From positions 1 to 50,808 of IMG/VR virus record IMGVR_UViG_3300034137_000033: a DNA stretch of 50,808 nt; one strand, 5' to 3'. Position 1 is the first letter of the stretch, and the number at the start of each line of letters is the position of its first letter. The notes beneath the pieces were generated by a model. That model saw nothing but the letters and a program-made list of their open reading frames with translations. It had not been told where the DNA came from and made no database searches. The translations under genes and the position numbers were made by a program. This DNA is from a virus. Of the stretch, positions 1-50,808 are shown piece after piece.

Positions 1-88
1 GCGGAGCAAGATTCTGTTTGAGATAAGGGGTTTGCAAGCTTGCTTCGAGGAAGCTGGATGTATATCCTCCCTGCTCTTCTGCAACACC
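1..88. other. Host flank upstream of the disrupted tRNA-Leu
   Basis: This is host chromosome immediately 5' of the split tRNA gene. No coding region or complete RNA gene is visible in these 88 bases. It presumably carries the promoter of the original tRNA-Leu, but no convincing -10/-35 pair was identified. Confidence 0.5.
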
Positions 89-127
89 GCCCCGATGGCG
101 AAATTGGTAGACGCAAGGGACTTAAAA
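89..127 (+). pseudogene. 5' half of host tRNA-Leu(UAA), split by integration
   Basis: The sequence has the acceptor strand GCCCCGA, a leucine-type D arm and an anticodon stem AGGGA followed by the loop CTTAAAA. It then stops matching a tRNA. The missing 3' half is at 50682-50736. Joining 89-127 to 50691-50736 gives an 85-nt tRNA-Leu in which the acceptor (GCCCCGA/TCGGGGC) and anticodon (AGGGA/TCCCT) stems pair perfectly. The tRNA is therefore interrupted in the anticodon loop and cannot function here. Confidence 0.93.
119..127 (+). other. attL core (GACTTAAAA)
   Basis: These nine bases are identical to 50682-50690 at the other end of the element and correspond to the anticodon loop plus adjacent stem bases of tRNA-Leu(UAA). 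Flanking bases differ on both sides, so the 9-bp match defines the visible crossover region. The seven loop bases CTTAAAA match the 7-bp overlap typical of integrases that use the anticodon loop. Confidence 0.85.
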
Positions 128-256
128 GCATTTGAGTGTCAACACCCCTCGCATCACGCCCTCATCTTCCGTATCACCTCCACCACCCCGTAAACGCTAG
201 GCCTCGGCGCACCTTGTTGCCGAAAACATCAGCCTCCCCAAACCGACATTTTTTGT

Positions 257-314
257 CCTTGGTAGCTATTTGGGAGCTGGAGCTCAAAATCAGGCCATCT
301 CTCGCCATCTTTCG
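257..314 (+). repeat. attL arm-type direct repeats (candidate integrase/Xis sites)
   Basis: CTTGGTAGCT followed by TTGGGAGC occurs at 258-276 and again at 50478-50496. CTTGGTAGCT recurs at 50499. CCATCTCTCG occurs at 295-304 with a near-copy CCATCTTTCG directly after it, and again at 50556-50565. The repeats lie in the same orientation on both attachment arms, as arm-type binding sites of tyrosine integrases do. Binding is inferred. Confidence 0.6.
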
Positions 315-418
315 ACTGCTTATCTAAGCTCTCGACAAATTATTTTTCATCTTTCTCAAAAATATTTTCTTACAGATTCCGGCTCCCAAGCCATCGCCCC
401 GAGCTTTCTGCAGGCGAT

Positions 419-447
419 AAAAAACCCGGTCGCTGGGCCAGGTTTTT
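419..447 (-). terminator. Bidirectional-type terminator after the excisionase gene
   Basis: A-run, then a stem of AAAAACC and GGTC paired with GGCC and GGTTTTT around a GCTG loop, with one C/A mismatch, ending in a T-run. It sits about 70 nt past the stop of the leftward xis-like gene and would stop its transcript. The A-run/T-run symmetry means it could also act rightward. Confidence 0.75.
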
Positions 448-518
448 GGGGAGTGCCAGGGCGTCGTGCCAGAGCCTCGATGAGCATCGTGCTCGCAGGT
501 GTTTCAGGTAATGATGTC

Positions 519-707
519 TTAGGCTGGGCAGTACATCGTCTGCGAAAAGCGCACTACGTCTTCACGCTTGTAAAAGACTCGGCGAGTGATGTGCTTATGA
601 GCTGGGAGATCATCCTTGAACTTTCCGATGTAGCGCCAGAATCGCAGCGTCTCGGCAGACACACCAAGAATTTCCGCAGCTTCGCGGGGGTTCAGATATT
701 CCGACAT
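519..707 (-). CDS. Excisionase-like MerR/AlpA-type DNA-binding protein
   Basis: This 62-aa protein consists almost entirely of a winged helix-turn-helix of the MerR/AlpA/excisionase superfamily. The N-terminus reads YLNPREAAEILGVSAETLRFW, followed by a basic stretch and VFYKREDV. Small proteins of this kind bend DNA at attachment sites or act as transcriptional regulators. In the prophage it is 400 bp from attL. In the circular form it would lie next to the integrase across attP, the usual int-xis arrangement. The ATG is preceded by AAAGGAAAG. A leftward terminator follows at 419-447. It could instead be a regulator of the early genes; the HTH call is firm, the excisionase role is inferred from position. 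Confidence 0.75.
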   Translation of the reverse strand: MSEYLNPREAAEILGVSAETLRFWRYIGKFKDDLPAHKHITRRVFYKREDVVRFSQTMYCPA

Positions 708-822
708 TCATCTTTCCTTTTATACGCGTTGAGATTGCAAACCAGGGTCTCTACCCCCGACTTGTCAATTCACGGTAATTGTTTGGAAAGTGGCCGTCAA
801 GGCGCAGCAGCAGACTTTTCAT

Positions 823-873
823 AGTATGCTAACACCATACCTTTAATAATTATGGGTCTATTAAAAGCATACT
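823..873. promoter_or_regulatory. Inverted repeats AGTATGCT/AGCATACT and TTTAATA/TATTAAA
   Basis: AGTATGCT (823-830) is mirrored by AGCATACT (866-873). TTTAATA (842-848) is mirrored by TATTAAA (859-865). The two pairs are not concentric, so separate protein-binding sites are more likely than one hairpin. The cluster lies upstream of the leftward xis-like gene and may be its operator. Confidence 0.4.
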
Positions 874-886
874 GTTTACCGGACAT

Positions 887-925
887 AAAAAAGCCCCGAC
901 AGGTATGAGAGAGACTGTCAGGGCT
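887..925 (-). terminator. Leftward terminator of the primase gene
   Basis: Read on the minus strand, AGCCCTGACAG and CTGTCGGGGCT form an 11-bp stem with one mismatch and a 12-nt loop, followed by TTTTTT. It lies about 100 nt beyond the primase stop codon. Confidence 0.85.
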
Positions 926-1023
926 ACATGATTGAAGGAAAAAAGGAGGTAAACCCTCAATCACAACTAATTATAACATGGCAGATTATATAGTGTGTGA
1001 TTTTTACTCCTTTTGTTATCAAA

Positions 1024-2322
1024 TTAAAGCGTATTTATGTGCAGGTCTCCGATTTCGTTTTGAGCCTTGAATCCGTTAGTGCCAGGTTTGTATTTGATGC
1101 GAGCCATTACTATGGCACCCTCTGCTTTCATAACATCCTGAAGCTGTTCCATCGGAGTCTTTGTGGCTTTCGCGATCTTCTGGATTGTTGAGTTGCTGAT
1201 TTTTATAGCCATATCGCTGTTTCCCCTGCCATACACTCTATGCCAAAAGTGACGACCTGCGTGCTCGCCTGACATCACTTGCAACTCCATCAGGATTGTT
1301 TCGCCGCCGCTTTTGGTTGGCTTGCTGTTGAATGACTTGAATTTGATCATCGCATCATGAGTTGGCATTGCCTCAGTTGACTGCGACTTTTTGACGACAA
1401 TAGCTGTATCGACCTGCTTCTTAAATTTTCTACGGATTGAGTTGATGTGAGACTTCGCGAAGATCTGACAGGAGCGCCATGCAGCTGCATCTTGTGACTC
1501 GCCAGGTCGCGGCCTGTTTCGTGGGTATTGCATGTCGCGGAAGTACGGATCGTCTGAGTGCTCAGTGTTATCGAACTCGAACAACCTTCTTGCGATTTCC
1601 TCTTCTGTAGCTGAAGTGATCATTCCGCCGACAATTCGATTGAGTTCGTAAGAACGTCCACGGGCTCCGGTGTTGCCGGTTGCCTTGCGTGACTCTCCTG
1701 GCTTGTAAGTCATGCTTAGTCCGTAGCTGGACTGCTGAAGCTTCAGCTCAAGCACTTCGACAGGGTCGCCTGGGTTGTAAAAGCTGATTGCATGAGCAAG
1801 GCGATCAGGATGCGCGGTGTAGACGTAGTAGCACTGCGACGGGACTCTCCAGCACGGGTCAATTGCACGCAAGAGCCTGCCATCGAGAAAGCTGTCCAGG
1901 TTCTCCATCATCGCGGCACAGATCTGGTTGTGCTCTTCATGGAAGTACGGTCGGTCAGGAGTGATTACCACACGGAACCTTGGCGCGCTTAGGGTGTGGC
2001 TGTGGCTCGTATAGAGGAAGTGCTCAAGACCCAGGTCAAGGAGCGCGTCCTCGATCTCTTCAAGCGCGATCATGTCGTCGTCATACCCCTCACCAAGTTT
2101 CTGGTCGATGTCGAAGATGATCAAAGAAGACGAGACCACATTGAGGTCGCTGCGCGCCGGGATGTTAAAACTGGCCGGTACGAACGTCATGGCATTCGTT
2201 TTCTCGACCAAAACCTTTGGCTGTTCAAAGTGCTTTTCGAACAGCGTTTTTAATGAGTCAGCTGACTTGTTCGAAACGTAGTTCGTTGAGGCAGTCGTCT
2301 GTGTTGCATATCTAATGGTCAT
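1024..2322 (-). CDS. AEP-type DNA primase with C-terminal DUF669-like domain
   Basis: This 432-aa protein has the hallmarks of the archaeo-eukaryotic primase fold found in phages and plasmids. They are an acidic DID motif at residues 71-73 within LIIFDID, a histidine-containing strand near 106-119 (SHSHT then PRFRVV), and a further conserved region near 155-167. It would make primers for phage DNA synthesis. The last ~110 residues (KFKSFNSKPTKSGG then GEHAGRHFW) resemble the DUF669 single-strand-binding-like phage family, so this may be a primase-SSB fusion. The ATG follows GGAAAGAG. It is transcribed divergently from the helicase gene from a promoter that mirrors the helicase promoter. The AEP call is based on motifs; the DUF669 relation is less certain. 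Confidence 0.7.
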   Translation of the reverse strand: MTIRYATQTTASTNYVSNKSADSLKTLFEKHFEQPKVLVEKTNAMTFVPASFNIPARSDLNVVSSSLIIFDIDQKLGEGYDDDMIALEEIEDALLDLGLEHFLYTSHSHTLSAPRFRVVITPDRPYFHEEHNQICAAMMENLDSFLDGRLLRAIDPCWRVPSQCYYVYTAHPDRLAHAISFYNPGDPVEVLELKLQQSSYGLSMTYKPGESRKATGNTGARGRSYELNRIVGGMITSATEEEIARRLFEFDNTEHSDDPYFRDMQYPRNRPRPGESQDAAAWRSCQIFAKSHINSIRRKFKKQVDTAIVVKKSQSTEAMPTHDAMIKFKSFNSKPTKSGGETILMELQVMSGEHAGRHFWHRVYGRGNSDMAIKISNSTIQKIAKATKTPMEQLQDVMKAEGAIVMARIKYKPGTNGFKAQNEIGDLHINTL

Positions 2323-2342
2323 TTGCTCTTTCCTTTTCTTTT

Positions 2343-2399
2343 GAGGCTCTCTCTTGCCTCGATGTATTCAGTATTCAAAATGAGCAAAGATGGGCGCAA
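2343..2399 (-). promoter_or_regulatory. Primase promoter, mirror copy of the helicase promoter
   Basis: Read leftward, TTGCGC (2394-2399), a 17-nt spacer and GAATAC (2371-2376) form a promoter-like unit. The 18 bp at 2370-2387 are the exact reverse complement of 2711-2728 in front of the helicase gene. Weaker identity continues into the leader (TACATC, then GAGAGCC). Confidence 0.6.
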
Positions 2400-2470
2400 C
2401 TACTTTTTTATTTATTTGGGCTGCCGAGAGCTTAGGGCAGCTGTTGAGTGTGTGTCTTCCGTATTTCTGC

Positions 2471-2482
2471 GCTGAGCTCAGC
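2471..2482. promoter_or_regulatory. 12-bp palindrome GCTGAGCTCAGC
   Basis: A perfect 12-bp palindrome lies in the middle of the divergent replication control region. The identical sequence occurs at 50634-50645 beside attR. It could be an operator; no binding protein can be assigned. Confidence 0.3.
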
Positions 2483-2500
2483 TTCAAGGGGGTTCACAAA

Positions 2501-2632
2501 AAGTTTTTCTTAGTCATGCTGGGGTAAGCAGCCACCCCATCTACCTGTCTTCACTTTCTTATTTCTTATAAATAGAGAGGTAGTAGATGGGGTGATGGGA
2601 CAATAAAACCGTTGGTTCAGAGAAACGCTTTT
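2501..2632 (+). ncRNA. Duplicated hairpin-plus-box noncoding element, copy A
   Basis: CACCCCATCTAC (2533-2544) pairs with GTAGATGGGGTG (2583-2594), a perfect 12-bp stem with a 38-nt loop. It is followed after 24 nt by AGAGAAACGCTTTT (2619-2632), preceded by an ATAAAACCGTTGGTT-type stretch. The same arrangement recurs at 27974-28139. Both copies lie upstream of rightward genes. It lies between the twin promoters, upstream of the helicase promoter. Function unknown; an RNA or a protein-binding element are both possible. Confidence 0.5.
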
Positions 2633-2698
2633 GATCTGCCCTGTCTGGATATAGGTATACCCAAGTTAATTATTTTTGCCTAACTTGCAATAAGCATC

Positions 2699-2756
2699 TT
2701 GTTTCACTGCTTGCTCATTTTGAATACTAGCTACATCAGGGGAATGAGAGAGCCCC
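2699..2756 (+). promoter_or_regulatory. Helicase promoter, mirror copy of the primase promoter
   Basis: TTGTTT (2699-2704), a 17-nt spacer and GAATAC (2722-2727) have the same geometry as the leftward primase promoter. The 18 bp at 2711-2728 are the reverse complement of 2370-2387. The leader then contains TACATC and GAGAGAGCC, as on the other side. Confidence 0.6.
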
Positions 2757-2776
2757 TAAAATTGAGGAAATACATA

Positions 2777-5056
2777 ATGAACAATGCAACTTCATCACAA
2801 ACTGTCATCATCGAGAACAACAAGGACGCACTTGCTGTTGCTCTTGAGCTCAGAGAGTACAAAAACACTACTCGACTGATGACTATCGACGGAAACGTCC
2901 TGAACGCTGTCTCAGTAGCCTATAAAACAGCTTCTGGACTACACAGCGCTAACGACGGTCAGATCACCCGGTCGATTTACAACATGTCAAAGATCGCAAT
3001 CGCCTTGATGATCGTTAAAGCTGACAGCAGCGACAAAGCCTTTGACACAGCAGCGTTCGAAATCGCCCGTGACGTATTTGTATCCGGGAAAACCCAGGAG
3101 AAAGCTCAGGCACTCGCTGAAGCAACTGGACGCACTCAAGACGCATGCACTTCGGAGATCAACAGCAAGCTCGAATTCCTGACGGGCAGGATGAACTCTA
3201 AGACCAACCCCCTGACCGACGCCGGGGTGAATATCGAAAGCATGGAAGCCATTCGTGATGAGTTTCTTGTGTCAGGCGGCAAGTTTTTGGTGTGTGCCGG
3301 AACTGGCGAAGGCAAGTCGTCAAAGATCAACCAGCCCGTCATCCAACGCTACATCGACACCGGCAGAAAAGTTCTGGTGATCTCCCACAGGCGCTCGATC
3401 AACAAAACCCTGGCCAACATCGAGGGCATCGTCAGCTACGACGAGTGCAACGATCCCAGCGACCTGCAAAACGCAAAAGGCCTGAAGATTGTCGTCAACT
3501 CGCTCACTGCACTGAAATTCAAACGCTTCATCCAGTCAGTCGACTTGGTTGTCATCGACGAAGCTTCCCAAGTGATCTCGCACGTCCTGGGCGGCGAAGT
3601 AAAAAACCGCCAGGCTGTCTGGGAAACCCTGAATTTTGTCGTCAAAAACACGCCAAACGTCATCATGGCGGACGCTGACATCGACGCACGTTGCGCAGAG
3701 ATGATCGGGCCTGGCTACAAGCTTTTCAAGAAGCCAACTGCTCACGCTGGTATTACTGTGCAGATCGGCGACATCAACCACGTGCGTGCCCTTGCCGTAG
3801 AGGCTGCTACTGGCAGAAAAGCTGATCCTGCGAACGATATTACTGAGCTAGCGGCTACGACCGTGCTGATTGCTTGTGACGCCGTAAAAGAGGCAATGGC
3901 CCTTGCCAAAGCCATCGAGAAGCAAGGTGGCCCTGCGGCGCTGGTAGTCACCGCTGACAACGCTCAGTGGCCAGAGCAAGCTGCCTTCATCGCGAACCCA
4001 AATGTATCGAGTCACAGGGTCGTCATCTACAGTCCTGTGATCACTTCAGCCCTGTCGATCACTTCCGGCCACTTCAAAGCTCACTTCGGGGTGTTCCAAG
4101 GCCAGGTGGTGCCAAGCGATGCGATCCAGATGCTTCGCCGCGACCGCACTGCCACGTCCTTTGTGGTAGGCATCAAACAACCCCAGTACAGCAAGTCTGA
4201 AGCTGTTGAGGCGGCGTACAAGTGCAAGCCCGTGTGCCTCGACGACCTGCTCGCGACCCTGAGCTTCAAGGAAGGCGAACGAGCTAAAGCCGAAGCTCTC
4301 GTGCGATCAGAACTCAGTGCTCTGCAGTTCCAGTTCCTGGAGTACACGCATCGCAAAAACGAAGCCTGGTTGCGCGACAACATTCAAAGCACGTTGCCTG
4401 CCAGCCTCTTGGCACGTGGATTCGCTGTCGAGGTTCTGGAGCATGACGATGACCTATCTCTGGCCGGATTCAAAGCAGACAGTCAGTCCCGCAAGGCTGT
4501 TAAGCGTGACGTAGCCAAAGGCCTCAATCACGCCGTCAAGGCTGACCCAGTGACTGCTCAGCGTGTACAAGAGTTCGGCTCGGTAAATGAACAGGAATAC
4601 TTGGAGGCGTCTCGTGCAAGTGCAATTGAGGTGATGAAGGTATCGGACTTTGATCTGGGTGACGCGATGATCTGGGGGCATGGCGAAGGTGAATCCAAAA
4701 TCATCAAATTCCGTGAACTGATGAGCACCACCGAAGCCCTTGGCGCAACAGATGAGCGCAGCTCCAAACGAGTGATGGCCATGCTGAAGCCAGCTTTCGA
4801 GGTCATGACCACCGGCAACACATGGACGGGCACTGAAAGCGTTGCGCTGTTCGACACCTTGAACGCGATTCGCACTGACGTCCTCAAAGCCGGAATTAGG
4901 ATGAGCTCGGCAAAAAGCGATCAAGCCAAGAAAGCCGACATTACTAAGATCTTCAACCAGCTTGGACTTGTCGTCAAAAAGCACGAGACAACGAACAAGC
5001 AGTTCTTCTACACAATTAGCCCGAAATCACTGGCTCAAATGACCCGCTACATCTGA
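2777..5056 (+). CDS. SF2 helicase / origin-of-replication-binding-type protein
   Basis: This 759-aa protein has a Walker A motif (GTGEGKSS) near residue 176, a following LVISHRRS motif, and a Walker B LVVIDEAS near residue 260. The pattern matches superfamily 2 helicases, particularly plasmid and viral origin-binding or replication helicases. It probably unwinds phage DNA at the origin. The C-terminal ~350 residues match nothing I recognise. I chose the ATG at 2777 because GAGGAAA precedes it; an upstream in-frame TTG at 2699 lies inside the promoter. It is the first gene of the rightward replication unit and is divergent from the primase, which suggests that the two form the replication machinery. 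Confidence 0.7.
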   Translation: MNNATSSQTVIIENNKDALAVALELREYKNTTRLMTIDGNVLNAVSVAYKTASGLHSANDGQITRSIYNMSKIAIALMIVKADSSDKAFDTAAFEIARDVFVSGKTQEKAQALAEATGRTQDACTSEINSKLEFLTGRMNSKTNPLTDAGVNIESMEAIRDEFLVSGGKFLVCAGTGEGKSSKINQPVIQRYIDTGRKVLVISHRRSINKTLANIEGIVSYDECNDPSDLQNAKGLKIVVNSLTALKFKRFIQSVDLVVIDEASQVISHVLGGEVKNRQAVWETLNFVVKNTPNVIMADADIDARCAEMIGPGYKLFKKPTAHAGITVQIGDINHVRALAVEAATGRKADPANDITELAATTVLIACDAVKEAMALAKAIEKQGGPAALVVTADNAQWPEQAAFIANPNVSSHRVVIYSPVITSALSITSGHFKAHFGVFQGQVVPSDAIQMLRRDRTATSFVVGIKQPQYSKSEAVEAAYKCKPVCLDDLLATLSFKEGERAKAEALVRSELSALQFQFLEYTHRKNEAWLRDNIQSTLPASLLARGFAVEVLEHDDDLSLAGFKADSQSRKAVKRDVAKGLNHAVKADPVTAQRVQEFGSVNEQEYLEASRASAIEVMKVSDFDLGDAMIWGHGEGESKIIKFRELMSTTEALGATDERSSKRVMAMLKPAFEVMTTGNTWTGTESVALFDTLNAIRTDVLKAGIRMSSAKSDQAKKADITKIFNQLGLVVKKHETTNKQFFYTISPKSLAQMTRYI

Positions 5057-5191
5057 TTCATCAAGCGCCATGGAGGGCGCATTAATATACCCAATATAAA
5101 TATTTCGACAAACTTGCTCTGCGCTATTGAATGGCCAAATGCTCATATTTATTATGGAAGGTATAGCAAGAATAAAAAAAGGAAAAGCTAT

Positions 5192-5863
5192 ATGACTGCG
5201 TTTATTGACCTGAGCAACACCTCATATACTGATGAAATCGACATGACTGAAGTCGATGAAGTTAGGACATGCTTGCTCAAGCCCTGGGGATTCAAAGAGC
5301 TCAACAGAGACCTACTTCGAAACATTGCAGAGACTTGTCTTATCGCATTGCACAAGGTCGCATGGAACGAACATAACGCACAGCGATTCAACAACAAGGT
5401 CGTCACGCAAGATGATGTTATCTTTCAGCCATCTCTGCCACCTGTACCAAGGCCATACCGTAGCTGGCCTGAAGCGTATATCATGATCTTCGGTGGTCTT
5501 CAGGATTGCGAGTACGAACCCAAAAGCTCAAAATTTAAGTATGTGACTGAGCACACGTACCAGCCCGACTCTGTCGACCCAACCAATCCTAAGATCGTTT
5601 TCGAAATTAAGGGGGTCATTCCCACCCTGGTTGACGCCAAGAAGTACAGATCAGTCGCCGAGCAAAACGGCATCTACATCATATTCATCCTCCAAGAGAA
5701 GGACATCATCTGCCCATGGTCTAGACCCCGTAAGGATGGCACTCGGATGACTCTGGAAGAGTGGATGGGTAAGGAGAAGTTCGAATACTGCTACCAGGGC
5801 GAGGAAGACGCTTTTCGTAAGACGGATAAGTATAGGAAGCTAGTCGCCACATTCGGCAAGTAA
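5192..5863 (+). CDS. T7 endonuclease I-like Holliday junction resolvase
   Basis: This 223-aa protein carries the PD-(D/E)XK signature of the T7 gp3 family: TYQPD with D126, followed by FEIKG with E138 and K140. It then has a DAKKY segment matching the region after the catalytic core in T7 endonuclease I. An acidic residue near position 94 (WPEAY) may be the fourth metal ligand. Such enzymes cut branched DNA before packaging. The ATG at 5192 follows AAAAAAAGGAAAAG. The ~90 N-terminal residues extend beyond the T7 enzyme and are unassigned. A terminator follows at 5897. It lies one gene away from a second, unrelated resolvase (RuvC-like). Confidence 0.75.
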   Translation: MTAFIDLSNTSYTDEIDMTEVDEVRTCLLKPWGFKELNRDLLRNIAETCLIALHKVAWNEHNAQRFNNKVVTQDDVIFQPSLPPVPRPYRSWPEAYIMIFGGLQDCEYEPKSSKFKYVTEHTYQPDSVDPTNPKIVFEIKGVIPTLVDAKKYRSVAEQNGIYIIFILQEKDIICPWSRPRKDGTRMTLEEWMGKEKFEYCYQGEEDAFRKTDKYRKLVATFGK

Positions 5864-5896
5864 TACTGCAACACCAAACATGACTTACAGAACACA

Positions 5897-5920
5897 AGGG
5901 CCATGATGGCTCTTTTTTTT
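5897..5920 (+). terminator. Terminator after the replication unit
   Basis: AGGGCCA, a TGA loop and TGGCTCT form a 7-bp stem with one G-T pair, directly followed by a T8 run. It separates the replication genes from the packaging genes. Confidence 0.85.
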
Positions 5921-5960
5921 GCTTAAATTTTGCGCACAAATAAAGCCTTTATATTAGTGT

Positions 5961-5990
5961 TACAATATCTGCATAAGAATAATAATAAGA
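5961..5990 (+). promoter_or_regulatory. TACAAT-N11-AATAATAATAAGA leader unit before the RuvC-like gene
   Basis: TACAAT (5961-5966) is followed after exactly 11 nt by AATAATAATAAGA (5978-5990), and the start codon follows 7 nt later. The same spacing occurs at 9337, 32361 and, on the minus strand, 14815. No clear -35 box is seen 16-18 nt upstream of TACAAT. Confidence 0.6.
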
Positions 5991-5997
5991 GCGCGAC

Positions 5998-6519
5998 ATG
6001 CGAAGAATTCTTGGGGTCGATCCTGGCAAGGATGGCGGTTTATCTATCATCGATGAGCAATTCAATCTGATTGCGTCTATGCCTATGCCTGTAATCCTCG
6101 GGATCAAGAACAAAAGGAAAAGCAACAAGGTTACTAAGTTGCGTGTTGATCCTCTTCAGGTCTATGAATTCATTAGTCGCTACAAGCCCGAGATGGCAGT
6201 GGTTGAACTGGTAGGGTCGATGACTGGTGATGGTGGCGCCTCAATGTTTAGCTTCGGCGATTCATATGGAGTTGTGCGCTCACTTGCCGAGGCTTTGTGT
6301 CCTCAGGTTATCTATGCCAGGCCACAAGACTGGAAGCGCTTTCAAGGTCTATCAGGGCTCTCCAAGGAACAGGTTGCCGAGGTCGCCTACGAGGTCTTTG
6401 GCGAAGAGCAGATTTACGGCAAGCCATATAAGCGTAATGGACAAGTTAAACGTAGGGCCTTCGACGGTATATCGGACTCCTTGATGATCGCCAAATACGG
6501 CGTGAGATTCCTGGAGTAA
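5998..6519 (+). CDS. RuvC-like Holliday junction resolvase (RNase H fold)
   Basis: This 173-aa protein begins with ILGVDPGKDGG, the first catalytic strand of RuvC-type nucleases, with D8. An acidic strand follows at VVELVG near residue 69. The C-terminus ends with AFDGISDSLMIAKYG, whose aspartates fit the last catalytic motif. Such proteins are common next to phage terminase genes and trim branches from concatemers before packaging. It is the first gene after a terminator and has its own -10/leader unit. The small terminase starts 4 nt after its stop codon. Confidence 0.82.
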   Translation: MRRILGVDPGKDGGLSIIDEQFNLIASMPMPVILGIKNKRKSNKVTKLRVDPLQVYEFISRYKPEMAVVELVGSMTGDGGASMFSFGDSYGVVRSLAEALCPQVIYARPQDWKRFQGLSGLSKEQVAEVAYEVFGEEQIYGKPYKRNGQVKRRAFDGISDSLMIAKYGVRFLE

Positions 6520-6522
6520 GCC

Positions 6523-7032
6523 ATGAGTCGCACGCGCATGCTTGATAAGAAGCTTCTCCGTGAAATCGTGAAAGGTGTCGAAAGAACCTCCACGGTCGAG
6601 CTCGCCTGCGCGATTGCCAAGATTTCTGAAGCGGCATTTTACAAGTGGCAGGCTATGGGCCGAGAGCTGTTAGAGACCATTGAGCAAGGCAATGATATCG
6701 ATGCTGCCGACGAGATTTACGTCGAGTTTGTGGAGTCGATTGAGCGTGCTCGATACATTTCGTGCCTCCCTGCTGTGGATACCATCCAGAAAGCAATCAA
6801 GATGGGTGACGTGAAGGCAGCGGAAAAATTCCTGTCACGCCGTATGCCTGGTCAGTTCGGTGACTACGAGCGCAAAGAGGTCACGATTAAAAGTGATTCC
6901 AACCTTGATGACGGCACTGGCATCGCTCTGGTTACTACGCTAGCTGCCGGCCAAGACCTGGATCAGCTACTCCAACAACAGCAATCCGACGCGCTTTTGC
7001 TCGCAAAAACAAAAACAAGTGAACTCTCATAA
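6523..7032 (+). CDS. Terminase small subunit
   Basis: This 169-aa protein has an N-terminal helix-turn-helix-like region (ELACAIAKISEAAFYKW), a helical middle and a segment KFLSRRMPGQFGDYERKEVTI. The last is typical of small terminases, where RRxPxxW/F precedes the C-terminal part. It recognises phage DNA and delivers it to the large subunit. The C-terminus is rich in Q, L and K. Its start codon lies 4 nt after the RuvC-like gene. The large subunit is separated from it by a peptidase-like gene. Confidence 0.72.
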   Translation: MSRTRMLDKKLLREIVKGVERTSTVELACAIAKISEAAFYKWQAMGRELLETIEQGNDIDAADEIYVEFVESIERARYISCLPAVDTIQKAIKMGDVKAAEKFLSRRMPGQFGDYERKEVTIKSDSNLDDGTGIALVTTLAAGQDLDQLLQQQQSDALLLAKTKTSELS

Positions 7033-7044
7033 TAATAAGAAAGG
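7029..7044 (+). promoter_or_regulatory. AATAATAAGAAAGG leader of the peptidase-like gene
   Basis: ATAATAATAAGAAAGG overlaps the end of the small terminase gene and ends in the ribosome-binding site, 7 nt before the ATG at 7052. No TACAAT-like box precedes it, so here the motif acts, if at all, at the RNA level. Confidence 0.5.
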
Positions 7045-7051
7045 CATTCAA

Positions 7052-7678
7052 ATGATTAAGCAAAGAAGTTGGGGCGATTGCGGGGTTGCTGCCCTGGCAA
7101 ACTCGATCAGGTTTTCTCCGTCGTACGAAGCAGCTTTGGAGATGCTTGGTGGTCGTGATTGCGGTATTACAATGCAAGAAATTTGCTCGGCTATTTACGA
7201 CAAAGGAAATGCCTTACCTCTTTACCTACCGCTTGACGGATTTGGGGCTGAGGCAAATATCTCTAACGCCAGAACATCCGATTTCAAAGAAACACTGGGG
7301 AAGTTTAAAGCTCACAATGGGAATAAGCGTGCAATCCTTCAAGTGAAGACAAAGTCCGGGATGCTTCATTTCATTTATTTTGATGGAGAAAATATCCATG
7401 ACCCATCTCCGTCAGCTCCACCTAGCCCGGACTTTAGTAATTACGAATCTGTGATTGATGGGGTCTTCCTGCTCGACATTTACCATTCAGGCGGCATGAT
7501 CTCCAGCAAGTCTGGTGAAAAGACCGCTGCCCAGAAGATCGCGGAGTACGAGGCTGCTCGAACAATCACGATTACTAACACAGTACAGGAGTCCCTTGAG
7601 CCCCAGGCGGGCTGTTTTATCAGTTACGGACGCGGGCCAGCCCCCACCCGCAGGTGGATTACGGACAAAGGTTTGTGA
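7052..7678 (+). CDS. C39-like cysteine peptidase
   Basis: This 208-aa protein opens with WGDCGVAALANSI, matching the catalytic-cysteine helix of papain-like C39 peptidases. It has a candidate histidine in GMLHFIYFD and an aspartate in NIHDPSPS. The ~60 C-terminal residues are unlike the peptidase core. The ATG at 7052 is chosen because it follows the AAGG of the repeated leader motif. A peptidase lodged between the two terminase genes is unusual. It may process a virion protein or act on a host peptide. A non-catalytic role cannot be excluded. Confidence 0.62.
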   Translation: MIKQRSWGDCGVAALANSIRFSPSYEAALEMLGGRDCGITMQEICSAIYDKGNALPLYLPLDGFGAEANISNARTSDFKETLGKFKAHNGNKRAILQVKTKSGMLHFIYFDGENIHDPSPSAPPSPDFSNYESVIDGVFLLDIYHSGGMISSKSGEKTAAQKIAEYEAARTITITNTVQESLEPQAGCFISYGRGPAPTRRWITDKGL

Positions 7679-7783
7679 TCAAACAGTGCCAGGCGCTTGT
7701 GCGCAAACAGGCTGTTTCGTGTGCGGTACGGGAAGGTGCTTTGTGATCCGTATACGGGACACTAAGGCCGGAAAGGTGCGCTT

Positions 7784-9310
7784 ATGAGCTCTTTCGGGAA
7801 CCTTACGCAGATCGCTAAGGCGACTAGGCGCGTCCTATGGGAACCCATCCCCGGCGCAGGTGGTGGGCTCAGCTCTCAAGGCATGCTGCTCATCACCGGC
7901 CAACCTCGGAACCTGGTCAAAGAGGTTCTGTTTCATGGGTCTCGGGGTAACGGGAAGTCGGAATGTCTGTTGATGGCTTTCGGTCAACATGTTGGCCAAG
8001 GTTGGGGCAGCTACTGGCGCGGAGTGATCCTGCGTCGGCAGTTCTCGTCCCTGAAGGACTTGATCGTCAAGAGTCACAGGCTTTTCCCAAAGCTGTTCCC
8101 AGGAGCTACGTACAACAAGTCAATGCGCGAGTGGACGTTCCCGACCGGTGAAGTTCTGATCTTCGATTACATCGAGAAAAAGGAGCAGTACGAGGCGAAG
8201 TTCCACGGCCAGGAATACAGCTTTATCGGCTGGGATGAGCTCACGACTTGGGCTACGGACGAGATCTACGAGTCCATGATGTCGACGCTCCGGACGTCCT
8301 ACCAGCCCACCAAAGCCCAGCCACTCATGCCACCCCTGCAGGTCAGGTCGACCACGAACCCCTGGGGTGTCGGTAAGCGCTGGGTTAAAGCCAGGTTTAT
8401 TGACGGCAAAATCAGCGGTCAGATTGAGTACAAAAATGGGCAGCGCGACAAGTGCGCGATTTTTGGCACGGTGTTCGAAAACCCGCATTTGAATGACGAG
8501 TACAAGCATTGGCTCCGGACGATCAGTGACCCTGCGAAGCGTGCGTCGTGGCTGCTAGGGGATTGGGAAGCTGTCGATGACACTGCGATGTTCGCGGCGC
8601 TCTGGAAGAAGGATGTGTTGCTCATGCAGCCATTCACGATCCCAGCGCACTGGAAAGTCGAGCGCTCCTTCGACTACGGGCAGTCCACACCTTTCTGTTG
8701 CCTTTGGACGGCTGAGACTAATGGCGAGTCTGTCTTAATCAACGGCAAGCCCTTCTGCCCACCCAAGGGCTCGATCATCGTCGTTGGTGAGGATTACGGC
8801 ACCCCCCTCAATCCAGACGGTACTCAGCAGAAGCGTGACCTCGGTCTGTTCATGAGTGCCGGCAATATTGGCAAACGTCTCAAGCAACGTGAGCTGAAGC
8901 TTCAGGAAACCATTCTGCAGAACCATCCGAAGGTCACTCCAGGCCCAGCTGACAATCAAATTTATAACGGCAGCAAGGTTGATCAGGGTAGCGCTCCTAC
9001 AGTTGCGAAAGATCTAGCTGCAGAAGGCATGACCTTTGTGAACTCGGACAAATCGCCGGGCTCAAGGGTGACAAGTGCCCAGCTGATGTTTGGTCGTTTG
9101 CAAGCAACTATTGAGCAAGATCCTGGTAAGCCACATATCTACTTCTTCACTAACTGTCGCTTCCTGAACTCGTCACTTCCTGAACTCCAGCGTGATGAAG
9201 ACCAGTTGGATAGCGTATCTAAGTGCGGGGATGACCATGCCTGGGATGCTCTCGCATATCGATTAACCTGGAAGCGCCCAGTAACTTCAATTCAACAAGG
9301 CATTCGCTAG
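7784..9310 (+). CDS. Terminase large subunit
   Basis: This 508-aa protein is a full-length packaging motor. Walker A GSRGNGKS lies at 52-59, Walker B FIGWDE ends at D151/E152, and coupling motif STTNPWG lies near 185. The C-terminal nuclease has an acidic DYG near residue 290 and a final DDHAWDALAY segment. It cuts concatemeric DNA and drives it into the prohead through the portal. The ATG follows GAAAGG. The ~105 nt between the peptidase-like gene and this start hold no convincing gene. Confidence 0.93.
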   Translation: MSSFGNLTQIAKATRRVLWEPIPGAGGGLSSQGMLLITGQPRNLVKEVLFHGSRGNGKSECLLMAFGQHVGQGWGSYWRGVILRRQFSSLKDLIVKSHRLFPKLFPGATYNKSMREWTFPTGEVLIFDYIEKKEQYEAKFHGQEYSFIGWDELTTWATDEIYESMMSTLRTSYQPTKAQPLMPPLQVRSTTNPWGVGKRWVKARFIDGKISGQIEYKNGQRDKCAIFGTVFENPHLNDEYKHWLRTISDPAKRASWLLGDWEAVDDTAMFAALWKKDVLLMQPFTIPAHWKVERSFDYGQSTPFCCLWTAETNGESVLINGKPFCPPKGSIIVVGEDYGTPLNPDGTQQKRDLGLFMSAGNIGKRLKQRELKLQETILQNHPKVTPGPADNQIYNGSKVDQGSAPTVAKDLAAEGMTFVNSDKSPGSRVTSAQLMFGRLQATIEQDPGKPHIYFFTNCRFLNSSLPELQRDEDQLDSVSKCGDDHAWDALAYRLTWKRPVTSIQQGIR

Positions 9311-9336
9311 TCTCAGAAGTTTGTCGTCAAACAAAG

Positions 9337-9367
9337 TACAATAGTTGTAGCCAAATAATAATAAGAA
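9337..9367 (+). promoter_or_regulatory. TACAAT-N11-AATAATAATAAGA leader unit before the portal gene
   Basis: TACAAT (9337-9342) is followed after exactly 11 nt by AATAATAATAAGA (9354-9366) and then AATAGG as ribosome-binding site. It is identical in spacing to the unit at 5961. Confidence 0.65.
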
Positions 9368-9379
9368 TAGGCGCTATAT

Positions 9380-10690
9380 ATGTCCGTTAGTCAGCGCTCC
9401 ATGCGCAGTCAGAAAGATTACGAAATCAGGAAAGTAATTCGCACACTTCAAGGTGGAACTGTGGCGATCCGGGCTGCCGGGATTGAGTATCTGCCCAAAG
9501 AGCCAGGCGAAACACCGGAAGCTTATCGACGACGCTTAAACAGGTCTTTCTTAACCAACTACTTCCAGCGCACTGTTGCCAACCTGGCATCGAAACCGTT
9601 CAGTATGCCGGTAGGTATCAAAAGTGAACGTTACCCAGAGCTTGCTGCTGAGTATCTGGCCGATGTGGATGGCCGAGGCACCAGTGCTACAACTTTGGCC
9701 CATGCCTGCACCGCTGATGCCGTAGCTATGGGGTCGACGTTTCTGGCCGGCGATTGTGCCGTCAACGGTGGTAGGCCTTACCTCTACCTTCTACCTGGCG
9801 AAAATATCCTTGCTGCGCGTAAGAACGAGGATGACAAGCTCATTCACATTCGCATCCTGGAAACAGCAGTCGTCCAGGACGGCCAATGGGGTGAAACGGA
9901 AGTGAAGCGCGTAAGGGTGTTCGACCGCGAGGGTGACGTTGTTACGTGGTCGCTTTACGACGGTGAGACTGATGCCCCAATCGTTCTGGATCAGCCGTTT
10001 GCTCTCAAAGAGATCCCAGTAACGCCCATCCATGCTGCCGAGGCCATTGCGTCTGATCAACTGCAGGCTCCGCCGCCTCTGTTGGATCTGGCGTACATGA
10101 ACGTTCAGCATTATCAAGAAAGCTCAGATCAGTCGAACATCCTCCGCATCGCTCGCGTGCCGGTGCTCTTCGCTTCTGGGGTTGCTGATGATGCTGCGAT
10201 CACAATCGGCTCGGAATACGCCATCAAAGGAGACGTGGGAGCTGATCTAAAGTATGTCGAGCACTCGGGTGCAGCGATTGGCGCAGGTCGTGACTCACTC
10301 AAAGACCTGGAAACCAAAATGGAGTCTTATGGGCTGGGTCTGCTCGAAAACAGCGGTGTTGCGCAAACTGCCACAGGCCACGCGCTGAGGGCCGGAGAAA
10401 CAAATAATAGGATCGCGATGCTTGCACTCAGCGTCGCTAACGCCCTGGAAGTCGGTCTGGGCTGGGTCGCCTATTTCAACAAGATTGCTGAGCCAGATTT
10501 TCAGGTTCATGTCGACACTGAGTACGGAATCAGCACTACCTCGGAAGACCTGACGGCACTGGCGAACGCTCGCACCATGGGTGATTTGTCGAGGGAAGAC
10601 TACCTGCAGGAGATGAAGCGCCGTGGCATTCTGCGTAACGAGTTCAGCCTGGCTGACAATGAGGACAGGCTCTCAGTTGAGCTAGCCTGA
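9380..10690 (+). CDS. Portal protein (DUF4055-like)
   Basis: This 436-aa protein lies directly after the large terminase. It shows the pattern of the DUF4055 portal family: an N-terminal YLPKEPGETPEAYRRRL segment, an FQRTVANLASKPF stretch, and a long mixed core ending in repeated helices. It would form the ring at the unique head vertex through which DNA passes. The ATG follows the repeated leader and AATAGG. A strong hairpin lies just beyond its stop (10697-10723). Confidence 0.8.
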   Translation: MSVSQRSMRSQKDYEIRKVIRTLQGGTVAIRAAGIEYLPKEPGETPEAYRRRLNRSFLTNYFQRTVANLASKPFSMPVGIKSERYPELAAEYLADVDGRGTSATTLAHACTADAVAMGSTFLAGDCAVNGGRPYLYLLPGENILAARKNEDDKLIHIRILETAVVQDGQWGETEVKRVRVFDREGDVVTWSLYDGETDAPIVLDQPFALKEIPVTPIHAAEAIASDQLQAPPPLLDLAYMNVQHYQESSDQSNILRIARVPVLFASGVADDAAITIGSEYAIKGDVGADLKYVEHSGAAIGAGRDSLKDLETKMESYGLGLLENSGVAQTATGHALRAGETNNRIAMLALSVANALEVGLGWVAYFNKIAEPDFQVHVDTEYGISTTSEDLTALANARTMGDLSREDYLQEMKRRGILRNEFSLADNEDRLSVELA

Positions 10691-10696
10691 CGATCT

Positions 10697-10723
10697 GTGG
10701 CCTACTGCCAGCTGGTAGGCCAC
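10697..10723 (+). terminator. Hairpin after the portal gene (no T-run)
   Basis: GTGGCCTA (10697-10704) and TAGGCCAC (10716-10723) form a perfect 8-bp stem that can extend by two pairs around a short loop. There is no T-run, so it may protect the mRNA end or attenuate rather than terminate. An in-frame GTG for the next gene falls inside the stem and is unlikely to be used. Confidence 0.45.
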
Positions 10724-10738
10724 AGGACACGGACAGCT

Positions 10739-11455
10739 ATGATTCCCGACGCATTCACTCATGATGATCAGCCGGTCTACGCAGGCGACTACACCACTGC
10801 ACAATGGGACGCCCTGAAGGCCCAGAGCCTTGAAAACCCATTTGCATTCAAAATGGGGTGTTGCTCGTCCCGTGCGGTTCTCAAGACCAGCATCAACGGC
10901 CTGCAGTTCTTCGCTCACTACTCAGACGAATGCGCTACTGCACCGGAGACCAAATGGCACATCGCCGGTAAAGACATGGTTCTCGGCGCGCTCAACCTCT
11001 ACGGGGTGAATCCACGTGTGGAAGTGCCAGGTGGTACAGGAAAGGATCGGTGGAAGGCTGACGTGTACTTCGAGGTCGGTGACCGCAAGATTGCCATCGA
11101 ACTCCAACGTTCGTACCAACACCTTCGAGATTTCGTTCGTCGTCAGGAGCGGTACGAACGTTATGGCGTCGAGTGTTACTGGCTGGTCAGGGATGAGGTG
11201 GCCAAGCCTTTAAGTAAGTCGATTATGCGTAAACGCTGGATTGAAGAATTCAACAGGATGATGCCTCCGGACGGTTTCTTTGTGACTCTACCGACGTTCT
11301 TCTTCGGCATTCTGAACCCCGAAGCTGATGTTCGTGTGAATGTCCATTCGCCCAGGCTGTCCACGAGTCACTTCGAATTGCTTGCCGCAATCTTCCACAG
11401 AGATCTCCGCTGGAACGGTAAGCACTGGTCTATCACTCCGGATGCAGCTATGTAA
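10739..11455 (+). CDS. CoiA-like PD-(D/E)XK nuclease
   Basis: This 238-aa protein contains WKADVYFEVGDRKIAIELQ, a PD-(D/E)XK-type core with an aspartate and an ExQ variant. It is followed by a helix rich in R, Y and E and by GVECYWLVRD. This matches the competence protein CoiA-like family. Two cysteines near residue 40 (MGCCSSRAV) precede it. Its role in the phage is not known; related genes occur as phage cargo and may act on recombination intermediates. I prefer the ATG at 10739 because an upstream GTG lies in the hairpin. The ribosome-binding site is weak (AGGACACGGA). Confidence 0.6.
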   Translation: MIPDAFTHDDQPVYAGDYTTAQWDALKAQSLENPFAFKMGCCSSRAVLKTSINGLQFFAHYSDECATAPETKWHIAGKDMVLGALNLYGVNPRVEVPGGTGKDRWKADVYFEVGDRKIAIELQRSYQHLRDFVRRQERYERYGVECYWLVRDEVAKPLSKSIMRKRWIEEFNRMMPPDGFFVTLPTFFFGILNPEADVRVNVHSPRLSTSHFELLAAIFHRDLRWNGKHWSITPDAAM

Positions 11456-11513
11456 CCTGTATTCCACCTGGCCTTTTCCCTATACTCGCTACACTAAATA
11501 TCTGAGGTGTTAT

Positions 11514-11885
11514 ATGTCCCGTCTTGCTGAATTCCGTCAACTCGAAAAACACCTGGCTGAGCAACTTGCCGCTCTTGAAGCCATGAAAGGCGACGAAGGC
11601 CTGAAAAAAGAGGTGGAGTTCGAAACCAAGCTGCGCGCTTTGCTCGCTGAATACAGCTACAGCCTTCGCAACGTGGTCGCTATCCTTGACCCACAGGCCT
11701 CGACCCGCCGCGCTCCAGCAGCTGCTGAATCGAAGGTAGGCACTCGCAAGCCGCGTCAGGTCAAAATCTACAAAAACCCGCACTCGGGTGAAGTCGTCGA
11801 AACCAAGGGTGGAAATCACAAAGTTCTGAAAGACTGGAAGGCTGAATTCGGCGCCCAAGAAGTGGAATCTTGGTTGGCTCAGTAA
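11514..11885 (+). CDS. MvaT/MvaV-family H-NS-like xenogeneic silencer
   Basis: This 123-aa protein has the MvaT plan. An N-terminal coiled coil includes KKEVEFETKLRALLAEYSYS, then comes a basic linker (TRKPRQVKIYKNPHSG), and the C-terminal DNA-binding segment contains ETKGGNHKVLKDWK. The GGNHKxLKxWK signature is diagnostic. MvaT proteins oligomerise on AT-rich DNA, silence foreign genes and regulate prophages in Pseudomonas. A phage copy could modify host silencing or control the prophage itself. TGAGG precedes the ATG and a strong terminator follows, so it may be the last gene of the packaging transcript. The family call is secure. Confidence 0.9.
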   Translation: MSRLAEFRQLEKHLAEQLAALEAMKGDEGLKKEVEFETKLRALLAEYSYSLRNVVAILDPQASTRRAPAAAESKVGTRKPRQVKIYKNPHSGEVVETKGGNHKVLKDWKAEFGAQEVESWLAQ

Positions 11886-11907
11886 GACTGTTTGAGTACA
11901 AACAATC

Positions 11908-11929
11908 AGGGCCCCGCAGGGCCCTTTTT
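11908..11929 (+). terminator. Terminator after the mvaT-like gene
   Basis: AGGGCCC, a CGCA loop, GGGCCCT and a T-run. The 7-bp stem is perfect. It lies between convergent genes (mvaT-like rightward, HEPN leftward). Confidence 0.92.
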
Positions 11930-11934
11930 GCTAA

Positions 11935-12639
11935 CTACGGTTTAGGGCAAAGTGCTTCCGCGATGCTTTCCAGGCTGCTTATATAAAAAGATAGTCGACT
12001 GATTGCGTTCAGCTTGTGGCTGGAGCATAGAAAGTACCCGACCTTCTCGATATTGTTTGTCTTTCTCTTGAACTCAACTGGCAGGTCGGGATTCGCCAGA
12101 GCGGTTTGCATGGTTTTTTGGGCTGCAGTGCTGCGATGTGCCAGGAAGTTACGCACGCTCTTTGTGGTATCGATAAGCGCGTAATTGGGTTTCGGCATCG
12201 AGTTGAAAAAACCCTTGTGCTTGACACTCAGCCACAGCCCGGCGCGCTTCTTCATCTCAGATTCATGCGGGAAAGTGACGTTATATTCATTTGGGTCAAG
12301 AATGGTTCTGATCTTTTCCAGACTCAGATGGGACTTGATTTCCTTCGACGTGAACGTTATCGCACGCTTGCCAAAATCATCCTCACTGGAAAGCTGCATC
12401 GAGCTCGTCATTGCCTGGACAAACACGTCCGGATCTTTGTTGATGTACGCAACAAAAAGATCGCTGATAAAGCCCTCTAGGAGGATGGACGCGCCAAGGA
12501 ATGTGTATTCGGCCACCAAGTGTTTCTGCGAGGTCGTGACCCCAACCCCAGGAACATTGACCGCGTTGAAAACCTCCTGGATCTCTTGAAGACCTGAGAG
12601 GAAATCCTTTTTGATGTTTTGTGGATCTGCTGTACGCAT
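11935..12639 (-). CDS. HEPN-domain protein, candidate abortive-infection RNase
   Basis: This 234-aa all-helical protein carries RNFLAH at residues 163-168, the RX4H motif of catalytic HEPN ribonucleases. The N-terminal half (GASILLEGFISDLFVAYI) resembles the RiboL-PSP/MAE_28990 HEPN group. HEPN proteins often act as RNA-cleaving toxins in phage defence or toxin-antitoxin pairs. It is leftward inside a rightward region, alone, with its own start (GGAAG before the ATG). No partner antitoxin is adjacent. The motif is seen; the defence role is inferred. Confidence 0.62.
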   Translation of the reverse strand: MRTADPQNIKKDFLSGLQEIQEVFNAVNVPGVGVTTSQKHLVAEYTFLGASILLEGFISDLFVAYINKDPDVFVQAMTSSMQLSSEDDFGKRAITFTSKEIKSHLSLEKIRTILDPNEYNVTFPHESEMKKRAGLWLSVKHKGFFNSMPKPNYALIDTTKSVRNFLAHRSTAAQKTMQTALANPDLPVEFKRKTNNIEKVGYFLCSSHKLNAISRLSFYISSLESIAEALCPKP

Positions 12640-12716
12640 AGCTTCCGTGCATTCCCGAGCTGAGTGATGGCTTTAAGCCAGATCCGCCAATCCTAACCTC
12701 AAAATCTGGAAATTGC

Positions 12717-13997
12717 TCATGTAGCCTGAAACCGCATCAGCTGATTGATGGACGTCGTGTAGCTCTGGCTCATCATCTCCCGCTTCATTGCCCACCCTGC
12801 ACTCAACGGCATCCTCCCTGAGTGCAGCGTGTTCTTCCCGAACTTTCCATTGATCCTGTCGAGCACTGTCATCAGTTCGTCAGTCTTGGCTGGCTGACTC
12901 TCCGTGAACAGGTCACCCGTGAATTCCCCACGCTTGCGCAGATCCATCAGCAGGATCTCAGCCTTGCTATACCGAAATCCATCCCTCCAGATAACCGCCA
13001 GACCCTCCATGGCCGCGTTTGTTAGCAAAAGCACGTCGTCAGTTGGATACGGTGGATGGCACGTCACTGAGTTCGCGTATTTCGGGCCGTCGCCGAATGG
13101 TGAGGTTCTGATTGCAAGGCGAAACACTGCGGTGAGTGATGACTGCTTGCGGAGCTTCTGGGTTGCCCGGTGCATGTACGTCGCCACGGCCTCCCGCATG
13201 GCCTCGATGGTGGTGACGCGCTCACCGAACATCCGGGATGTACAGATGGCCTGGCGGTCGGGTTCGGCCTCTTGGAGCTCTATGCAAGGTTCGCCAGTGA
13301 GTTCACGGACAGTGCGTTCCAGGACTACACCGTATCGCTGCCGGATGGTCTTTGCGTTCGTGTTTGCGAGCTGCCAAGCGTTCGTGATGCCCTCGGCCTC
13401 AAGCTTCGCAGAAATGCGGCGACCAACTCCCCAGACTTCCTGCGTGGGCATGCGCTTTAGTAGCCATTCGACGGCGTGATCGGCACGCAGATCAACAACC
13501 CCACCGGTTCGATCCTTGTATAGCTTGCTCGCGTGCTGGGCAGCCTTGGCCAATGTCTTCGTGTGACCGATGCCAATGCCCACCGGCATTCCCGTCCATT
13601 GCCTTACTCGTGCCTGGATCGACCGGGCGAAGTCGCCAACTGGTTCAGGTAGGCCGGTGAGATCAGCAAAGGATTCGTCGATTGAGTACACCTCGACCCT
13701 CGGCACCATGCTTTCAATGGTCTGCTGGACTCTGGTCGAGATGTCGCCGTAGAGCTCGTAATTGCTCGAAAACGCGACTATCCCATTCGCCTGCAGGCTG
13801 TCGCGGATCTTGAAGTACGGGTCACCCATTTTGATTCCAAATGCCTTGGCTTCTGGCGTCCGGGCAATCACGCAGCCATCGTTGTTCGAGAGGACGACCA
13901 CCGGCACTGTCCTGAGCTCCGGGCGGAACAGGCGCTCACAGCTGCAGTAGAAGCTGTTGCAGTCGATGAGTGCGTAGGTCGGCCTATCAAGGGACAT
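12717..13997 (-). CDS. umuC: DNA polymerase V catalytic subunit UmuC (RulB-like)
   Basis: This 426-aa protein is a full-length Y-family polymerase of the UmuC type. It begins [17 protein letters not shown], then [20 protein letters not shown], with the catalytic DESF within [12 protein letters not shown] near residue 105. It performs error-prone bypass synthesis after DNA damage. Its start overlaps the end of umuD by 11 nt, so the pair is translationally coupled under the LexA box at 14438. Such rulAB-type cassettes are common Pseudomonas mobile cargo and can raise host UV survival and mutation. Confidence 0.95.
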
Positions 13998-14418
13998 GAT
14001 GGGTCAGGCTCCACGTAACGACGCCAAACACTTCGATCTCTTCAAGGCCCTGGATGGGCTGGTATTTTGGATTGTCAGAGCTGAGCATCCACCGGCCATC
14101 TTGCTGCCTATCCAACCGCTTCACGACAGGCTGGTTGTCGATGTACGCGACGATGACATTGCCAACCTGGGGTGTTCGAGCGCGGTCAATGATTAGCCTG
14201 GTGCAATTCAGAATGCCGGCAGGCGCCATGCTGTCGCCTTCAGTTTCTCCGAGCCAAACATGCGGAGCCCTTAGCTCGACGAGTTCGTCCAGTGAGATCG
14301 GGGGTTCGTAGTGATCAGCGGCAGGACTGGGAAAGCCCCCTGATGCTCTTCCGGAGAGAACATTAAGGAGACCTGGGAGCTCTGATTCGGTGATTTGACG
14401 TAGGCTGGTAAGGTTCAT
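13987..14418 (-). CDS. umuD: UmuD-like self-cleaving S24 protein (RulA-like)
   Basis: This 143-aa protein has the UmuD layout: a cleavage region [12 protein letters not shown] near residue 28, catalytic serine S63 in GDSM and lysine K100 in VVKRL. RecA-stimulated self-cleavage converts UmuD to the form that activates UmuC. There is no N-terminal HTH, so it is not a LexA or CI-type repressor. It heads a two-gene operon with umuC behind a LexA box. Confidence 0.93.
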
Positions 14419-14437
14419 GACGGGGTGCTTGCGAATA

Positions 14438-14453
14438 CTGGATAGGCATACAG
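14438..14453 (-). promoter_or_regulatory. LexA (SOS) box of umuDC
   Basis: CTG-N10-CAG with the sequence CTGGATAGGCATACAG lies 20 nt upstream of the umuD start. It matches the LexA consensus of gammaproteobacteria. SOS induction of umuDC is expected. Confidence 0.85.
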
Positions 14454-14481
14454 TACCCGCAAGCGATGAAGCTGGCTAGCC

Positions 14482-14775
14482 TCAGAGGTGCGAACGGCGC
14501 GGACTAACCCTGGCTGCGTAGCTAATGTAGGCAATCACACCAAGGGCGTAAATTGCGCTTGAAACTTTGTAGCACAGAAGCAGTGATTGTAAGCTAGCAA
14601 CAGCAGTCACCACCGGCGCAATCCAGAATGTAGCAAGTGAAAGACCAGTTAGTAAGACCGCCCCCTTAAATGTATGAAATCGCTCGAAAGTAGCCACGAC
14701 AATAAAGCCTGTGACCATAGAGCTCAAATACCCAATAGCGATAATAATTGCAGCGGTAAAAAACACTTCTTGCAT
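14482..14775 (-). CDS. Small integral membrane protein
   Basis: This 97-aa hydrophobic protein has about three membrane segments (near residues 6-30, 38-65 and 70-90) and a basic C-terminal tail (RVSPRRSHL). It matches no family that I recognise. AAAAGGAT precedes the start, within a copy of the AATAATAATAA leader at exactly 11 nt from a GATAAT box. Superinfection exclusion is one possible role for a small phage membrane protein, but nothing here proves it. Confidence 0.6.
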   Translation of the reverse strand: MQEVFFTAAIIIAIGYLSSMVTGFIVVATFERFHTFKGAVLLTGLSLATFWIAPVVTAVASLQSLLLCYKVSSAIYALGVIAYISYAARVSPRRSHL

Positions 14776-14783
14776 GATGAAAT

Positions 14784-14815
14784 CCTTTTATTATTATTGT
14801 TATAGATTAATTATC
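14784..14815 (-). promoter_or_regulatory. GATAAT-N11-AATAATAATAAAAGG leader unit (minus strand)
   Basis: Read leftward, GATAAT (14815-14810), an 11-nt gap and AATAATAATAAAAGG (14798-14784). The spacing is the same as in the units at 5961, 9337 and 32361, which shows that the pattern is used on both strands. Confidence 0.6.
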
Positions 14816-14928
14816 CCAAGGAGCTACTTGGCAAGCAAACTAATCTTGAAATATAGGAATAGACATTTTGTTGTAAAACCCCTCAATGCCCATCCAGCCG
14901 CTCTAAGCCTTTGTGTCGCTCCCAACTC

Positions 14929-15147
14929 TCAGCGACCGAATGGCTTCGGAATTGGGTTTCTACTTTGATTCAGCCTATCGGCCCGCTTACGATCTAACTC
15001 TCTATCAATGGATTCGAAAATTTGCGCATTGATTGATTCTCCCAAGCGAGCCACGCCCTTTTCAAATTCTTCTTTCCACTCGTCTGGTATCTCGAAGTTA
15101 ATATCATCGCTGTTTATGCGGCACTCAAAATATTTATGTTCGGCCAT
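14929..15147 (-). CDS. Hypothetical protein
   Basis: This 72-aa acidic N-terminal/basic C-terminal protein is not recognised (EIPDEWKEEFEKGVARLG in the middle, KRADRLNQSRN near the end). It appears soluble and helical. AAGGAAAA precedes the ATG. It belongs to a run of five small leftward genes (14482-15993) between umuDC and the exonuclease gene, a typical place for anti-host or anti-defence genes. Confidence 0.55.
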   Translation of the reverse strand: MAEHKYFECRINSDDINFEIPDEWKEEFEKGVARLGESINAQIFESIDRELDRKRADRLNQSRNPIPKPFGR

Positions 15148-15180
15148 TTTCAGTTTTCCTTAGTATTTGTTGTTGTCAAA

Positions 15181-15372
15181 CTAATCATCCCGGCGCACCA
15201 GGTCTTTGTATCGCTCTCTGCTCTCAATGATCTGGTCGCGAAGCTCCTCAGGGTCGATGCTCATACAACCTCCAAGGGGCACCTGGAGGGTTTTAAGTGA
15301 GTTAGCGGCTAGGATGAACTGCTCTTCCTGGCGATCCCAGACGGTCTTAGGTCGACGCGAGAAGAGCTTCAT
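15181..15372 (-). CDS. Hypothetical protein
   Basis: This 63-aa protein is not recognised. It has a basic start (MKLFSRRPKTVWDRQ) and a charged C-terminus (RERYKDLVRRDD). GGAGAAA precedes the ATG. Its start overlaps the end of the upstream gene by 26 nt, so the two are probably co-translated. Confidence 0.55.
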   Translation of the reverse strand: MKLFSRRPKTVWDRQEEQFILAANSLKTLQVPLGGCMSIDPEELRDQIIESRERYKDLVRRDD

Positions 15373-15622
15373 TGTCTTTTCTCCAATCTGGAATCCATGA
15401 CAAATCAGCGTCCGGGCTCAGCGCCTTGAGATTGTCCCGAACCAAATCTTGCACGGAATACCGCTCAAAGTTGAACTTCAAGACCTCATGAAGTCGGCTT
15501 GCAATTTCCTTACGATCTTCGACGTTGAATTGTTCCAAAGCCTTAAAAATACAGGCGGCACTGCCTCCTGCTAACTCAAAAAGATTGGCGTGAACTCTGC
15601 TGTAGCTTTCAATGATATCCAT
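15347..15622 (-). CDS. Hypothetical protein
   Basis: This 91-aa protein is not recognised. It is predicted helical and acidic and ends in WIPDWRKDNEALLAS. AGGAAAA lies before the ATG. It overlaps the next gene by 26 nt and follows the 120-aa gene by 8 nt, which supports one leftward operon. Confidence 0.6.
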   Translation of the reverse strand: MDIIESYSRVHANLFELAGGSAACIFKALEQFNVEDRKEIASRLHEVLKFNFERYSVQDLVRDNLKALSPDADLSWIPDWRKDNEALLAST

Positions 15623-15630
15623 GTTTTTTC

Positions 15631-15993
15631 CTATAGACCTAGCTGAATGGCAGCTTCTTTGTATTCCGCATCATCAACAATACTTAACTCAAGCTTCACC
15701 ATGGGATCGTTTTTGCCGCTCCAGTCGCAAAGATTGATGTTGCCGTACGAGCCCGTATGAATTTCACGGCAGTCAACTCTGCTGATGAAACCATTGGTGA
15801 TCAAATAAAGCATCAGGCCGTCTGGGCCGTTTCCTGTTTCATAACCGTTTGCCACTTGCTCAGCAACCACTGACAGATCAAAGTTACTGCGGCAGATGAA
15901 TGGGCCTGAGTACCCGTAGTCTGAATACTCCTCACTAGACAAAATTACGAGTTGGTTTTTTGAGAGCTTGAAATTGTTGTTCGCCGTTTGCAT
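15631..15993 (-). CDS. Hypothetical protein, first gene of a small leftward operon
   Basis: This 120-aa soluble protein of mixed alpha/beta character is not recognised (LVILSSEEYSDYGYSG, later DLSVVAEQVANGYETG). AAAAGGACAAGG precedes the ATG. It heads the chain 15993-15181. A weak CATACT -10 may lie about 30 nt upstream. It is divergent from the gene at 16258. Confidence 0.6.
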   Translation of the reverse strand: MQTANNNFKLSKNQLVILSSEEYSDYGYSGPFICRSNFDLSVVAEQVANGYETGNGPDGLMLYLITNGFISRVDCREIHTGSYGNINLCDWSGKNDPMVKLELSIVDDAEYKEAAIQLGL

Positions 15994-16257
15994 TAACCTT
16001 GTCCTTTTACGATTGCATGTCTTTAGTATGCAAAAGGAGGTGGTGCGACGTATATATGATTATTCAACCAGTAATGAGATTTTCCTGTATATAGAGCTGA
16101 AACCCCTGAAAGCACAGATGCGTATCCCAGCAGAATACTCTTAAAATAACTACCGCAGTTGCTTTGCTAACAAACCCTTGGACTGGATTCCTGCCAATTG
16201 ATAGAATAGATGGCCTATCGCTGGTAGCTGCGAAAGATCCGGGCGAGGAATTAATAG

Positions 16258-16632
16258 ATGCGTACACCGTTAGTAATGAGGTTGGGCGATGATGCACACA
16301 AGTGGGGTAAGCCAGAGCCACTGACGAGAGATGATGCATGCTCTGTCAGGGATCTCTGCGAACAGGCGGGAATACCTTGTCGCGCCTTCGGTCATCGCGC
16401 AGAACTTAAAATGATAGTCCTGATCGATAGCGAAAATGATTTTCTAATTATCGAAGATGACGGCCCGTTCTACAGCGTTGGAAAAAAGACAATACCGGAG
16501 ACTGACACTGCTGATGTTGCCCTGAGGATTCTGGAAGTGCTGGCTTATACATTCCGGGAATACTCTGCAAGAGAGTGTTTGAATAGGCAGGGCTATTTCG
16601 TCGCTCCGCCAGATTCGTGGCGACCTAGTTAG
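16258..16632 (+). CDS. Hypothetical protein
   Basis: This 124-aa protein is not recognised. It contains REYSARECLNRQGYF near the C-terminus and several buried strands (MIVLIDSENDFLIIED). GAGGAAT lies before the ATG. A leftward open frame at 16064-16339 partly overlaps it but has no comparable start signals. It stands alone between leftward genes. Confidence 0.6.
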   Translation: MRTPLVMRLGDDAHKWGKPEPLTRDDACSVRDLCEQAGIPCRAFGHRAELKMIVLIDSENDFLIIEDDGPFYSVGKKTIPETDTADVALRILEVLAYTFREYSARECLNRQGYFVAPPDSWRPS

Positions 16633-16654
16633 ATGCAACTCGCAGAGTCGTCGA

Positions 16655-17122
16655 TTAAAACAGCTTCGACTGATCAACAGCTGCTCTAAGCGCATGAACA
16701 TCCTGTAGCGCTCGATGCCCCTTACGCACAGGAAGTCTCCGCAATATCTCAGACGCAGCTTCACGACCCACAAACGCTTCGATGGGTTTGACTTCAAACG
16801 TTGGATCGATGCCTGCGGCTTCGTACAGAACGTCCAGCCAAAAGCAGTCGGCTGGGTTGTCTGAGCAGAGGATTTTGCCGTCAAACAGTCGGTTCATGGC
16901 CCTGACGACTTCGAGGGGTGGCGTGCCCCCGGCTATCAGTTGCTCACGGGTGATCTGATGCATGTCTTGAGCATCGTAGCTCCAATGATCCCAATAGTGG
17001 ACTGGCTGGATCAGGGCCTGGTACTCGCCACCTGGGTAGACTACAGCCACTTCAATCGGGTAGCTGTCCGGAGCAATGCCTGATGCTTCAAAGTCGATGA
17101 AGTGGCTCGGCAGCTCAGTCAT
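16655..17122 (-). CDS. DEDDh 3'-5' exonuclease (DnaQ/RNase T fold)
   Basis: This 155-aa protein begins HFIDFEASG, the first DEDD motif (D and E). It contains CSDNPADCFWLDVL in the middle and ends with HRALQDVHALRAA, the H/D pair of the DEDDh subtype. It would remove nucleotides from 3' ends of DNA or RNA. The ATG at 17122 lies inside the last codons of the upstream gene (8-nt overlap), so the two are coupled. A second DEDDh protein is encoded at 46560. Confidence 0.75.
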   Translation of the reverse strand: MTELPSHFIDFEASGIAPDSYPIEVAVVYPGGEYQALIQPVHYWDHWSYDAQDMHQITREQLIAGGTPPLEVVRAMNRLFDGKILCSDNPADCFWLDVLYEAAGIDPTFEVKPIEAFVGREAASEILRRLPVRKGHRALQDVHALRAAVDQSKLF

Positions 17123-17405
17123 GTCCTGGTGGGTTCCGAGGTCTGGACTGCACCTGCTGCGTGCCGTCTTGGCAAACGAAATACACACGACTTGGCGACC
17201 AAACTTGGCGTGTGTAGATCCAGGAGTCGTCTTTCGAGCGGAAAGCAGTGACGTCGCTAGCGTTGACCGTCTCGTCGAGTTCGCCTTCGATGAAGTCATG
17301 CACGCAATCATCAATGGTCAGGCCAGGCTCTTGCTTCGCAATGGCACTCGAAAAGTAGTCTCTGATCGACATGTCGGCGCCGTCGTAGATCCAGTCGAAA
17401 CTCAT
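17115..17405 (-). CDS. Hypothetical protein coupled to the exonuclease
   Basis: This 96-aa acidic protein is not recognised; it is rich in D and E in the middle (DDCVHDFIEGELDETV). The ATG at 17405 is preferred over a GTG at 17411 because GGGGGTGG is well placed for it. It overlaps the exonuclease start by 8 nt and may be a partner or regulator of that enzyme. Confidence 0.55.
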   Translation of the reverse strand: MSFDWIYDGADMSIRDYFSSAIAKQEPGLTIDDCVHDFIEGELDETVNASDVTAFRSKDDSWIYTRQVWSPSRVYFVCQDGTQQVQSRPRNPPGHD

Positions 17406-17521
17406 ATCCACCCCCAGATAAGCCCAGCTTCAGTGATCCTTCATCACAGAGTGAGGAACCGTGGGCGAGAGATCAAGGCTTTCTGCTAGCATGCCGAATC
17501 AGAGATCGCAGGGAGCAACAC

Positions 17522-18424
17522 ATGGCAGTCACAGACCTATTCTCCAAACGTCAGCAAAGACTGCGCGGCGGCGGCCCAGACGTCTATGTGTACGACAGGC
17601 TACCGATGCCTCTACGCATTCAGCTGCTATATATGCTCAATGAGCTTTTGGGCGATGAGCAGGAATTTTACAAGACGTTTAGCACCTGCAACCAAATCGT
17701 TCATTATGTTGTTAAGACTCTGCGCCTTGAATATGGGAAGCATCGCATTGCATCGGATAATGAAAATGACGACTACCATGAGCTGATTCTATTCCTTAAA
17801 AAGGAAGATGACATTGAAAGGGTCATGGATGCTATTGAACTGATCATCAATCAGACCCGTGAATACCCAGGTTACGATGAGCAGTGCCGTGACTTCATCA
17901 GCGATCTAAATATTAGGTTTCGAGAGCATGGTGTCGGGTATGAGCTTATCAATGGTGAGATAATCCGCATCGACTCAAGATTTCATCATGCTGTTGTAGT
18001 TAAGCCTGCAATCCAGTTCTTGAACCAAACGGGATTCGAGGGTGCTCAGCAAGAGTTCATCCTTGCTTATGAGCATTACAGACATGGGCGGCATAAAGAG
18101 GCGCTAAACGAGGCGCTCAAAACCTTTGAAAGTACCATGAGGGCAATTTGTACCGCCCGTGGCTGGGATTGCGCATCAACCAGCGGTTCCAGAAAGCTAA
18201 TAGTCATATTGCAAAGCCGAGAATTATTTCCTGCTTATTATGAAAGTCATTTGTCGGCTCTCGTGAATTTGATGGAGGGTGTGGCAACCTTGCGCAACAA
18301 GGAAAGCGCCCATGGTCAAGGCGCAGAAATAAGGCCTGTAAAAGATGATGTTGTTGCGTATGCGTTGCACATGACTGCGTCAGCTGTAGTTATGCTCGCA
18401 GGCCTTCATGCGGATAAAGCCTGA
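17522..18424 (+). CDS. STM4504/AbiJ-NTD4-like HEPN protein, candidate abortive infection gene
   Basis: This 300-aa protein begins with DVYVYDRLPMPLRIQLLYML, resembling the STM4504/CBY_0614 family with an AbiJ-type N-terminal domain. It carries RNKESAH at 258-264, an RX5H HEPN motif, in its C-terminal helical domain. Related proteins are linked to abortive infection. AGGGAG precedes the ATG. It is a single rightward gene followed by a hairpin. With the HEPN gene at 11935, it makes two HEPN loci in one prophage. Family recall is fairly good; activity is not shown. Confidence 0.62.
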   Translation: MAVTDLFSKRQQRLRGGGPDVYVYDRLPMPLRIQLLYMLNELLGDEQEFYKTFSTCNQIVHYVVKTLRLEYGKHRIASDNENDDYHELILFLKKEDDIERVMDAIELIINQTREYPGYDEQCRDFISDLNIRFREHGVGYELINGEIIRIDSRFHHAVVVKPAIQFLNQTGFEGAQQEFILAYEHYRHGRHKEALNEALKTFESTMRAICTARGWDCASTSGSRKLIVILQSRELFPAYYESHLSALVNLMEGVATLRNKESAHGQGAEIRPVKDDVVAYALHMTASAVVMLAGLHADKA

Positions 18425-18448
18425 CAAATTAACTGAGCTTCCTCTAAG

Positions 18449-18476
18449 TGCCATCCGCCTTGCCAAATGGATGGCA
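18449..18476 (+). terminator. Hairpin after the AbiJ-like gene
   Basis: TGCCATCC and GGATGGCA form a perfect 8-bp stem with a 12-nt loop. No T-run follows, so termination efficiency is uncertain. Confidence 0.45.
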
Positions 18477-18508
18477 TACATACTCAAATAACTTGAATCA
18501 GAAAACTA

Positions 18509-18555
18509 TTGCTACACCTCTTTCTCATTCGATACAATGAATACATAATAAGAAG
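18509..18555 (+). promoter_or_regulatory. Promoter TTGCTA-N18-TACAAT plus AATAAG leader
   Basis: TTGCTA (18509-18514), an 18-nt spacer and TACAAT (18533-18538) resemble a sigma-70 promoter. The leader CATAATAAGAAGAAGG follows, with the G of AATAAG 14 nt after the -10 (23 nt in the longer units). Confidence 0.6.
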
Positions 18556-18578
18556 AAGGCATAAGCCTCGGGTTCAAC

Positions 18579-18917
18579 ATGCAGACAATCACTGTCCGAA
18601 AACTCACGCCTGAAACTGAAGAGATCTGCGCAATTCGCCTTGTCGGCGGTTTCGACTCGGAGAAAAAACACTATCCTGCTCTCGACCTGCTGAGGTTTGA
18701 GAACAAGCGGAAGCTTGAGTCGATTGCGAAACATGCTGCCGCTGGCTGCTACATTTCGTTTAGAGGCATCAAGAATCTCGTTATTGGCGAGTTACTTCAA
18801 GCAGATGATCTCGTGTTTGACGGTGTCAGGTATGTGTTTAACGTGCAGAGTTTTTCTGAGCCAAGCAGTCTGGATTACCTAGTCTGGGAAGTCTTGGCGC
18901 AGATCATCGAAGAATAA
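18579..18917 (+). CDS. Hypothetical protein
   Basis: This 112-aa soluble protein of mixed alpha/beta character is not recognised (IRLVGGFDSEKKHYPAL near the start, LVFDGVRYVFNVQSF later). It follows a good promoter and repeated leader. Its last codons contain the leader of the next gene. The spacing suggests a two-gene unit with 18934. Confidence 0.6.
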   Translation: MQTITVRKLTPETEEICAIRLVGGFDSEKKHYPALDLLRFENKRKLESIAKHAAAGCYISFRGIKNLVIGELLQADDLVFDGVRYVFNVQSFSEPSSLDYLVWEVLAQIIEE

Positions 18918-18929
18918 TAATAAGAGGAG
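18913..18929 (+). promoter_or_regulatory. AATAATAATAAGAGGAG leader
   Basis: A repeated-motif copy placed at the end of the preceding gene. It merges into AGGAG, the ribosome-binding site for 18934. There is no -10 box in front of it. Confidence 0.5.
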
Positions 18930-18933
18930 AACG

Positions 18934-19269
18934 ATGATGACCAAATTTGTAGAACAGTTCGACATGTTCATGAGAGCGCACGAAGCATTTAAGGCCGGGC
19001 GGAATGCCGAAGGCCTTAGCGCTACGCTCTTCCTTCTTGCAAATGGGATCGTTAAGCCGAATGCCAGGGAGTTGTACGAGTTGTGGGAGTCGTCAGTTTA
19101 CGGTGGCTGTGGCTCAGAAGAGCTTTTCCTAACGATGCTCGACTTGGGGATGATTCCGCAGATACTGAGAGAAGCTAAGAATGGCAGCTTCGATGTGCTC
19201 AAAGAGTTCGTTGATGCGGTTGGTCGTCTCGATCAAGACACTCAATACACAGCCCTGAAAGCTGTTTAA
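18934..19269 (+). CDS. Hypothetical helical protein
   Basis: This 111-aa protein is mostly alpha-helical and not recognised (FMRAHEAFKAGRNAEGLSA, TPR-like at the start). Two in-frame ATGs are adjacent; the second (18937) has the better 7-nt spacing from AGGAG. It lies just before the scaffold gene and may be the last cargo gene before the head genes. Confidence 0.6.
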   Translation: MMTKFVEQFDMFMRAHEAFKAGRNAEGLSATLFLLANGIVKPNARELYELWESSVYGGCGSEELFLTMLDLGMIPQILREAKNGSFDVLKEFVDAVGRLDQDTQYTALKAV

Positions 19270-19295
19270 GACAGTCAAGGATTATTTCGCACTAA

Positions 19296-19366
19296 ATCCC
19301 CCAAGTCATTTTTTATGATATTATGACTGCACAACATATAAAAATAACAAACGATCCTCGGGGGAT
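19296..19366 (+). promoter_or_regulatory. Scaffold upstream region: -10 boxes and inverted repeat over the SD
   Basis: TATGAT/TATTAT (19314-19324) are candidate -10 boxes. ATCCCCC (19296-19302) is complementary to GGGGGAT (19360-19366), which contains the ribosome-binding site of the scaffold gene. The upstream arm would be absent from RNA started at these boxes but present in read-through RNA. Pairing is seen; control is inferred. Confidence 0.4.
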
Positions 19367-19371
19367 TAAGA

Positions 19372-20172
19372 ATGTTGAAGCAGCACAATAGTTTCGTTGT
19401 TTTCAAGGCGTATGGCGAAGAAGATGGCGGAACACAAGAGCCGGGGGCTCAACCAGTACCAATCACTTCCACTCCAGAATTCCAAGAAGCTCTCAAAGCC
19501 GAACTAACCAAAGCACTCGCTGCCGAAACTGGTGGTTTGAAGTCAAAGAACTCTGAGATTCTCGCTGAGAAGAAGAAAGTTCAGGATCAGCTCAATGCAA
19601 TTCTCGCGCAAGCTGAGGATGAGCAAGATCAAGCAGCACTGAAGTCAGGCAAGATGGACTTCCAGGCCCTGTTAGACAAGCGTGTTAATGCTGCCAATGC
19701 AACTTGGCAAGAGCGTCTCCAGGCTGAGCAGGCTGAGAAAGAAGAGCTTCGCAAAGTAGCTGATGCCGAGAGGGGTAAGCTGAAGCAATTTCAGATTAAA
19801 CAGTTGATCGGTAACGAGGCTCTGAAGAATGAGTTCTTCCAGCCAAGTGCTATCGACGACCTGATTAACCTCGCTGGAGGCTCGTGGGAGCTTACTGACA
19901 ATGGTGAACTGGTTAGCCGTGATCAACACGGTAATGTTGCGATGGGCAAGTCTGGCCGTGCGCTGACGCCGAAAGAGTGGATCGAAAGCCTCACTCACAC
20001 GAGGCAGCACTACTTCAAACCAATGCTTGGTTCAGGTGGCAAGCAAGGCACTGGTGGAAACGCTCAATCGATGACCCGTGAGGAATGGCAACAGAAGTTG
20101 ATGCTTGGCTCCCCCCAAGAACAAACGGATCTATTTACAAAAAGAGCTAAGGGCGAAATCGTAATTAGCTGA
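19372..20172 (+). CDS. Head scaffolding protein
   Basis: This 266-aa protein is hydrophilic, with a long charged coiled-coil middle (KNSEILAEKKKVQDQLNAIL through EKEELRKVADAERGK) and a C-terminal ~80-residue region. It sits immediately before the coat gene, as phage scaffolds do, and there is no head protease in the window, as expected for P22-like heads. It would guide prohead assembly and then leave. GGGGGA precedes the ATG and may be sequestered by the repeat described above. Confidence 0.75.
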   Translation: MLKQHNSFVVFKAYGEEDGGTQEPGAQPVPITSTPEFQEALKAELTKALAAETGGLKSKNSEILAEKKKVQDQLNAILAQAEDEQDQAALKSGKMDFQALLDKRVNAANATWQERLQAEQAEKEELRKVADAERGKLKQFQIKQLIGNEALKNEFFQPSAIDDLINLAGGSWELTDNGELVSRDQHGNVAMGKSGRALTPKEWIESLTHTRQHYFKPMLGSGGKQGTGGNAQSMTREEWQQKLMLGSPQEQTDLFTKRAKGEIVIS

Positions 20173-20217
20173 TTAAAGAGTTGCACCCTGGGGCTCTCCC
20201 TGAGCTCCAGTTCCCAA

Positions 20218-20232
20218 GCTGGTCGGGCCAGC
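20218..20232 (+). terminator. Short hairpin between scaffold and coat
   Basis: GCTGG and CCAGC form a 5-bp stem with a TCGGG loop, followed by GACTGTTTT. A weak terminator or attenuator is possible. Confidence 0.3.
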
Positions 20233-20281
20233 GACTGTTTTGCTCTGTGAGCAACAGATACCTCAAAAACACCAATACAAC

Positions 20282-20297
20282 AATAATAATAAATAGG
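20282..20297 (+). promoter_or_regulatory. AATAATAATAAATAGG leader of the coat gene
   Basis: A repeated leader ending in AGG, 7 nt before the ATG at 20305. The spacing to the second ATG favours that start over the one at 20299. Confidence 0.5.
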
Positions 20298-20304
20298 TAT
20301 GCAA

Positions 20305-21468
20305 ATGACGCAAAGTAATGCACTCGTTGTTCTTCCGGCGTACGGGAACAATTTCGAAGCACTGATTAACGAAACGATTCTGCCAGTGGCAATGTCACGC
20401 CTCCGTGGCCAATTGACAATGCCAAAGCTGATCACGGTCAACAAGGCTGACGAGTCGAAGAAAGTCGGTGAGATGATCCGTGTAAATAAGCCAGTTGAAT
20501 TCGACAAGGCTGACGAGCATGGCACTGATGGCTCGGTAGCCACTGACCTCAACGTCGACAAGGTAGAGCTGCGCCTTGATCGCCATGTCTACAAAGAATT
20601 CAAGATGTCAGATCGCGAGTTTACTGGAATGCAGCCAGGTGTAATTCCTGATGCCCTAGCAGCCGCAGTTGACGTCCTGGCTCGCACGGTCAATGAGGCA
20701 ATTTTTGATATGTTCAAAGAAGTCCCGTACTTCTCTGGCAACCTGACCTCAGAAAATGCCCGCGACAAGAAAGACCTGATCGCTGCGCGTAAGTCGCTGA
20801 ACAACCGCAAGGTGCTTGGCGACAAAAATCTGGTGCTCACCTCGGATACCGAAGCTGATTTGCTTGGTGTGTTCACCTCGTACAGCGAACAGCCTGCTGA
20901 AAAAGAAGGCATCATCGGTCGCAGATTCGGGTTCGACATCTACAGCGACGTGCAAGCCCCAACGCACTTTGCTGGTACTGCTTCTGAGAGCAAGGCGATC
21001 AAGCTGGCTGTCGCTGGCAGCGTCGGCTCGTCCATTTTGGTGCTCAGCGGCGCCGGTGCTAACGCTACATTCAAGAAAGGCGACATCATCACTGTTGCAG
21101 GCTCTGAGCAGGTATTCGCCGTTGCCAACGATATTGCTGCTGATGCTGACGGCGCTGTTGCGGTCACCGTTACCGCCCCAATCACCGAAGCCATTGCCGT
21201 CAACACATCCCTGGCAGTGATCGGCGATCACCAGATCGACTTGGCGTTCAGCAAGTCCGCGTTCCTGATCGCGTTCCGTCAGCTTGAAACCCCAGCTAAC
21301 GCTCCTGGCGTAACCATCGCTTCGATGACCGATCCGGAGACTGGTATCACCCTGCGTTTGCTGTCCTGGTACAACGCAAGCACTGAAAGCACTCACTACA
21401 AGATCGAGATCTTCTTCGGCTGCAAAGCTGTTGCTCCTGAGCGCGCCACCCGTCTCGGCGGGCATTGA
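20305..21468 (+). CDS. Major coat protein (P22 coat-like)
   Basis: This 387-aa protein follows the scaffold gene. It has an HK97-like helical/beta core similar in plan to P22 gp5 coat. An insertion at about residues 230-310 (KGDIITVAGSEQVFAV and later VTVTAPI) looks like the immunoglobulin-like or telokin-type insertion of P22 coat. It forms the capsid shell. Scaffold plus no protease supports the P22-type assembly route. The ATG at 20305 is better spaced from AGG than 20299. Confidence 0.78.
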   Translation: MTQSNALVVLPAYGNNFEALINETILPVAMSRLRGQLTMPKLITVNKADESKKVGEMIRVNKPVEFDKADEHGTDGSVATDLNVDKVELRLDRHVYKEFKMSDREFTGMQPGVIPDALAAAVDVLARTVNEAIFDMFKEVPYFSGNLTSENARDKKDLIAARKSLNNRKVLGDKNLVLTSDTEADLLGVFTSYSEQPAEKEGIIGRRFGFDIYSDVQAPTHFAGTASESKAIKLAVAGSVGSSILVLSGAGANATFKKGDIITVAGSEQVFAVANDIAADADGAVAVTVTAPITEAIAVNTSLAVIGDHQIDLAFSKSAFLIAFRQLETPANAPGVTIASMTDPETGITLRLLSWYNASTESTHYKIEIFFGCKAVAPERATRLGGH

Positions 21469-21474
21469 TACACC

Positions 21475-21541
21475 GGGCTCTCCGGAGCCCATTGGCAACA
21501 CCAAAAGCCCTCGTTTGCTGCGCACCAGCTGCGGGGGCTTT
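21475..21541 (+). terminator. Tandem hairpins after the coat gene
   Basis: The first is GGGCTC-TCCG-GAGCCC (21475-21490), a perfect 6-bp stem. The second pairs AAAGCCC (21504-21510) with GGGCTTT (21535-21541), with an inner GCTG/CAGC stem. There is no long T-run. They may attenuate transcription or stabilise the coat mRNA end. Confidence 0.5.
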
Positions 21542-21560
21542 CCACTTTCAGGAGCTCAGA

Positions 21561-21872
21561 ATGAGTGAAGTTACAGCAACAATCGAACGAAATGGCACAG
21601 TCCTGCCCATCGTCACCCCTGGCATTTCTAGAGGGCAATCAGGCCTTACCCAAGGCGCTAAATTCACTACCCAAGTGATCCAAGGCCAAGCCATCTACGT
21701 CTTCTGCAAATCCCTAATTCATGTCGCCGAAGGCACCTCCGTCACTGAATCCGATGCACCCATCGATGCCCGTGGCGGCGTGTATTTGAATGCAAACCGT
21801 GGCAAGCAGATAAGCGTCAGGTTGCTTGCGGGTGAGGATGCGGCGACCGTCTGGATTCACGAGGTTCGCTGA
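21561..21872 (+). CDS. Small beta-rich head or virion protein
   Basis: This 103-aa protein is beta-strand-rich (TATIERNGTVLPIVTPGISRG at the start, VYLNANRGKQISVRLL later) and not assigned to a named family. Its place just after the coat gene suggests a head decoration or stabilisation protein. AGGAGC lies before the ATG. Its stop overlaps the next start (TGATG), so the fibre-like gene is translationally coupled. Confidence 0.6.
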   Translation: MSEVTATIERNGTVLPIVTPGISRGQSGLTQGAKFTTQVIQGQAIYVFCKSLIHVAEGTSVTESDAPIDARGGVYLNANRGKQISVRLLAGEDAATVWIHEVR

Positions 21873-23656
21873 TGAATATTCTGGGTCGGAATCTGCTATC
21901 CCTCACGGTTTATCACCTACGCCGGGGCGTGCGCCTGGTGATCGGCTCGCCGGTTATCGATGACATCGTCGTGAATCCGGATGGCACCGTCGCGGTCGGT
22001 GGTAGTGGTGGCACGCCTGGGCAAACCATCGTAATCACGTTTCCTGATGGCACAGTGGGCACTGGTGTCGTAGGTAATGGCGGTGGCTGGACGGTGACCT
22101 CGCCTGGTGCTGTCACGCCCGTGCCGGGTGCGCCTGATCTCATCGTCGATCAAGTTCCTACGCCCGACAAACCTTCGGTTCCTGAGCCTGGTGAAATCAA
22201 GCCTGGTGACGGCGGTGGGACTGTGGTTGGAGGTGGTGGTGCTAATCCTGGTGATGGCGTTGAAGTCACGCTGCCAGGTGGTGAGACAGGTTCTGGTGAG
22301 GCTGGGCCTGGCGGTGAGTGGGAGGTTGAGTTTCCGGACGTGCCGCATGATCCAGATCTCGATCCAGGCGACGTCGGTGTCATCACGAATCCCAAGCCGG
22401 GTGAGCCGGTCGTGAATGACATAACGCCAAATCCGGACGGCTCAGTGACTGTCGGTGGCGGCGGCGCGAATCCTGGTGATCAGATCACGGTCACGTTTCC
22501 TGATGGTTCGACTGGCACCGGCACTGCAGATGACAACGGCGACTGGTCTGTAGTGTCACCAGGTGCGCAAGATCCTGCAACCAAGCCAGGTGATGTGACT
22601 GTGGACGCCAAGCCAGATCCCATGGCTGGATCGGTATCTGCGCCGGACGCAATCTATGCCGACATCGCTGGCCTGGAGTTCGTTGAGGTCGCAGACGATG
22701 GTAGCTATATCGCCTGGGAGCAGTTCATTGAGCAGCTAAAACGGATTACCGGCATCAACACGACAGCGAGCCGCTCGATCACTTTTGGTGGTGCCAACGG
22801 GCTTCCAAAGCGCATCTTGAAATTCGGCAGCACATTCATCGCTGCATTCGACGCGCAGTACGTGATCTTTAGCAGTGAGAATGAGCTTACTCAGGGCACT
22901 GCCAGGATTGTCGAGAAGAATTACATCACTGACAGAGCCTGCGACGTCTTCAAGACTGAGCATGCAGCGTACTACCTGCGCAGCGACAACGGGATCGACA
23001 GGCTCACTCGACTTGACGGGGCTGACACCTCGATTGCTCTCGACATCGCTGGTTCCTTCGGCGACCTGAAGTTGCCAGCCATGGCGAGCCTGGGCAGCGA
23101 AGATTGGTTCGTGAACGCTGACTTCAGTATCTCGTACCTGATCAACCCGACCACCTTGGCGGTTAGGCCTGGCCCAGTGTTCAGCGACGTAAGCCTGCAG
23201 ATCGAAGGCGCTGGCGGTGAACTGGCATCGTCGAATGGGCGTGTGTTCGCGAGTGCCAAGAGAACGAGCAATCAAAGCTCTGCAGTCTTCGAGCTCAGCG
23301 AAAACGGCCACAACGTGATCAGTGAAAACGGCGGCAAGGTCATCGCTGGTGACACCCTCTTGCACATCATGAGTGGTTCAGACCTGAGAGTGATCGACCT
23401 GGCTACCAACATCGTGCAGACCGCGACTCTCGATAGCGCTCTAGCAACCGGATACTCACGCGGGGACTTCGCGGTCTTCGTCAATGGCGATGTATCTCTG
23501 ACAGTAACCTATGACGCCGGAAAGACATTCTCAAAAGTATTCCCAGTCGACGGCGACTCAAGCCTAAAATGGATTGATGTAGAAAACTCATCCCTGTTGG
23601 TTACGAGAAACTTTAGAGACTTCGACATGCTTGAATATCAACTCATCGAAGAGTGA
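21872..23656 (+). CDS. Virion appendage protein with Ig-like repeats and a beta-propeller-like domain
   Basis: This 594-aa protein has three repeats of a bacterial Ig-like domain (about residues 25-80, 100-160 and 175-235). Each has a pattern like NPDGTVAVGGSGGTPGQTI followed by a TFPDG strand and an aromatic W near the end. A beta-rich C-terminal region of ~340 residues includes an Asp-box-like YDAGKTFSKVF. Such modules occur in phage appendages that bind cell-surface sugars. Position after the coat gene fits a head or tail fibre. The repeats are also visible in the DNA and may vary by recombination. The last ~80 nt contain the promoter-like box of the next gene. Confidence 0.65.
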   Translation: MNILGRNLLSLTVYHLRRGVRLVIGSPVIDDIVVNPDGTVAVGGSGGTPGQTIVITFPDGTVGTGVVGNGGGWTVTSPGAVTPVPGAPDLIVDQVPTPDKPSVPEPGEIKPGDGGGTVVGGGGANPGDGVEVTLPGGETGSGEAGPGGEWEVEFPDVPHDPDLDPGDVGVITNPKPGEPVVNDITPNPDGSVTVGGGGANPGDQITVTFPDGSTGTGTADDNGDWSVVSPGAQDPATKPGDVTVDAKPDPMAGSVSAPDAIYADIAGLEFVEVADDGSYIAWEQFIEQLKRITGINTTASRSITFGGANGLPKRILKFGSTFIAAFDAQYVIFSSENELTQGTARIVEKNYITDRACDVFKTEHAAYYLRSDNGIDRLTRLDGADTSIALDIAGSFGDLKLPAMASLGSEDWFVNADFSISYLINPTTLAVRPGPVFSDVSLQIEGAGGELASSNGRVFASAKRTSNQSSAVFELSENGHNVISENGGKVIAGDTLLHIMSGSDLRVIDLATNIVQTATLDSALATGYSRGDFAVFVNGDVSLTVTYDAGKTFSKVFPVDGDSSLKWIDVENSSLLVTRNFRDFDMLEYQLIEE

Positions 23657-23676
23657 TACAATATCCAAATAATAAG
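23657..23676 (+). promoter_or_regulatory. TACAAT plus AATAATAAG leader
   Basis: TACAAT (23657-23662), immediately after the preceding stop codon, is followed by CCAAATAATAAG. The G of AATAAG lies 14 nt after the box, the same spacing as at 18533. Confidence 0.55.
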
Positions 23677-23705
23677 ATTTGCATTCAAAGCAAACAGGAT
23701 TTCGA

Positions 23706-25046
23706 ATGACAACTAATAAAAAGCGTCCTAGTGACCTTGCAACTGTTTGGGATAAGAATCTCGATGCAGTGTTTCATGTTCATAGGCCTGGCAACTCACA
23801 GAAAGCCACTGTCCGCCAAGTTGTTGATGCAGTGGTTGCAGCAATTCCCACACCTGAACCAGGTGAAGAAACTCCTGTATCTGGCATCGAGACAGGTACA
23901 ATTGTGATGCTGCCGGAGGGTGCATACACTGATTACTTTGAGTGCGATGGAAGTATCAAAGAGAGATCCCTGGCTTCAGAACTGGCTGAAATAATCAATG
24001 GTGGTACTCCGAAATATCAGAGCATCCTTTCGAGCAGTGTTGCCCGTAAATCGCTGACAACTGGTGAAGTCTTGGATGCAGTCTACTTCAAGGGGCTTCT
24101 GTTTACTCTTAATAGCGTTACTCCATTCATTACAGCTTATGATTCGAGTTTCAATCTGGTTTACTCCAATGCATCAGCTTTAGGGCATAAGCGCCTGGTG
24201 GTTACGGATAACGCTCTGTACTTCCTTAATAGCAGCTATAATATTTATTGCGTTCAAGTAAACGGGTCAACGGTCACGGCTACATATGCTGGTGATTCAT
24301 CACAATCTACAAACGGTGGATTCAGCGCTGTCAGTGTTTCCGCTGATGAAGACCTGTTTTGCTGGATCTCCCTGCGTCGCCTATACAACCCCAAAACAAA
24401 CACGAAGCGAAACCTTTCTGGCGTGTTCTCGATTGGCGGGCTCGACCAAGGAAGCACCATAGTGAAGACAGAAAGTGGTCGCATTTTCTTCGTCGGTACG
24501 TATGGAGCTTCAGCGCCTGGCCTGTATGAGATGTTCCTGGATACTGCGGTTCCGACCGTCACATCTGCCAGGCTTGTTCAGTCTATTTACCCTGGGCCTG
24601 ACACGATCAAATGTGCCGGTGATTTCGTGTATTTCGGCGTTGCCGGCATACAGTACAAGCTGAACGCAAGGACGGATCGAGTCACCTCGGTCACATCGCC
24701 ATATTTCGTCAACGCTACCGCTGTTACACACAGCATCGCTTGCCATAACAACTTCCTTTTTGTGAATGGTCTTCGTGCTACGGCCAACAATTTCGGATAC
24801 GTGTCGTTCGACTATGGGAATACGTTCACGAAGCTAGCGGCCTTCAACACAAAGCTTGCTGGAATGCTGATTGATCCAGTCGCTCACAAAGCCGTGTACT
24901 TCGGCGACTCCGGGACGGTGGGATCTGCTGACGGCAGCTCAGGAAACGTGGAGATTCATCAGCTGACTCTGCTCGATAACAACTATTTCAAATTGCCTCT
25001 CGTGACCGGGGCATGTGAGGGGTATCGGTTCTATGTCAAAAAATAA
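23706..25046 (+). CDS. Tail-collar-containing receptor-binding-like protein
   Basis: This 446-aa protein has a short N-terminal region (WDKNLDAVFHVHRPG and KATVRQVVDAVV). Then comes GTIVMLPEGAYTDYFECDGS, a pattern close to phage tail-collar domains. The remainder is beta-propeller-like with an Asp-box-like FDYGNTFTKLA. It probably binds the host surface. I chose the ATG at 23706 over an upstream TTG at 23679. Its last 14 nt overlap the next gene. It shares the propeller style with the protein encoded upstream, so the two may act together. Confidence 0.62.
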   Translation: MTTNKKRPSDLATVWDKNLDAVFHVHRPGNSQKATVRQVVDAVVAAIPTPEPGEETPVSGIETGTIVMLPEGAYTDYFECDGSIKERSLASELAEIINGGTPKYQSILSSSVARKSLTTGEVLDAVYFKGLLFTLNSVTPFITAYDSSFNLVYSNASALGHKRLVVTDNALYFLNSSYNIYCVQVNGSTVTATYAGDSSQSTNGGFSAVSVSADEDLFCWISLRRLYNPKTNTKRNLSGVFSIGGLDQGSTIVKTESGRIFFVGTYGASAPGLYEMFLDTAVPTVTSARLVQSIYPGPDTIKCAGDFVYFGVAGIQYKLNARTDRVTSVTSPYFVNATAVTHSIACHNNFLFVNGLRATANNFGYVSFDYGNTFTKLAAFNTKLAGMLIDPVAHKAVYFGDSGTVGSADGSSGNVEIHQLTLLDNNYFKLPLVTGACEGYRFYVKK

Positions 25047-25419
25047 ACTGCATTTCGACGATGCCGGGTATGTGTACGGGTATGGCGACCTACCGGGCAC
25101 ACAGTTCGTTGAGGTCGAGAATTTTGAAGAAGCACTACAGGCCTTCTCAAGCCGGAAGTCCCTGAGAATCGTCGACGGCGAGCTCGTGATTGAGGTCTCT
25201 CGCGAAGGAAAACAGAAGGAAGTCCTGAGGGCTCGTGATGAGCTGCTTGCTGAGTCTGATCTGCTTCGTGTGAGACTGCTCGATAGTGAGGACATCACCG
25301 GCACTATCGACACTGAGGGGAGGCAGCGACTGGCCGTTTACAGGCAGGCTTTGCGCGACGTAACGCTACAAGACCCATTTGCCGTGGCTTGGCCAACTTT
25401 GGAGACAAACGATGAGTAA
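25033..25419 (+). CDS. Tail-fibre assembly chaperone-like protein
   Basis: This 128-aa protein ends with YRQALRDVTLQDPFAVAWPT, the signature of many phage tail-fibre assembly proteins, which typically read RQALRDI...P..V.WP. The N-terminal half (LHFDDAGYVYGYGDLPG) resembles the entry strands of that family. It would help to fold the adjacent receptor-binding protein. The start overlaps the upstream gene by 14 nt; GAGGGG lies before it. Its stop overlaps the next start. Confidence 0.7.
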   Translation: MSKNKLHFDDAGYVYGYGDLPGTQFVEVENFEEALQAFSSRKSLRIVDGELVIEVSREGKQKEVLRARDELLAESDLLRVRLLDSEDITGTIDTEGRQRLAVYRQALRDVTLQDPFAVAWPTLETNDE

Positions 25420-25609
25420 AAATAGTGTATGGCTGGAGCTTGATGGGGATCGAGTGCTGGTGGATGCTGGTAGTGCTGCTGAGGGATATTGGCGAGGGCT
25501 GTGGTATTGCGAGCCTGGATCTATTGCGCCTGATCAACCTGAGGCTCCTGTTGAGAAGCCTGCCAGGAAAGTGCGGGTCAAAAAGGTTGTCGAGGGCTCA
25601 GATTCCTAA
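25412..25609 (+). CDS. Small hypothetical protein
   Basis: This 65-aa protein is not recognised, with an aromatic middle (YWRGLWYCEPGSI) and a basic C-terminus (KPARKVRVKKVVE). It overlaps the chaperone-like gene by 8 nt at its start and the convergent gene 25598-25855 by 12 nt at its end. It is probably co-translated with the fibre genes. Confidence 0.55.
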   Translation: MSKNSVWLELDGDRVLVDAGSAAEGYWRGLWYCEPGSIAPDQPEAPVEKPARKVRVKKVVEGSDS

Positions 25610-25855
25610 GTCTTCTTCAAGTTTCATACCGCGCATGAGGCGCTCGTCTGCGAATATCTCCAGGGCTTTTTTCTTAACTGCATCAGCGAACTCAGTAATT
25701 GGTTGTCCGTTATCAATCGCCTCACGCTGATATTCAGTAGCGCGTTCAATCACTCGAACGTAGTTGTACTCACCGTGCTTCTTTAACGCGACGTGGAATG
25801 GGTTCGCAGGGTCGAAGTTTTCAAGTGCTTGTGCAACTGCGGACTTTACGCTCAT
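25598..25855 (-). CDS. Hypothetical protein
   Basis: This 85-aa helical, charged protein is not recognised (ATEYQREAIDNGQPI and EFADAVKKKALEIF). It is leftward between rightward genes. The ATG at 25855 is preferred over a GTG at 25861. It lies against the holin promoter region; expression is uncertain. Confidence 0.5.
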   Translation of the reverse strand: MSVKSAVAQALENFDPANPFHVALKKHGEYNYVRVIERATEYQREAIDNGQPITEFADAVKKKALEIFADERLMRGMKLEEDLGI

Positions 25856-25878
25856 AAACACTTATCCGTTTAAAGTGA

Positions 25879-25915
25879 TACAATAAATAATAGACTCACA
25901 TAATAAATAGAAGAA
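25879..25915 (+). promoter_or_regulatory. TACAAT box and AATAAATAGAAG leader of the lysis genes
   Basis: GTGATACAAT (TACAAT 25879-25884) is identical over ten bases to the box before 23706. A variant leader AATAAATAGAAGAAAG (25902-25917) follows before the holin ATG. Confidence 0.5.
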
Positions 25916-25921
25916 AGTCTA

Positions 25922-26134
25922 ATGTCAATTTCCCAATATGTCACGGTTGAGGCTACCAAGCTTTCGCCGCCAGTCGCAGTAATTACAGCTTCAATAAGCG
26001 GAATGTCAGTCGACGACTGGATTAAAGCCCTGACGGTTTTATATCTTGTTTGCCAAATTACATTCTCTGTACTGAAGAATAGGCGCGAAGCTAAAGAGAG
26101 CGAGGCAAAGAAGGTAGTCGGCGATGCCGAATAA
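25922..26134 (+). CDS. Holin
   Basis: This 70-aa protein has two hydrophobic segments (about residues 12-28 and 34-52) with the pattern SGMSVDDWIKALTVLYLV, followed by a charged tail (KNRREAKESEAKK). This is typical of small two-segment phage holins. It opens or depolarises the inner membrane to trigger lysis. It is first in the order holin, endolysin, Rz, Rz1, and its end overlaps the endolysin start by 11 nt. GAAAG precedes the ATG. Confidence 0.8.
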   Translation: MSISQYVTVEATKLSPPVAVITASISGMSVDDWIKALTVLYLVCQITFSVLKNRREAKESEAKKVVGDAE

Positions 26135-26588
26135 GCGTATTGCTGGATATACCCTTGCGGCGACTATTAGTATTGCCACTGCTGTTGTTGCCAGCTTTGA
26201 AGGACTTCGAACTACAGCCTATCTAGATCCAATCGGAATTCCCACTATCTGTTACGGACACACAGCTACGGCAAAGATAGGCGACAGCAAAACACCAGCC
26301 GAATGTAAAGAACAGCTTAGTAAAGATCTGCTAATCGCAATCCAGGATGTTGAGAACCGGGTGAAAGTTGACATGACTGTTGAACGTCGTGCCGCGCTTG
26401 TTTCTTTTGTATACAACGTGGGTGGTACGAAGTTTGGGAGCTCAACTCTGCTGAAGAAGCTGAATGGTGGCGACGTCCGTGGTGCCTGCGCTGAGCTGTC
26501 GAAGTGGGTGTACGCCGGGGGTGTGAAGCTCAAAGGGCTTGTTACTAGGCGCGCTGAAGAACGTGCGCTGTGTGAGATCGGGCTATGA
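26124..26588 (+). CDS. SAR-type endolysin (T4/P22-like lysozyme)
   Basis: This 154-aa muramidase begins with a weakly hydrophobic segment (residues 9-23, LAATISIATAVVA) that fits a signal-anchor-release sequence. E26, D35 and T41 form the canonical E-8-D-5-T triad (FEG, LDP, PTICYGH). Further lysozyme motifs follow (LVSFVYNVGG, LVTRRAEER). It cleaves peptidoglycan after release from the membrane. Its stop overlaps the Rz start (ATGA). Confidence 0.92.
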   Translation: MPNKRIAGYTLAATISIATAVVASFEGLRTTAYLDPIGIPTICYGHTATAKIGDSKTPAECKEQLSKDLLIAIQDVENRVKVDMTVERRAALVSFVYNVGGTKFGSSTLLKKLNGGDVRGACAELSKWVYAGGVKLKGLVTRRAEERALCEIGL

Positions 26589-27043
26589 ACAAGTACCTGC
26601 TGATCGCTCTGTTCGCCATGGCGGCGCTTGTAAGTTGCCTCGTTCTGAAGCATGAGCGTGATGGGCTTATTGGCAGCCTAGAGGCGTCGAACGCTCGCGT
26701 GGCGCAGCTGGAATCCGATGCTACGTCTGCCGCCCTGGCACTTCAAGCTCGTGATGCCTTGGACAAAAAACAATACGAAGAGATGACCAATGCAAAAAAC
26801 GAAAATGAAGGCCTTCGCGCTCAGCTCTCTGCTGGCACTAAGCGGCTGCTCGTCCGCGCCAATTGTCCAAAGCAGCTGCCAACCGTTGCCGGAACCACCA
26901 GCGTGGATGATGGAGCAGAACCAGCGCTTACAGCCGTTGCTGGACAGGATTATCTACGTCTCAGAGAGCAAATAATCGTTACTGAGGCGCAGCTCGCGGG
27001 GCTTAGGGAATACATCCGTCAGGTCGTCCAGGTGGTGAAATGA
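26585..27043 (+). CDS. Rz inner-membrane spanin subunit
   Basis: This 152-aa protein has a single N-terminal membrane segment (LLIALFAMAALVSCLVL) followed by a long alpha-helical periplasmic region rich in A, E, Q and R, as in i-spanins. With Rz1 it fuses inner and outer membranes in the last lysis step. The nested Rz1 reading frame confirms the call. It overlaps both neighbours by 4 nt. Confidence 0.85.
   Translation: MNKYLLIALFAMAALVSCLVLKHERDGLIGSLEASNARVAQLESDATSAALALQARDALDKKQYEEMTNAKNENEGLRAQLSAGTKRLLVRANCPKQLPTVAGTTSVDDGAEPALTAVAGQDYLRLREQIIVTEAQLAGLREYIRQVVQVVK
26790..26975 (+). CDS. Rz1 outer-membrane lipoprotein spanin
   Basis: This 61-aa protein is nested in the +1 frame of Rz. 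It has a basic start (MQKTKMK), a short hydrophobic stretch and the lipobox LALSGC. Lipidation at the cysteine would leave a small proline-containing mature protein (PLPEPPAW). The ATG at 26790 has GAAGAG in front of it; an internal ATG at 26805 lacks such a site. Confidence 0.85.
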   Translation: MQKTKMKAFALSSLLALSGCSSAPIVQSSCQPLPEPPAWMMEQNQRLQPLLDRIIYVSESK

Positions 27044-27996
27044 TGGCAAGCCTGGCAGACAAGACAATCAAGCATCAGATCGCTCTCAGGGGGCAGTTCA
27101 CTCGCGTTGCGAAACAAGCTGCGCTGCATCTCCAGGCACTCAAAGTGGCCATCAAGGCCGAGCTCGACGAAGCCATGACAGCCCGCAACTGGAGCGCTGT
27201 AGCACGTCTCAGGAAGACTTTCGTCACTATCGACAAGCTCATTGCTGACGAGTACGCGCTGATGTCTGAGACGCTCAAGGCGGAGCTTGGCGACCTGTTC
27301 GTGTACGAGTCCGAATTCACAACCAAGCTTCTTGGCTTCGACTTCAGCAACAGTCTGGTCACCGAAAAGCTGGTTGAGAGCATCGTAAGCAGCGACCCGT
27401 TTGACGGCAAAATTCTCGGGGAGTGGCTCGACGAGCAGAAGCTTGCGACACAGATCAAAGTGAAGCAGACGATCCGGCTTGGGGTGCTCAACGGGTTGTC
27501 TACGTCGAAGATCGTGGATGCGTTGTATGCAGAGCCCGGCAATCCTTTCCTGGGTGCGAAGAGGAACGCCGAGGTGATGGTTCGTACAGCATCAGCTCAT
27601 GTCACCTCGCAGGCCTCCCTGAAGACTTTTGAGCGTGTTGGTTTTGGTTCGTATCAGCTGAGTGCTGTGCTCGACTCACGTACCACGCCTGTGTGCCGTG
27701 CCCTAGACGGCAAGATCTACAAGACCTCGGATAAGGCCAGGAAAGTGCCGCCATTTCACCCAGGCTGTCGCACAGTGATGATCGCTGTCGGTGAAGATGA
27801 TCCAGCATTTACTGATGGGTACGAAGACTGGTTGGGCAAGCAGAGTGCCGGCGAGCAAGAGGCGATCCTTGGGCCTGCGAGGTACAGGCTATGGAAGTCA
27901 GGCCAGCCACTGGAAAGCTTCGTGGATCTCGATACCCATCACGTGATCCCGCTTGACCAGCTGAGATCAAAAGAAGTTTTTCTGAATCAAGGATGA
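27040..27996 (+). CDS. Mu gpF / SPP1 gp7-like minor head protein
   Basis: This 318-aa protein has a helical N-terminal part. Its C-terminal motif is AVLDSRTTPVCRALDGKIY, then PPFHPGCRT, the conserved cysteine- and histidine-bearing core of the Phage_Mu_F family. Members are internal or portal-associated head proteins needed for DNA packaging or ejection. The family is usually beside the portal, but here it lies behind the lysis genes. Two ATGs (27040, 27043) are possible. The last codons overlap the start of a duplicated noncoding element. Confidence 0.85.
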   Translation: MMASLADKTIKHQIALRGQFTRVAKQAALHLQALKVAIKAELDEAMTARNWSAVARLRKTFVTIDKLIADEYALMSETLKAELGDLFVYESEFTTKLLGFDFSNSLVTEKLVESIVSSDPFDGKILGEWLDEQKLATQIKVKQTIRLGVLNGLSTSKIVDALYAEPGNPFLGAKRNAEVMVRTASAHVTSQASLKTFERVGFGSYQLSAVLDSRTTPVCRALDGKIYKTSDKARKVPPFHPGCRTVMIAVGEDDPAFTDGYEDWLGKQSAGEQEAILGPARYRLWKSGQPLESFVDLDTHHVIPLDQLRSKEVFLNQG

Positions 27997-28139
27997 CTTG
28001 TTTTGCCTCTCCTCAGCCGCCCCCACTACTGCCTCTTTATTTAAGAGAAAGAAAGGAGAGATCGATAGTAGTGGGGGTAGATCAACACCCGCCGAAGGGC
28101 GAGAACAACCATAAACCCTTGGCTAAGAGAAACGCTTTT
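27974..28139 (+). ncRNA. Duplicated hairpin-plus-box noncoding element, copy B
   Basis: CCCCCACTACT (28020-28030) pairs with AGTAGTGGGGG (28067-28077), an 11-bp stem with a 36-nt loop. A small CGCC/GGCG hairpin follows, then ATAAACCCTTGGCTA and AGAGAAACGCTTTT (28126-28139), directly abutting the next ATG. The order and 3' box match copy A at 2501-2632. AAGTTTTTCT also precedes both, though here it is coding. Confidence 0.5.
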
Positions 28140-28505
28140 ATGACTTACGCAAGCTACGAAGATTTTAGGAATGAATTCGGAGACGACGATCTGCCTGACG
28201 ACGCCGAAATCAGGGTAGCCAGAGCAATCGACCGAGCATCGCGCTTGGCTGATACGTACATCCGCTCAAATGGCATTACCGTACCCCTGGTCGACCCGGT
28301 AGCTATCGCGGACGTCCGGGGCTCAGTGCTCGATATCGCTCGATACAACTCATGGCCGGACACGGACAGCGAAAATCTCCGCAAGCGCTACGAAGACGCC
28401 CTGGCTTTCCTTGAAGGTGTCGCCACGGGCAAGATCCATCTTGTCTCGCAGGGCCAAACCACCACTGGCTCGAAGCTCACTAATATCCGTCTTTTCCGAG
28501 CCTGA
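28140..28505 (+). CDS. DUF1320 (Mu gp36-like) head-tail connector
   Basis: This 121-aa protein resembles the DUF1320 family: an acidic start (YEDFRNEFGDDDLPDD), a helix with RVARAIDRASRLADTYI, then DVRGSVLDIARYNSW and RKRYEDALAFLEGVA. It forms an adaptor between portal and tail. The ATG at 28140 directly follows AGAGAAACGCTTTT of the duplicated element, whose AGAG would serve as ribosome-binding site. An in-frame upstream start at 27993 would add 49 low-quality residues and is rejected. Confidence 0.78.
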   Translation: MTYASYEDFRNEFGDDDLPDDAEIRVARAIDRASRLADTYIRSNGITVPLVDPVAIADVRGSVLDIARYNSWPDTDSENLRKRYEDALAFLEGVATGKIHLVSQGQTTTGSKLTNIRLFRA

Positions 28506-28507
28506 TC

Positions 28508-28981
28508 ATGATCCCGGTCATCGCCAGAGCTCTGGCGGCATCGTCAACTGGCGACAGATCAATCGAGCTCGTAGCTAATACAAAGCAGCTTCAAGCCTTG
28601 GCCGCGAAGGTGAAGAAGCTAGGCCCGAACAATCCGCACATCCGCGCAGGCTTGCAGGAAGTCGCGGCACTTTGGGAAAACCGGATCAAAGCTAACTTCC
28701 GCCGTTCGGTAAACCCTTATGGCGAAAAATGGGCTGACATCAAAAATCGCAAAGGCCAGCCGCTGCTCGATACAGGCATGCTCCGCAACAGCATCAGTGG
28801 TGAGGTTCGTGGACTCAGCATAGTCCTCGGATCACCCCTTGAATACGCAGACACCCACCAAAACGGGATCAAAGTTAAACAGCGAATGTTCCTGCCGAGC
28901 AAAGAACGTGGACTGCCGGATAAGTGGAAAAATGAGTACGTGAAAATACTAATAAGAAATGTCGAAAAGGCACTCGCATGA
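28508..28981 (+). CDS. Virion morphogenesis protein (Mu gpG-like, tail completion)
   Basis: This 157-aa protein has the Phage_tail_S/Mu G pattern: FRRSVNPYGEKWADIKNRKGQ, then LLDTGMLRNSISGEV, and FLPSKERGLPD near the end. It is involved in joining heads and tails. It lies 2 nt after the DUF1320 gene and overlaps the next gene by 4 nt, in a compact connector operon. Confidence 0.8.
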   Translation: MIPVIARALAASSTGDRSIELVANTKQLQALAAKVKKLGPNNPHIRAGLQEVAALWENRIKANFRRSVNPYGEKWADIKNRKGQPLLDTGMLRNSISGEVRGLSIVLGSPLEYADTHQNGIKVKQRMFLPSKERGLPDKWKNEYVKILIRNVEKALA

Positions 28982-29424
28982 ATATCTCCGATCACCTAGA
29001 ACTAATTAAAATCCAACTGGAAGCTTTGCCGTCAAAACCAACCATCAAATTCTTCTCCGGCGAGCTCGAAGTAGACGACCTGAAGAATCTCAAGCTTGAT
29101 GGCAAACGCCCGTACATCCTTCTCTCCTGCGGGGGAGGCAACGTCCCGGACAAGAACTCCAGGGTGAAACTAGAGCTCGACGCAATGTTCGGAGCCTGGG
29201 TTATCGGCAAGATAGATCCAACCACCCACGGAATGTCATCTATCGCTGCTGACACCGCAGTAGAGATTGCAAAGATTATTGAGGGCTTCCGTGGCGACCC
29301 CAAAACAAATACGAAGATCCCCGTGTTACAATTAATCAAAGAAGCATTTAATGGCGTCACTGACGGCAAGTCAGACTTTAGCGCTTGGTCAGTTATCTGG
29401 TCGCAACGAATCGTGCTCGTTTGA
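28978..29424 (+). CDS. Tail terminator-like protein (DUF1834/Mu gp37-like)
   Basis: This 148-aa mixed alpha/beta protein has ILLSCGGGNVPDKN in the middle and ends WSVIWSQRIVLV. Its position after the gpG-like gene and before the tube gene matches Mu gp37/DUF1834 proteins, which cap the tail tube. It overlaps the previous gene by ATGA. Family similarity is moderate; the position carries much of the call. Confidence 0.62.
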   Translation: MNISDHLELIKIQLEALPSKPTIKFFSGELEVDDLKNLKLDGKRPYILLSCGGGNVPDKNSRVKLELDAMFGAWVIGKIDPTTHGMSSIAADTAVEIAKIIEGFRGDPKTNTKIPVLQLIKEAFNGVTDGKSDFSAWSVIWSQRIVLV

Positions 29425-29431
29425 GCTCAAA
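29418..29431. promoter_or_regulatory. Palindrome CGTTTGAGCTCAAA, copy 1
   Basis: A 14-bp stretch containing the 12-bp palindrome TTTGAGCTCAAA, identical to 32307-32320. Both lie shortly upstream of an AATAATAAG leader. Possible operator; chance repetition is not excluded. Confidence 0.3.
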
Positions 29432-29443
29432 ACAAATACCAAC

Positions 29444-29458
29444 AATAATAAGAATAGG
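29444..29458 (+). promoter_or_regulatory. AATAATAAGAATAGG leader of the tail tube gene
   Basis: A repeated leader ending in AGG, 7 nt before the ATG at 29466. No TACAAT-like box is obvious in front. Confidence 0.5.
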
Positions 29459-29465
29459 TAAATAT

Positions 29466-30242
29466 ATGTCTTACGGATTTAACTCACCGGACAATACCAT
29501 CGGCTGGATCGGTAACAGCGGTGCAATGATCGAGCGGCTCGACTCAAACGACCAGCCAGTCAGTGGTGCCATGTATGTTGGCCAAGCGTCTTCAGCATCA
29601 CTTGCTCTTAGCTCTGACAAGGTTGAGATGATGGATATGACCTACGGTACGCTTGGTGTTGCACAGTCCAAGGTGATCAAGAACACCGCTGAGCTGACCA
29701 TGAACCTCAAGTCGTTCAATCCAGACGTGCTAGCGCTCGTTATGTACGGCGACGTCTACAAGGACGTTGCGGTGCCAGGTGCCACCGCTTCAATTAAGGC
29801 GTTTAAGGAGTCCAATGCTATTGTCCCTGGGATCATCTCCTTACTGACCAGCGTAACCATCAAGGGAGAGGCTGAGCCACTGACTGAAGGTCAAGACTAC
29901 GTTATCTCTAACGGCTCTCTCTATTTCCCAAAAACCTCGGCAATCCAAGATGGTGATATTGTTGATGTCGTTTACGAAAAAGCCGCTGTGCGCAGGATCG
30001 AGGGCTTCACCAACACCGGTGTGAACGTGCGTATTACCTTCGACGGTATCAACCTGGCAAATGATGATGCCCCGGTGAAAGTGGTTTACCACAAAGTCTC
30101 GCTGTCTCCTGCAGCCCAGCGTCAGCTGTTGTCTTCGGATTACGCGGATCAGGAAATCAAAGGCACCTTGCTTGTATCCAAAGCAGTTACAGGCGCTGGA
30201 CGCTCCAAGCTGTTCGTTGAAGAGCATGTAACTGCAGCCTGA
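29466..30242 (+). CDS. Major tail tube protein
   Basis: This 258-aa beta-rich protein starts SYGFNSPDNTIGWIGNSG and has repeated strand-loop patterns (VEMMDMTYGTLGV, AELTMNLKSFNPDVL, VRITFDGINLANDD). These are typical of long-tail tube proteins with a central Ig-like or beta insertion. It lies between connector genes and tail chaperone genes and is followed by a strong terminator, as for a highly expressed structural gene. The ATG at 29466 is chosen by the leader and AGG. Confidence 0.75.
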   Translation: MSYGFNSPDNTIGWIGNSGAMIERLDSNDQPVSGAMYVGQASSASLALSSDKVEMMDMTYGTLGVAQSKVIKNTAELTMNLKSFNPDVLALVMYGDVYKDVAVPGATASIKAFKESNAIVPGIISLLTSVTIKGEAEPLTEGQDYVISNGSLYFPKTSAIQDGDIVDVVYEKAAVRRIEGFTNTGVNVRITFDGINLANDDAPVKVVYHKVSLSPAAQRQLLSSDYADQEIKGTLLVSKAVTGAGRSKLFVEEHVTAA

Positions 30243-30259
30243 TCGCATGCGTTTACATA

Positions 30260-30281
30260 GGGGCCTAGCGGCCCCATTTTT
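30260..30281 (+). terminator. Terminator after the tail tube gene
   Basis: GGGGCC, a TAGC loop, GGCCCC, then ATTTTTATT. It separates the tube gene from the convergent cassette. Confidence 0.88.
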
Positions 30282-31365
30282 ATTGAGATAATTTAAATTC
30301 GAGATTGGGTTGTAGCGCAAATTGCCATAGAGGTAACTGATCTCCGGTATAGCCGTCAGGTATCTTCACGGAAAACACTTCAGGATCGACCCTAGCATCC
30401 AGCGCGACTATCCTGCTCTCGTACACAGTATGTTCATTATAGGCGCTAGTCACCATTGAACTAAGCTCGCCCAACATCGCGAATCCCTGTTCTTCCTCCC
30501 ATGGTACATCTGGATAAAATTCATATCTAACTGATAAAACTCTATCCCCATCCATTCGAGCAGCAGGAGTATCTGTTGTCCAGGTTCCAAAGCGAATTAG
30601 GTAGAACGCTATATTTTTGTCCGCGCCAACCACAATTTCGTTTCCAGCACAGTAAATTTTGACATCACCAATCGTAATGCTCGCCTGACCATCATCTGTA
30701 ACAATGGCCTCATTGTCGACACTGGAGACTAATTCAACTGCAAGATTTGGCGTAGTTCCGATCATCCTGTCACCCAGAACTATCATCTCATTTTTTGCGT
30801 ATGCTTCGATAAAGGTAGTTGTGTACTTATTTCGATGCTCGGTCATAGAGCCTTTCGAAATCAACACCCATTTTCGTATTCTTGAAAAATAGATCGCAAA
30901 CTTTACAGTCGTACCCTGTAGTGCTGCATATGTTTCTAGACGCTCAACGTAATCCTTTCTAAACTCATACCCAGCTTTAGGATCGCCATGATGGCAATTC
31001 TTGACTTCTACCAAGAATCTATTGCCGTCCTGAAGGGTTATTGAATAGTCAGGGGCCTGGATAGGTTTGCCAGATGCAAATATGTTACCGCTGTCCTCCT
31101 GCTTAATCATCGCGCATTGCCCGAGGGCTCCCGCGACGTGAGCAAAAAGAGCCTCTACACGTTTGCCATGAAGTATATTTTGGTTCTTTAGAGAAGCCTT
31201 CAGCGATAAACCAACCTTTTCTAAGAAGTCGTTAATATCATCTTCGGCTTCAATTTTATAATTGTTATCGCGGCTTACTGCGGAGAAAAGCTCTATGGGA
31301 TCAAACTTTAACGGATTTCTAGGTAGTCGCTTCAACTGATTACTGCTCCCTTTATGTTGACCCAT
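30280..31365 (-). CDS. PD-(D/E)XK endonuclease-like protein, candidate defence effector
   Basis: This 361-aa protein has E71 in a helix, D106 in APDYSITLQDG and E120/K122 in FLVEVKN, the order of a PD-(D/E)XK restriction-type nuclease. The C-terminal ~200 residues are unassigned and may sense a target. It is leftward in the middle of the tail genes and overlaps the histidine phosphatase gene by 34 nt, so the two are coupled. It would cut DNA; which DNA is unknown. It looks AT-richer than the structural genes by eye, consistent with later acquisition. Confidence 0.6.
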   Translation of the reverse strand: MGQHKGSSNQLKRLPRNPLKFDPIELFSAVSRDNNYKIEAEDDINDFLEKVGLSLKASLKNQNILHGKRVEALFAHVAGALGQCAMIKQEDSGNIFASGKPIQAPDYSITLQDGNRFLVEVKNCHHGDPKAGYEFRKDYVERLETYAALQGTTVKFAIYFSRIRKWVLISKGSMTEHRNKYTTTFIEAYAKNEMIVLGDRMIGTTPNLAVELVSSVDNEAIVTDDGQASITIGDVKIYCAGNEIVVGADKNIAFYLIRFGTWTTDTPAARMDGDRVLSVRYEFYPDVPWEEEQGFAMLGELSSMVTSAYNEHTVYESRIVALDARVDPEVFSVKIPDGYTGDQLPLWQFALQPNLEFKLSQ

Positions 31366-31955
31366 CGTTGTCCGTCATAGACGATGGACACCATCTCACC
31401 GTTTGTTATTGGGTTTGCAACGTCAAAAGACCGGAATGAACGCATCGCAGCCGAGTCGATTCTCTCCTGAGGCTCGACTATAAGCCACCTCACGGCTTGC
31501 ATGAATTGCCCGTGACCAAAAATCAAGACAGTGCCAGTCACATCGTGCAGACGGCTCAGCACAGATCTAGCCCTCCTGATCAGGTGACTGAACGACTCTG
31601 TACCAGGCCAATCCTCGAAGTCCGGGTCAGCCGAACCCCAGTAGGCGTCTACCCAAGGCTTCCGCTCAGCAGCAGTCGTGTTGGCACAACGCGTTGGGGA
31701 AAGGTAAGTAAATTCTTCCACCGCCCAGATCTCAACCGGACAATCTGAGAATTTCTGGATGGTCGGCAGCGCAGTATCCTGAGCACGCTCAAACGGCGAT
31801 ATCACGATCAGATCGGGCGCTACATCGAACGAATCCGCTACAGCCCGCGCCTGCGCCCAGCCTTTTTCAGTCAGCGGAATCAGCGCCGGGTCTGATGTTG
31901 CATTACCAGCGTTCGCTGCGCTCTCACCATGACGCACGAAATGAACTGTCAGCAT
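31332..31955 (-). CDS. Histidine phosphatase (phosphoglycerate mutase-like) family protein
   Basis: This 207-aa protein has the family signature VRHGES at residues 7-12, including catalytic R8 and H9, a PFERAQDTA motif and a second GHGQF motif. It hydrolyses a phosphoester through a phosphohistidine; the substrate cannot be read from sequence. It is the middle gene of a leftward trio with overlaps on both sides (34 nt and 7 nt). Coupling to a nuclease suggests a nucleotide or modified-phosphate substrate, but this is inference. Confidence 0.8.
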   Translation of the reverse strand: MLTVHFVRHGESAANAGNATSDPALIPLTEKGWAQARAVADSFDVAPDLIVISPFERAQDTALPTIQKFSDCPVEIWAVEEFTYLSPTRCANTTAAERKPWVDAYWGSADPDFEDWPGTESFSHLIRRARSVLSRLHDVTGTVLIFGHGQFMQAVRWLIVEPQERIDSAAMRSFRSFDVANPITNGEMVSIVYDGQRWVNIKGAVIS

Positions 31956-32296
31956 ACGACCGGCTCCAGATCGCCCTTGGCGGCACTCTCGGCAATCTTG
32001 AACAGTTGGTCGGTCAGCCGATGCACATGCTCAGCACCAACCTGCATCAGCATGTTCTCCATGGCTTCCTTCACCTCTGTATCATCACGCCTGTGCTCCA
32101 GGATGAACGAGATGCAGTTGAATACGCAGTCCAACACATCAAACCGATAACCATCCTGCGCTTCGGAATCCAGCAAGTAATCTAGTGCAACATCAAGCGG
32201 CATGTCATACCCACTAACTTGCAGTATGGCAATGCTTTGACGGCAAACATAATCATCACGCTCAGCAAGCGTTAATTCCGAAATCTTCTGCATCAT
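31949..32296 (-). CDS. Unknown small protein, first gene of the nuclease-phosphatase cassette
   Basis: This 115-aa soluble helical protein is rich in D and E and not recognised (ALDYLLDSEAQDGYRFDVLD, then DDTEVKEAMENMLMQVG). AGAGG precedes the ATG. It overlaps the phosphatase gene by 7 nt and heads the three-gene leftward operon. A regulator, inhibitor or antitoxin role would suit its position; nothing in the sequence settles this. Confidence 0.55.
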   Translation of the reverse strand: MMQKISELTLAERDDYVCRQSIAILQVSGYDMPLDVALDYLLDSEAQDGYRFDVLDCVFNCISFILEHRRDDTEVKEAMENMLMQVGAEHVHRLTDQLFKIAESAAKGDLEPVVC

Positions 32297-32306
32297 GGCC
32301 TCTTGC

Positions 32307-32320
32307 CGTTTGAGCTCAAA
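32307..32320. promoter_or_regulatory. Palindrome CGTTTGAGCTCAAA, copy 2
   Basis: Identical to 29418-29431. It lies just upstream of the leftward cassette start and of the rightward chaperone promoter unit, so it could serve either direction. Confidence 0.3.
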
Positions 32321-32360
32321 GCATTCTTGATCGTCGGCCCATCTGTGTCAATTGAAATGA

Positions 32361-32394
32361 TATGATAGATATATAAAAATAATAATAAGAAAGG
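32361..32394 (+). promoter_or_regulatory. TATGAT-N11-AATAATAATAAGA leader unit before the tail chaperone
   Basis: TATGAT (32361-32366) is followed after exactly 11 nt by AATAATAATAAGA (32378-32390), then AAGGCC. It has the same spacing as the units at 5961, 9337 and 14815. Confidence 0.62.
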
Positions 32395-32401
32395 CCTTCG
32401 C

Positions 32402-32809
32402 ATGTCTCTGCTCGATTTAGTCGTGCCCTATAAGAAAATTGTCATCACCCAGGCAGTTAAAGATAAACCGGAGGTGTCTTTTGATGTCTACGGATTGACC
32501 ACCGAAGACTTCATTCGATTGGTTGGAAGTCACGGCGACGTCATTGGAGCTATCTTCTTACAGAACGCCAAAGAAGACCTCAAGAATACTGATAATTCCA
32601 AAGTTATCATGCTCAAATTTCCCGAGTTTGGTGCTGCATGTATTGCCGCTGGGTGTAAAGAACCAGAGGCCGCCAGCCATGTGCAGAATCTCCCGCTAAT
32701 GACTCAGATAGAGCTGCTGGCTGCAGTTTTCTCACTCACCTTTCCTGACGGTCTAAAAAAAAGCCTGGAAAGACTAGAGCCGATACTCGCACCGCTGCGG
32801 AAAAAGTAG
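32402..32809 (+). CDS. Tail assembly chaperone G (zero-frame product)
   Basis: This 135-aa protein lies directly before the tape measure, where lambda-type G proteins are encoded. It has an N-terminal beta part (ISKKIVITQAVKD-type strand region, VSFDVYGLTTEDFI) and helices with IELLAAVFSLTF. Together with the frameshifted GT product it keeps the tape measure soluble during assembly. An A8 slippery run lies near its 3' end, 48 nt before the stop. The ATG follows AAGGCC. Confidence 0.8.
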   Translation: MSLLDLVVPYKKIVITQAVKDKPEVSFDVYGLTTEDFIRLVGSHGDVIGAIFLQNAKEDLKNTDNSKVIMLKFPEFGAACIAAGCKEPEAASHVQNLPLMTQIELLAAVFSLTFPDGLKKSLERLEPILAPLRKK

Positions 32810-33114
32810 AAGATTACGAAGCAGAGCAAAGGCGCATCGCGGATGCCGAAGAAGGTGACGAGCTAGATAGTTTCGTCAATGCCCTGGTTTCAAATTGCGA
32901 ATTCTTAATATCCAGAGGTCACAACACTTCAACCCTCAACCCATACAAATACTCAATCAGAAAGCTCTTCAAAATTGCTGTGGTTCAAAAAGAAATTGGC
33001 CGTGAGCAGCTATTCGGAGAGATGTATGGCAATCACTTGAGCCGAATATCGTGCGTTTCAGGGGATTCAAAACCGTTTAACGATCTGATGAAGAAAATTG
33101 CCGGAGAGCAATAA
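32402..33114 (+). CDS. Tail assembly chaperone GT (programmed -1 frameshift product)
   Basis: The zero frame reads CTA AAA AAA AGC at 32753-32764. Slipping back one base on A AAA AAA continues from 32761 in the -1 frame without a stop for 117 codons to TAA at 33112-33114, giving about 237 aa. The -1 extension has protein-like composition (EKVEDYEAEQRRIADAEEGD near its start, YKYSIRKLFKIAVVQKEIG later). It has no own ribosome-binding site and ends 2 nt before the tape measure ATG. This is the classic siphovirus arrangement. Confidence 0.88.
32755..32762 (+). promoter_or_regulatory. Slippery A8 frameshift site
   Basis: Eight As give the heptamer A AAA AAA in the zero frame of the chaperone gene, near its 3' end, with an open -1 frame beyond. 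It is the expected site for the G to GT shift. Confidence 0.85.
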
Positions 33115-33116
33115 GT

Positions 33117-35891
33117 ATGTCTAGTAATGCAGTAATTAACTTAATCCTCAAGGCTAAGGACGAAGCATCTAGCGTATTAAAAAGCACAGCAGCCAAGGTG
33201 ACAGCCCTGGTGACTGCGTTTGCCGGTGCTGTCGCGATTAAGGAAACCGTCCAGAGTCTGACCGAGCTTGATTTCGCAGCAAGGCGGCTTGGCGTCTCGA
33301 TGGAAGACCTGACGGCAGCTCAATACGCTGCATTCAGCGGAGCGAACGTTAATCCCGATCAGTTTCTGGACGCCCTAGATGAAGTTCGTATAAAGGTTGA
33401 AGAATTCAGCTCCATAGGTTCTGGTGGTGCCGTCGACTTTTTTGAAGTCCTGAATATATCTGCCGAGAAGTTCAACAAGCTAAATCCATTGCAGCAGTTG
33501 GACAAAATATCTGAAACGATCAAAGGGATGTCTGATAACTCAGCTTTCACTTTCCTCGATCAAATCGGATCTGACTCCCTGCGCAACCTGCTTCCAATTC
33601 TGCGTAATGGTGGAGCTGAGTTCAAAAGGCTTCGCGCCGAGGCTGAGCGTCTAAACCTGACCCTATCTGATGTCGACACGATTTCAGTCGCCCAACTTGG
33701 TAAATCCTTTTCGCAGCTCGAAAAAGTGGGTAGTACGGCTTTCAGCAAAATCGTCGCAGATATCGCTCCTGAGCTGACAGCTCTGACAGAGATGGTGACT
33801 GAAGCCATTGTTGGCATATCGAAAGACACGAAGGCTCCAGTTAAAGATATAGGGCAGACATTCCTTGATGTTTTTTCTGGTGTTGTCGCAAGCCTGAATT
33901 TTACTGTCCAGGTTAAAAATGCGTTCGTTGTCGCCTACAGCGCTATGAAAGAAGTTGTCTTGTCTTTCGCTACGTTCAACCTCAAGCAATTCCAGTTCCT
34001 CGACTCGATCTATACAAAAAGTGCCAACGGTCTCGTCAATATCTTTAGGGCGGCATTCGCAAAGAATCTGGAGTTCCTCAACTCCACATTCATTGAGCCG
34101 ATGAAGCAGTTCGCCAACACGTTCAACCTCGATGCAGCTGCCGGTCAGATCTCGAAATTCCAGGGTGTTCTTTCCGGGCTCCAGGAATCGTCAAGCAAAC
34201 CCATCCAAGTTGCGACAGAAAACAAAAGCATTGGCGAGACTATCAAGCAGCTTCAGGTTCTTAAAGACGAAGCGCATAAGTCTGGGCTAGAGAATTTCAA
34301 GATTTGGAATGATGGTGACTACCAGAAGCAAACCGAAGAAACGATGGCGAAAATCAAGACGAAGGTTCTTGAGAATGAAGACAAAACAAATGCTGAGTTA
34401 GCGAGACGAAAGGACAAGTCCGACCAGGATAAAATCGTAAAACTTCAAACCAAAAACGCCGCCGCATCAGCTCAAATCGCCGCAACACAAGCTCAGCTTC
34501 AAGCCGATCTCGCCAAGAAAGAGATCGACATCACCATCGCGAAGATCGACACGAAAAAACAGGTGGAACTGTCCGGCCTGCAGGAGCGTGTGCGTCTCGA
34601 AAACCTCTCGGCAGTCCAGATCGCTGATGAAAAATTTCGAATCGAAATGGAGGCTGCGAAGAAGCTCAGCGAGCAAAAAAAGAGATCCCTGGAAGTCGAT
34701 ATTATGGCCCTGCAGGGCAGCCTCGCGGGTCAACAAAAGCTTCTTGGCGCGACACAGAACCTGAACGACCGCCCAGGCATTCTCGCAACAATCAATCAAC
34801 TCGAAGCCGACATCACATCGAAGCGCGCAGACCAGGCAACCATCGGCGCAGAGCTCGTCAACCAATCCGCTTTGCTCAAAGCCGACCGTGCCGCAGAGGT
34901 TGGCCTGATCAGACAACAATTGGCTCAGATCAAGGCTGACGCGCAGATCGAGCTACTGGCCATCGGCGGCGACCAGTTCAGCGCTGACATCAAAAAGATC
35001 GAGGCTGACTTCAAGGACAGCATTAAAAACATGGAAAGCCTCGGGGAAGACTCGACGGCGATCCAGAAGCTCATCAGCGCGAAAAAAGCTCAAGCAGAGA
35101 TGCAGGAGATCGAGCGCCAGTACGCCAGTTTGAAGTCAAAGCTGGAGAAGCATCAGATCTCGCCACTCGACTACCTCGATCAAGCCAACAAGTTGGAAGA
35201 GCGCGGTACGAAGGCTGCTGAAGTCACTGGCAACCCCGCAGACCTGGACAAGGTGAAGAAGTCCGCCCAGGACGCTCGCGCCGAAGTTTTCGACCTGCAG
35301 ACGCTGACTGACAACGTGTCGAGCAGCCTGCAAGGTGGTCTGGAGGGTCTCTTCACGGACTTCATCTCAGGTACGAAATCGGCGAAAGAGGCGTTCGCTG
35401 ACTTTGCGCAGGGCGTGCTGAGTGAAGTCGCGAAGATCATTGCAAAGCTTCTCATCCAGCTTGCTATTCAGTCGATGCTTTCAGCCTATACGGGTGGTGC
35501 CAGTGGCGGTGCTGGTAGCCTAATGGGCATGGTCGGAGCTGGTGTAAAGCATGGAGGCGGCATGATTGGAGATTCTGGCCGCTCGCGGAATGTTCCATGG
35601 GGCGTCTTCGCGGATGCCCCGGAGTTCCACACTGGCGGAATCATCGGGCTCAAGCCTAACGACATCCCAATTATTGCCGAGCGTGGAGAAGAAATGTTAA
35701 CCGCTACCGATCCACGTCATCGCAATAATATAGGCAAGGGAAACAAAGGTCAGTCTGATCAAGCACCACGAGTTACTGTTAATAACATGATCGACTCAAT
35801 GTCTATCGCTAATGTTATGGAAGGTAGTCACGGCTCAGCGGCAATTATGAATGTGATTCGTGCGAACAGAAGTGAGATTAAAAACATGTGA
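33117..35891 (+). CDS. Tail tape measure protein
   Basis: This 924-aa protein is the longest in the window. It starts INLILKAKDEASSVLKSTA and has long helical coiled-coil stretches (notably residues ~430-720). Hydrophobic segments near the C-terminus (IIAKLLIQLAIQSMLSAY) are followed by a GGASGGAGS-rich part. These fit lambda H-like tape measures, whose length sets tail length. At about 0.15 nm per residue the tail would be roughly 140 nm. A segment PRVTVNNMIDSM closes the protein. Confidence 0.9.
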   Translation: MSSNAVINLILKAKDEASSVLKSTAAKVTALVTAFAGAVAIKETVQSLTELDFAARRLGVSMEDLTAAQYAAFSGANVNPDQFLDALDEVRIKVEEFSSIGSGGAVDFFEVLNISAEKFNKLNPLQQLDKISETIKGMSDNSAFTFLDQIGSDSLRNLLPILRNGGAEFKRLRAEAERLNLTLSDVDTISVAQLGKSFSQLEKVGSTAFSKIVADIAPELTALTEMVTEAIVGISKDTKAPVKDIGQTFLDVFSGVVASLNFTVQVKNAFVVAYSAMKEVVLSFATFNLKQFQFLDSIYTKSANGLVNIFRAAFAKNLEFLNSTFIEPMKQFANTFNLDAAAGQISKFQGVLSGLQESSSKPIQVATENKSIGETIKQLQVLKDEAHKSGLENFKIWNDGDYQKQTEETMAKIKTKVLENEDKTNAELARRKDKSDQDKIVKLQTKNAAASAQIAATQAQLQADLAKKEIDITIAKIDTKKQVELSGLQERVRLENLSAVQIADEKFRIEMEAAKKLSEQKKRSLEVDIMALQGSLAGQQKLLGATQNLNDRPGILATINQLEADITSKRADQATIGAELVNQSALLKADRAAEVGLIRQQLAQIKADAQIELLAIGGDQFSADIKKIEADFKDSIKNMESLGEDSTAIQKLISAKKAQAEMQEIERQYASLKSKLEKHQISPLDYLDQANKLEERGTKAAEVTGNPADLDKVKKSAQDARAEVFDLQTLTDNVSSSLQGGLEGLFTDFISGTKSAKEAFADFAQGVLSEVAKIIAKLLIQLAIQSMLSAYTGGASGGAGSLMGMVGAGVKHGGGMIGDSGRSRNVPWGVFADAPEFHTGGIIGLKPNDIPIIAERGEEMLTATDPRHRNNIGKGNKGQSDQAPRVTVNNMIDSMSIANVMEGSHGSAAIMNVIRANRSEIKNM

Positions 35892-35920
35892 TAATATATA
35901 GCTACTGACTAATAAGAATA
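35890..35920 (+). promoter_or_regulatory. GATAAT box and AATAAGAATAAAA leader
   Basis: GATAAT (35890-35895) overlaps the tape measure stop codon, and AATAAGAATAAAA (35911-35923) precedes the next ATG. The distance is 2 nt shorter than in the N11 units. Confidence 0.45.
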
Positions 35921-35926
35921 AAAACA

Positions 35927-36799
35927 ATGACAGTAGCTATAAATACATATGCCAGTGGTGCTGCCTGGCTCTCATCTTTATGTGCTGATATTTTGCCGTC
36001 AAATGGTTGGTCGGTAGTCCGTGATACTTCTACAGAGAAAGTGTTGGGGTTGCCGGGTGATCAGGGGTTTGTGGCGTTTGTGATTGGCGCTGGTGTTGTT
36101 GAGATTCAGGCATTCCCTATTTTCGATCTTGATCAACCTGTCGCTTCGCAGGCTGGTGGATTTAGCTATGCGTACTCTCCGTTCCTACCGCGCTTTGTGC
36201 TGCCTGGTGGGTCGGTAAAGGCGTGGACGCTGGTGAATTCTCGCCGGTTGTGCGCAGTCATCAAGACTGGATCGGTTTTTTACTCCTTCTATGCAGGGCT
36301 GATCCTGCCTTTCGGCTCTAACAAGGTGTATCCATTTCCGTGTTTCATCGGTGGATCTGGTGAGCTCGGTGGGTCTAAGCAGTCTGCATATCCTTTCATG
36401 TCGGGTGGAAATCAGTATTGCCCTAAGGTCTGCTTGCCGACCGGCGCGTGGCAGATCGTGGGTGGTAATTCTGGCGGCAACAGTTCTTTTACGAACGAAT
36501 ATCCTTACTCGTATTCCTACGGCTACGTGCATCCTTTTGATGGGAAATTTCACAAGCTGCGCTCGAAGATCGACGGCAGTGCTGTCGTGTATCCGTCTCT
36601 GGTTGTTAGCTCAGGTCGTTCTTCTGATACCGACATGCTGAATGCCGATGATGGACAGTGGCTCGGTTACCTAGATGGTGTGTATGCGATACCACAGGGC
36701 CGCGTTGCTGAGTCTGTCATTGCCGTTGACGGTGTTGATTACCTTGTCGTTCCGAATGTGGCCAAGGCTTCAGAAACGTATGGGCTGAGGTTGGCATGA
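35927..36799 (+). CDS. Minor tail protein
   Basis: This 290-aa beta-rich protein, rich in G, S and Y, lies between the tape measure and tail tip genes. It has FIGGSGELGGSKQSAYPF and a tyrosine-rich NEYPYSYSYGYVHPF. I recognise no named family, but its order fits a distal tail protein. It resembles the next protein in its opening plan (an N-terminal helix followed by GWSVVRD and strand LGLPGDQGFVAFV), so the two may be paralogues. Its stop overlaps the next ATG. Confidence 0.62.
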   Translation: MTVAINTYASGAAWLSSLCADILPSNGWSVVRDTSTEKVLGLPGDQGFVAFVIGAGVVEIQAFPIFDLDQPVASQAGGFSYAYSPFLPRFVLPGGSVKAWTLVNSRRLCAVIKTGSVFYSFYAGLILPFGSNKVYPFPCFIGGSGELGGSKQSAYPFMSGGNQYCPKVCLPTGAWQIVGGNSGGNSSFTNEYPYSYSYGYVHPFDGKFHKLRSKIDGSAVVYPSLVVSSGRSSDTDMLNADDGQWLGYLDGVYAIPQGRVAESVIAVDGVDYLVVPNVAKASETYGLRLA

Positions 36800-37737
36800 A
36801 GCACTACTCATCTCGCTACACATCAGCCGATGATCTGGTTGCTGTCATCAAACAACGTCTTGAAATCGAGGGCTGGACTGTGAACCGGTACGGCGGGTTT
36901 GATGATCCGCGAATCGGCATCCAGTTGATGATCTCTCGCGGGGATGCGTTCTTTTGCCTTCGCAGCTTCGGAGAGTCGAGCCCGTACGTTGATTACTACT
37001 CCGCAAGCTCCATTGGACAGCATGGGGTGATCGTCTCTGCTGCAAGCGGCTACAGCAACAGTGCGGGCTTCATCAACCAGCCAGGCTTCCAGTCTTCGCC
37101 TAAGTGCTGCGTTGAGTCTGGGGAAGCCGCTGGGGTGTGCCATTTCTTTATCTCGGACGACCTGGTGATGTTCGTGACTGAGCGTGCCGGAGGTCTGTAT
37201 TCGTGCCTGTCGTTCGGCATGTTGCCGGTGTTATCCCCTGGCTCGGGCGGTCAGTTTGTGACGTCCACAGAGAGCTACCTTAGCAGCCAAAAACAACCAA
37301 TCTTCGCAAACGCATACGCGACGTTCGGCGTTCGTCTTGCTCACTCGGAATGGGCAGGCTGGGACGTTGGGGGGCGGACGTGGGGGCCGCTGAGGCCGAT
37401 TAGCCAGGGTGCTCTGATTGGCGTTCCGCATTTTCATCAGAACGGGACTGAGTACGGGAATGTCGGTGCTGTCGCTCGCGCTAAAGGCCTTGCGGGTGGT
37501 CTTGATGGCCTTGTCCCCATCACGCTGTTTACCGAGTTCGGTGGTGGATTTGCTCCATATGCCGAGCTACCTGAAATTTTCCTGGTGCCACTGGATTCGT
37601 TTGAGCCGGGTGCAGTGTACGAGCTCGGCCCGCATAAATTCATGGTCTTCCCGCAATACGTTAAATCGTTCCCTGTAGACAGGGATTACCCGCACTTCAA
37701 CCTGGGCATTGCAGTGCTGTTGGAGCCCGACGTATGA
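36796..37737 (+). CDS. Minor tail protein, probable paralogue of the preceding one
   Basis: This 313-aa protein starts with a helix ending in GWTVNRYGGFDDPRIGIQL and continues as a beta-rich chain with many G and aromatics, like its upstream neighbour. It overlaps both neighbours by ATGA, so the three genes 35927-39248 form one translational chain. Position indicates a distal tail role. Confidence 0.62.
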   Translation: MKHYSSRYTSADDLVAVIKQRLEIEGWTVNRYGGFDDPRIGIQLMISRGDAFFCLRSFGESSPYVDYYSASSIGQHGVIVSAASGYSNSAGFINQPGFQSSPKCCVESGEAAGVCHFFISDDLVMFVTERAGGLYSCLSFGMLPVLSPGSGGQFVTSTESYLSSQKQPIFANAYATFGVRLAHSEWAGWDVGGRTWGPLRPISQGALIGVPHFHQNGTEYGNVGAVARAKGLAGGLDGLVPITLFTEFGGGFAPYAELPEIFLVPLDSFEPGAVYELGPHKFMVFPQYVKSFPVDRDYPHFNLGIAVLLEPDV

Positions 37738-39248
37738 ACCAGATTGCAAAAAGCTTCGGCACGTTCTTCTTCAACAACGGTTTCCTGACCCCCGAGAGAA
37801 TCGATGCGGGAGTGGTTGTGCCTGGTGCAGAATTTTCGTTCGAGCTCTGGCATTCTTTCGTCGATCAGAAGGTATTAGCTGGTGTTACTCAAACCGGGGC
37901 ATTCGGGGTTGAGCTCAATGGTGCTACCTCGGGGGCTTTGTACGCATTTACCTCCTGTGCCTACGGCGTTTCTCTGAGCCAAGCAAATGGGCTTATCGAC
38001 TACACGGCAGCTTTCGACTTCAGAACCGGGTCTGCATACAGCTTCAACCTGACCGGTTCAATGGCACTCGTAATGCCCGAACGCATCGACTGGTCGACTC
38101 AGCCAGAGATGAGCATTCAGTACCTGACCGAGGTCATCGAGTCCTTTGATGGCACTGAGCAACGCATTGCTCTGCGTGACACACCACGATGCTCGCTTAG
38201 CTACCTGTACAGCATGACTGATGAGCAGCAGTACCGGTTTGATAACAAGATAGCTACGTCGACAGGTAGCATGATTGTGCCGCTGTGGCCGCTGCAGTGT
38301 CAGCTGTCACGTGCAGTGCAGCCTGGGGACACATCCGTTGTTTTGGAGGCGATCAACGCGCACGTGAGAACTTCCGACACGCTCCTGATTTCCGAGGGTG
38401 ATGAGTGTGAAGTGGTAAGCATCGAGTCCGTGGCCGGGGCAGTGGTGACCTTAAAACACCTGGCTAAGAAAACCTTCTCCACCAACGCGGTAGTTCTCCC
38501 AGCCCGAATCGCGTACCCAGCCGATGAGTCGAACTCCACATCGCTCCTGCGCGGCTTCGATCAGCATTCGATCACCTACGATTTGGACGAAACGCAGATC
38601 CGCAAGCCAATCCCGGTAGACGACTTCGAGTACCTCCATGGAAGGCCAATCCTCCCGTTTCGCCCAGACCGCTCGAAGGATGTTACGACGCAATACAATC
38701 GCCTGCGCGAAACGCTCGACCCTTTGATCGGAGCACGCAGCATCTACGACCGAGCCAGGGGGACGGTGAAAGTCCTTGGGCAAACCTTCACATTTTTCAG
38801 TGAAGCCGAACGCCAAAGATTCGAGGACTTCGCAGAACTCATGACCGGCGCACAGGGTGAGTTTTACATTGAGGGCCCCGGTCAAGCTTTCGAGCTCAGC
38901 GAAGACATTGTCGTAACAACATACAAAATCAGAATAAAAAATAGTGGATACACTAACTTCGCTAACAGCAACTCGCTCGCCCCAATAGCGGCAATAAAGC
39001 TGTATGATGGAACTACTATTTACAGAACAATCCTGAGCGTCACTGGCAACCCAGACGGCACAGAAACAATCACCACAAAAGAAATAACAGTCAGCCTCAA
39101 GACAACTGACATTGAAGCAATCGTACCGCTTTATCTTGCAAGATTTGACTCAGATGAATTTCGCTACATCTTCGACACCAGCGAAGTGTCGACTATAACT
39201 AAAAATATAAGACAACTACTCTATGCTGACTCTGCAATCGATACATAA
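37734..39248 (+). CDS. Distal tail protein
   Basis: This 504-aa protein has a beta-rich N-terminal half (MNQIAKSFGTFFFNNGFLTP) and a middle with TLLISEGDECEVVSIESVAG. The C-terminal half has helices (DVTTQYNRLRETLDPLIGA) and DUF-like tail folds (FTFFSEAERQRFEDFAELM). Its place before the BR0599-like gene matches tail assembly genes of Pseudomonas siphoviruses. The exact family is not certain. It overlaps the next gene by 26 nt. Confidence 0.6.
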   Translation: MNQIAKSFGTFFFNNGFLTPERIDAGVVVPGAEFSFELWHSFVDQKVLAGVTQTGAFGVELNGATSGALYAFTSCAYGVSLSQANGLIDYTAAFDFRTGSAYSFNLTGSMALVMPERIDWSTQPEMSIQYLTEVIESFDGTEQRIALRDTPRCSLSYLYSMTDEQQYRFDNKIATSTGSMIVPLWPLQCQLSRAVQPGDTSVVLEAINAHVRTSDTLLISEGDECEVVSIESVAGAVVTLKHLAKKTFSTNAVVLPARIAYPADESNSTSLLRGFDQHSITYDLDETQIRKPIPVDDFEYLHGRPILPFRPDRSKDVTTQYNRLRETLDPLIGARSIYDRARGTVKVLGQTFTFFSEAERQRFEDFAELMTGAQGEFYIEGPGQAFELSEDIVVTTYKIRIKNSGYTNFANSNSLAPIAAIKLYDGTTIYRTILSVTGNPDGTETITTKEITVSLKTTDIEAIVPLYLARFDSDEFRYIFDTSEVSTITKNIRQLLYADSAIDT

Positions 39249-40023
39249 AGCGCTATCTTTGTCCCGTCCAATTGAGCTATTTCTTTTTGAGCACGGAACG
39301 GAGAAGTATGCTTACACCAGTGGTAGCAGGCAGCACTTGCACACGGATGGCCTGATCTACAAGCCACTGAGCCTCAAGCGCGGCAAAGTCCAACGAACAG
39401 CCGAAGACTACAAGAACCAGCTGACCTTGGACATGCCGGGCGACTCACCAGTACCACTGCTGTTCCGATCACATTTGCCGTCAAACCACGTGACCATCAA
39501 GGTTTTCCAAACGCAGCGAGACCTACCCGGTGAGTCGATCAACGTCTTCGCCGGAGAAGTCACGAGTGTAACCTGGAACAACTCCATCGCGTCCTTGGCC
39601 TGCAATCCTGTCTCCAGATCCCTCACACGCCAAGTGCTTCGCTGCGGCTACCAAAGTCAGTGTAATCACCACCTCTACGACAGCAGGTGCGGCCTTCAAA
39701 TCCAGGATTGGCAAGAAGACACCAAGGTAACGGCCATCAAAGACAACGGATTCACCGTGGAAGTAGCCAGCAAGCAAAACGAAGACGACTACTACATCAC
39801 AGGCTTGTTATCAAAGAATGGAAGTGACTTCCGCATGATCACATCCTGTTCCGGTAATGTATTTAAGCTTATGTCTCCGATTGATGGGCTCAAGGTAGGC
39901 GATGCTATTCAAGTCGCTAAAGGGTGCGATCACTCTGCGGCTGCGTGTCACGCATTTGATAACTTCGATAACTTTTTGGGATTCTTAACGATCCCTACTG
40001 ATAACCCGTTTCAAGTTTACTAA
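39223..40023 (+). CDS. BR0599/DUF2163-like tail-tip protein with cysteine cluster
   Basis: This 266-aa protein ends with CDHSAAACHAFDNFDNFLGF and contains an internal LRCGYQSQCNHHLYDSRC. These cysteines fit the BR0599/DUF2163 family, related to lambda gpL and to gene-transfer-agent tail proteins, some of which bind an iron-sulfur cluster. It probably joins the tube end to the tip hub. It overlaps the upstream gene by 26 nt, and a leader motif follows its stop. Confidence 0.8.
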   Translation: MLTLQSIHKALSLSRPIELFLFEHGTEKYAYTSGSRQHLHTDGLIYKPLSLKRGKVQRTAEDYKNQLTLDMPGDSPVPLLFRSHLPSNHVTIKVFQTQRDLPGESINVFAGEVTSVTWNNSIASLACNPVSRSLTRQVLRCGYQSQCNHHLYDSRCGLQIQDWQEDTKVTAIKDNGFTVEVASKQNEDDYYITGLLSKNGSDFRMITSCSGNVFKLMSPIDGLKVGDAIQVAKGCDHSAAACHAFDNFDNFLGFLTIPTDNPFQVY

Positions 40024-40029
40024 CCACTT

Positions 40030-40040
40030 AATAATAAGAA
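40030..40040 (+). promoter_or_regulatory. AATAATAAGAA leader of the tail hub gene
   Basis: A repeated leader motif followed by TAAAAGGG, which supplies the ribosome-binding site for 40055. No -10 box in front. Confidence 0.5.
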
Positions 40041-40054
40041 TAAAAGGGTTTCCG

Positions 40055-42421
40055 ATGGTTTACTTCATGATTGCCTTGACGGTTCTGTCTATGTACTTGT
40101 CAATCAAGATGCAGAAGAAGCCTGAAAAGCCGACTGCGGCGGGGCTTGAGGACTTCAGCTTTCCAACTGCAGCAGAGCGACCAATTCCTGTCTTCGTGGG
40201 GACTAGGCGTATATCTGGGCCCAATGTGCTGTGGTACGGCGATCTTCTCACCAGAGCAATCAAGACAGTCACGAAGAGTATGTTTAGCTCCAAAAAAACG
40301 GTCACGGGATACCGCTACTACATGGGTGTCCAGCTCGGAATATGCCACGGCCCGGATGTCCAGCTCCGTGAGATCAAGTTCGGTGACGACGTGGCGTGGT
40401 CTGGACTAAGCACTGGTGGCCCGATCCAGATCGACAAGCCTGCTCTCTTCGGTGGTGACACGAACGGTTCTGGTGGAATCTCCGGAACGATGAGGTTTTA
40501 TCCAGGTGCTCTGACCCAAGCCCCAAACGAGTATTTGGTCAGCAAGGTTGGTTCAGATCTCGTGTCTGCGATACGTGGTGTCAGCTACTGCGTCATGGAA
40601 GGCATGTACATCGGGAACTCATCGAGCCCGCAAGCCACAAGCTTCGTCGTCAGCAGGTTCCCCAAATCACCAGACGACCGCTTCAGCGATTACGAGCAGA
40701 TCGGCCTTGACGCAAACCCCGCATTTTTCATATACGAGATGATCACTCACGGCCTTTACGGTGCTGATCTCGGCTATTCGTCTATTGACCTGGATTCGTT
40801 CACTTCCGCCGCTAAAACCCTTTTTGATGAAGGGCTAGGCATATCAGCAGTCATTGACTCATCAACGACCGCTGGTGACGTGATCAATGACGTCAAACGC
40901 GTGATCCAGGGCTCATTGCAAACAGATCCTGCAACCGGCGCACTGAAGCTCAGGCTGATCAGAAACGACTACATCGTCGACGAGCTGCCATTGCTCGATC
41001 AGTCGAACATCAAGAATCTCTCCGGGTTCACACGCGGCTCTCTCGACACAGCAATCACCGAGGTGAAGCTCAAGTACACAAGCATCGACGACGACTTCAC
41101 AGAGCGTACAGTGATCGCACAGAACAACGCCTTGCGAATGCACAAAGGGGATAGCGACGGACAGGTCGTCCAGATGCCCATGATCAGCACCCGCGAAACG
41201 GCAGCGAAGATCGTGATGAGGGAAATGGCCAGCGCATCGGTTCCTTTGGCAACCTGTACCGCCGAGTGCAATCGCGGCCCCGCACACACCGAAGTCGGTG
41301 ACGTCGTTCGCCTGAGCTGGCCAGCCGAAGGCGTCGACAAATTAGTCATGCGCGTGACCGGCATCGACCTTGGCGCTCCTCAGGATGGTTCTGTGCGCCT
41401 GACCCTCGTCCAAGATGTCTTCGGTGTCTTCATGAGCGTCTACGCCGATGGCTCCGAGCGTCAGTGGACGAAACCCACCTTCAAGGCTACTGACATCACT
41501 CGCTTCGACATCATTGATGCACCGACCATTTTGACGACAAGCCAAACAACCGGGAGCGTGCTTGTCGTTGCGGAAAATCCTGGCGTTGCGTTGGACTACC
41601 AGCTTCAGGTGAAGGGTGGTGTCGATAGCGGCTACATTGATGCTGGAGCGATGCCTTTCACGCCGTTTTTCTCGACTACGAAAGCCATGGGTACTGGCTG
41701 GACTGATGTGAGCGTCGTGCTTTCAGGGGCATCTGCAGAGTTGTCGTCGATCACGGCTGATGAGGTTCGTCAGGGGCTTGGCTTGATGCTGATCGTCAGT
41801 GCCCTTGGGAAAGAATGGATCTCGTATCAGAACGCTGTGGCTGGCAATTCAACGACTGTAAATCTTGGTCTGGTCAACCGTGGGCTATTCAACACGAAGC
41901 CTTTGGCGCACCCAGCAGGAGCTCGCGCATGGGCTGTTTCCGAGGGTTTCGGGGTTACTGACTGGCAGTATGCGAAGAGTGAGTCTGTGTCGCTCAGGAT
42001 GCTTCCGAGGACTCAGACCGGGGTGCTCGATGTCGATGATGCTGTCGTTCATTCGTATAGCGTTGCAGGGGCGAACCTGGCTCCTTGGGCACCAGGGCGT
42101 GTGCGTGTGAATGGCGTCGAAGGTGGTCAGATCTCGGGTGTTGCAACTGTGACCTGGAGGAAGCGTGATGGATCATTGCCTACTGTGATGTTCTACGGTG
42201 ACGACGAAAGCCGGGTGAGTGATGCGGCGTACCAGGTGGTTGTGAAATCAGGGAGTACGGTCGTCAAAACTGTCAGTGGGATTACTGGCGAATCGTGGTC
42301 GTTTACTGATGAGATGGCGCTGAATGGCGGGGCTTACTACAGCAGCCTGGCTTTCGAGATCAGTGCTCAAAAGCCAGGGTTTACGGATTCAGTCGCCGCT
42401 AGGGTAAGCGTGACCCGGTGA
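40055..42421 (+). CDS. Tail tip / central hub protein (gpJ-like)
   Basis: This 788-aa protein begins with a short hydrophobic segment (MVYFMIALTVLSMYLSI), then PTAAERPIPVFVGTRRISGPNVLWYGDL, a start typical of tail tip hub proteins of the lambda J/Phage-tail_3 type. The C-terminal ~250 residues contain fibronectin-III-like strands (PTILTTSQTTGSVLVV, PWAPGRVRVNGVEGG). It would form the tail tip and contact the host. It is the last gene of the rightward tail block and is convergent, 2 nt apart, with the leftward membrane-protein operon. Confidence 0.8.
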   Translation: MVYFMIALTVLSMYLSIKMQKKPEKPTAAGLEDFSFPTAAERPIPVFVGTRRISGPNVLWYGDLLTRAIKTVTKSMFSSKKTVTGYRYYMGVQLGICHGPDVQLREIKFGDDVAWSGLSTGGPIQIDKPALFGGDTNGSGGISGTMRFYPGALTQAPNEYLVSKVGSDLVSAIRGVSYCVMEGMYIGNSSSPQATSFVVSRFPKSPDDRFSDYEQIGLDANPAFFIYEMITHGLYGADLGYSSIDLDSFTSAAKTLFDEGLGISAVIDSSTTAGDVINDVKRVIQGSLQTDPATGALKLRLIRNDYIVDELPLLDQSNIKNLSGFTRGSLDTAITEVKLKYTSIDDDFTERTVIAQNNALRMHKGDSDGQVVQMPMISTRETAAKIVMREMASASVPLATCTAECNRGPAHTEVGDVVRLSWPAEGVDKLVMRVTGIDLGAPQDGSVRLTLVQDVFGVFMSVYADGSERQWTKPTFKATDITRFDIIDAPTILTTSQTTGSVLVVAENPGVALDYQLQVKGGVDSGYIDAGAMPFTPFFSTTKAMGTGWTDVSVVLSGASAELSSITADEVRQGLGLMLIVSALGKEWISYQNAVAGNSTTVNLGLVNRGLFNTKPLAHPAGARAWAVSEGFGVTDWQYAKSESVSLRMLPRTQTGVLDVDDAVVHSYSVAGANLAPWAPGRVRVNGVEGGQISGVATVTWRKRDGSLPTVMFYGDDESRVSDAAYQVVVKSGSTVVKTVSGITGESWSFTDEMALNGGAYYSSLAFEISAQKPGFTDSVAARVSVTR

Positions 42422-42423
42422 GA

Positions 42424-43083
42424 TTAGTTCTTGACCAGAAACCTAGCTTTCTCACCATCAGAATCAGAGCGAAGCTTCATCACCATTCGCTGGATAAATG
42501 GGATATGACTGTCGCGATCTAGATCCGCAAAGACCATTCCCTGTCCGTTCAGGTTGTCCATTACGATCTGAATACTTTTCGAGTTTAAAATGCCCAAGTG
42601 TATCGTCTTGCAGTCAACATCGTCTTTTTGGACTTTGTAGAAAGTCATGTGATGTGCAGACTTATAATTTGTCTCCCAGGCCACATGCTCAGTTTTCATG
42701 CCCGCAAGGAAAAGTGGTTGCTGAACCCCAGAGTCGGATTTTCTGATTTCGCAGAGACCACCTTGAGAATCCTCCATCATCATGCCGGGATCAATTCCGT
42801 ACTGCTTCAAGACGGTTGTATCGCCGGTAAACTTTATTCGAAGTCCTGACTTTGAGATATCGTTGACTCTGTCGTAGATGAAACCCTTGTCGATTATATC
42901 TACCTTGATTTTTGCATGGAGTGGGGTTAGCAGCTTTGCTCCATTATTTTGAGTGTAGAGATACACGTTGCCAGTGAATGTGTCGGCCATTAGCGTCCTG
43001 TTATAGCCAAGAAAAATCTCTCCGATAACCCAGAACACACACATAAAAGCAAAGAACTTAGCGAATGTTTTACGCCGCAGCAT
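42424..43083 (-). CDS. Membrane-anchored protein, last gene of a leftward trio
   Basis: This 219-aa protein has one N-terminal membrane segment (FAKFFAFMCVFWVIGEIF) and a beta-rich exported domain; no family is recognised. A positively charged start (MLRRK) suggests the C-terminal domain is periplasmic. It overlaps the preceding membrane protein gene by 14 nt and is co-transcribed with it and possibly the 326-aa gene. A cell-envelope or superinfection-exclusion role is possible. Confidence 0.6.
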   Translation of the reverse strand: MLRRKTFAKFFAFMCVFWVIGEIFLGYNRTLMADTFTGNVYLYTQNNGAKLLTPLHAKIKVDIIDKGFIYDRVNDISKSGLRIKFTGDTTVLKQYGIDPGMMMEDSQGGLCEIRKSDSGVQQPLFLAGMKTEHVAWETNYKSAHHMTFYKVQKDDVDCKTIHLGILNSKSIQIVMDNLNGQGMVFADLDRDSHIPFIQRMVMKLRSDSDGEKARFLVKN

Positions 43084-43411
43084 GTTCTAACTCCTCAGCT
43101 TCACGCTTATAAAATGGGGGCTCAACATTAAGCAGTGCAGCGCCAAGGAGGAATACACCAACATTTTCCCAGATCATCTCACCCATGAAGGGTAGTAATG
43201 TGCTAGAGCCAGGTAGGATCGTTGCCATTATCGCAATTGGATATCCGAGCAAGTCCATAACTAGAGATGGGGCATGATAGCCGTGCAGCAAATTGCGTGC
43301 AGAAATTACTGTCTCGCTGAATGTTTGAAGCTCAGTCGAAGACGCGAGTAGAAAACCTGGCGCGACGACGCTAAACATAAATACTGCCCACACCACTCGA
43401 TAGATACGCAT
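43070..43411 (-). CDS. Small membrane protein
   Basis: This 113-aa protein has an N-terminal signal-like segment (VVWAVFMFSVVAPGFLLASS) and two further hydrophobic stretches (MDLLGYPIAIMATILPGS, ENVGVFLLGAALLNV). It ends with an acidic KREAEELEHAA tail. No family is recognised. The ATG at 43411 is chosen because GGGAG precedes it; the frame extends 15 nt upstream. It overlaps the next gene by 14 nt. Confidence 0.6.
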   Translation of the reverse strand: MRIYRVVWAVFMFSVVAPGFLLASSTELQTFSETVISARNLLHGYHAPSLVMDLLGYPIAIMATILPGSSTLLPFMGEMIWENVGVFLLGAALLNVEPPFYKREAEELEHAAA

Positions 43412-43479
43412 ACAACTCCCTTGCACTGTAAGTTTGCATCAATGCTACGTGTAGGCAACTAGCGTGAAAAGCGTTTTTA

Positions 43480-44460
43480 CTACGCAGTTACATACCCAAT
43501 TGTGGTTTTTCTAATAACTCCCAAACTCTCTGCGTTCCTGAAAATCTGACCAGCTCGGAGGTTCCCGATCCGTGAGTTTTTCGCGAATTCCTTGAGCTTC
43601 ACCGGCGTGCCGGGTGCCAAGGTTTTTGCGTGAAAAACCAGGGTTTTCAGGATTTCTGCGTTGGAATCCGGCAGCGTTTCTCCAGTTTTCGGCGTTTCTG
43701 GCGTTTCCGTCACCTCCTGTGGCATGCCAGTCACCTTAACTTCCGATGATGGCGTTTCGCTAGCTTCTGAGGCTACAACACCCGCGCTAGAGCGTCCAGA
43801 GCTTCTGACGCCAGCTAGGATGAGTGCCGGAACTATCTCCAGGGCCATGGCGAAGCCGAGGCACAGAAACTGCGCAAGCAGCGGAGGCAGGCTCGACGCT
43901 TTAGCAACACCAGATTTGATGTGCGCGATCTCCAGGGAGCCTTCATTAAGGCGTGCTAGTGCCTGAGCGCGCTGAGCTGCCGCACGAGAGCTTACTGACT
44001 CTTCAAGCTCCAAGGCCTTGGAAACCATTCCACGCGCCCGCAGATCATTAGCCTGTAACCCCGCATCGGCGATCTCTTTATCAAGGTGTGAGATCAGTGC
44101 TGAGTCTTTCTGAGCCATTGCAATCAATGCATTAACACGGTCAGTAGTCATTACTTCGTGAGTTGCTTTGCTGACGCTAATCGAAGTCATGAGTCGATCA
44201 TAAGTGGCCCAACCGCTAACACCCGAAAGCATCAGGGCGCATGCAATTGTCAGCACTGCACTTGTGCCACGCAAAACACGAATGGCAACAGGCCACGCCA
44301 GATACTTGAAAATATCCAGGAGCACGGCTGCAGACGCAAACAGAAGCGCCAGGTTCTTGTCTTCAATCAATGCGTACATTGCAAAGGCAACGGAAATTGC
44401 AGTTACGCTAGACAAAAGGAATGCGATTGCGACAAGTAATGCCGACAGCTTTTTGCTCAT
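43480..44460 (-). CDS. Four-helix membrane protein with cytoplasmic winged-helix-like C-terminus
   Basis: This 326-aa protein has membrane segments near residues 5-30, 38-60 and 65-88, a charged helical loop (~95-185, rich in A, L, E and R) and another segment near 195-220. After a P/T/E-rich linker (EVTETPETPKTGETLPD), the last ~60 residues (VFHAKTLAPGTPVKLKEFAK, then AGQIFRNAESLGVIRK) look like a winged-helix DNA-binding domain. A membrane protein carrying a possible DNA-binding tail is unusual. It might tether phage DNA to the membrane or sense it. TATAAT with TTGCAC lies upstream. The fold assignment is tentative. Confidence 0.6.
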   Translation of the reverse strand: MSKKLSALLVAIAFLLSSVTAISVAFAMYALIEDKNLALLFASAAVLLDIFKYLAWPVAIRVLRGTSAVLTIACALMLSGVSGWATYDRLMTSISVSKATHEVMTTDRVNALIAMAQKDSALISHLDKEIADAGLQANDLRARGMVSKALELEESVSSRAAAQRAQALARLNEGSLEIAHIKSGVAKASSLPPLLAQFLCLGFAMALEIVPALILAGVRSSGRSSAGVVASEASETPSSEVKVTGMPQEVTETPETPKTGETLPDSNAEILKTLVFHAKTLAPGTPVKLKEFAKNSRIGNLRAGQIFRNAESLGVIRKTTIGYVTA

Positions 44461-44489
44461 CTTGAGCTCCGAAATCTCTGTATAAGTCC

Positions 44490-44517
44490 ATTATATAAGG
44501 GGTTCCAGGCAGTGCAA
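44490..44517 (-). promoter_or_regulatory. Promoter TTGCAC-N16-TATAAT of the leftward membrane-protein operon
   Basis: Read leftward, TTGCAC (44517-44512), a 16-nt spacer and TATAAT (44495-44490) form a strong sigma-70-type promoter. GGAGCTCAAG then precedes the ATG at 44460. Confidence 0.7.
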
Positions 44518-44534
44518 TAGCATAGCTGGGCTAT

Positions 44535-44562
44535 TTGACATCAAACTACCTTCATATAGATT
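44535..44562 (+). promoter_or_regulatory. Promoter TTGACA-N16-TAGATT of the rightward 150-aa gene
   Basis: TTGACA (44535-44540), a 16-nt spacer and TAGATT (44557-44562). It is divergent from the promoter at 44490-44517, so both genes may be expressed from the prophage by host polymerase. Confidence 0.6.
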
Positions 44563-44635
44563 GCATTTATTTATTGAGTGGACGAGTCCAATTCAATATT
44601 ATGTTTATAAATCCCGAACAAAAAGGAAAACAATA

Positions 44636-45088
44636 ATGGGCATCAAGGTATCGATTAATCACCAAGCAATTGCTGAAGCGCTTATTAAAAGCGGCGATCT
44701 TCATCGCGATGGTTGCGGATGCGGACTTTCATATGAGCACGATGAGGCTCAGGAACTTCAGGAGTTAATTGATATTAGTCTGGATGTAATCGAAGTGTTC
44801 GGCGAAGCCGGCTTACGCGCACTCGTGAATCAAGCGGAGAAACGTGCAGACGAATTGGATCTGAAAGTTCGTGCAGCGGAAGCGCAGGCTAAGGCGGAAG
44901 CCGAAAAAACCTTGGGTGAGGCTCAGCTGTCGGAGTACGACCAATTGGCCCTCATGAGCGCTGTTGGCAGTATCGGTGGGGATATCGACGCATACGACCT
45001 CGCGAAGACGCTGGTGCGCCGCAAGGTCTATTCAGTCGCCGAAATTATGCGTCTCTCAAGCGTGCAGCTGAGGCATCTACTCTCGTAA
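44636..45088 (+). CDS. Hypothetical coiled-coil protein with CxC motif
   Basis: This 150-aa protein has DGCGCGLSYEHDEAQEL near residue 25 and a highly charged coiled-coil stretch (AEKRADELDLKVRAAEAQAKAE). A helical C-terminus ends LRHLLS. No family is recognised; the CxC could bind metal. AAAAAGGAAAA precedes the ATG. Its end overlaps the convergent leftward gene by 12 nt. Confidence 0.6.
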   Translation: MGIKVSINHQAIAEALIKSGDLHRDGCGCGLSYEHDEAQELQELIDISLDVIEVFGEAGLRALVNQAEKRADELDLKVRAAEAQAKAEAEKTLGEAQLSEYDQLALMSAVGSIGGDIDAYDLAKTLVRRKVYSVAEIMRLSSVQLRHLLS

Positions 45089-45502
45089 AAACGACTCAGC
45101 CAGCAAGGTGGCCAGGGGCGCAGGTTTCTGGCCTTTTTCGAATGACGCCACTAGAAATGTTTTGCCGGTACGGTCGCGAAGCACCATGCCTTCTTTGACC
45201 AGGCGTGCTTCGACGTGCATCTCTGCGAAAAGCCCGAAAGCAGTCGTGTCGCCGTCCACTTGGCCATAGATCCAGCCAGCTTCGTCGGCTACGACTTCAC
45301 TCAGAACATGGTCAGACGGTCGGAAAGCTCTCTTGATCATCCTGCCGACCCTCCTGGCACCCTTGGCCATCATCACGAATAACCATATCGCCGGGATAAG
45401 TGGAATCGAAATCAGGATTCCACCCCACACGTTGATCTGATGCACAACCCAGCGCAGCAGGCTCCACAATGTCCGTAATGGAACCATCCAGTTGACCCTC
45501 AC
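45077..45502 (-). CDS. Membrane protein sharing a domain with its neighbour
   Basis: This 141-aa protein has one or two membrane segments (WVVHQINVWGGILISIPLIP) and a basic stretch (RRVGRMIKRAFRP). A C-terminal ~75-residue domain (WIYGQVDGDT, then GMVLRDRTGKTFLVASF) ends in LLAESFL. That domain aligns with the product of 45499-45810, so the two appear to be paralogues. The start is GTG at 45502, overlapping the upstream stop, with AGGGAG in front. Function unknown. Confidence 0.6.
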   Translation of the reverse strand: MRVNWMVPLRTLWSLLRWVVHQINVWGGILISIPLIPAIWLFVMMAKGARRVGRMIKRAFRPSDHVLSEVVADEAGWIYGQVDGDTTAFGLFAEMHVEARLVKEGMVLRDRTGKTFLVASFEKGQKPAPLATLLAESFLRE

Positions 45503-45810
45503 GATTGATCTCCCTCAGTTGTGGCGCTTGCTGGCTTGTCGTGCAGAAAGCTCAGGGCAAGCAGAGCGTGTATAGATTCAAACAGCGAACCAGCCTTATC
45601 ATCGAGGCTCAGTATCATGTACTCGTGCCCCTGGACGTCTTTGACGCCAATACCCATGTCATCAATCCAAGCACTGTGTATGTGGAAGGTCTGATGTAGC
45701 TCACCGTCAAATTCCTTCCCATCAACAACTCCATATGTAAGCCCGGCAACATCAATGGCATTGCCCTTATGCAAAACATATGCTTCATAAATCAATGCGC
45801 AACGAGCCAT
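45499..45810 (-). CDS. Soluble paralogue of the adjacent membrane protein
   Basis: This 103-aa protein lacks membrane segments but aligns with the C-terminal domain of the downstream protein: GLTYGVVDGKEF, then HIHSAWIDDMGIGVKD, ending LLALSFL. GGAGG precedes the ATG. The stop overlaps the GTG start of the next gene, so the two proteins are made together. A soluble/membrane pair may interact; no family is recognised. Confidence 0.6.
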   Translation of the reverse strand: MARCALIYEAYVLHKGNAIDVAGLTYGVVDGKEFDGELHQTFHIHSAWIDDMGIGVKDVQGHEYMILSLDDKAGSLFESIHALLALSFLHDKPASATTEGDQS

Positions 45811-45903
45811 TTAACCTCCATTACATATATGCTGATTGTACCGCTTGCAAGGTTTGCCAGCAAACACTAGCATTGGAATTGTGGAATTAAGGAGCTGCAT
45901 GCT

Positions 45904-46563
45904 ATGAAACGTTTCAGAAGTATTTTGAATGCGCAGCCCGTAGCTAAGTTGTATCTAGAAAATAAGTCAGTTGACGATAGATTTAAGAAATCTGGTGCTA
46001 CAGATGAATTGACAAGATTTGCATACACACTGGCACTTCGTGGCGTGCATCCGAATAGCCTTGATTCTATTGTTGACTTCAGACTTGAAGACGTTGTTGG
46101 CCTCCTGCTGGCTGATAGAGAAACTACCCAAGGTCTCAAGCATGAGTTCGATGAGTTTCGGGTTGTTTGGCGCAGGCTTTACGACCGTGAGCGAAACCGT
46201 CGGGATGCGATTTGGCGACTAGAGTTGATCGAGCCGGGATCTAAGTCGGCTGAGCCATTCCTGGAATTACTGTCGGCAATCAGGGATGCAGACGAGACAG
46301 ATCCCATTGGGGAGGCGTTTGCGCTGGGTATTCATGAGGTCGTGGCGATGGTGCCCGTCACCTCAGTACCTGGGTGGATTGACTACGTCGCTCACGATGA
46401 TATTCCAGAACCCTGGTGCGAACGTTTCCAGCAAGCTAGCGCGGGCTCGACAGCTACGATCCGTGGGAATTATGCGTACGATTGGGAGAAGTTTGTACGG
46501 CTTTGGGAGGTAGAAATGGACATGATAGCTAAACACGAGCTGGCACGTGGGGAGCCGCTATGA
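45904..46563 (+). CDS. Hypothetical protein coupled to a DEDDh exonuclease
   Basis: This 219-aa mainly helical, charged protein is not recognised (RRLYDRERNRRDAIWRLEL in the middle, YDWEKFVRLWEVEMDMIA at the end). AAGGAG precedes the ATG. Its stop overlaps the start of the exonuclease gene by ATGA, so the two may form a complex. Confidence 0.6.
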   Translation: MKRFRSILNAQPVAKLYLENKSVDDRFKKSGATDELTRFAYTLALRGVHPNSLDSIVDFRLEDVVGLLLADRETTQGLKHEFDEFRVVWRRLYDRERNRRDAIWRLELIEPGSKSAEPFLELLSAIRDADETDPIGEAFALGIHEVVAMVPVTSVPGWIDYVAHDDIPEPWCERFQQASAGSTATIRGNYAYDWEKFVRLWEVEMDMIAKHELARGEPL

Positions 46564-47024
46564 AAATTGTTGTGGACTGCGAATTCACACAGCTCAATGC
46601 TACCGCCAGGCTCATCTCTATGGCGCTGGTTGCTGAAGACGGTCAAGAGCTCTACTTCGAGCTTAGCGATAATTGCGTCCTAGCTGACTGCAGTGATTTC
46701 GTTGTTGAGAGGGTGTTGCCACAGCTAACTGGAAGTAGCGCCTCAATTTCACTGGACGCTGCAAGGCAGGAATTGTTGGCGTTCCTGGGTCGCTTCGATA
46801 ATGCCGAAATCATGTCTGACGCGCCCGCATGGGACTGGGAGTTCTTCTGTGATATCGCTTACCACAACGGAAAATGGCCGATTAATGTATCCAATAGACC
46901 ACTCAATTTGATTGACATATTCAATGATAAAGACGTGCCGGGTGAAGATGCGCCCGAGCTTCCGCATCATGCGTTGCTCGACGCCAGATTACTAATGAAC
47001 TACTACAAGCGCCTTCTCAAATAG
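46560..47024 (+). CDS. DEDDh exoribonuclease-like protein (Rv2179c-type)
   Basis: This 154-aa protein begins IVVDCEFTQ (D and E of motif I), has IMSDAPAWDWEFFCDI (motif II region) and ends PHHALLDARLL (H and D of motif III). This is the compact arrangement of Rv2179c-like 3'-5' exoribonucleases. It would trim RNA or DNA 3' ends. It is the second DEDDh protein of the prophage. Its last 8 nt overlap the convergent relaxase gene. Confidence 0.75.
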   Translation: MKIVVDCEFTQLNATARLISMALVAEDGQELYFELSDNCVLADCSDFVVERVLPQLTGSSASISLDAARQELLAFLGRFDNAEIMSDAPAWDWEFFCDIAYHNGKWPINVSNRPLNLIDIFNDKDVPGEDAPELPHHALLDARLLMNYYKRLLK

Positions 47025-48171
47025 CTAGCTCTAGTTCGTCGGGAATATTTAATTGCTGTCCAGGTACATACTCAATGTACTTTCGCTTGAGCCTGCACTC
47101 CTGAGGCTTGAATAGCGCGTCAAATATAGCATCGATGAGCTCCAGAATTTCCTTGATCATCTTTTGAACTTCGTAATCCCTTGCTGTGAACTTGATATAG
47201 ATTGGCTTTCTTCTGCGCCCGCTGACTGCGATGAATTCATAGTAGTAGATTCTAGCTCTTTCTTGGTCTTCGCTATCTCTTCTTGCAATTTCATTCTGAA
47301 GTTCACGAATGGTTTCGGGGTCATAATGTATTCCTTCCTGTGTAGTTAGTTTGTGCCAAGTCAATCTTGAGCGCTTGAGCTGTCTACCACTTATATGTTT
47401 GCCGTCAAACTCGAAACTGATCCCCTTTGGCTGGCCTTCATCATTGAGCGTGAGGTTGATGTAGACCTTCTGCTTTCTCAGGGCTCTTACGAAGTCGAAC
47501 ATGTCGCCCTGGGTTGCGTTTGTGGCTTCGATAGCACCCGCGATCTTCGCAATCATTTTGTGCTTCAGGGGCAAGTCGTTGTCGCGGACTGAAGCTTGGA
47601 GTTCAGCATGGGTGATCGAGACGCCCCAGGTGTCTTTCGGCCTTGGTGCTTTGGTGAGTCCGAAGCGGTCTTCGATCTCAGACACTGAGTCCATGCTGAC
47701 GCTTCGCTCATTACTATCTTTGACCATTGAGAACGTGTCATCGAGACGGATGCGGTTTGCGACGATGTGAACGTGCTGATGATCTTTGTCTTGATGCATT
47801 ACGGCGACGTACTGAGTCGTTTCGTCGAAGCCTAGGTCTGTCATGTACTTTGTGACCGCCTGACGCCATTGCGGGGTTGTCAGGGACTCTCCGGGGCGCA
47901 GGGACAGCATTGCGTGGAAGACCGGTTTAATGGCCTTCTCAGAGTCGATGGCGAAGCGCCTGAGCGTCTCAACCTGGTCGAATTCGCGGATCATCTCCGA
48001 AAGGTCTGACTCGTTGCCCTGCAGGACGCCTGGCAGTGGGTCTTTGCTCATAGTGTTGAAGCTGATCGTCCGGATGCCAGAGATCTCATGGTCGTGCTTC
48101 GTGCAGCCGAAAATGTAGCGGATTCGGTTTTTGAAAGAGCCTGAGGACTTCGGGAAAATCTTGCCGATCAT
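47017..48171 (-). CDS. Mobilization relaxase (MobA/VirD2-like, PF03432)
   Basis: This 384-aa protein has the relaxase histidine signature HQDKDHQHVHIVANRI, with H131, H133 and H135 as likely metal ligands, and a candidate catalytic tyrosine Y19 (NRIRYIFG). The C-terminal part is basic. Relaxases nick one strand at oriT and lead it to a recipient cell during conjugation. It lies directly after mobC with an ATGA overlap. No coupling protein or mating channel is present, so transfer would need a helper. A relaxase in a complete phage genome is rare. No frameshift or truncation is visible. Confidence 0.88.
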   Translation of the reverse strand: MIGKIFPKSSGSFKNRIRYIFGCTKHDHEISGIRTISFNTMSKDPLPGVLQGNESDLSEMIREFDQVETLRRFAIDSEKAIKPVFHAMLSLRPGESLTTPQWRQAVTKYMTDLGFDETTQYVAVMHQDKDHQHVHIVANRIRLDDTFSMVKDSNERSVSMDSVSEIEDRFGLTKAPRPKDTWGVSITHAELQASVRDNDLPLKHKMIAKIAGAIEATNATQGDMFDFVRALRKQKVYINLTLNDEGQPKGISFEFDGKHISGRQLKRSRLTWHKLTTQEGIHYDPETIRELQNEIARRDSEDQERARIYYYEFIAVSGRRRKPIYIKFTARDYEVQKMIKEILELIDAIFDALFKPQECRLKRKYIEYVPGQQLNIPDELELAI

Positions 48172-48461
48172 TTGACACCCCCCAGGTTCACTTGGGCGAT
48201 GTACTTAACTTTTTCCAGGAGCTCACTGCCGGGCCGGTCGGCGTTTATCATAGATGCGAGATTCATGAGCTCCCTGGCAATCTGAACAACGTCTTGGCTG
48301 ACCTTGGGCTTCACCTGACCGTTAGCAACGAAGTCTCTGATAAACGCGCCTGCGGACTTGTAGCCTGCTTCGGCGATCTTGGCATTCAATGTGTCGAGCT
48401 CAGTCTTATTGAGCCTTAGGGTAATGCGGGATTCTTTGTTTTGCTTCTCAATAGTTTTCAT
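48168..48461 (-). CDS. mobC: MobC-like relaxosome accessory protein
   Basis: This 97-aa basic protein has a ribbon-helix-helix-like start (ESRITLRLNKTELDTLNAKI) and AGYKSAGAFIRDFV. The C-terminus has QIARELMNLASMINADRPG, as in MobC accessory proteins. MobC helps the relaxase to bind and melt oriT. It heads the leftward mob operon, and its start is preceded by AAAAGG and an AATAAAAATAATAA leader. Confidence 0.82.
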   Translation of the reverse strand: MKTIEKQNKESRITLRLNKTELDTLNAKIAEAGYKSAGAFIRDFVANGQVKPKVSQDVVQIARELMNLASMINADRPGSELLEKVKYIAQVNLGGVK

Positions 48462-48476
48462 CTTGGGTCACCTTTT

Positions 48477-48490
48477 ATTATTTTTATTCT
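48477..48490 (-). promoter_or_regulatory. AATAAAAATAATAA leader of mobC
   Basis: Read leftward, AATAAAAATAATAA merges into AAAAGG, the ribosome-binding site of mobC. A variant of the repeated leader. Confidence 0.4.
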
Positions 48491-48527
48491 GAGCCCTCAA
48501 CGCAACACCCGAAGGGATGTGAGTATC

Positions 48528-48562
48528 TAGCCTTACTTGTCTGACATAGACACAACTGGCTA
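48528..48562. repeat. Stepped inverted repeat upstream of mobC
   Basis: TAGCC, five bases, TGTCT, five bases, AGACA, five bases, GGCTA. Both pairs of arms are perfect and concentric over 35 bp. It may be the MobC or relaxase binding site at oriT, or an operator of the mob operon. Confidence 0.5.
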
Positions 48563-48614
48563 AAAAGAAGCTCTAGACTCATTATGCAAATGGAGCTTTA
48601 GGTGGTTCTAGTGC

Positions 48615-48657
48615 TTTTGCTAATTATTTTGATTTATTTGTTTGTATAACTAAACTT
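48615..48657. other. AT-rich stretch beside the iterons
   Basis: About 43 bp, mostly A and T, adjoining the first iteron. Iteron origins commonly have such an AT-rich melting region on one side. Confidence 0.5.
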
Positions 48658-48819
48658 TCGCAAGGTGTGAATGCGAAATCGCAGCATGGGAGTGCGAAAT
48701 CACAAAGCACTAAAGCGAATTCGCACTCATGCACTGCGATAATCACAAGGCATGACTGTGGTTTCGCTATGACTGTGTGTGAATTCGCAAGTGCATGGTG
48801 TGAAATTGAGTAAGAGTTA
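48651..48819. repeat. Eight iterons with 21-22-bp period
   Basis: Copies of a motif close to TGYGAAWTCGCA start at 48651, 48672, 48693, 48714, 48735, 48757, 48778 and 48799, with steps of 21, 21, 21, 21, 22, 21 and 21. The first and sixth are degenerate in the 5' part (TTTCGC retained). Most have GCATG or similar in the second half. Two helical turns per repeat places all copies on one face of the DNA, as in iteron origins and partition sites. The last copy reaches the integrase stop codon. The periodicity is read directly; function is inferred. Confidence 0.75.
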
Positions 48820-50196
48820 CAGACTAACTTCTTTGGTATCGAGCATCTTGGTGTCGAGGTCAGCCAGGGTGGAAAGAAGACCTCGGCACACAAAGTCTTT
48901 TTCGAGGCCAGCACTGTTCAGAATCTCAGTTTCAATCTTCGTAGCTGCATCACGGATCTCTGAGAGATACGCCATTTTGTAGCCATCGGTCACGTCAACA
49001 GTCTGTCCAGCCGAATCATGGTTGCAGAGCACCTTGATGTAAAACGCACCAACACCGGCCCGCTCAGCGACTGACATGAAGCTGGCCCGCATGATTTTGC
49101 GTGGAAGATGCTGATTGATCCTGTCAGAAATCCTGCCGAGGAAGTCCCGGACATTCGACTCACTGACCTTATCCTGCTGCACTCCTGGGAAAACATAGTC
49201 ACCGGAAGAGTGCTTCATCGAGTACATCAGCTGGCAGTAAGCAGCATCGCTCAGAACAAGATGGAACTCCTTGCCGTTTTTCAGGGTGTCTTCTTCATTT
49301 GTCTTGTTGCGTTCTGGGAAAACCACCGCACGAGTTTTATGGCAGATATAGCTTCGCCGGATCTTGTTGATCTCTCCAGGCCTAACTCCCGTGAAGAGCA
49401 TAAACAAAATCGCTGCCGAGACCGGCTTGAACGATGTAGGTACATCACGAAGCGGAGGGGTCTCGGAGATTTCTACACACCCCTTAATGAACTGACCCAG
49501 ATCCTTTGGGTTGATCCGAATCTTATCGCGCTTGGTGGTATGCCATTGCTTAGTGTGTTTCATAATATCGACAGGGTTGTACTTGTAAATCGGCTCACCG
49601 ATCTCGTTTTTATACCAGACAATCGAAAACGAAAAGATACCCCGAAGGAGGCACAAGGCTTTATTAGCAGATCGCTCCCTTGGTGGGGTAACTCGTCCAT
49701 TTGGTCTTACAGCAGGTACGGTTGTCTCGTCATGGAGGTTCACAACGTCATCACTGGTAAAGCTTGAGATAGCCCTTGGGCCGTACTTCGCCTTGATGTA
49801 GTTGTTATAAGTTCGGTTGTAGTCATCAACCGTAGTCTTGGTCAGCTTCTTGCTCTTACGTCGCATGAAGTTTTCGAATGCCATGTCCAAGGTAAGGCTG
49901 TCCCGGAGAGACTTCGTTTCCTCAGCCTGCAGGATCTCATCAAGGTTCGCGTAGATCTTCTCTGCTTGCGCTCTAATCAATGGCAGTTTGGTAGTTTTGG
50001 GATTAAAAGCCTCAAGCTTGCGGCGGTGATCTTTCCCCAATACCTTCCTGACAACATAGAAGGCCTTGCCTCCAGCCTTAGTTACACGTAATACCAAGCC
50101 TTTAGTTTCAGTGTCATAGGCGAGCATATCAGCCTTACCCTCAGGGCAAACGAGTGCCTCCAGGGAAGCTTTGGTGAAGTGAATTTTCAAAGCCAC
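48817..50196 (-). CDS. int: Tyrosine integrase
   Basis: This 459-aa protein has an N-terminal arm-binding-like part (residues 1-95), a core-binding domain (~100-215) and a catalytic domain. R272 lies in FTGVRPGEI, a KIMR at 367-370 replaces the usual HxxR box, and H393 (CNHDS) and the nucleophile Y406 (TDGY) follow. The KxxR variant is unusual but all other catalytic positions are present. It integrates the phage at tRNA-Leu(UAA). The start is GTG at 50196 preceded by AAGGAT. It is divergent from the phage tRNA-Leu and adjacent to attR. Confidence 0.92.
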   Translation of the reverse strand: MALKIHFTKASLEALVCPEGKADMLAYDTETKGLVLRVTKAGGKAFYVVRKVLGKDHRRKLEAFNPKTTKLPLIRAQAEKIYANLDEILQAEETKSLRDSLTLDMAFENFMRRKSKKLTKTTVDDYNRTYNNYIKAKYGPRAISSFTSDDVVNLHDETTVPAVRPNGRVTPPRERSANKALCLLRGIFSFSIVWYKNEIGEPIYKYNPVDIMKHTKQWHTTKRDKIRINPKDLGQFIKGCVEISETPPLRDVPTSFKPVSAAILFMLFTGVRPGEINKIRRSYICHKTRAVVFPERNKTNEEDTLKNGKEFHLVLSDAAYCQLMYSMKHSSGDYVFPGVQQDKVSESNVRDFLGRISDRINQHLPRKIMRASFMSVAERAGVGAFYIKVLCNHDSAGQTVDVTDGYKMAYLSEIRDAATKIETEILNSAGLEKDFVCRGLLSTLADLDTKMLDTKEVSL

Positions 50197-50222
50197 GGGG
50201 AATCCTTACGAGTCTTAACGTG

Positions 50223-50251
50223 TTGATTTGATCTGTGTTTTCGTGTCTAAT
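50223..50251 (+). promoter_or_regulatory. Promoter of the phage tRNA-Leu
   Basis: TTGATT (50223-50228), a 17-nt spacer and TCTAAT (50246-50251), which matches five of six -10 consensus bases. Transcription would start about 12 nt before the tRNA. It lies in the int-tRNA divergent gap. Confidence 0.6.
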
Positions 50252-50269
50252 CCACCGCCTGCTTGCACC

Positions 50270-50354
50270 GCCTCGATGGTGAAATTGGTAGACACATCGC
50301 ACTTAAAATGCGCCGCCGAAAGGTGTACCGGTTCGACTCCGGTTCGAGGCACCA
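50270..50354 (+). tRNA. Phage-borne tRNA-Leu(UAA)
   Basis: A complete 85-nt leucine tRNA. The acceptor is GCCTCGA/TCGAGGC with discriminator A and an encoded CCA. It has a D arm like that of the host gene, the loop CTTAAAA with anticodon UAA, a variable arm and a T arm with GGTTCGACTCC. The anticodon stem has one mismatched end pair. It differs from the reconstructed host tRNA in acceptor, anticodon stem and variable arm, so it is not a recent copy. It can supply the tRNA-Leu(UAA) that the integration destroys. Confidence 0.95.
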
Positions 50355-50565
50355 TCTCTCCTGCAACACCCATCCCACCTCGCTGCACCCACCAGAATGT
50401 CATTTGCGTCTAAAGATCTAGGGACAAAATCCGTCCATCATCTGTACGTTTTATGATCAATTCCTTGGTTGGTGAGCCTTGGTAGCTCTTGGGAGCCGCT
50501 TGGTAGCTGCCACTGAAAGCCGCTCACATCTGCCAGCATCTCTCCTCAGCGCTCACCATCTCTCG
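50353..50565 (+). repeat. attR arm-type direct repeats
   Basis: CCATCTCTC at 50353 and 50556, GCATCTCTC near 50536, and CTTGGTAGCT at 50478 and 50499 match copies in the attL arm (257-314). CTTGGTTGG near 50464 is a partial copy. Orientation is the same on both arms. They are candidate integrase or excisionase binding sites. Confidence 0.6.
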
Positions 50566-50681
50566 GCGACCTGGCAAAGATCACTCTAAACGCCTGATAT
50601 GCCTAGTTTTTAAGCCCAAAAGCACGGTTCTCAGCTGAGCTCAGCTCTCAGCAGCTGTTCTGGGGAGAGGTAGGGCAGAAT
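50355..50681. other. attR arm; no gene seen
   Basis: Between the phage tRNA and the right core there is no credible gene. The stretch holds the arm repeats and the palindrome GCTGAGCTCAGC (50634-50645). Confidence 0.55.
50634..50645. promoter_or_regulatory. 12-bp palindrome GCTGAGCTCAGC, copy 2
   Basis: Identical to the palindrome at 2471-2482. It lies 37 bp from the right core and is part of a longer run of CAGCT/AGCTG repeats. Confidence 0.3.
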
Positions 50682-50690
50682 GACTTAAAA
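50682..50690 (+). other. attR core (GACTTAAAA)
   Basis: Nine bases identical to 119-127. The phage sequence ends here and the host tRNA 3' half begins. Confidence 0.85.
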
Positions 50691-50736
50691 TCCCTCGTTC
50701 TAGGACGTGCCGGTTCGACCCCGGCTCGGGGCACCA
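50682..50736 (+). pseudogene. 3' half of host tRNA-Leu(UAA)
   Basis: It contains the 3' strand of the anticodon stem (TCCCT), a variable arm, the T arm GGTTCGACCCC and acceptor TCGGGGC plus ACCA. It completes the fragment at 89-127. It has no tRNA 5' half in front and no visible promoter, so it should be silent while the phage is integrated. Confidence 0.93.
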
Positions 50737-50748
50737 TTTATACAGCAA

Positions 50749-50781
50749 GGGTCTACCGCGATTATCGGGTAGGCCCTTTTT
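50749..50781 (+). terminator. Host terminator after tRNA-Leu
   Basis: GGGTCTACC and GGTAGGCCC pair with one G-T pair and a 10-nt loop, followed by T5. It is the terminator of the original tRNA-Leu transcript. Confidence 0.85.
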
Positions 50782-50808
50782 GTTTATCCGATCCGTGCAA
50801 TCAGCTCC

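Follow-up and report, generated by a model that had tools for sequence, protein, structure and literature searches.

The prophage described here probably represents a lineage of temperate Pseudomonas siphophages that stably carries an IME module (oriT, a NikA/MobC-like protein and a MOBP relaxase located beside int), on a chassis that is common to defence islands. It is an att-bounded siphoprophage of 50.56 kb found in the window (the whole stretch of 50,808 nucleotides that was analyzed), and its phage genes, mob genes and integrase gene all lie inside the att sites (Table 1). A reading of the sequence alone had proposed that the element may spread both by virions and by mobilization with a helper; this proposal is supported by the presence of a mob operon, an oriT-like site and virion genes in one att-bounded element. 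Phages and elements mobilized by conjugation are customarily assigned to different classes of transmission. In the present case, a relaxase-oriT module has been retained in the core of one deep phage lineage, and it passes between phages and defence islands. This provides a testable route from phage to mobilizable island or the reverse, as well as for the spread of defence systems, and a prophage could move in this way without killing its host.

Organization and boundaries of the prophage

The gene content of the element is that of a siphovirus: genes for packaging, head, long tail (tape measure) and lysis were all recognized by PHROG and Pfam and their frames are open. The sequence-only reading had described these sets as complete, which applies to gene content. 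Connectors are also found among the open-frame virion genes, together with a T7-type holin match and a tail-chaperone match (PHROG/Pfam). No lysogeny repressor was identified among the window proteins, for which only an S24 peptidase/UmuD-like protein was recognized. Pfam and PHROG scans of the same proteins detected no coupling-protein or T4SS family, and the element therefore has its own relaxase and predicted oriT without recognized transfer apparatus, as expected for an IME. A phage satellite is devoid of its own virion genes and depends on a helper phage; this element carries its own. No close isolate phage was found in the searched collection, in which similarity reached 26% for the major capsid protein (the best match listed), about 26% for a tail protein and at most 37% for MobA.

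The prophage interrupts a host tRNA-Leu gene, whose 5′ half ends at position 127 and whose 3′ half begins at about 50682; GACTTAAAA is present at each junction. A split tRNA-Leu was also found at both ends of the relatives G007 and G002 (the latter a Pseudomonas genome contig with an element of about 52 kb) and at the left end of G008. As in IMEs, an integrase (Int) is thus associated with att boundaries, here the tRNA-Leu att halves; phage-plasmids are maintained extrachromosomally, whereas this element is integrated between tRNA-Leu halves in the window, in G007 and in G002. The host tRNA-Leu is broken in its anticodon region, and a complete tRNA-Leu(UAA) is supplied about 330 bp inside the right end of the prophage. 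The copy of this element-borne tRNA in G002 is labeled Leu(taa) and that of the window is labeled Phe(aaa) by ARAGORN.

Other genes of the prophage encode a CoiA-like nuclease (10697-11455), an MvaT-type silencer (11487-11885) and a UmuDC-like pair (12717-14418); MvaT-like genes are also present in relatives and in several islands. A AATAATAAGAATAGG-like motif, perhaps a phage translation or promoter signal, is repeated closely upstream of several phage genes (at 5958, 9334, 18910, 28925, 29441, 32358, 35899 and 40021).

Table 1. Features of the prophage and of its integration site, with positions in the window.
Feature	Position	Strand	Evidence or remark
Host tRNA-Leu, 5′ half	85-127		left end of prophage
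attL core GACTTAAAA	119..127	.	direct repeat with 50682-50690
Primase/SSB-like replication protein	1024..2322	-	phrog_34715; homologues in G205 (phage) and G222 (BREX island)
Origin-binding-type replication helicase	2699..5056	+	PHROG replication and origin-binding matches
Terminase small subunit	6523..7032	+	phrog_4102
Terminase large subunit	7784..9310	+	phrog_979, phrog_2
Portal protein	9380..10690	+	phrog_145
Head scaffold	19372..20172	+	phrog_206
Major capsid protein	20299..21468	+	phrog_283
Endolysin	26124..26588	+	phrog_7
Rz-like spanin	26585..27043	+	phrog_13
Head morphogenesis protein	27040..27996	+	phrog_241; probe for phage lineage scans
Major tail protein	29385..30242	+	phrog_807
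Tape measure protein (siphovirus-type tail)	33117..35891	+	phrog_2335, phrog_2854
Tail assembly, tail tip and fibre genes	37734..42421	+	phrog_1082, phrog_778, phrog_1101
mobA, MOBP-type relaxase, 384 aa	47017..48171	-	PF03432, E 6.8e-24
mobC, NikA-like accessory protein, 97 aa	48168..48461	-	PF21983, 6.3e-9
Predicted oriT	48500..48563	+	ACGCAACACCCGAAGGGATGTGAG...TTGTCTGACATAGACACAACTGGCTAA; conserved in phages and islands
TGCGAAATCGCA-like palindromic sites, array, ~21-bp spacing	48656..48805	.	between oriT and int
Tyrosine integrase	48817..50196	-	PF00589, phrog_1; 75% identical in phage-less island G003
Complete element-borne tRNA-Leu(UAA)	50270..50354	+	ARAGORN (as Phe/aaa), Rfam tRNA
attR: core GACTTAAAA and host tRNA-Leu 3′ half	50682..50736	.	

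Relaxase, accessory protein and predicted oriT

The intact relaxase motif and the MobC adjacent to int that had been noticed from the sequence were recovered by domain searches, motif inspection and coordinates. The HxDxxHxHxH motif of MobA reads MHQDKDHQHVH, and the three metal-ligand histidines typical of MOBP relaxases (H126, H133 and H135) are invariant in the MobA family alignment. An N-terminal tyrosine, Tyr19 (RYIFG), is conserved in all MobA rows of this alignment and is the candidate catalytic residue. The reading frames of mobA and mobC overlap by 4 bp (ATGA), which agrees with the proposed translational coupling of the two genes and is consistent with it. Median dN/dS of MobA is 0.085 for pairs of phages, 0.12 for pairs of islands and 0.10 for phage-island pairs, which indicates that the relaxase is under purifying selection.

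A sequence search of MobA against PDB gave no relevant match, and only the fold search returned one: the top Foldseek match of the AlphaFold model (pLDDT 79) is the relaxase domain of R1162 MobA, 2ns6 (probability 1.00, E 4.4e-3, TMq 0.27). This best structural match is supportive but not strong alone, as the window MobA shares 12% identity with R1162 MobA and the whole-chain TM-score is low. MobA shares no more than about 28-30% identity with the nearest plasmid relaxases, so that no known helper can be assigned to the element.

The spacer between mobC and int (355 bp) contains an inverted repeat, TGTCTGACATAGACA, at 48538-48552, with ACAACTGGCTA after it; another block that could form a hairpin, ACACCCGAAGGGATGT, lies before it at 48504-48519. 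TGTCTGACATAGACA is the inverted repeat for which a role as oriT had been suggested, within a segment (48462-48650) proposed for the detection of relaxase nicking. The hairpin (TGTCT-GACAT-AGACA) is followed by CAACTGGCTA, which resembles the nic core of ColE1, CTGGCTTA (PMC5703827); the predicted nic core of the window, CTGGCTAA, is identical to it at seven of eight bases, and the nic position is predicted inside CTGG/CTA, at 48556-48562. An oriT-like site (inverted repeat and predicted nic) that could be cognate to the MOBP relaxase is thus located beside the mob genes. Across phages and islands, the segment carrying hairpin and nic (48537-48566) is the best-conserved intergenic stretch, with a mean majority of 0.91-0.93 compared to 0.52-0.85 elsewhere, and the conserved hairpin with ACAACTGGCTA is separated from mobC, on its upstream side, by about 80-90 bp. 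Of 399 Pseudomonas genomes, 10 contain the pattern TGTCTNNCANAGACACAACTGGC, every time by mobC and without any orphan, and its reversed control gave no match in the same 399 genomes; its association with mobC is more than chance. Furthermore, MobA was found in all 12 IMG/VR records that bear the oriT pattern and had not been tested before. Plasmids searched by BLAST contained no meaningful match to the 76-bp predicted oriT, and no known plasmid oriT can therefore be assigned to this site.

An outer stem around the hairpin (TAGCC/GGCTA) was initially considered as part of the site and dropped, since it is not conserved in relatives. The TGCGAAATCGCA-like palindromes adjoin oriT in most relatives, even those with a different integrase family, and their half-sites are rearranged in G205 and G222. 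A deeper MobA clade (G227b, G392 and G340; L149, L152 and L153), about 40% identical, retains the oriT layout with other hairpin arms (GTCGG/CCGAC), which suggests a second specificity group.

Prevalence of the module in the phage lineage

To avoid selecting on the relaxase, IMG/VR was scanned with an alignment of the head morphogenesis protein, the lineage being delimited at 43% or more. It comprises 26 IMG/VR records: 18 carry MobA and eight end before the mob position, their truncation being judged by where the tail-fibre gene lies or by which gene is the last of the record. MobA is thus present wherever the mob position is covered, in 18 of 18 independent records of the lineage. The same head protein revealed three phages in the genomes of 399 Pseudomonas species, all three with MobA. 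As one of them (G261) and an IMG/VR record (G429) have identical spacing and apparently correspond to one element, the module is carried by about 21 distinct phage records, window included. In the roughly 20 others, which have the same arrangement, the head gene has diverged to 43-50% and the integrase families differ. Relatives of MobA at 65-94% occur in Pseudomonas genomes and IMG/VR proviruses, with conservation of phage gene order and mob position, and six further, more distant phages show complete synteny at 40-60% identity.

The search for mobA-mobC beside int in other prophages, which the sequence-only reading had advised, therefore shows that the module recurs. That reading would have been contradicted by a decaying insertion limited to one genome; the recurrence in all the IMG/VR records of the lineage that reach the locus, the purifying selection and a MobA intact throughout show the opposite. 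Chance or decay of the module was rejected on the basis of intact ORFs and of a dN/dS of about 0.1.

Two provirus records, G018 (L247) and G431 (L246), have p45077 as their common last gene and stop about 2 kb before the expected mob-int block, as if provirus trimming had removed this block. Provirus calling may thus be affected for such elements.

Defence islands sharing the module

Elements devoid of virion genes also carry oriT-mobC-mobA, with MobA 55-90% identical and the catalytic residues of the relaxase retained; this carriage by defence islands was absent from the expectations of the sequence-only reading. They include G386, an island of a complete genome with Thoeris, Hachiman and RnlAB genes, G003, which carries an ABC-three-component (ABC-3C) system and the integrase type of the window at the same tRNA-Leu, and G222, which carries BREX genes. 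On the MobA tree, rows from phages and islands interleave, with seven changes of label, of which at least five changes of the phage label are forced by well-supported branches. Furthermore, each of three integrase families has a phage member and an island member, namely the window and G003 (tRNA-Leu type, 75%), G020 and G386 (76%), and G205 and G222 (86%).

The closest comparison is that of the phage G205 (L140-L142) and the BREX island G222 (C1:1742214-1787341, L143-L145), which have a chassis in common. It consists of mobC, mobA, a series of around twelve small genes, the two replication proteins and int, with identities of 64-96%, most of them 75-96%: 80% for mobA, 86% for int, 84% for the replication proteins and mostly 75-96% for the small genes. 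The G222 gene set includes a Herpes_ori_bp match, and the BREX genes of this island occupy the place of the virion genes of G205. Exact 13-bp direct repeats were not found at the ends of G205, G222 or G386. A near-repeat in G222 (1742214/1787324, 16 of 18 positions) weakly suggests a dusA-side att. The unit common to G386 and G003 is mainly oriT-mobC-mobA, with a few MvaT, phosphatase or exonuclease-like genes, and these two islands have no homologues of the phage replication genes. Pfam scans revealed no terminase, capsid or packaging-redirection gene in the islands.

Siphoprophages and defence islands could even be interchangeable states of one Pseudomonas element family, in which a chassis (integrase, sometimes replication genes, and oriT-mobC-mobA) bears either a virion or a defence cassette and can travel both as virions and through the conjugation machinery of a helper; we propose this tentatively, as a possibility of almost even standing. 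If true, one chassis spreads phages and immunity against phages.

As the module belongs to the core gene set of the phage lineage, and since canonical relaxases start rolling-circle-like replication during transfer (PMC5704250), the relaxase could alternatively have been co-opted for the phage life cycle, the nick at oriT starting rolling-circle replication or concatemer formation and not transfer. This is unlikely, because the phage itself encodes primase/helicase-type replication proteins and because the module is intact in islands that have no virion genes, two of which (G386 and G003) are also devoid of phage replication homologues. This retention suggests that the module is selected for a role outside the lytic cycle, or at least not for a lytic role alone. 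The virion-less islands could also be phage satellites packaged by this lineage, the shared int, mob genes and oriT then reflecting exchange between satellite and helper and not conjugation. Many genomic islands do prove to be phage satellites (PMC11389934), and G222 has int, replication genes and small genes in common with G205; nevertheless, we consider this rather unlikely given that G386 and G003 share mainly oriT-mobC-mobA, that no packaging-type genes were detected in the islands by Pfam and that islands keep the relaxase catalytic residues. Finally, int and mob genes are adjacent at one prophage end as in IMEs, which are frequently in tandem with other elements (PMC5704250), but an IME inserted beside this one prophage or captured by it, as a separate tandem element, was rejected as very improbable since the att halves are at the outer ends only, no second integrase was found and the arrangement is repeated in about 20 other distinct phage records with different integrase families.

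Comparison with known elements

The stable IME module that we propose for this phage lineage resembles that of ColE1-type (MOBP/MOBHEN) plasmids by its HxDxxHxHxH relaxase, by a small MobC-like gene directly upstream and by a predicted oriT located upstream of mobC with an inverted repeat and CTGGCT in its predicted nic core (PMC5703827). It differs from them by its location in an integrated siphoprophage with an integrase, by its nic core and by the low identity of its relaxase to plasmid ones. Like IMEs, the element has a tyrosine integrase at a tRNA, a relaxase, an accessory protein and oriT, and no recognized transfer apparatus, but it also has a siphovirus virion and lysis gene set; G386, G003 and G222 fit the description of IMEs, with defence cargo.

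In the open-access journal literature that was searched, only partial precedents of phage-encoded relaxases were found, the nearest being P1-like phage-plasmids and a streptococcal prophage. Two P1-like phage-plasmids have mob or oriT (PMC10879196) and are therefore also phage genomes bearing a relaxase or oriT. However, mob or oriT is a rare acquisition in P1-like elements, mostly in derivatives that no longer have the phage route, whereas the module belongs here to the core of a lineage of integrative siphophages whose virion genes are present. Phi1207.3, a prophage of about 52 kb from Streptococcus pyogenes, has been reported to transfer by a conjugation-like process, the mechanism of which was stated as unresolved and without mention of a relaxase in the paper (PMC4260502); it is similar by this conjugation-like movement but belongs to an unrelated host. 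The parts (MOBP relaxase, IME module and siphophage) were thus already known, and what appears new is that a deep phage lineage combines them stably and has this combination in common with defence islands.

Proposed transfer route

According to the route that we propose, Int would excise and circularize the prophage, MobC and MobA would assemble on oriT, and Tyr19 of MobA would nick inside ACAACTGG/CTA. The strand would then be carried to the recipient by the coupling protein and T4SS of a helper element. Since the hairpin is on the 5′ side, the predicted direction of transfer is such that int would enter the recipient early and mobC-mobA last, after which Int could re-integrate the transferred DNA at tRNA-Leu. 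The DNA would therefore have two possible exits, the virion or, without lysis, the conjugation machinery of the helper. With defence cargo in place of the virion genes, the chassis could survive as an island that is still mobilizable and carries defence. Only two of the 10 host genomes examined contain a coupling protein of the PF02534 (VirD4-type) family, in a search confined to PF02534; a helper would therefore usually have to be a transient arrival or to encode another coupling-protein family.
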